Below are positions 1 to 28,622 of a stretch of DNA of 28,622 nucleotides, piece by piece. A model generated the notes under the pieces. It worked only from the letters and a program-made list of their open reading frames with translations, was not told the DNA's origin and searched no databases. Source of the stretch: a virus; the IMG/VR virus record IMGVR_UViG_3300021197_001709, positions 1 to 28,622 of that record, one strand, 5' to 3'. Every line of letters begins with the position of its first letter. Position 1 is the stretch's first letter. The translations under genes and the position numbers were made by a program.

Positions 1-10
1 GATCAGTTGC

Positions 11-18
11 TATAAATG
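11..18 (+). promoter_or_regulatory. Possible T4-type late promoter box upstream of gp25
   Basis: TATAAATG matches the T4 late promoter -10 box (TATAAATA) at 7 of 8 positions. It lies 24 bases upstream of the GTG start of gp25, so a transcript starting a few bases downstream could still include the ribosome binding site at 30-34. No -35 element is expected for a sliding-clamp-activated late promoter. The same 8-mer overlaps the start codon at 11512, where it cannot serve that gene, so chance occurrence is possible. Confidence 0.4.
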
Positions 19-29
19 GAACGAACATT

Positions 30-34
30 AGGAG
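30..34 (+). promoter_or_regulatory. Ribosome binding site for gp25 (fixes the GTG start)
   Basis: AGGAG sits 8 bases before GTG at 43. An in-frame TAA at 37-39 rules out any earlier start, and no ATG occurs in the conserved N-terminal part, so this site supports GTG initiation. Confidence 0.75.
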
Positions 35-42
35 CATAACTC

Positions 43-447
43 GTGTCTCGCAATACACCACTAAAGAACTTATCCTTTCGGGATTTGGATTTGAACTTCG
101 ATGTTCATCCCAATTCAAAGGACTTGATCACGCTCAAGGGAGATGATGCTATTTCGCGGTCTTTGCGTAATCTAATCCAGTATGATCACTATGAAAAACC
201 ATTCAATCCAGACTTCGGTAGCAATATCAGGCGAAGCCTATTTGAGAACTTCGGGCCCCAGACAGCAACCACGCTCAAAAATGAAATAACTCAGGTCATC
301 CAAAACTATGAGCCCAGAGTAGATGTACAGTCTGTCAGTGTAAGTGCAGACGCAGATGAAAATCGGTATAGGGTGGTTATCAAATACTTAGTAGTAAATC
401 AAGCAACAACTAGAACCGCACAGCTATTCTTAGAGAGGCTACGATAA
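43..447 (+). CDS. 25: Baseplate wedge subunit gp25 (GPW/gp25 lysozyme-like fold family)
   Basis: This is a 134-residue protein, close to the 132 residues of T4 gp25. The family forms the inner wedge core of contractile baseplates, binds gp6 and gp53, and nucleates the first sheath ring. Residues 25-75 carry the family pattern: a short LITLKGDDAISRSLRNLI segment, then a PFNPDFGS turn. The conserved EPR triad is visible at residues 90-92 (YEPRVDV) and is followed by the beta-strand that pairs with sheath subunits in this family. Start is GTG, with in-frame TAA just upstream and AGGAG at 30-34. Its stop shares one base with the ATG of gp6 (TAATG), which implies coupled translation. Type VI TssE and phage P2 gpW belong to the same fold family, but the neighbouring gp6 identifies the T4-type member. 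Confidence 0.93.
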   Translation: MSRNTPLKNLSFRDLDLNFDVHPNSKDLITLKGDDAISRSLRNLIQYDHYEKPFNPDFGSNIRRSLFENFGPQTATTLKNEITQVIQNYEPRVDVQSVSVSADADENRYRVVIKYLVVNQATTRTAQLFLERLR

Positions 448-2318
448 TGGCGAGTACCGACAGGCTAAACGTCACAGAGCTTGACTTTGATAGCATAAAA
501 TCAAGTCTCAAGCGATTTCTAAATGGACAGCCGGAGTTTACAGACTATGACTTTGAGTCTTCAGGGTTGTCTGTGCTTCTGGATATCCTTGCATACAATA
601 CGCACTATCAATCATTCTATTTGAACATGATCGCAAATGAATCCTTTCTTGATACTGCCACGACACGAGAAGCGATAGTCTCTCTTGCAAAGGGAATCGG
701 ATATACTCCACGCTCGATTACCGGGGCTGTGGCATATGTTGACCTAACATTCCAGCCAAATGATCTTGGTGGTGAGATTGATGGTGAAGCTTCGCCAGTA
801 TCTCGTCTTGGAGCAGAAGTCAACATTCCAAAGGGATCAGTCTTTACATCTGAGCTTTCCAGTAAGACATATTCATTTGTTACAACAGATTCATACATTG
901 CTCGACCAACAGCTAATACGACAGGTGGATATCTGATCGGCGCGACCCAAAGTAGCGGAGTTGTACCATATACCGTTTCCGACATGAAAATAACTCAGGG
1001 TATATTTGTTAATGCTCAGTATATATTTAACTCACAAGTTGACCAGCAGTTTACTATCCCTAATAGCGGAGCAGATACTTCCACGATCAGTGTTCTTGTT
1101 ACAGATTCAATCGCATCAACAGCCACAGAGGTGTACACGAAGGTTGACAACTACGCAAATCTTGACGGTGAGTCTACTTCATTCTTCGTGAATGAGGCGG
1201 CGGATGGACGATTTGAGATTTACTTCGGTGATGGTTTGGTTGGCAAGAAGCCTACGGACGGATCAATTATTGATATCACATACGTTGTCCCTGAACCGGG
1301 AGCAGGAAACGGGGCGACCACTTTCCGAGCTGATCCTATTCGTTCTCCATTTTATGGAACTGGTGGATCAACTCACACGTATAATCCAACCACATTCACA
1401 TCGATCAATGCATCTGGAGGACAGGATCGTGAGTCGGCCGACTCGATTCGATTCCTTGCTCCGCTCAACTACGGAGCCCAGAATCGTGCTGTAACCAAGG
1501 AAGACTATGTTACTGCGATTCGCTCTGAGTATCCTCAAGTTGAGTCGGTTGCTGTATGGGGAGGCGAAGATGCTGAAATTCCACTCTATGGGCATGTTTA
1601 TATTGCAATCAAACCATCAGAGGGGTTCTTTCTGAGTCAAACAGAAAAGCAAAACATCATTGATAATATTCTTGCGCCTCGAAACGTTATTGGAATTACT
1701 CCCGTCATTGTAGATCCAGATTACATATTCCTCCAAATCACATCCGATGTAACATGGAACCCACGACTAACAGGGCTCACCCAAGCTACTTTGAGAAATG
1801 GTATTGTGGCAGAAATTTTGGATTTTGGTGATAGTCAACTCGAAAAGTTTGAAGAGACGTTCCGATACTCTCCTTTCACGCAATTGATTGATAATTTCGA
1901 TTCTGGAATTTTGGGTAATATTACCAGTGTGAATCTGCGAAAAGAAATCACCCCCGCAATCGGAACGGCCGCCAACTATACGATCAACTTCTCGAATAGC
2001 ATCAACAACCTAAAAGGTAGCGTGACGAGTAGCGCGTTCACATACAACAGCTATTCAGATTGTAAACTAACTAACAATCAAGGGACAATTTCTATTACAG
2101 CGACAGGCGGAGTCGTTGTTGCTGATTCAATTGGAACGGTAAATTATACGACAGGGCAGATTGTCCTAAACGACTTTCTGCCGCAAAGTGTTGGGTCGGG
2201 AGGAAAATTGTCTATAATAGTCAAGCCAAGCGTGAACGACGTATTTCTGAACCGAGGGGAAATTCTATCCATCATCAGCGACGATGTATCCGTTACAATG
2301 AAGCAAGAGATTCAATAA
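447..2318 (+). CDS. 6: Baseplate wedge subunit gp6 (baseplate J-like)
   Basis: The product is 623 residues, against about 660 in T4 gp6. Two gp6 copies per wedge form the iris-like ring around the baseplate hub. The N-terminal 80 residues, with ESSGLSVLLDILAYNTHYQS and then NESFLDTATTREAIVSLAK, are highly characteristic of the T4-superfamily protein. Residues about 348-393 (NRAVTKEDYVTAIRSEYPQV, then VWGGED) match the baseplate J core found in many contractile tails. The C-terminal region is beta-rich and includes a GTVNYTTGQIVL strand pair, the usual gp6 tail. It overlaps gp25 by one base, and its TAA abuts the ATG of the next gene (TAAATG). No frameshift or missing segment is apparent. Confidence 0.93.
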   Translation: MASTDRLNVTELDFDSIKSSLKRFLNGQPEFTDYDFESSGLSVLLDILAYNTHYQSFYLNMIANESFLDTATTREAIVSLAKGIGYTPRSITGAVAYVDLTFQPNDLGGEIDGEASPVSRLGAEVNIPKGSVFTSELSSKTYSFVTTDSYIARPTANTTGGYLIGATQSSGVVPYTVSDMKITQGIFVNAQYIFNSQVDQQFTIPNSGADTSTISVLVTDSIASTATEVYTKVDNYANLDGESTSFFVNEAADGRFEIYFGDGLVGKKPTDGSIIDITYVVPEPGAGNGATTFRADPIRSPFYGTGGSTHTYNPTTFTSINASGGQDRESADSIRFLAPLNYGAQNRAVTKEDYVTAIRSEYPQVESVAVWGGEDAEIPLYGHVYIAIKPSEGFFLSQTEKQNIIDNILAPRNVIGITPVIVDPDYIFLQITSDVTWNPRLTGLTQATLRNGIVAEILDFGDSQLEKFEETFRYSPFTQLIDNFDSGILGNITSVNLRKEITPAIGTAANYTINFSNSINNLKGSVTSSAFTYNSYSDCKLTNNQGTISITATGGVVVADSIGTVNYTTGQIVLNDFLPQSVGSGGKLSIIVKPSVNDVFLNRGEILSIISDDVSVTMKQEIQ

Positions 2319-5300
2319 ATGATCTCGGCTAATAATAAAATCTCGGTCATCGTAGAAGATCAGCTCCCTGGCTTCATTCGAGAAGATCATGACAACTTCG
2401 TTCAGTTTGTTAAGTCATACTATGAGTTTTTGGAACTAACAAATCCTCCGGTGGATATGCCACTACGATTTGTCAATCCGAGTGAGACGACATATACCTC
2501 AACTAATAAATATGGAGCGGGGCCTTTACTTGTTGGCGAGACAATCAATCAATATGCGGACGCGGTTGACTCGACTATTATTACCGCAAGTGCTGTAGTA
2601 TTTGCATATAACGCAACCGCTACGACGAAGACGGTAACGATTACTGGAATCGCAGGCACCACCGGATTGTTTATCGCAAACAAAGAAATCATTGGTGAGA
2701 GCAGCGGCGCTAAATATTGGCCATCTTCTAATATAAAGCAAGCTCCTACAGGCGCGCTCCAGGCGTCATATGACATTAGTAATATTCGTGATATGGATTT
2801 GATGTCAAACCAGTATATTGATTTCATTAAGAAGGAGATTGCTTCTGGGTTTCCGGCGCGCTTCGATAAGGGAATTGATGAACGAACTGCTCTAAAAAAC
2901 CTCCGCGACTTCTATCAGTCAAAGGGAACAGAAAACTCCTTCCGGTTATTGTTTCGATTGGTATTTGGTGAGGACATTGATATATATCTCCCATCAGAAA
3001 ATATGCTCCGGCCGAGTGTTGGGGAGTGGGAACAGCGGACAACATTGCGACTGGATTCGCGCATAAAGGATCTCCTATCGGCAGATGCGCCGCGCGATGT
3101 TTCTGATATCGTCGGGCAGAGGGTGACGGGGATATCATCTAAAGCAACTGCAATTATTGAACGAGCGCAAAAAATAATTTATGCTGGAGACACGTTTATT
3201 GAAGCTGACATCACTTCAAAGGCTGGTACATTTGAACCCGACGAGCAGGTTCGGGTTGCATATATTGAAGCAGAAACAAACTCCGCAGTCACAATCGAAC
3301 TCAAAAATTATGGACTAATTTCATCTATTGATATCACTGATGGTGGTTCAAACTATGCCATTGGAGATCAAGTATCCATTGGTGGTAGTAATGGGCTCGG
3401 CACCATTGCAAGGGTTTCTGATGTAGATTCTATAACAGGTGAAGTCAAAGCTATTGAAATAATCGATCCTGGGTATCGATACACTGGGCCACCCTCGACA
3501 ATAAACTTGAACTCCCCCCACAGCGGAGATGCTGGATCTACCCGATTCGAGGCTGGACCACTAGAGTCTATTCTTGATGTTGATTTTAATCATAAAATCC
3601 TAGCCAACAGCTTCTTCGCAGAGAGTGACAATCGCGGAGCATATGCAAATACTGGTGCTGTTGGTTTCGATCTTTATGACATCGATGGCGCTACAATTAT
3701 AAACCCGGCCAGCACGGATGCGAATAGCTTCTCAAACTTCGTAACCGTACCCGGAAAGGATGAGGGGCTTCAGGCTTGGTGGAAGTTTGACTCCTACAAT
3801 ATCATTGGAGATGTAACAGTCAACACGCTTGATGGTACATTTGGAGACGGAAACGATCCAACGGCTAATGTTATCAATTATGGTTATTGGGGCCCACGGG
3901 TTTCTGATTCTGTATATCGACCTGATTTCAAAATCCCTGCGTTCGGTTATGGTTCCCTTGACCCACTCAAGACACGAACAGTCCCTTCCCAGAACACTCG
4001 CATAACTAACACATATAGCGCAACATCAAATGCGACTTCGGCTAATTCATATAACCCAAATGGATGGGTGGGGTTCAAGCCTATTGTTCTGGACTCAAGT
4101 GGCAACGGAAATCATGCTTGGCTCCAAACGGCCAACAATCTCGCACCGGCTACAAATTTCACTGGGCGCGCTAATGTGGTATCTCGCGGAGCATTCTCGG
4201 AGCGAGGCATATTTGGAACGGGATCGCTTGCTAACACTTGGGTGAATGGGCCCAGCGCAACCGAGCCCCAGAATGATCTTGGTGGAATTGTGCTTCGCGC
4301 ACATGATGACCTACGAAATGCAAACACGCAGACTTGGGTGATGTGGTACTATCCATATGGAGAGATTGGATCCTTCGGTGGAACATATAACAATGACACC
4401 GAATGGGTACAATATGACTCTGAAGCGCCGGAGTTTGATGCAAATAACGCACCCAATATCCTTAGCCGTGATGGTGGTTCATATTGGGCCCTTCAGGCCA
4501 ATGCAACCTCGACGGCAACAAGTGACTATCATGATGTAATCTTCCGATTCCAAGGCGCTGAATGGGATAACGGGAACGCGGTGAATGGTCAGGTTGCAAA
4601 CACATCAGGACAATTCCCCGGACACAATGCCGGAACGCTGAATGCGGGTGGTGGATCGCTTCGCGCACAAACTTGGAACATGATCGCACTATCTATTGAT
4701 CATACCGTAGGTGTTGGTAATCTATTCTTCTTTAATACGACGGACGGATTCCATTCCTCCAATGGGTTTTCTATCCCCGTTACACAGGACGCAAACACAC
4801 CAGCATTAGGAACTTGGCCAGTCGTTAATGGAGACGCTCAAGGTCGTGCTGTTGTTCTTGGTGCTGCATCGGCATCTGCTAATGGAGACAGCAATAGCAT
4901 TGAACGGAATCCAGCATCATCAGCTCATGGTCGATATGATGAAGTTCGATACTATGACCAAGCACTGAATCAGCAGCAGATCGCTCATCTGTTTAATAAT
5001 CCGGGTGGGCGCTTCGATAATACCCTATCAGGTGAATGGGCTATTGTTAATCCGGCTGTATCAGGGAACACAGCTGCCGAGTTTCTATATGATAGCGGCG
5101 AGACCTCTCAGATTTTCCGCATAGGAAGTGATGACACTTCAACTGGGCTTCAGGTAGTCTATAATAAAGATATTGCGTTTGACCCAGCCGCACATTATAA
5201 ACTGACGGTCAAGGCTCGCAACACAGATGCAGGAAACTCATCTAACGTGCAGTTTGGTGTTATTGGTATTGCGGACACAGGAACACGGTTGCTCGGATAC

Positions 5301-8300
5301 GACGCAGCAGATGATTGGGATAAGTCACAACCCATTGCCCAATCGGGCGCGGACCTCGGAACAACATGGGTAGAGAAGACGGCCGTCTTTGGAGGCAACA
5401 GCTCACCCTTACATTCTGGTTGGGACGCTACGGGTGACGGCGAAGGTACATATACATGGAACAATCCAGCCAAGTTGTATGGTGACGTGGGTGCTGCGGC
5501 GGGAAACACAACATTCTTCCGGCCGGTTCTTAGATGGGATGAGTGGACCGCTGGCGACTTCACCGAGATTGAATATGTCAAAGTTGAAGTGCAGCGCCCT
5601 GCTACCCTGACTGCTACAATCGCAGGTGAGTTTGTATGGCCCGGGCGCGACATAGGAGATGCTGGGAAACTCAGTACATCACCAGCGGGTATATGGCTAC
5701 CAAAGCATCTTAGTGATAATAATTTCTATCAGGCATATTCATATGTTATTCAAAGTGGATTGTCCATTGAGGACTACCGGCAGATTGTGGATAAGCTCGT
5801 CCACACTTCAGGTAAAAAACTATTTTCTGAGGTTCAACTTACATCAAAGGCCGATTTAAGTCTAACTGCTTCTGCATTCAATGAGTCTCTTATTAGGCTC
5901 TTGTTTATATTCTACGGTGGATCTGAGCGTCTACTACTAGGGCCCGGCGAGACTTGGGATGGGCGTTCCCTAAAGGGTGATGTGGCGATCAAGTCCGAAT
6001 TCGGGCTATATGATTTACCAGACCTTCCGTTCGACCTTGATCTTGCTCATGGTGAATTTGACGTTTTGGATCACTTAGCGGTGAGTGATCGACAAGACCA
6101 AACAGAAGACTTCACGGGAGAAAAAACCATACGGACCTACTCCAATGGAGATACGACTACAAAATTTGCTGATACTATTTCTACTGCCCCACAGGATGCC
6201 CATGCCGGATGGAGAGTTGTTCACGGAAGCTCGGACAATGGCGGCACCATTATTGATGGGCCAAATCTAAGAATTTACCCAGACCCCGAGAAGGGCCCAT
6301 TCCCCCTTCTTCAAACCCGCACTTCCACCACCGACTATACATACAACATCGATGGAACAGAATACCCCAAGATACAAATGAAGATCAGAAGAGTGTCCGG
6401 TACCCGAGACACCGCTTGGACTGGAACTATGTTTTGGGGAAGAGTAGATGGTCTAGATAATAGAAGCCCTGACGGTAGTAACGTTGCCGATGGAGTAGTC
6501 ACTCCTCGTGACTATCCATATGGTCGAGATGGCGTAACTTTAATAAATTACTCCAAAAACATCCCGAGACCTACCTTTTGGGGCCCCGACTTCCATATCC
6601 TCGAATGGGACTTTACAAACGATCCTCGATGGGAAGGGGAGACCATCACAGAACTTCGATTTGATTTTGATCGAGGGGCTACAGAAGCTAATCCGACTAA
6701 TAACGTGTATGAGATTGAGTATATTAGGTTTGTTGCTGCGGATCAATTTACATATGGTTCACCTAACGGTCCTGCTTGGATTGCGTGGGATCAGTCTCCT
6801 CTCGATAATCCATATGCCAATGGGCATTATAGTTCGGTTCTGTATCCAGATCCAACATACGCCTCGTCAAACAGCGCAACGCGCCCGACAAAGGATACGC
6901 TACTTTGGGAAGTAAGTGGTGCCTATGCGAAACTTGTAACAGGGTACGAGGATACCGAGAGAAGCACTTTCGCTGGATTATTATATGTCTCCGGCCCGTT
7001 CGGTACGATCGAAATTCCGCGACCTAATGCAGAAGGTTTGTTGGCTCTTGATGGTCACTATCATCAAAACGATCCGTATACCGCCGACGAGAATGATGGG
7101 GTCAACTGGCAAACTAGTCAAGAGCTACCACTAAACATCGATAGCAGCACATATCGTTATGTGCGAATGAAGGTGCGTCGTATTGGCCCGGGTGGGTATC
7201 GCACAAGTGCAGAACTCGCCACCGATCCAATATCTGATCCATCCGCTTGGATTGGTGCATGTCAAGCAGAAACCCGAGATAGTGCTTATGGTAATATTGG
7301 CGCGAATTATAATCGAGTTCAGATCGGTGGAACAAACATCGGCGCGAATACAATATCACAACCAGAAACATTAATCATCCCAGCGGGGTCCGACGCGGAC
7401 ACCAAGTCTCCTTGGCATATCCTTGAATGGGATATGCACGATGTTGGGTCTGGTGTGGTTGGTGCCAACACAATCGTAGCTGATACATTTGCAGCGAATA
7501 ATATCGGGTGGCTCGGGATCACACTAGTTGGGAATCCAACAGAGAGTAATGAAACATTTGAGATCGACTGGATCCAAGTGGACGATGGAACAAAGTTTCC
7601 TCGTGGGAATCACCAATGGCCGATCGGACGAACGGATCAGGTTGGCGAACTGGCCGGCGAGCGCGATCAATACAATGACGGATCGGGTGTTGGTGGATAT
7701 GCTAATACGATGAAAGTGAATAGTTCTTGGGACTACTCAACTCGCCCTATGGGACAGTTCTCGGTCGCTGTCAGCTCGCCGCAAAGTTCTGAAATTAAGT
7801 TCGCGAATACTGCGGCCAACAACGCAACAGTGATCTATGTGGCAACATCATTAAGACACGCTGCAACTTCGGGTACGAACCCACCGACAGTGGTATTGAC
7901 GCCGGCCCTCGCGGCCGATCAAATTCTTCGATTCTCGGCAAACACTGCAAATTCAACAGATTGGATTTCTAGTAGTCAGATAAGCGCAAACGACGATAAC
8001 ACAATGTACTCATTGTTCACTGATCCGCTCGGCGCACACTATGAGCGAATTTCGATGGAACTTGATGATAGAGATACAATATTCTTAGGCTACCAGTACA
8101 CCGAGGATAAAGGATCAACCCCCGGAACAAGTAACTTTGAATATCCGGCGAATGTGATTACATCGGACTCAAGACCGTTTTATATTATGCATTATCAACC
8201 CTCCGGTAATGTGGCTCCAACTGGTGTTATTGGCGGTAACACCGGGCACAATTTCTTTGGTGTGTCTAATAACTATATCAGTGAGCTTGTTCTGTATGGA

Positions 8301-9611
8301 AATACAGTAGGAGATGGATATGAAGTATTGGGTCATGGGCCTCGCGCGCTTGAGAACGATACAATTCCGACTTTAGGAACATACACCTCGATCGAAGAAG
8401 TCAATACAAATGATATGATGATCAACTATCGCAACCATCTCCATGTAGTTGGTAAAGCATCACAGAATGTTCTTTTGATTAAACCTGCTCCGGGCACAAC
8501 ACGAGACGGGACAGTTAGTGAACTGCTTCCATTGGTATTAGATGAAGAACCAATTTCCCATGATATTCCATACTCTGACGGGCTAGGGAAAGTACGAGTC
8601 GGCCCGGATCGGAATCGTGTTACTGGAGTTGAACAATTCAATATTATGACATCATCGACGATTGACTCAAACGGTGTTGTGCTGGGGACATGGAATCCAC
8701 ACGCAATCATCGAAGGTCCGAAGGGGTCATTCTTCGTCGCATGTAATAACTACAATACTAGTTTTGGAACTGATAGTATTTACTGCTATCATGTTGTGCC
8801 TACCCAGAACGTGGCCACAGGTGAAATTACGACAATGAATGCATATCCGGTGTATGCAAACTCAGCACACACGACGGATCTCTTTCAGGGTTGTACAGGA
8901 ATGGCAATCGATAATCTCGACCCGCCGAACTTCTACTACGCAACAGCAAACACGATCTTTAAGGTTGAGCCAAAGGGATATTCATATGAGACCGGTGATA
9001 CGAAGATTACCCAGCTCATAAACTCAGACTACACCTTCTGGAATACAAATCATGGAACAGGAACGGTTTATCCGCCTCTTGGCAAGTATCCTTCACAGGG
9101 ATTGTTAGTAGGAGCAAAGATCTCTTCGCATCCGTATATAATGGAAGGCACATATTCTAGAATGAATGTCGATCGATACAATCGACTATTCTTTGGTGGT
9201 CAAGCAAATGTATATATATATGATACAAACACTGATCAACTATCCATTGCCTATGCGCCGCAAGAAAATCAAACACAAATTCCAACACTGACATCAGTAA
9301 ATCTTAACACAGTATATGATAATCATACGCTTCTCGACTTTGACGTTGAACCTTATACTGGTGAACTTGTATTCATTATTAGCAATACAGGTAACGGTCG
9401 GTCAATGGTAGGGTCGATTCGACCTAATGCTGATCTATCATACACTATCGCAGATGGGGATCAGCTCGTTCAAACAATCATTGATGCAGATATAACTGAT
9501 CGGTTCTATAGTCCACAGCCAACAGGGATTGGTGCATTTACCGAATTCGCGACGGGCCCAGGAGCAAAAATTAGGATTCGCAAACAAAAAGATGATGAAA
9601 GACCAGACTAA
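2319..9611 (+). CDS. Giant baseplate wedge protein at the gp7 position, with lectin-like and beta-propeller-like expansions
   Basis: The product has 2430 residues and lies between gp6 and gp8, where T4 has gp7 (1032 residues). Residues 1-400 look like the marine-phage wedge protein: ISVIVEDQLPGFIREDHDNF at the start, YQSKGTENSFRLLFRLVFGE near 198-217, and glycine-tyrosine strand repeats at 334-391. The core resumes near 1120-1240 with NNFYQAYSYVIQSGLSIEDY. Between them lie a LamG/concanavalin-like domain (about 480-900; GLQAWWKFDS, LDSSGNGNHA, YDEVRYYDQALNQQQ) and a carbohydrate-binding-like beta-sandwich (about 905-1095). After the core come two related beta-sandwich repeats (about 1312-1477 and 1563-1760), another beta-rich region, and a propeller-like region (about 2106-2390). 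No signal peptide or membrane segment is seen. The structural role follows from synteny and core motifs. Carbohydrate binding is inferred from domain resemblance only. Homology to T4 gp7 itself cannot be shown here. Confidence 0.75.
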   Translation: MISANNKISVIVEDQLPGFIREDHDNFVQFVKSYYEFLELTNPPVDMPLRFVNPSETTYTSTNKYGAGPLLVGETINQYADAVDSTIITASAVVFAYNATATTKTVTITGIAGTTGLFIANKEIIGESSGAKYWPSSNIKQAPTGALQASYDISNIRDMDLMSNQYIDFIKKEIASGFPARFDKGIDERTALKNLRDFYQSKGTENSFRLLFRLVFGEDIDIYLPSENMLRPSVGEWEQRTTLRLDSRIKDLLSADAPRDVSDIVGQRVTGISSKATAIIERAQKIIYAGDTFIEADITSKAGTFEPDEQVRVAYIEAETNSAVTIELKNYGLISSIDITDGGSNYAIGDQVSIGGSNGLGTIARVSDVDSITGEVKAIEIIDPGYRYTGPPSTINLNSPHSGDAGSTRFEAGPLESILDVDFNHKILANSFFAESDNRGAYANTGAVGFDLYDIDGATIINPASTDANSFSNFVTVPGKDEGLQAWWKFDSYNIIGDVTVNTLDGTFGDGNDPTANVINYGYWGPRVSDSVYRPDFKIPAFGYGSLDPLKTRTVPSQNTRITNTYSATSNATSANSYNPNGWVGFKPIVLDSSGNGNHAWLQTANNLAPATNFTGRANVVSRGAFSERGIFGTGSLANTWVNGPSATEPQNDLGGIVLRAHDDLRNANTQTWVMWYYPYGEIGSFGGTYNNDTEWVQYDSEAPEFDANNAPNILSRDGGSYWALQANATSTATSDYHDVIFRFQGAEWDNGNAVNGQVANTSGQFPGHNAGTLNAGGGSLRAQTWNMIALSIDHTVGVGNLFFFNTTDGFHSSNGFSIPVTQDANTPALGTWPVVNGDAQGRAVVLGAASASANGDSNSIERNPASSAHGRYDEVRYYDQALNQQQIAHLFNNPGGRFDNTLSGEWAIVNPAVSGNTAAEFLYDSGETSQIFRIGSDDTSTGLQVVYNKDIAFDPAAHYKLTVKARNTDAGNSSNVQFGVIGIADTGTRLLGYDAADDWDKSQPIAQSGADLGTTWVEKTAVFGGNSSPLHSGWDATGDGEGTYTWNNPAKLYGDVGAAAGNTTFFRPVLRWDEWTAGDFTEIEYVKVEVQRPATLTATIAGEFVWPGRDIGDAGKLSTSPAGIWLPKHLSDNNFYQAYSYVIQSGLSIEDYRQIVDKLVHTSGKKLFSEVQLTSKADLSLTASAFNESLIRLLFIFYGGSERLLLGPGETWDGRSLKGDVAIKSEFGLYDLPDLPFDLDLAHGEFDVLDHLAVSDRQDQTEDFTGEKTIRTYSNGDTTTKFADTISTAPQDAHAGWRVVHGSSDNGGTIIDGPNLRIYPDPEKGPFPLLQTRTSTTDYTYNIDGTEYPKIQMKIRRVSGTRDTAWTGTMFWGRVDGLDNRSPDGSNVADGVVTPRDYPYGRDGVTLINYSKNIPRPTFWGPDFHILEWDFTNDPRWEGETITELRFDFDRGATEANPTNNVYEIEYIRFVAADQFTYGSPNGPAWIAWDQSPLDNPYANGHYSSVLYPDPTYASSNSATRPTKDTLLWEVSGAYAKLVTGYEDTERSTFAGLLYVSGPFGTIEIPRPNAEGLLALDGHYHQNDPYTADENDGVNWQTSQELPLNIDSSTYRYVRMKVRRIGPGGYRTSAELATDPISDPSAWIGACQAETRDSAYGNIGANYNRVQIGGTNIGANTISQPETLIIPAGSDADTKSPWHILEWDMHDVGSGVVGANTIVADTFAANNIGWLGITLVGNPTESNETFEIDWIQVDDGTKFPRGNHQWPIGRTDQVGELAGERDQYNDGSGVGGYANTMKVNSSWDYSTRPMGQFSVAVSSPQSSEIKFANTAANNATVIYVATSLRHAATSGTNPPTVVLTPALAADQILRFSANTANSTDWISSSQISANDDNTMYSLFTDPLGAHYERISMELDDRDTIFLGYQYTEDKGSTPGTSNFEYPANVITSDSRPFYIMHYQPSGNVAPTGVIGGNTGHNFFGVSNNYISELVLYGNTVGDGYEVLGHGPRALENDTIPTLGTYTSIEEVNTNDMMINYRNHLHVVGKASQNVLLIKPAPGTTRDGTVSELLPLVLDEEPISHDIPYSDGLGKVRVGPDRNRVTGVEQFNIMTSSTIDSNGVVLGTWNPHAIIEGPKGSFFVACNNYNTSFGTDSIYCYHVVPTQNVATGEITTMNAYPVYANSAHTTDLFQGCTGMAIDNLDPPNFYYATANTIFKVEPKGYSYETGDTKITQLINSDYTFWNTNHGTGTVYPPLGKYPSQGLLVGAKISSHPYIMEGTYSRMNVDRYNRLFFGGQANVYIYDTNTDQLSIAYAPQENQTQIPTLTSVNLNTVYDNHTLLDFDVEPYTGELVFIISNTGNGRSMVGSIRPNADLSYTIADGDQLVQTIIDADITDRFYSPQPTGIGAFTEFATGPGAKIRIRKQKDDERPD
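3760..5016 (+). other. LamG/concanavalin A-like domain inside the gp7-position protein
   Basis: Residues about 481-900 show the hallmarks of LamG-like jellyroll domains. GLQAWWKFDS is the opening strand, LDSSGNGNHA is the usual DxSGNGxxG loop, LRAQTWNMIALSID is the strand after the loop, and GRYDEVRYYDQALNQQQIAH is the closing DEVRxYxxALxxxxI motif. Such domains commonly bind glycans, often through calcium. The extra length over a typical domain of about 200 residues lies in loops rich in Asn, Ala and Gly. Confidence 0.75.
5032..5620 (+). other. Carbohydrate-binding-module-like beta-sandwich inside the gp7-position protein
   Basis: Residues about 905-1100 begin with a GEWAIVNPAVSGNTAAEFLY segment. 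They include HYKLTVKARNTDAGNS, the hydrophobic strand plus Arg motif of galactose-binding-like modules such as CBM4/9, and close with FTEIEYVKVEV. The closing strand resembles those of the two downstream repeats (EIEYIRFV and EIDWIQVD), so this may be a divergent third copy. Ligand unknown. Confidence 0.5.
6254..6750 (+). repeat. Protein-level repeat copy A (beta-sandwich)
   Basis: Residues about 1312-1477 of the gp7-position protein. Landmarks are YNIDGTEYPKIQMKIRRVSG starting at 1342, HILEWDFTN at 1426 and EIEYIRF at 1465. All three recur in the same order in copy B at 1605, 1700 and 1748. The match is at protein level, and the DNA of the two copies has diverged. Confidence 0.7.
7006..7599 (+). 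repeat. Protein-level repeat copy B (beta-sandwich)
   Basis: Residues about 1563-1760 of the gp7-position protein. Landmarks are LNIDSSTYRYVRMKVRRIGP at 1605, HILEWDMHD at 1700 and EIDWIQVDD at 1748, which align with copy A. Spacing between landmarks is about 10 residues longer than in copy A. The fold suggested is a galactose-binding-like sandwich. Confidence 0.7.
8636..9480 (+). other. Beta-propeller-like C-terminal region of the gp7-position protein
   Basis: Residues about 2106-2388 contain repeated blade-like units: NPHAIIEGPKGSFFVAC, then GMAIDNLDPPNFYYATANTI, then RMNVDRYNRLFFGGQANVYI, then LLDFDVEPYTGELVFIIS. Each has a small-hydrophobic-D/E-x-x-x-G-x-hydrophobic pattern as in NHL or SMP-30 type propellers. 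Blade count is uncertain, about four to six. The role may be structural or receptor-directed. Confidence 0.5.
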
Positions 9612-9635
9612 ATATACAAGAATTGGTAACTTTCG

Positions 9636-9643
9636 CATAAATA
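9636..9643 (+). promoter_or_regulatory. Probable T4-type late promoter box upstream of gp8
   Basis: CATAAATA matches the T4 late -10 consensus TATAAATA at 7 of 8 positions. It sits in the longest intergenic gap of the window (9612-9665), 22 bases before the GTG of gp8 and upstream of its ribosome binding site. Its position in a rare gap makes it more convincing than the other candidate boxes. Confidence 0.55.
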
Positions 9644-9654
9644 ACACCACAGAT

Positions 9655-9658
9655 GGAG
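9655..9658 (+). promoter_or_regulatory. Ribosome binding site for gp8 (fixes the GTG start)
   Basis: GGAG lies 7 bases before GTG at 9666. An in-frame TAA at 9642-9644 with no ATG in between leaves GTG as the supported start. Confidence 0.7.
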
Positions 9659-9665
9659 AATCGCC

Positions 9666-11501
9666 GTGCCAGCAATCGTAACAAAGCAGTTTCGCGTTCG
9701 AAACGCAAAGGAGTTTGTAAACAACCTCCTCTCATCATCTGAAGGTGGATCGAGTGCCTATGATGGCGTAAGCTATGTATATCTGGCTTTCGGTAAAGTA
9801 GTGCCTTGGGATGAAACAAACTTTGGGGCTGATGATAGCAATCCACCTGACCCGGATGAAGATGTTTCTCTTCTATATGATGTGTTTCGAGATGGTATTG
9901 CTGCTTCTAGGGTTTCCGCAGATGAGGTTCGTCTTGGAATTCGAAGATATGACTGGACTTCCGGTACAGTGTACAGCCAATATGATGATCAAGATCCATC
10001 GATCATGAATGGGACGGCGGTATTCTTTGTATTTGATCCAATCACAGGCCATATTTTTAAATGTCTCGATAATAATTCTGGTGGCAAATCTACGATTCGA
10101 CCGGCCGCGCCGATTGCTGCGATCACCGAGCAAAGTTTTTTCACGTCCGATGGATATCGATGGAAGTTTATGGCAGAAACTTCTTTAGTAGATCAGAAGT
10201 TCTTAACAACAAATTACGTGCCGATTCGAACGCTCAATGTTCATCCAACAGCTTCCGTTCCTGTCGGATATCAGCTACAGCATGACATTCAGTCGCGAGC
10301 AAATACAGGGACGATTGAGACATATAAAGTTACTAGCGCTGGATCTGGATTCCAAAAGCACAGTGGAGGCGTTCCGACTCGAACGATTGCTACGGGCGCA
10401 TCTGCTACTCAGTTTACGCTAACCTCGGACGCGGCGATATCGGCTTCCGACGATTTCTACAACGGAGCAACGATAGTTGTGGATAATGGGTCAGGAGTAT
10501 CTGAGAGCGGGATCATCAGCGATTATGTTGGGGCATCAAGAACAGTCACGCTCGACGCTGCAACCCCGCTCTCGTACTCGCCGGTTGGCAATGAAACATA
10601 CCATATTGGACCAACTGTATGGGTGGCCGGAGACGGAGCAGGGGCTAACGCATATGCTATTTGCACATCAGCAGGCGCGATCAATCAGGTAAATGCTCTC
10701 AATACTGCCAACACCGGGAATAGTTACACGTTTGCCACGGTGACAGTAGATCCACAATCACGCGACGTAGGGTCAGGGGCATCAGTTCGTTCTATTATTC
10801 CACCACAGGGTGGGCATGGCCATGATCCAGCAGATGAGTTGAACGGATTTAATGTTCTACTTAACAAGACTATCAATGGTGCTGGAGAAGGCAACACATA
10901 TCCCATATCCAATGACTATCGTGTAGTTTCTCTGCTTCGTAATACTCTGCTGACAAATGGATATAATAAGGATGTGCTTACTCCTGCTACGACGGGTGCT
11001 AACTGGTTTGCAAATACCCAATCGGTTCATATGTCAACATGGCTTGTGTGTAACACAACAACGCTTGCTATGGGACAAGGGCCGGACCCGGCCGGCTCAA
11101 TGCAGCAATTTGATCAATGGAATTCTGGGACGGGCCCGCTGCCTGATGACGAAATTGTAGGTATCAATAGTGGAGCAAAGGGTCGTGTTGTTGAGTTCAA
11201 CACTGATGGTAGAGGTATCCTAAATATAACAAACGTTGTAGCAAATACAAGCGGAGGAACTTTCCTCGAAGATGAAGCCGTTATATTAACACGGACCTAT
11301 ACTGGATTTGTTCCGACAACTAATAACTATCTTGTAGCAAACGGATTCAGTCTTGGATTTGTAGCAGACCCCGAATTTGATGTACTACAGGTCGGAGAGC
11401 TTAAAGCAGGAACCGGGGAAGTTCTTTACGTTGAGAACCGACGACCCATCAGGCGATCGCCGGAACAGCGCGAAACTATCACTATTGTGATTGAATTCTA
11501 A
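9666..11501 (+). CDS. 8: Baseplate wedge subunit gp8, enlarged
   Basis: gp8 is the dimeric wedge component that links gp6 and gp7 to the peripheral baseplate. The N-terminal 190 residues are clearly of this family: LLYDVFRDGIAASRVSADEV, then RRYDWTSGTVYSQYDD near 99-114, then FFTSDGYRWKFMAETS. PPQGGHGHDPADELNGF near 379-395 and the C-terminal EVLYVENRRPIRRSPEQRE are also diagnostic. At 611 residues it is nearly twice T4 gp8 (334). The extra sequence lies mainly at about 222-375, where a small beta module (about 244-315, ending NETYHI) is inserted, and at about 490-550, where a GE-x-V/SGA strand motif occurs (DDEIVGINSGAKGRVVEF). Start is GTG, preceded by GGAG. It is separated from the previous gene by a 54-base gap with a late-promoter-like box. 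Confidence 0.9.
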   Translation: MPAIVTKQFRVRNAKEFVNNLLSSSEGGSSAYDGVSYVYLAFGKVVPWDETNFGADDSNPPDPDEDVSLLYDVFRDGIAASRVSADEVRLGIRRYDWTSGTVYSQYDDQDPSIMNGTAVFFVFDPITGHIFKCLDNNSGGKSTIRPAAPIAAITEQSFFTSDGYRWKFMAETSLVDQKFLTTNYVPIRTLNVHPTASVPVGYQLQHDIQSRANTGTIETYKVTSAGSGFQKHSGGVPTRTIATGASATQFTLTSDAAISASDDFYNGATIVVDNGSGVSESGIISDYVGASRTVTLDAATPLSYSPVGNETYHIGPTVWVAGDGAGANAYAICTSAGAINQVNALNTANTGNSYTFATVTVDPQSRDVGSGASVRSIIPPQGGHGHDPADELNGFNVLLNKTINGAGEGNTYPISNDYRVVSLLRNTLLTNGYNKDVLTPATTGANWFANTQSVHMSTWLVCNTTTLAMGQGPDPAGSMQQFDQWNSGTGPLPDDEIVGINSGAKGRVVEFNTDGRGILNITNVVANTSGGTFLEDEAVILTRTYTGFVPTTNNYLVANGFSLGFVADPEFDVLQVGELKAGTGEVLYVENRRPIRRSPEQRETITIVIEF

Positions 11502-11504
11502 GGA
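11501..11504 (+). promoter_or_regulatory. Ribosome binding site for the DUF4815-type gene
   Basis: AGGA starts at the last base of the gp8 stop codon and lies 7 bases before ATG at 11512. Confidence 0.6.
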
Positions 11505-11511
11505 ATTATAA

Positions 11512-14500
11512 ATGCCATTAAATGCAAATACCGCACCATATTATGATGACTATGATCCGAGCAATCAATTTTACCAGATCATGTTCAATCCGGGTAGACC
11601 TGTGCAGGCGCGGGAACTTACGCAAATGCAGACAATACTTCAAAAGCAGATTGAGCGAATGGGAGATCACATCTTCCAGCATGGCGCTCGGGTTCTTGGG
11701 GCTCAGATATCATATGCAAAATGTAAGTTTGTAAAACTGGCAGACTATGAAAAAAACGACTCAAATGAAGCCGCGATCAACCTAACGAACATCTACGATA
11801 CAACTAGTCTTTTAGGTGCATCGGTTGTTCTTGATGCCGCATCTGCTGGTGACTACGGAACAGACGCAGATGGAACTGTAATCACACCGGATGGCAGGAG
11901 CCCCGTTGCTCATATCATCTATTCGGCTGCCCGAGATGGTAGTGATCCGGCAACTCTTCTTCTAACATATGATACAGAAGATGAGTTCGCGGCAAACGAC
12001 TTCATTCGCACGCTCGCTGGAACATCATTTACCCAACGAAGCTATGTAGTCAACGCAACACCCACGTCAACCTCTGCGGCTGTTGGTGATGCCACTTACT
12101 CAACTGTTACCAGTGGTGTATTCTATATCAAGAGTTCTACAGGATCTCACTTCACATACTGTAGGTCTCAACGGATTCCGCTGTCCAAGTACACGAACAG
12201 ACCAACATACAAGGTTGGGCTAAAGGTCAATGAGGCATTCGTAACCGAATCAAGTGAGGCATCACTCTATGATAATGCCGGAGGAACAAATCAACCAACT
12301 GCTCCTGGCGCACATCGACTCAAAATTGACCTTGAGCTTGCGGTAGCCCCCGGTTCAGATGGGCTGACCATCAGCGATGATGCAGGTCAGGATTTTGTTG
12401 AACTGCTCCGCATAGATAATGGGGTCCGCGTTAACAGTACACTTGCGCCGGATGCGTCGTCGAAGATTTACTCTGCTATTGGTGATGTTATGGCAGAGCA
12501 GGTCCATGATGCTTCAGGCAACTATGTGGTTGAACCATTTGAATGTCGAGTTGAAGACACAAATCCACCAAGCAATAAGCTAAAGGTCACACTTCAGCCC
12601 GCGCGCGGTAAAGATACTGCTCGTGCGTATGTAAAGGGACGCGAGTTTGAAATGTCTGGTCCGTGGTCACAGCTAATCGATAAGGCTCGTGATACATCAA
12701 TTGAACGGGATCTTATCGCAGCAACTCCAATTGGGTCGTTTATTATGGTCCGAGATCTCAAGATCGATGACCACTTGAATGAAGGTTCGAGCGCCCGCAC
12801 AGGACTTCTTCCTCTATGGGATCTCCATTCAGTAGAGTCATCTAAAATCAACATTAGTTCACTCGAAGAGTATAACTCCACTCGCGCTGGGTCATTCCGC
12901 TTGCGTGATATCGTTAATGGCGGCCGCTTTGCTACTGGAGCAACTTCGAATGTTCATGCTCTATATCTACAGGACTACAAGACATCCAACGCGCTAACAG
13001 GATCATTTACGGCCGACGCAACAACAGGCACCGATACCTCGCTCGGTGCCACGGGAGTCACGATTAGTCTGACTGACCGAAATACAACTGAGAACGCATA
13101 CATCGGATCTCGGATCTCAATTGTATCATCGACCAATCATCCCGATTACGCAAATCAGACTCGTGCTGTCATCGCGAGCGCGGCCGGAGCTGGAGACCGA
13201 GTGCTGACGCTCGATACTCCATTCGATCAGCCAACGAATGATAAGACCTTCCCAGGCACAGGGGAGACCTACTCTATGGTCATCGAGCCAACGGCTGCGA
13301 TGACAGGAAATGGATCGGTTGTTCCGTCTCCATATCGCGACCACGACGTTGCGATTGGCGCATCCACAATGCTTCTTACTAGAGTTGAAACAGGTAACGC
13401 ACAGATCTTAGTATCGGAAGCTAGTGCAAACAGCACTCCGTTTATCGGAGGGCCCCAGCCTTCGCTCATGTTCCCGCTAGCCACAGGCGGCGCACGGGTT
13501 GCCAACTCGATTGATAGTTCAGTCACCGGAGCCGATGTCTTCTTCGTCACCCGATATAACTCAACCACACAGTCAGTGGCCACAGTCGCGACATTTAATA
13601 TTAACCAATATCGACTCGACACCGGTACCGGATTTTCCGCAGGGCAGTTCATCGAAGGAACTACGACAGACAACTTAGTTGTGATTAATGAGACAACAGG
13701 TAGGATAATCAATGGTGCTGATATAACATCGGCTGTTGTGACAGCAGGTTCAATTGTAATAACCAGCACCAACTTTATCTCCAACGGAGAGAGCATTCGT
13801 CTAATCGCCCCGGCTCGCATGAATAACCTTCCAGCAAAGAAGAAGACATTAAAGCAGGGGTTGAATACACAATCCGCGTCTGCGACACTCACTACCGATA
13901 GAAATACAAAAGGTTATGTTGTATTCGATGCACCAAATAGGATTCCCGGTGGTTCAGATAACCTTGGTGCGGTGGATGTATATCGCATTGCTGGGATCTA
14001 TGACAGCGGAGATATTAATGTAGCCCCCAATGCGGCCGATCTCAACGTAGACGCGAAAAATATTACTAGCCGATATGATCTTGATAGTGGTCAGCGAGAG
14101 GATCTATATGACTACGCATCTATTATACTAAAGGCTGGCGCGGCCGCACCGCTCGGGCAGATTGTTGTAGTATATGATTGGTTTAGTCACACCGACAATC
14201 TCGGAGATGAAGGTGGATATTTTAGTATCGATTCATACAATAATCAAGTTGCTCTTGAGAACATACCATCATTCACATCAACGTCAACTGGAATCCGGTA
14301 TAACCTCAAGGACTATTTGGACTTCCGACCATCGCGGGCTGTTTCCGCTACCGGCGCAGCAAACACATCATACTATGTGCCAATTAGGGACATCTCTACT
14401 ACATCAGGAGGAGTTGCCGCAAGCGCAAAGAGCATTGGGCACGTTGATTCAGCGGGTGCCTTCTGGTACTTCATGCAATATTTTGCCCCACGATTTGATG

Positions 14501-17500
14501 CAGTGGTTATCGGTGATCGCAAGACTGCACGCGGAGCAAACACTGGGATGCTCCAGATCGTTTCAGGATCAACTAATCGGTCACCTGCTACCCAACCAAG
14601 GGTGTCGGCGCAAGATATGGCTCTGTTTAACCTTGCCATTCCATCCTACACGAAACGGCCTGAGGATGTAATCGTAACGAAGGAAAATAACCAGCGATAT
14701 ACCATGAGCGATATTGGTGCTATCGCGAATCGTGTTGATCGGCTTGAATACTTCTCATCGATGAACACGATTGAGCAAGAGGCGGCAGGCATCAAAATAA
14801 TTGATAATGATGGCATCGAAAATTACACGAACGGAATCCTCGTTGATACATTCGATTCTGGGACCGCCGCTGCTGATATTGGGATACCGGGGAGACCAAA
14901 TCCAGACTTCAATGCATCAGTGGGAAAGGGAATGCTTCGTCCTGCTGTTGAGCAGGAGCATATCGAGCTTACCATTAGCGACATCGATAGTACGAATATC
15001 CATCGCACGCATGGGCAGCTAATGATGCCATATACCACAACGACAGACAGTCCAGGCCTGTCCAATAAGCGTGCAACATTGAATGGTACAGAAAACATCA
15101 ATCCATTCCAGATTCAAGCATTCTACGGAGAGGCTTCACTGTCGCCGAGTAGCGACAACTGGCATTCCACGATGGATCTTGCAGCGTCGTCTTCAGATAC
15201 AGCAAATGCACGTCGGGCCGCACAAGATATGATCCAACAACGGATCGATCGTGGTGAGTCCAATGTTAATTGGGGATCTTGGGAAGACGATTGGTATGGT
15301 GCTGAAGTAGTAACTACTAATATTCGATTAAAAGATCCTGAAGGTGCATTTGAGGCAGTTATCAATAACCCTCCAGCACTTAATCCTTGGCTCGCCAATG
15401 TTATGCCTCTGGATCCAGATAAATATATCCACTCTCCAGTGAGTGGATATACATACGCATCCGTGGCCGCCGGTCAACGGCCGGGTTTGGAGATCAAAAA
15501 TTATCTAACTGCTGGTCAGGCTTCAACATTACCATCACATCCAAATGGGATAATTGACTGGGCACAAGTTGTGATTCACAGAAATAACACTTCCCCCACC
15601 TTCAATGTTGCGAGTCAGATTCGAGTTACCGATGAAGAACAATCACAAACAATAACATCACAAGATGTTCACCAAACCCGCACTGGAACATCTCTCCAGT
15701 TTAATCTAGGTGAAGAGACCGTTCTTATTGATGATCGAACGCTTTCGTCTATTGTTGCTCCTTATATGCGTCCGGTTGACATCACATTCCGCGCAAGACG
15801 AATGAAGCCAAGGACGACCGTTTTTCCAATATTCGATAAAGAACTCGTTACCAATTATACTGAACGAGCAAATGAACTGATCCTGCGTAATACTAGTGGG
15901 GCGGATGCCTATAATAATCCATTTGGGGATCTTGGTCCGGGTGAAGAGGAAGTTCTAGGGGACTCATCAAACACCGGAATAGGAATTGCAGTCGGGACAC
16001 TTGGAAACACAGTGTTCCTCGTTTCAGCAAATGGAATATTTGACCCAGCAGGTGGGATCATAGTTCGATCACGAAATGTAACCGCACCAAATAAGACAGT
16101 GGTCGCATATAAGTCGTTCTCGGGAACACTTGAAGTTGCTCCTTCATCGGTATCCGATGTATCCCTGCAAATAGATGAATCAGCAAAGCTTTGGTGGCAC
16201 ACGACAAGCGAAACCACTCGCGCATCTGAGCAACCTGGCGGAAGTCTTGATGTTGATCTATACGATCGAAAGATATATCTTGTTGATGGTCGCGGGTATG
16301 GTCAGAATCGAACGATTGTTGCGTACTCCAATACTACCGGGACAGTAACACTCGACTCTGGATGGGCACTAACACCAAACACACAGACCCGATATTCAAT
16401 TGGCGAGCATTATACTAGTTTTGCGGGGAGCGCATATGGGGTTTTGCATGTTCCAAACCCATCATATTCCAATAGAACCTCACAGCACTATGTTGAGGGC
16501 GCGACGATTACTGGAGATGAACATTGGGCATCTTCGGCCGAATCAGACGAAAGAACTAACGATACGCTTCGCTTCCAGTCAGGAATGAAGGTGTTCTCTC
16601 TTCGAAATGTACCAAACGCGACTGCTGGAGAGTCGGCAACGCACGTTGAGATTCCGTTTATGTCATCGGGAGTCATTGACGTTGGGCAATATCAAACGGT
16701 GTTCTCTATTGATACGGTTGTAGTGGATCATGAGGAATCACGCACCATAAATCGAAGCGCGACTTCGGAGTGGACCGCGACCGGAAATATTATTGAGACT
16801 GGTGATGTGGTTAAGTTCTTTGATCCAATCGCGCAGAGCTTCCTTGTAGATGGAAACGTCTACCCAGAAGGAATATTCATTGATAGTGTAGACGTTTGGT
16901 TTCAGACGAAACATACTGATGAGTCGGGAGTTCAGTTACCAGTCACATTAGAGATTCGACCAACAATCGCTGGCGTTCCACATGGCGGGAAGGTTCTTGG
17001 AAAGAAGTCATTGCTTCCAAGTGAAGTTAATATCCTAACAGGGCAGCCAGGAGATGTTAATCTAACTACAGCCGCAGCAACGAACTTCAAGTTTGACCGT
17101 CCAATTAAGCTCAAGAGTGGAAATCAGTACGCTATTGTTTTGGTATCCGACTCTTTGGATTATCATGTATGGACAGCAGAAAATGGGCAGCCTCAGCTTG
17201 GAACGGGTGGAGAAGGTTCACAGGCCACTGGTGTCCCTGCTGTCATCATGGACGGGCAGCCTCATCTTGGATCATTCTTCAAGTCTCAGAATGGAGTCAC
17301 ATGGAACCCAGAACAGAATCAGGATTTATCATTCGCTATTCATAAGTGTGAATTCACTCCGAATCAGGTAGCAACAGCAGTCTGGAAGTCAGTGAACGCA
17401 CACTCGGGACCAGTTCCGTCATTCTCCCATGTTACAGATCCACTTAACCATGTTAACTATGGTGCAGTGACGGGTAGCGCTCCAATCTCAACGCCACATC

Positions 17501-18612
17501 AGAACAGCACGCAACATAAATTATGGCAGAATGATTATGAGTTCGATGAGTTCCGCATCGATACCGCGATACTGGAGTCTCCTTCAACTGAAATTACCTT
17601 TGATTACGATTGTACTCGGGTGAGCGAAAATGTCGTTCCAAATGTATTTGATCTGGAGTTTAGTCAGACAGACGGATACAAACCCCTTGAACTTGCAAAA
17701 AATACTATTGACCCAACCGATCGGTTGAAGATTATTAAAGACAAAACTGGATCGTTAGTTGTTCGTGGAACATTTACAACAACTAGTCGAGACGTTTCTC
17801 CGGTGATCAATCTAGAGCGTCTGGGTGCTTCGTTGTTCCGAAACCAAATTAACGATGGTGGTCTTCACGCAAACACATGGCCATTTAGCCGAGTGATGAC
17901 AGATGATTATTCTGGAGGAAATACTGTTGGTGGTGGATTCGCGATCATTAATCGCGGAGAGGGATATACAAACACTGACACATTTACATTGAATGCACCC
18001 TCCGGTAAAGTCGGAACGGGAGTAACAGGAACGTTGGTCACCAACGGCACCGGATCGATTGTCGGATTCACTCTCGCCAACGCAGGGAACACATATCTAC
18101 ACTCACCCGAGATCGCGATCACCACAGCGGCCGGAACTGGCGCTGTAGTTGAATACATCGGGGAGGATAAATCATTCGGCCCAGGAAACTTTGTTGCTCG
18201 CTATATGACAAAGAAGGTTAAATTGCAGTCTGGGTTTGACTCAAGGGATATTCGTGTGTACCTAACAGCATCAAGCCCACCGGGGACACAGATTCATGTA
18301 TATGCGAAGGTTCGGTCGGATCAAGATAATGAAGGATTCTCTAATAAGTCTTGGCAGCTTCTCTCGCGAGGGCAAGATTCTGCCTCGGAGCAGACCCCAG
18401 ATCGAGGGACTGCAAGGGAGATCATCTTCAGAGGTTCGGGCGATGACGATCGACATCCCCTATCGTATGTGTCCCTATCTGACGATGTGGCTGCTGGTGG
18501 GGGTGAGCGATATATGGAATTCAATGAATTCGCAATCAAGGTAGTTCTACAGTCTGCTGATACACGAATCGTCCCGATTGTATATCAGCTCCGCGCAATT
18601 GCGGTGGCCTAA
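11512..18612 (+). CDS. Very large DUF4815-type virion structural protein (peripheral baseplate or proximal fibre)
   Basis: A 2366-residue protein occupies the place of T4 gp9/gp10. Its N-terminus (residues 23-58, MFNPGRPVQARELTQMQTIL then QIERMGDHIF) is the signature of the DUF4815 family common in cyanophages and other environmental T4-like phages. Further family-type segments are DLDSGQREDLYDYASIIL and VYDWFSHTD (about 855-895), NRVDRLEYFSSMNTIEQEA (about 1070-1090), PYMRPVDITFRARRMKPRT (about 1417-1436), DPIAQSFLVDG (about 1772) and a C-terminal FNEFAIKVVLQSADTR with LRAIAVA. Several small beta modules are built in (about 504-595, 1496-1548, 1583-1633), plus glycine-tyrosine strands at about 2142-2216. 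No enzyme motif seen. The exact position in the virion is inferred from gene order. It ends TAATG, sharing a base with the next start. Confidence 0.8.
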   Translation: MPLNANTAPYYDDYDPSNQFYQIMFNPGRPVQARELTQMQTILQKQIERMGDHIFQHGARVLGAQISYAKCKFVKLADYEKNDSNEAAINLTNIYDTTSLLGASVVLDAASAGDYGTDADGTVITPDGRSPVAHIIYSAARDGSDPATLLLTYDTEDEFAANDFIRTLAGTSFTQRSYVVNATPTSTSAAVGDATYSTVTSGVFYIKSSTGSHFTYCRSQRIPLSKYTNRPTYKVGLKVNEAFVTESSEASLYDNAGGTNQPTAPGAHRLKIDLELAVAPGSDGLTISDDAGQDFVELLRIDNGVRVNSTLAPDASSKIYSAIGDVMAEQVHDASGNYVVEPFECRVEDTNPPSNKLKVTLQPARGKDTARAYVKGREFEMSGPWSQLIDKARDTSIERDLIAATPIGSFIMVRDLKIDDHLNEGSSARTGLLPLWDLHSVESSKINISSLEEYNSTRAGSFRLRDIVNGGRFATGATSNVHALYLQDYKTSNALTGSFTADATTGTDTSLGATGVTISLTDRNTTENAYIGSRISIVSSTNHPDYANQTRAVIASAAGAGDRVLTLDTPFDQPTNDKTFPGTGETYSMVIEPTAAMTGNGSVVPSPYRDHDVAIGASTMLLTRVETGNAQILVSEASANSTPFIGGPQPSLMFPLATGGARVANSIDSSVTGADVFFVTRYNSTTQSVATVATFNINQYRLDTGTGFSAGQFIEGTTTDNLVVINETTGRIINGADITSAVVTAGSIVITSTNFISNGESIRLIAPARMNNLPAKKKTLKQGLNTQSASATLTTDRNTKGYVVFDAPNRIPGGSDNLGAVDVYRIAGIYDSGDINVAPNAADLNVDAKNITSRYDLDSGQREDLYDYASIILKAGAAAPLGQIVVVYDWFSHTDNLGDEGGYFSIDSYNNQVALENIPSFTSTSTGIRYNLKDYLDFRPSRAVSATGAANTSYYVPIRDISTTSGGVAASAKSIGHVDSAGAFWYFMQYFAPRFDAVVIGDRKTARGANTGMLQIVSGSTNRSPATQPRVSAQDMALFNLAIPSYTKRPEDVIVTKENNQRYTMSDIGAIANRVDRLEYFSSMNTIEQEAAGIKIIDNDGIENYTNGILVDTFDSGTAAADIGIPGRPNPDFNASVGKGMLRPAVEQEHIELTISDIDSTNIHRTHGQLMMPYTTTTDSPGLSNKRATLNGTENINPFQIQAFYGEASLSPSSDNWHSTMDLAASSSDTANARRAAQDMIQQRIDRGESNVNWGSWEDDWYGAEVVTTNIRLKDPEGAFEAVINNPPALNPWLANVMPLDPDKYIHSPVSGYTYASVAAGQRPGLEIKNYLTAGQASTLPSHPNGIIDWAQVVIHRNNTSPTFNVASQIRVTDEEQSQTITSQDVHQTRTGTSLQFNLGEETVLIDDRTLSSIVAPYMRPVDITFRARRMKPRTTVFPIFDKELVTNYTERANELILRNTSGADAYNNPFGDLGPGEEEVLGDSSNTGIGIAVGTLGNTVFLVSANGIFDPAGGIIVRSRNVTAPNKTVVAYKSFSGTLEVAPSSVSDVSLQIDESAKLWWHTTSETTRASEQPGGSLDVDLYDRKIYLVDGRGYGQNRTIVAYSNTTGTVTLDSGWALTPNTQTRYSIGEHYTSFAGSAYGVLHVPNPSYSNRTSQHYVEGATITGDEHWASSAESDERTNDTLRFQSGMKVFSLRNVPNATAGESATHVEIPFMSSGVIDVGQYQTVFSIDTVVVDHEESRTINRSATSEWTATGNIIETGDVVKFFDPIAQSFLVDGNVYPEGIFIDSVDVWFQTKHTDESGVQLPVTLEIRPTIAGVPHGGKVLGKKSLLPSEVNILTGQPGDVNLTTAAATNFKFDRPIKLKSGNQYAIVLVSDSLDYHVWTAENGQPQLGTGGEGSQATGVPAVIMDGQPHLGSFFKSQNGVTWNPEQNQDLSFAIHKCEFTPNQVATAVWKSVNAHSGPVPSFSHVTDPLNHVNYGAVTGSAPISTPHQNSTQHKLWQNDYEFDEFRIDTAILESPSTEITFDYDCTRVSENVVPNVFDLEFSQTDGYKPLELAKNTIDPTDRLKIIKDKTGSLVVRGTFTTTSRDVSPVINLERLGASLFRNQINDGGLHANTWPFSRVMTDDYSGGNTVGGGFAIINRGEGYTNTDTFTLNAPSGKVGTGVTGTLVTNGTGSIVGFTLANAGNTYLHSPEIAITTAAGTGAVVEYIGEDKSFGPGNFVARYMTKKVKLQSGFDSRDIRVYLTASSPPGTQIHVYAKVRSDQDNEGFSNKSWQLLSRGQDSASEQTPDRGTAREIIFRGSGDDDRHPLSYVSLSDDVAAGGGERYMEFNEFAIKVVLQSADTRIVPIVYQLRAIAVA

Positions 18613-18827
18613 TGGAAACAAAAGAACAGAGATATGTCCCAACAGATCGACGAGGTTGGATCAGGGATACTAAAACAGGAGCGCTTCTTTCAGTGGATCG
18701 TGTTTCCCAAAAAAATCATAAAGAAAAAGTTGATCGACAGATATCCAATATTGATGAACTAAATAGTCTAAAGGATGAAGTTTCGCAACTAAAACAGCTC
18801 GTCAAAAAGCTAGTCGAGGATAATTAA
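18612..18827 (+). CDS. Small coiled-coil protein, conserved type in T4-like environmental phages
   Basis: The product has 71 residues. Residues 10-27 (TDRRGWIRDTKTGALLSV) have the W-[IV]-R-D-x-x-T-x-A-L pattern I recall from small uncharacterised proteins of cyanophage structural clusters. Residues 46-71 (IDELNSLKDEVSQLKQLVKK plus LVEDN) form a strongly predicted coiled coil with hydrophobic positions at heptad spacing. It overlaps both neighbours by one base (TAATG at each end), so it is made in step with the two large virion proteins. It could be an oligomerisation or connector peptide, or an assembly factor for either neighbour. Function is not known. Confidence 0.7.
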   Translation: METKEQRYVPTDRRGWIRDTKTGALLSVDRVSQKNHKEKVDRQISNIDELNSLKDEVSQLKQLVKKLVEDN

Positions 18828-21800
18828 TGCCAGTCAATACGATTCAGATTCAGAAGCTCTTAGGGAAACATACCTTTCAGCAACTTCGTGTCACCGTCAA
18901 TGAGCTGATTAATATCGTCAATGGGCTTCCAAGTACGGTTCGTGGAGATGTTACTCGTCAGGGTGGGATTATCGATGGTCAGTCAGCGGGAACGCTACAG
19001 ACGATTGACCCAGGTCAGTTCTTTGTTCTCAACTCCAACTGGGTGGGAATCGGGGACTTCCTTAATACCGACATGCCAACGAGCCCAATCGGGCACATTC
19101 ATGTCAACGCACTAAACAGCGATGCGCGAATCAATCTGTCCCAGAACAACGTATCATCTGATCCCGATATCCCGCATGGTATATCTTATCTATCGATACA
19201 GGCTGCTAACTCTGTTAATGGTCCAGCTAACAACTTTGGATTCCTTGCAGCTACATCAAACACAACGACTAAGTATGGAATGATTGTTCTATCAACAGCC
19301 AACACGGATCAAGAAGTATCGCACATCTTTGCTCGTGAATCTTGGGGATGGGGGAACACTGCTGACACTACTTCTGCGACCCGCTTCACCCTAACATCGG
19401 GAGAGAATGTTGGTCTGGCTCCACACGGTGGGCCCACTGCGCACCTCGCAGCACAGCTTCGCGTTGATCGCGCTCTTGCTAACGATCCACAGACATCAAA
19501 CACTGCTCCAATCATCTCAGCGCGAGGATACTCTGGTGCATGGGGTGGGCTCGGTATAAATGACACGCCAGTTCGACTCGTTATTGGTGACCGCAATGAA
19601 GATACTGCTTTGCGAGCAAACACATATGCTGCTCTAGACTTTATGGGAAATGGGGCGGATACAACTGACCTATCAGAAATTGGTGCGCGAATTTCTGCTG
19701 AATATACGAGAGATACCGCCACGTCAACTGCGCTTGAGTTCGCGGTCAGAGACGCTACAGGTGATCTTGAGAAGGTCATGAAGATCATCGGCGGATCAGA
19801 TGCTACTGGAGATGTAGATAAGCCTGTCATTGTTATTGGCAATACAGCATATCTGGATAGTATGACTGCGCGGGATTCCGCTACAGGTGGAACGCCATTA
19901 TATTCCGCGAATGCTATGCACGCGCAGCTAACCATTCAGCAATATTCGCAAGGTCAGTTCGGTCGTATGGGTCTTTTGATTCGTGGCGAAGATCGGCCGG
20001 GGATCACTCCGATCGGCGCGGCGAGCAATCCGGTCCTTCGGATGGAGCAGCCAGAAGCGCTGGAGCAGACCGGCTCGGACGGGAAGCGGTCAAACAAGTG
20101 GGCCCACACGATCAACTCGGGCGGCGCATACAAAATTATAACCTACCCGGACAACAGCTATACCGGTACGTCAAATAACCAGTTCACCATTACGCCAGGC
20201 GGCGCGACGACAGTATTCGGTTTCGGTAACTACAGGGGCGAGGGAGTGGGCGGTGGCAGCCTCAACGGCACCGTTCTGATCGTTGACGGTGGATATGGTA
20301 GTAACGAAGGCGCTGAGCTTAGGTTGGGTACCAATCGCACTGCGCATCTAGTGGCCACTGGTGTTCGACCCACGACATGGAATATTGACAATGTTTCATC
20401 AAAACTAAGAATTTTCCCAAGAAACAATTCGGGATTTACTGATGTTGGTGGTGCGGTTACTAAGAACGATTCCCAACTGGTATTTGATTTAACTGTAGCT
20501 ACAGCCAATACGCTGATAGGTATGGGTACATATTTTCCAGCCCATATGCTCCATCTTCGACGCAACTGGGAATCGGCTAACGTTCACATTGAATCTGACT
20601 TCAGTAACAGCAATGCCAGCAAAGCGCGAATGCTCGTGGATGGTCTTGGTAACGACTACGCAGTAGTCCAGGCTATTAATCCTAATGCCACATACCCAAC
20701 AACCACCGGGCGAGGTCTTCTGCACGAGCATCCTGTCAGCATTACAGTAGCACAAACCGAGGTCGGAACGAATCCAACTGGAACAACGCTGCGGTCTGTA
20801 TATAGCTCCGCTTATAATGCTGTGGGTAATGAGAATCAAATCAGCCTTCGCACACACTCTACAGGTGGGCCTGGTGATAATAGTGGATGGGATATTGATG
20901 CAGTTACTCTAATCGCCCAAACGGGATATCAATCATCATCTACTCCGCATCTGGGTGTGCTTGGCGCAGAACGCGCGCGGTATGCTGCGTTTAAGTTGAA
21001 TCTGCGCCGAGGTGCTACTGTCGATAATGTTCTTACGGTAACTCCGCAAGGTTATCTTGGTGTAGGTCTTGGGGGCCTGCAAAATCCAGTAGTTCGATCC
21101 CCCGGATTCAATCTAGATCTTACATCATACCAAGATGTTGTGGGGACATCAAACACACTTGCAGCATTCTCGTACCAAAGATCAGGAGGCGTTCCGTCAA
21201 AGACATGGACGGTAGGTATAGACCGAACGTTCCCTGGCATGGGCAAGACCATTGATCCATTCGTTATTGGCGGAAAGAGCAACAGGAGTGTTACAAATCA
21301 ACGCGGCACCCATAGTGATATAAATCGAGTCCGAGATGGACTGTTTGTTGCTGAGATGTCATCGGAGGATATGAACTGGACTCAGATCTATCAGATCGGT
21401 GTGCGCGAAGAACATAACACCCTGACGGTATATACTCCAGCAAATACCACATCACCAAACTGGCCAACGAATGTCCGAGCAGGGCGCGTTGGGATCGGAA
21501 ATACACGACCATCACACACGCTAACCGTGAATGGATACAGCGCAGGTCACAGTGGTATTGCGGTCTATGGAGCCGAAGCTGCTGTTCGGCTGATTGATCC
21601 TCGACCATTAGCGACCGTCTCTCCAAATTGGATTAGCAACATTCAGGAGCGAATCCTCGCGTCGAACTTCGACCCAGGGGGAGTGTTCTCGGACTCGGGC
21701 CCCGACGGCGCGGGGACACCAGCCGAACGAACATATCATATTGGATCCCTTCGAGGCACGCTCAGTATTGCTCAAAATCTGGGACAGAATGACACCGACA

Positions 21801-23230
21801 TTTATGATACAGGAAAGAATATCACTGTAAGTATTCATGCGAACACAAGGATGGATTCCACCTCGACGAGTGCCGTGGCTTCCTACGACGACAGGAACTA
21901 TTTGGGTGAAAATTTAGGTGAAGACTGGTTTTCTGGTGGATCAGTAGGTATCAATGCCAACAGTCATCCAATGGCTGCTGGTCTATTTGTGGGTGATGTT
22001 CCCGCTGGGGATACAGACCATAGAGAGGTATTCGCTAATCGGTATTATCCCGCCGAGCAAAACTTCATCGGCGGCCCGCAAACTTTGGTACACGGTGGAA
22101 ACTATCCAACTAGTGTGATTTTCGGTGCGCGTCCTCTCTCGCAAGCTAACGGTGCATTCAAGACCATCAGCACGGTATCTGGTACAACCAGTAACAATTC
22201 AGGCGAAACTCAAGTTGGTAAGGGTAATATCATGAAGCGAATGGAAGGCCTTCGACGATATTCTGAAGGATACATTCCAGGCGAGGGTGTTCGCCCGACG
22301 CCGCCGGAGACAGAAGCAGACTGGAGAACTGTTGCTTGGCATGATGGGATTTCGGTTGATACTTCTTACTCTGTACCAGCACCGGGCATCGGGTCTGAGT
22401 TTATGGGGAGCGCAGCGTCCCAAGCGGGTGGAACTTTCCATCTCCGCAACCATACAACGAAGGTTTGGTGGGAACGACGACCAAATACCATTGACGGTAA
22501 CAATCCTCTAGAAAATCCGAACCAAGGGCCCTACCAGAATCAGGAATACACTGAGTCGCATCTATTTGGATCATCCAATCAACATGTGATGACCATTCAC
22601 GCGAACACATCATATCAGGGTGTCCATGTAGAGAAGGGCGGGATCTACGCAGATAACTCGATCCTTGCATGGGCTCGGATTCTTCCACGAGGTGTCGGCG
22701 TCCCAGATGTCCAGACCTCGGAGGATACCGGGCCTTTTGACACGCCGGCGACCGCAGTAGTTAGCGAGTCCCATAATATTTTATCTTTCACTCATGCTGC
22801 AAGAGGATTATATAAACTGACACTACCAGACGAGTTTAAAAATGGAACCAAATATGCTGTGATGGTAACCGGAACTAACAACCTGTTTATATCATTTGGC
22901 TTGAATAACCCCTCAAATCTCAACGAGGTGATCAACAGTGGATTCACCGACGAAGAATATCGGGCGCGCACATTCCGCAAAAATAACCCAGAGGGCGCTC
23001 TCGAAACGGCAGTCTCGCCAGGCGGCCGCATAAGGAGCGTCGGGGACTCGTCAAGCATGGGTGGCATCCACGAGTACAATGTTCGCACTGCCAATTCCAC
23101 CGTGATCCTAATCGAATCGAGAACTGAAGTTAATTATTTTCAGGGATACGACTCGACCATTCGGCACGACGATGATGAAGTGTTTGTTGTTGTCGTTGGG
23201 GCTCCTGATAAAACTAAGTTTAGAGGATAA
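18827..23230 (+). CDS. Large tail fibre or adsorption protein with VGIG-type repeats and a receptor-binding-like C-terminus
   Basis: The 1467-residue product has a short helical N-terminus (TFQQLRVTVNELINIVNG) suited to attachment. A long beta-rich shaft follows with irregular repeats of the form VGIG-x-P-x-L-x-V: WVGIGDFL (about 71), ENVGLAPHGGPTAHL (about 193), LIGMGTYFPAHMLHL (about 563), YLGVGLGG (about 743), RVGIGNTRPSHTLTV (about 887) and SVGINANSHPMAAGLFV (about 1039). Such repeats are common in trimeric phage fibres. The C-terminal segment from about 1281 (AWARILPRG, then HAARGLYKLTLPDEFKN) resembles receptor-binding tips. I see no S74-type self-cleaving chaperone motif. A likely assembly chaperone follows three bases downstream. 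It occupies the place of T4 gp11/gp12/wac but shows no recognisable similarity to them. Residues about 386-485 are encoded by a markedly GC-richer patch. Confidence 0.75.
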   Translation: MPVNTIQIQKLLGKHTFQQLRVTVNELINIVNGLPSTVRGDVTRQGGIIDGQSAGTLQTIDPGQFFVLNSNWVGIGDFLNTDMPTSPIGHIHVNALNSDARINLSQNNVSSDPDIPHGISYLSIQAANSVNGPANNFGFLAATSNTTTKYGMIVLSTANTDQEVSHIFARESWGWGNTADTTSATRFTLTSGENVGLAPHGGPTAHLAAQLRVDRALANDPQTSNTAPIISARGYSGAWGGLGINDTPVRLVIGDRNEDTALRANTYAALDFMGNGADTTDLSEIGARISAEYTRDTATSTALEFAVRDATGDLEKVMKIIGGSDATGDVDKPVIVIGNTAYLDSMTARDSATGGTPLYSANAMHAQLTIQQYSQGQFGRMGLLIRGEDRPGITPIGAASNPVLRMEQPEALEQTGSDGKRSNKWAHTINSGGAYKIITYPDNSYTGTSNNQFTITPGGATTVFGFGNYRGEGVGGGSLNGTVLIVDGGYGSNEGAELRLGTNRTAHLVATGVRPTTWNIDNVSSKLRIFPRNNSGFTDVGGAVTKNDSQLVFDLTVATANTLIGMGTYFPAHMLHLRRNWESANVHIESDFSNSNASKARMLVDGLGNDYAVVQAINPNATYPTTTGRGLLHEHPVSITVAQTEVGTNPTGTTLRSVYSSAYNAVGNENQISLRTHSTGGPGDNSGWDIDAVTLIAQTGYQSSSTPHLGVLGAERARYAAFKLNLRRGATVDNVLTVTPQGYLGVGLGGLQNPVVRSPGFNLDLTSYQDVVGTSNTLAAFSYQRSGGVPSKTWTVGIDRTFPGMGKTIDPFVIGGKSNRSVTNQRGTHSDINRVRDGLFVAEMSSEDMNWTQIYQIGVREEHNTLTVYTPANTTSPNWPTNVRAGRVGIGNTRPSHTLTVNGYSAGHSGIAVYGAEAAVRLIDPRPLATVSPNWISNIQERILASNFDPGGVFSDSGPDGAGTPAERTYHIGSLRGTLSIAQNLGQNDTDIYDTGKNITVSIHANTRMDSTSTSAVASYDDRNYLGENLGEDWFSGGSVGINANSHPMAAGLFVGDVPAGDTDHREVFANRYYPAEQNFIGGPQTLVHGGNYPTSVIFGARPLSQANGAFKTISTVSGTTSNNSGETQVGKGNIMKRMEGLRRYSEGYIPGEGVRPTPPETEADWRTVAWHDGISVDTSYSVPAPGIGSEFMGSAASQAGGTFHLRNHTTKVWWERRPNTIDGNNPLENPNQGPYQNQEYTESHLFGSSNQHVMTIHANTSYQGVHVEKGGIYADNSILAWARILPRGVGVPDVQTSEDTGPFDTPATAVVSESHNILSFTHAARGLYKLTLPDEFKNGTKYAVMVTGTNNLFISFGLNNPSNLNEVINSGFTDEEYRARTFRKNNPEGALETAVSPGGRIRSVGDSSSMGGIHEYNVRTANSTVILIESRTEVNYFQGYDSTIRHDDDEVFVVVVGAPDKTKFRG
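19981..20280 (+). other. GC-rich patch inside the fibre gene
   Basis: By hand count 182 of 300 bases are G or C (about 61%). The preceding 60 bases have 29 and the 60 bases at 20401-20460 have 23. The reading frame continues through without interruption. The codons shift toward GGC, GCG, CGG and CCG. Confidence 0.6.
22669..23227 (+). other. Putative receptor-binding tip of the fibre
   Basis: Residues about 1281-1467 start with AWARILPRG and contain a TAVVSESHNILSFTHAARG strand pair followed by YKLTLPDEFKNGTKYAVMVT. This resembles the AWxxFxG...YxVTFxxPM...YxVV tips of many fibres. The closing residues (HDDDEVFVVVVGAPDKTKF) give a final beta strand. Confidence 0.5.
23223..23226 (+). promoter_or_regulatory. 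Ribosome binding site for the putative fibre chaperone
   Basis: GAGG lies inside the last codons of the fibre gene, 7 bases before ATG at 23234. Confidence 0.6.
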
Positions 23231-23233
23231 CTA

Positions 23234-23692
23234 ATGTCAGAATATAGAGTAGTAACTGAACTGCCCAATGGGGGGGTTAGCCTGACACAGCTTCTTGGCG
23301 ATCAAACCCGAGAGGACTATAAAAAGATGGCAAAGGAGATGGACGGCATTGTAGTGGATGTTGTTGATCTTCCTGACTCGCAGGATCGAGATCATTGGGT
23401 GATATCTAAAGGCAAGGTGATAATTTCACCTGAGTCTGTAGCTAGAGAAATGACGGATACGATTCGGCTCATTAGAAACTCCAAGCTAACAAGCTTAGAT
23501 GTCCCATCAATGCGAGCAATGGAAGATGGGGACATGGATACCTCGAAGGATATCAAGAAGAAAAAGGACGTGCTTCGAGAGCTTCCGTCAATGGTTGAAG
23601 AGAAGTTAAATAAGATCATCAATTCCAAGAAGAAACCAGCAACCAAACTAAAGGAACTTCAGAAGTTCCACGTCTCGGAGTTAGACGAATAA
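23234..23692 (+). CDS. Putative tail-fibre assembly chaperone
   Basis: The 152-residue protein is charged and mostly helical. Residues 77-118 (IRLIRNSKLTSLDVPSMRAM, then KDVLRELP) fit the pattern R-x-x-K/R-L-x-x-x-D ... Y/A-x-D-G ... L-R-x-L/I-P, which is characteristic of phage tail fibre assembly and tail assembly chaperone proteins. It lacks the usual tryptophan after the Asp. The C-terminal third is lysine-rich and helical (SMVEEKLNKIINSKKKPATK). It starts three bases after the large fibre gene, where fibre chaperones are usually encoded, and overlaps the next gene by one base. Pattern and position together support the assignment, but either alone would be weak. Confidence 0.55.
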   Translation: MSEYRVVTELPNGGVSLTQLLGDQTREDYKKMAKEMDGIVVDVVDLPDSQDRDHWVISKGKVIISPESVAREMTDTIRLIRNSKLTSLDVPSMRAMEDGDMDTSKDIKKKKDVLRELPSMVEEKLNKIINSKKKPATKLKELQKFHVSELDE

Positions 23693-24060
23693 TGGCATAC
23701 GAGCATAACATCTTCATTCCGCAAGGATCAGATTGGACCGCCAATGTGATAATCTACACGTCCAACACGACGGGCAGATTCGTGGTGGATACGTCTGCAT
23801 ATGCGAATGGAGCAGGGCAGCTTCGCAAGTGTCTATCGTCTAATGCGTCTGCAAATCTTGTTGTCACGCTTCCGATCGATTCGGCTGCGAATGGAGTTGT
23901 CACGCTCACGATGAATAATATGGTTACTAGTTCTATTCCACATGGGCGTTACCTATATGATGTAGAAGTTATCACTACACCGGGTGTAATATCACAAGTC
24001 GTCCGTGGCACTATCACTATTCAACCAAGCATAACACGATCATGGGATTGGGGATCTTAA
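23692..24060 (+). CDS. Small beta-rich virion protein (immunoglobulin-like fold suspected)
   Basis: A 122-residue protein with a beta-strand pattern throughout. It opens HNIFIPQGSDWTANVIIY, then has AYANGAGQLRKCLSSNAS, then ANGVVTLTMNNMVTSSIPHG, and closes RYLYDVEVIT with VVRGTITIQPSITR. This layout (a D/N-x-x-I-x-Q-G start, an x-Q-x-R-K strand, a V-T-L-x-[LM] strand, a G-R-Y-x-Y-D-[LV]-E strand and a G-x-x-T-[IV]-x-P-x-[IV]-T-R end) is the same as in small structural proteins near neck genes in cyanophages. It also resembles the N-terminal domain of baseplate upper proteins of other phages. It lies directly before gp13 (TAAATG) and just after fibre genes, so a fibre or whisker accessory role is likely. 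Its position near T4 wac is notable, but it lacks the coiled coil of wac. Confidence 0.6.
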   Translation: MAYEHNIFIPQGSDWTANVIIYTSNTTGRFVVDTSAYANGAGQLRKCLSSNASANLVVTLPIDSAANGVVTLTMNNMVTSSIPHGRYLYDVEVITTPGVISQVVRGTITIQPSITRSWDWGS

Positions 24061-24816
24061 ATGTCAGCTCCTAATAGTCGAGACAGTCTTGTTGAATATG
24101 CGCTCCGGCGCCTCGGAAAGCCAGTCATTGAAATCAACGTTGACTGTAAGCAGGTCGAAGATCGCCTAGACGAAGCACTTGAGATGTGGCAAGAGTTTCA
24201 TATGGACGGGACCGAAAAGGTCTATGAGCCATATCAAATAACAGCAGCAGATATTACCAACAAATATATCACGTTCGACTCAGACACATATACGAATATT
24301 ATCCAAGTCATCCCAGATAGCGGTGGTGGTGGATCGGGTATGTTCAACCTCGAATACCAGCTTCGACTTCAGGACTACACTGCATTCGGAGCTGCTACTT
24401 TTGGGAACAATATCACTGGATATAAGATGTATCATCAGCATCTCTCGCTGCTACAGGAGATCCTTATTGGTAAGTCACCCATCCGATATAGTCGGCACGC
24501 AGATAAGCTATATATTGATTGGGACTGGGAAACGGACGCGGTTGAAGGTCAATACATTGTAGTTCAAGCTCATAAGATTATTGATCCAGACAGTTTTACC
24601 AAGGTCTATAATGACATCTGGTTGAAGGATTATATGGTGGAGCTTGTTCGTGAGCAGTGGGGGCAGAACCTCTCCAAGTTCGCGGGGATTCAGCTTCCGG
24701 GTGGAGTGACACTTGATGGTCCGTCCATTAAAGCAGAAGCTCAACAGAATCTTGAGAGACTTCGAACAGAATTAAAGGAAATGTACCAAGAGCCCGTAGA
24801 TTTTTACATGGGCTAA
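24061..24816 (+). CDS. 13: Neck protein gp13
   Basis: This 251-residue protein is similar in size to T4 gp13 (309). gp13 joins the portal to gp14 to form the head-completion neck. The N-terminus, LVEYALRRLGKPVIEINVDC then QVEDRLDEALEMWQEFHMDG (residues 10-49), is highly characteristic. The central part has DTYTNIIQVIPDS and the C-terminal helix runs IKAEAQQNLERLRTELKEMY. The conserved C-terminal YNDIWLKDYMVELVREQWGQ (about 182-201) is also typical. It is followed by gp14 after 21 bases. Confidence 0.9.
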   Translation: MSAPNSRDSLVEYALRRLGKPVIEINVDCKQVEDRLDEALEMWQEFHMDGTEKVYEPYQITAADITNKYITFDSDTYTNIIQVIPDSGGGGSGMFNLEYQLRLQDYTAFGAATFGNNITGYKMYHQHLSLLQEILIGKSPIRYSRHADKLYIDWDWETDAVEGQYIVVQAHKIIDPDSFTKVYNDIWLKDYMVELVREQWGQNLSKFAGIQLPGGVTLDGPSIKAEAQQNLERLRTELKEMYQEPVDFYMG

Positions 24817-24821
24817 TTTAT

Positions 24822-24826
24822 AAGGA
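24822..24826 (+). promoter_or_regulatory. Ribosome binding site for gp14
   Basis: AAGGA lies 11 bases before ATG at 24838 in a 21-base gap. The spacing is longer than usual. Confidence 0.45.
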
Positions 24827-24837
24827 CTCTCAATTTA

Positions 24838-25533
24838 ATGCCCAAGAATCATTATTTTGGACACTCGATTCCTTCGGAGCAGAGACTCATCGAGGATCTG
24901 GTCACCGAAGCGATTAGCATTTATGGTGTCCCTGCTTACTGGTTACCCAGGCAGGGGACGACAGACCAAGTGTATGGTGAATCCACTGACCGTCATTTCG
25001 ATCAAGCGTATGTACTTCCGTTCTATGTTGCTACAGCCGAAGGCTGGGGTGGAGAACGTGATATCATATCTCGCTTCGGGCTTGAGATTCGTGAGACACT
25101 GACATTGAATCTTGCTCGGCGGGATTTTGATAATTTACTATCTGAGCAGGTTCATTTGGAATCATCGATGAGCAGACCAATGGAAGGGGATCTGATCTAC
25201 TTTGACCTAACAGACCCAAACAGTGCAGCAAATAAACAGGGAACCTTTATGGAGATCAATTTCGTGGAACATGAGTCTGTGTTCTATCAGGTTGGGGCTC
25301 TTCAGATGTATGAAATTCGGTGTGAAGACTTCCGATATTCACAAGAGACATTCAGCACAGGAATCATCAACATCGATCAGAGCTTCAACGCAAATACCAG
25401 TGAATATAACTTCACCGGAAACACAATGCCAGATTCTACTCTCGCAGGTGGGGCGGAAAATCAGACATTCGAGACGGATGGGGCTGCAATATTGGATCTC
25501 AGTGAAGATTCGCCCTTCGGGGACTTTAGCTGA
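24838..25533 (+). CDS. 14: Neck protein gp14
   Basis: The product has 231 residues against 256 in T4 gp14, which completes the head neck with gp13 and provides the tail attachment surface. Diagnostic segments are EQRLIEDLVTEAISIYGVPA (residues 14-33), RHFDQAYVLPFYVATAEGWGG (52-72) and ISRFGLEIRETLTLNLARR (77-95). Later segments are RPMEGDLIYFDL and YQVGALQMYEIRCEDFRYSQ. The acidic C-terminus (AAILDLSEDSPFGDFS) is also usual in marine relatives. The stop codon overlaps the gp15 start by one base (TGATG), so production of neck and tail-end proteins is probably linked. Confidence 0.9.
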   Translation: MPKNHYFGHSIPSEQRLIEDLVTEAISIYGVPAYWLPRQGTTDQVYGESTDRHFDQAYVLPFYVATAEGWGGERDIISRFGLEIRETLTLNLARRDFDNLLSEQVHLESSMSRPMEGDLIYFDLTDPNSAANKQGTFMEINFVEHESVFYQVGALQMYEIRCEDFRYSQETFSTGIINIDQSFNANTSEYNFTGNTMPDSTLAGGAENQTFETDGAAILDLSEDSPFGDFS

Positions 25534-26675
25534 TGCTGGGTACACCATTCAACCACGACATAATCCGTAAGTGTGTCATCGCATTCGGAACACTGTTTAA
25601 CAACATCAAGATTCATCGCGCAGATGATACATGGATTTCTATACCTATCACATACTCCAGCAAAGATAAGTGGTATTCACGTCTAACGGACCCTGATCTT
25701 TCTCAACAGATTCAGGCAACGCTACCTCGAATTGGGTATGATCTTGTTGCGATGAACTATGCCGCAGAGCGCAAGCTCGGGACAATGAACCAATACAGCA
25801 CGGTCAATTCCAATGACGCAACGGGTAATACCAAGCTACTGTCATATGAGGGAACCCCATATGATCTTACGTTTGAGATGGCAGTCTATTGTCGAAACGC
25901 AGCGGACGCTTCCAAAATCATTGAGCAGATCCTTCCATTCTTCACGCCGGAGTTCACGCTAACACTTAATAATGTAACAGAACATGCTATCGACGTAGAT
26001 ATTCCAATTCGCCTTGATGCAATCACCCGTGAAGACGCATATGAGGGTGACTTTGAATCCACGCGAACATTGATTTGGACACTTAACTTCACGATGAAGA
26101 CGATGTTATTCGGTCCAATTCATGCACCAAAGATTGTGAAGAAAGCATATGTTGACTTCTTCATTCCAGATAATTTCACTCGATACCACAGCGGGACACT
26201 TGCTCAGGCATCAGCCAACGGCACACATCTGTTTCTACAGGCAAATACATCATCAAGAGCGAGCAATACATATTCAGGTGAGGGGTACCTTACGATTACT
26301 GGAGAGGGATCTGGTACTACTGGTATCACCGGAAACACAAGATCCATTATAGCACACAATGGTGCAAATCAAGTGATTGAAGTTAAGAATGCGTTCCAAG
26401 ATATAGGCACCTCAGAATGGACATATAGAATTCAGTATAGATCGACGAGAGAACAGGGAGTTGATGTTAATCAGCTTGCGGGAGTGCCGACCGCTTCTCG
26501 ACTATACTTCCAGCCTGGATTAACCACAGCGGGTGATCCAACTTCAAATATTGCTCAATCTGTCAGTATAAGTACCATTGACATAGACGACGATTGGGGA
26601 TACGCGGCAAATACGACACAACCAAATGAAGGAACGCGAAGGAATTTGATAACGGGTAATGACGAGGACATCTAA
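25533..26675 (+). CDS. 15: Tail terminator and sheath stabiliser gp15, with an inserted beta module
   Basis: gp15 caps the tail tube and sheath and binds the neck. The N-terminus matches the family: FNHDIIRKCVIAFGTLFNNI, then SSKDKWYSRL, LPRIGYDLVAMNY, TPYDLTFEMAVYCRNAADAS and QILPFFTPEFTLTLN. At 380 residues it is about 110 longer than T4 gp15 (272). The extra segment lies at about 214-312, after the DFFIPD strand and before the family-type tail RLYFQPGLTTAGDPTSN and IDDDWGYA (about 323-358). Within it, residues 245-304 (GYLTITGEGSGTTGITGNTR, then a GANQVIEV strand, ending WTYRIQ) resemble the beta module inserted in gp8 and in the DUF4815-type protein. ATG overlaps the gp14 TGA. Confidence 0.88.
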   Translation: MLGTPFNHDIIRKCVIAFGTLFNNIKIHRADDTWISIPITYSSKDKWYSRLTDPDLSQQIQATLPRIGYDLVAMNYAAERKLGTMNQYSTVNSNDATGNTKLLSYEGTPYDLTFEMAVYCRNAADASKIIEQILPFFTPEFTLTLNNVTEHAIDVDIPIRLDAITREDAYEGDFESTRTLIWTLNFTMKTMLFGPIHAPKIVKKAYVDFFIPDNFTRYHSGTLAQASANGTHLFLQANTSSRASNTYSGEGYLTITGEGSGTTGITGNTRSIIAHNGANQVIEVKNAFQDIGTSEWTYRIQYRSTREQGVDVNQLAGVPTASRLYFQPGLTTAGDPTSNIAQSVSISTIDIDDDWGYAANTTQPNEGTRRNLITGNDEDI

Positions 26676-27121
26676 TGAGTGATGAAGAAGATGAGCAGCT
26701 TCCTGTTACCACACCGGGAACTGAATTAATTGAAAGTGAAGAAGATGACCCAGGCTTGGATAGCATTCTTGCTCGGCTCGATCTTCCCCGAGACACCTTT
26801 AGTGACTATAGCAAAGCGAGAGATACGCTTGTAGGTGCTTTGGAAGCGGGGCGTATTGCTACGGCCGACGCGCTCGCGCTTGCTCAGGCCATGGACCATC
26901 CCAGAGCATTTGAAGTTTTTGCAACGGTGATGAAGTCTACCGCTGATGTTGCTGGTCAGTTAATGGAACACCAGAAAAATATTCGAGAGCTGACGGGGCA
27001 GAAGAATCAAGCACCAAAGACCCAGACAACTAATATTTTATTTACTGGTAGTACAAAGGATCTCCAGATGCTCTTGAAGGGTAATCTTGACGAGATTGAT
27101 ATTACGCCGGAAGAAGACTAA
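26675..27121 (+). CDS. 16: Terminase small subunit gp16
   Basis: The 148-residue product is near T4 gp16 (164). gp16 forms ring oligomers that recognise DNA for packaging and stimulate the gp17 ATPase. The N-terminal 35 residues are strongly acidic. The central helical hairpin (DYSKARDTLVGALEAGRIAT, ADALALAQAMDHPRAFEVFA, then MKSTADVAGQLMEHQKNI) carries the family HPRAFEV motif at about 74-80. The C-terminus, NILFTGSTKDLQMLLKG, is also typical. Its stop shares one base with the start of gp17, the standard terminase pair arrangement. Confidence 0.92.
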   Translation: MSDEEDEQLPVTTPGTELIESEEDDPGLDSILARLDLPRDTFSDYSKARDTLVGALEAGRIATADALALAQAMDHPRAFEVFATVMKSTADVAGQLMEHQKNIRELTGQKNQAPKTQTTNILFTGSTKDLQMLLKGNLDEIDITPEED

Positions 27122-28622
27122 TGCTCAGTAAAACCGAAGATGATGGATATCAAGGGAATCCCTTGATCAAGGCGGCTGGTGTTCCACATGAGTTTACACC
27201 AGATGAAATCAAAGAGTTCGTCAAATGTTCAAAAGATCCTATCTACTTTATCAAGAAATATGTAAAGATCGTTAGTTTGGATCACGGGCTTGTGCCCTTT
27301 GAGATGTATGATTTCCAAGAGAATATCATCAGAGCGGTACACGAGAACAGATTTACTATCGGTAAACTTCCACGCCAGACAGGGAAGACGACCACGATTG
27401 TTGCGTACTTTCTCCATTACACTCTTTTTAATGATAACGTAAACTGCGCGGTGCTTGCTAATAAAGGGCAGCTCGCTCGTGATATTCTGGCTCGGTATCA
27501 GCTCGCATATGAAAACCTTCCATTCTTTCTTCAGCAAGGGGTCATTGCTTGGAATAAGGGATCAATCGAAATAGAGAATGGGTCCAAGATTATAGCATCA
27601 TCCACATCATCGTCGGCGATTCGTGGTGGGTCATTCAATATGCTCCTGTTGGATGAGTTCGCGTTCGTTCCGCGCCACATCGCAGAAGAGTTCTTCGCTT
27701 CCACCTACCCGACAATATCATCTGGTAAAACCACCAAGATGGTCATCATATCAACTCCATGTGGAATGAACCACTTCTATCGGATGTGGATGGATGCGCA
27801 GGAGGAAAGGTCTGAATATGTTCCAGTAGAGGTTCACTGGTCAGAGGTTCCTGGGCGAGACGAGGATTGGAAAGAGTCAACGATCCGCAACACATCCAAA
27901 GAGCAGTTTGCACAGGAGTTTGAATGTGAGTTCATCGGATCTCAGAATACCCTGATCAGCGCAACGAAGTTGAAGGAAATGCCATTCGCAGATCCGCTGC
28001 GGTCATCAGGACAAGTTGATGTATATGAGGAACCGATACCAGATCACATCTATACGATAACGGTAGACGTTAGTCATGGAGAAGGGCTGGACTTTTCGAC
28101 GTTTTCAGTGATCGACTCGGGTCAGTTCCCATATCGTGTAGTGGCTAAATACCGGTCAAGCTCAATATCTCCACTTGAATATCCAACGGTTATTCAGAAT
28201 GTAGCCAAAACATACAATGATGCTTGGGTACTCATTGAAATTAATGACATTGGTCAGCAAGTCGCTACGATTCTACATGAAGATTTGGAATACGACCACA
28301 TCCTCTATGTAACCACACGAGGGCGCGCAGGCCAAGGTCTCGGGACAGGGTTTGGAGCAGGTCAGCTCCAGTTTGGAATCAAGACGAGCAAGAAGGTGAA
28401 GCAAATTGGATGCGCCAATCTCAAGAATCTTGTTGAAGCGGATCGACTGATCGTAGAAGACTTCGATACGATATGTGAGATGACAAGTTTCATTGCTAAA
28501 GGATATAGCTATGAAGCGGAACCGGGACACCACGATGACCTCATGATGAATCTGGTTCTATTTGCTTGGTGTACTACTGAACCATATTTCAAAGAAATCA
28601 CCAACGTTGATACTCACAAGAG
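27121..28622 (+). CDS. 17: Terminase large subunit gp17 (partial, cut by window edge)
   Basis: I translated 500 codons from ATG at 27121 without a stop; the frame runs off the end. The N-terminal packaging ATPase has Walker A PRQTGKTT (84-91), Walker B MLLLDE with D178/E179, and a coupling motif at about 210-213 (ISTP, then CGMNHFY). The C-terminal RNase H-like nuclease has TVDVSHGEGLDF with D316 and D324, LIEIND with E373, and GHHDDLMM with D472/D473, equivalent to the T4 metal-binding acidic residues. Walker A lies about 75 residues closer to the start than in T4, so the T4-type N-terminal extension is short here. The TAATG overlap with gp16 supports this start. The missing C-terminus should be of the order of tens of residues. 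Confidence 0.95.
   Translation, partial: MLSKTEDDGYQGNPLIKAAGVPHEFTPDEIKEFVKCSKDPIYFIKKYVKIVSLDHGLVPFEMYDFQENIIRAVHENRFTIGKLPRQTGKTTTIVAYFLHYTLFNDNVNCAVLANKGQLARDILARYQLAYENLPFFLQQGVIAWNKGSIEIENGSKIIASSTSSSAIRGGSFNMLLLDEFAFVPRHIAEEFFASTYPTISSGKTTKMVIISTPCGMNHFYRMWMDAQEERSEYVPVEVHWSEVPGRDEDWKESTIRNTSKEQFAQEFECEFIGSQNTLISATKLKEMPFADPLRSSGQVDVYEEPIPDHIYTITVDVSHGEGLDFSTFSVIDSGQFPYRVVAKYRSSSISPLEYPTVIQNVAKTYNDAWVLIEINDIGQQVATILHEDLEYDHILYVTTRGRAGQGLGTGFGAGQLQFGIKTSKKVKQIGCANLKNLVEADRLIVEDFDTICEMTSFIAKGYSYEAEPGHHDDLMMNLVLFAWCTTEPYFKEITNVDTHK

Follow-up and report, generated by a model that had tools for sequence, protein, structure and literature searches.

A lectin-like block within the core of a T4 gp7-type baseplate wedge protein in a metagenomic virus

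The baseplate locus

The window, meaning the whole stretch of DNA that was analysed, is a 28.6-kb fragment of a metagenomic virus. It begins with a run of baseplate genes, the third of which carries the insertion described here:

43-447: gp25, start of the baseplate gene run
447..2318, + strand: gp6, the upstream wedge partner (phrog_219, E 1.7e-164)
2319..9611, + strand: wedge protein of the gp7 type, 2430 aa, which bears the insert (PF23786, wedge PHROGs, minimal-core model)
9666..11501, + strand: gp8, the downstream wedge protein (PF09215, E 4.5e-11; phrog_438, E 1.1e-80)
11512-18612: VrlC/DUF4815 protein

Within the 2430-aa protein, two conserved core halves are separated by a long added stretch and followed by an extension. 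In the following list, support is given in brackets:

2319..3038, + strand: first core half, residues 1-240 (minimal-core stretches 12-44 and 152-240; family HMMs)
3039..5702, + strand: the 888 aa, residues 241-1128, that the minimal contiguous core does not have (minimal-core model)
3072..3533, + strand: Gly-Tyr beta-repeat block, residues 252-405 (alignments, model confidence)
3552..3590, + strand: first strand of a CBM-like jellyroll, residues 412-424 (model strand 416-422; VIA-align)
3741..5033, + strand: LamG-like domain, residues about 475-905 (sub-threshold PF13385 matches, here and in four homologues)
5034..5600, + strand: rest of the CBM-like jellyroll, residues 906-1094 (AlphaFold, VIA-align, Foldseek)
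5652..5867, + strand: second core half, residues 1112-1183 (minimal-core stretch 1129-1183, E 5.5e-12; alignment)
5889..9608, + strand: post-core extension, residues 1191-2430 (modular, with indels relative to L016 and L017 and replacement in L008 and L013)

Identity of the gp7-type protein

Position and sequence both identify the carrier. It lies between gp6 and gp8, the position of gp7 in T4, and in Pfam it matches Baseplate_wedge (PF23786) at residues 185-228 with an E of 1.7e-6, alongside matches to several baseplate-wedge PHROGs. The first core half consists of N-terminal helices (residues 1-41), a beta-type spacer (45-143), and a region bearing the KGTENSF motif (144-240), while the second is marked by the motifs GKLSTS, FYQAYSYVIQSG (at residue 1135), and KLVHTSGKKLF. 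The spacer (window 2451-2747), which separates the N-terminal helices from the KGT motif, is a second variable stretch, about 100 residues long in the window and in cyanophage-like relatives and near zero in many others.

Profiles of both core halves were built from 12 sequences, and a scan of IMG/VR with the second-half profile returned 80 loci; these were recruited through second-half motifs, and proteins without a second half are thus not represented. In most of the 80 loci both halves occur in one ORF, separated by anything from 1 to 2,707 residues. The halves are adjacent in four ORFs of 291-313 aa (L047, L058, L084, and L098), the last of which is a more distant minimal core, 27-29% identical to the other three. 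An alignment of these four served as the minimal-core model, and because it holds neither the window nor T4, identification of gp7 with it is free of circularity. On the window protein the model matches stretches 12-44, 152-240, and 1129-1183, for a total E of 1.1e-36, and on T4 gp7 it matches residues 651-758 and 854-891 (E 4.5e-7), with both halves in the same order in the two proteins. Compared directly, T4 gp7 residues 732-767 align to a short stretch of the window ORF with an E of 0.014 alone (T4 comparisons were drawn from the NC_000866 record or PDB chains). By sequence and gene order, the 2430-aa ORF is a T4 gp7-type wedge protein, i.e., a gp7 orthologue. The two nevertheless differ in layout: in T4 gp7 about 650 residues precede the core and only about 95 separate its halves, whereas the window protein has 888 between the halves and about 1,250 after the core, and no counterpart of the N-terminal part of T4 gp7 was detected in it. 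The match of P2 gpI to the minimal core was not significant; a KGT-helix-strand pattern that looks similar by eye is a lead only.

The two short core halves can serve as a definition of gp7 at the sequence level, and this definition recovers the protein both in phages said to lack it and in those whose records label it head closure Hc2 or simply structural protein. Pelagimyophages and cyanomyophages, for example, have been said to lack T4 gp7 and to have VrlC in its place, and the same work noted YHYH and concanavalin-type domains in structural proteins that it left unassigned (PMC7029224). In the record HTVC008M, I899_gp055 (L006, 12001-15051) matches the minimal-core model with an E of 2.5e-41 and, by its position and both core halves, is a gp7-type wedge protein, although its RefSeq label is head closure Hc2 and phrog_3465 and phrog_460 are named likewise. 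YHYH modules, moreover, occur inside gp7-type proteins in IMG/VR contigs. The published claim that gp7 is absent from pelagi- and cyanomyophages (PMC7029224) thus looks wrong. The identification is not wholly new, since some cyanophage records already say gp7 or baseplate wedge.

A common insertion point

In the window protein, the passage from model position 131 to 146 spans 888 residues, and the profile splits at residues 240 and 1129. A split near model position 131, giving separate N and C stretches, was found in 80 non-duplicate ORFs, with the N stretch ending mostly at 129-136 and the C stretch starting mostly at 130-136. Because the core breaks at about the same point in all 80, the tolerant site is one position common to T4-like phages. 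Insert length in these ORFs has a median of 411 residues and a range of 84-2,707, and the only uninterrupted matches came from the four ORFs used for model building. In 82 of the 85 gp7-type ORFs that have enough upstream sequence, gp6 ends no more than 400 nt upstream. Close relatives also differ at this point: L068 and L100 share cores that are 92% identical and carry inserts of 331 and 868 residues, respectively, and the difference of 537 residues is mainly a tandem-repeat block.

These observations bear on an earlier note, made from the sequence of the window, which had placed a lectin- and CBM-like block inside the core of the wedge protein at the gp7 position and had attributed it to insertion into a tolerant loop. 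The profile split agrees with that placement, and the motifs at which the core was said to resume (GKLSTS, FYQAYSYVIQSG, and KLVHTSGKKLF) are present and conserved. Insertion at a tolerant point of a gp7-type core is likewise supported, both by the indels between L068 and L100 and by the contiguous-core homologues that the note had anticipated, namely the four short ORFs above. Its extension of the N-terminal core to about residue 400 did not hold. Strict conservation stops at about residues 240-251, and the Gly-Tyr block that follows (252-405) is found in most relatives and is missing from the minimal cores.

The CBM-like jellyroll and the LamG-like domain

Modelling of residues 1-1200 with AlphaFold (20 rows) gave a mean pLDDT of 42.7, and in this model strand 416-422 together with residues from about 906 to 1094 forms a jellyroll of moderate confidence, with pLDDT mostly between 50 and 80. 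VIA-align superposes this jellyroll on the CBM4-2 structure 2y64 (Z 11.4, rmsd 3.2 A, 152 aligned residues), pairing model residues 415..1092 with chain residues 1..167, and every one of the listed VIA-align matches starts at or before residue 416. Foldseek ranked a phi812 baseplate chain first, with CBM16, CBM22, CBM11, and CBM15 also among its matches. Residues 412-424 and 906-1094 are thus modelled, with moderate confidence, as one jellyroll near the CBM4/16/22 type. At the sequence level, PF02018 (CBM_4_9) matched neither the window nor any of 11 other records at E up to 1, and a profile of the CBM-like part gave chance matches only against PDB sequences.

The region between the two parts of the jellyroll resembles LamG. 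Laminin_G_3 (PF13385) matches window positions 4824-4985 over profile positions 97-151 with 23.7 bits (E 8.1e-7 for the record), and a weak collinear piece lies at 4596-4724. The same part of the insert matches in L011, L009, L017, and L016, with E values from 2.9e-5 to 0.02 and scores below that of the window, and the curated cut-off of 27.6 bits was passed neither by the window nor by these four. Hallmarks of the family can be picked out by eye (EGLQAWWKFD, VLDSSGNGNHA, QTWVMWYYP, WNMIALSID, and GRYDEVRYYDQALNQQQI). AlphaFold gave the region a pLDDT of about 23 in the 1-1200 model and 29.0 in a dedicated one. Since no match reached the cut-off and the dedicated model scored only 29.0, the region is called LamG-like rather than a member of the family, its putative fold following from weak but consistent sub-threshold HMM matches. 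Further searches were uninformative: a profile of the region gave only chance matches to MHC class I among PDB sequences (best E 0.069), comparison of the block with profiles of three phage LamG domains was not significant, and Foldseek with the LamG-only model (pLDDT 29) returned nothing meaningful, as expected at such a pLDDT.

The model is most simply read as a CBM-like domain with the LamG-like domain nested in it, apparently after the first jellyroll strand. The earlier note had set the block at 3600-5640 (residues 428-1107), with LamG-like segments preceding CBM-like ones. That span does take in the LamG-like domain and part of the CBM-like domain, and both kinds of segment are indeed found, but the CBM-like part begins already at about residue 412 and the LamG-like domain apparently lies inside it. 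The jellyroll that the note had expected was obtained for the CBM-like part, with moderate confidence, and the LamG-like part yielded only the weak HMM matches and low pLDDT given above. Nesting may go deeper still. In L016 (ORF 2926-12702) the LamG-like domain is itself split by two blocks, at residues about 585-830 and 1202-1788, and this double interruption speaks for insertions nested within insertions. The interruptions (about 247 and about 590 residues) are absent from L017. Both blocks share a KGKxWIFSYY motif.

Other modules at the insertion site

Among 39 large inserts scanned, YHYH was found in six and FG-GAP in two. A LamG match over the Pfam cut-off at the insertion site was found in a single insert, that of L071, whose gp7-type ORF (2-18100, 6033 residues, open at its 5' end) holds a 2,707-residue insert with both YHYH and LamG. 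The insert of L100 includes simple tandem repeats. In L042 (8105-9982), an insert at this site weakly matches the N-terminal domain of the T7 tail fibre (E 0.0078, below cut-off) and is possibly, from its sequence, a fibre-attachment-like element.

Relatives and age of the block

The source being a 28.6-kb metagenomic fragment, the arrangement could in principle be an artefact, either a chimeric contig or a misread frame fusing two genes. The same order and spacing, however, recur in other contigs in one open frame, from 98% DNA identity (L008 and L013) down to about 42% protein identity, with L009, L011, and L017 also sharing the arrangement. A metagenomic chimera is excluded by this recurrence in independent contigs, and an artefact of any kind is exceedingly improbable. 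Over the aligned protein, L009, L011, and L012 show 56-64% identity and have the block as well; in L014 and L017, at about 37-42% protein identity, it still spans about 700 residues, without shortening. Since its base composition carries no foreign signature and it is common to homologues that are about 42% identical, the block is old in this lineage. The insert had no tblastn match in 50,697 phage records and no relative in a scan of bacterial and archaeal genomes, and further viral scans returned the same group only; with no relatives outside that group, no donor was found.

Proposed function

The gp7-type core may offer phages a permissive slot, and we estimate at roughly 0.6 the probability that in the window lineage this slot holds a lectin-like block on the baseplate rim that binds host polysaccharide and aids the fibres. 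The two core halves would pack with two gp6 chains into the wedge core bundle and trifurcation, and the single permissive point between them, probably a strand-to-strand turn in the trifurcation sheet, would act as a display slot. Here it would be filled by a beta-repeat stalk, followed by the CBM-like jellyroll with the LamG-like domain inside. By analogy with T4 there would be one block per wedge and six per baseplate, most likely exposed at the rim, where weak but multivalent binding to host-surface polysaccharide could assist the tail fibres. This adhesion reading draws on the CBM-type fold of the model, the LamG-like sequence, the fact that modules of surface-binding type turn up repeatedly at this site, and precedent.

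Two precedents are instructive. In the herellevirus Vp4, the wedge protein Gp119, with CBM16-type domains, decorates host cells, and a homologue without CBMs does not (PMC11406892). The resemblance lies in a CBM-bearing wedge protein with a relative (Gp177 of Deep-Blue) that has no CBMs (PMC11406892), whereas Gp119 is a wedge-3 protein (BW3, A511 gp105-like) rather than gp7, and nesting of LamG within a CBM is not described there. Evolved Dits of lactococcal siphophages likewise have carbohydrate-binding domains inserted in a body protein of the tail tip, with a measured gain in adsorption (PMC10688798), but protein, tail type, and host class all differ. Membership among evolved Dits was rejected for the window protein, the carrier being a gp7-type wedge protein, and the analogy is one of mechanism only.

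The main rival explanation holds that the block docks tail fibres, or other proteins of the baseplate, instead of touching the host. Equivalents of gp7 do have such loops: the orthologue XM1 gp17 uses its loop 80-106 and C-terminus to hold twelve tail spikes (PMC10457771), and loops 1 and 2 of TssG in the T6SS anchor TssK trimers (PMC6300606). These loops are short, and the receptor-binding-type proteins that they present or anchor are separate proteins. The weak tail-fibre match in L042 also fits docking. Yet the insert ranges from 1 to 2,707 residues and holds unrelated modules while gp6 and gp8 are conserved, and modules such as YHYH and the LamG-like and CBM-like ones more typically serve surface binding, which leaves docking rather unlikely. 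Alternatively, the block might be a mere decoration that is neutral or stabilising, comparable to the Ig-like domains found elsewhere in virions, and that has persisted through drift where the core tolerates it. This would suit the simple tandem repeats of L100 and the wide variation in insert size, but it accords poorly with conservation of about 700 residues, unshortened, in L014 and L017 at about 42% identity, and is improbable. Host binding by the block is accordingly the favoured reading.

More tentatively, and with somewhat less than even odds, most T4-like phages other than those of the T4 group may use one universal gp7 slot to swap and nest lectin-like modules. If so, a fixed point in the trifurcation core would let phages vary the side of the baseplate body that meets the host, in a matryoshka order of core, CBM-like, and LamG-like domains, with further CBM-like blocks inside LamG in L016. 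The findings themselves point to one fixed site on the baseplate body, rather than the fibres, as the place where these abundant aquatic phages vary surface-binding-like modules, and they predict that the wedge itself takes part in host contact in many T4-like phages.

The post-core extension and gp8

A Pfam scan of the post-core extension gave no match, and blastp detected no internal repeats in the 2430-aa protein. By eye, two more CBM-like segments and, near the end, a possible beta-propeller can be made out at window 6039-9608. One relative is 98% identical to the window over positions 1-6950 and has no nucleotide match thereafter (L013, 14659); its gp7 continues past that point with a proline-rich linker and repeats. 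The break at 6950 reflects either a very recent C-terminal exchange or misassembly. Finally, the neighbouring gp8 (9666-11501) is 611 aa long and covers its matched PHROG of 478 positions from end to end, and from this difference in length it seems to bear an insertion of its own, of about 130 residues.
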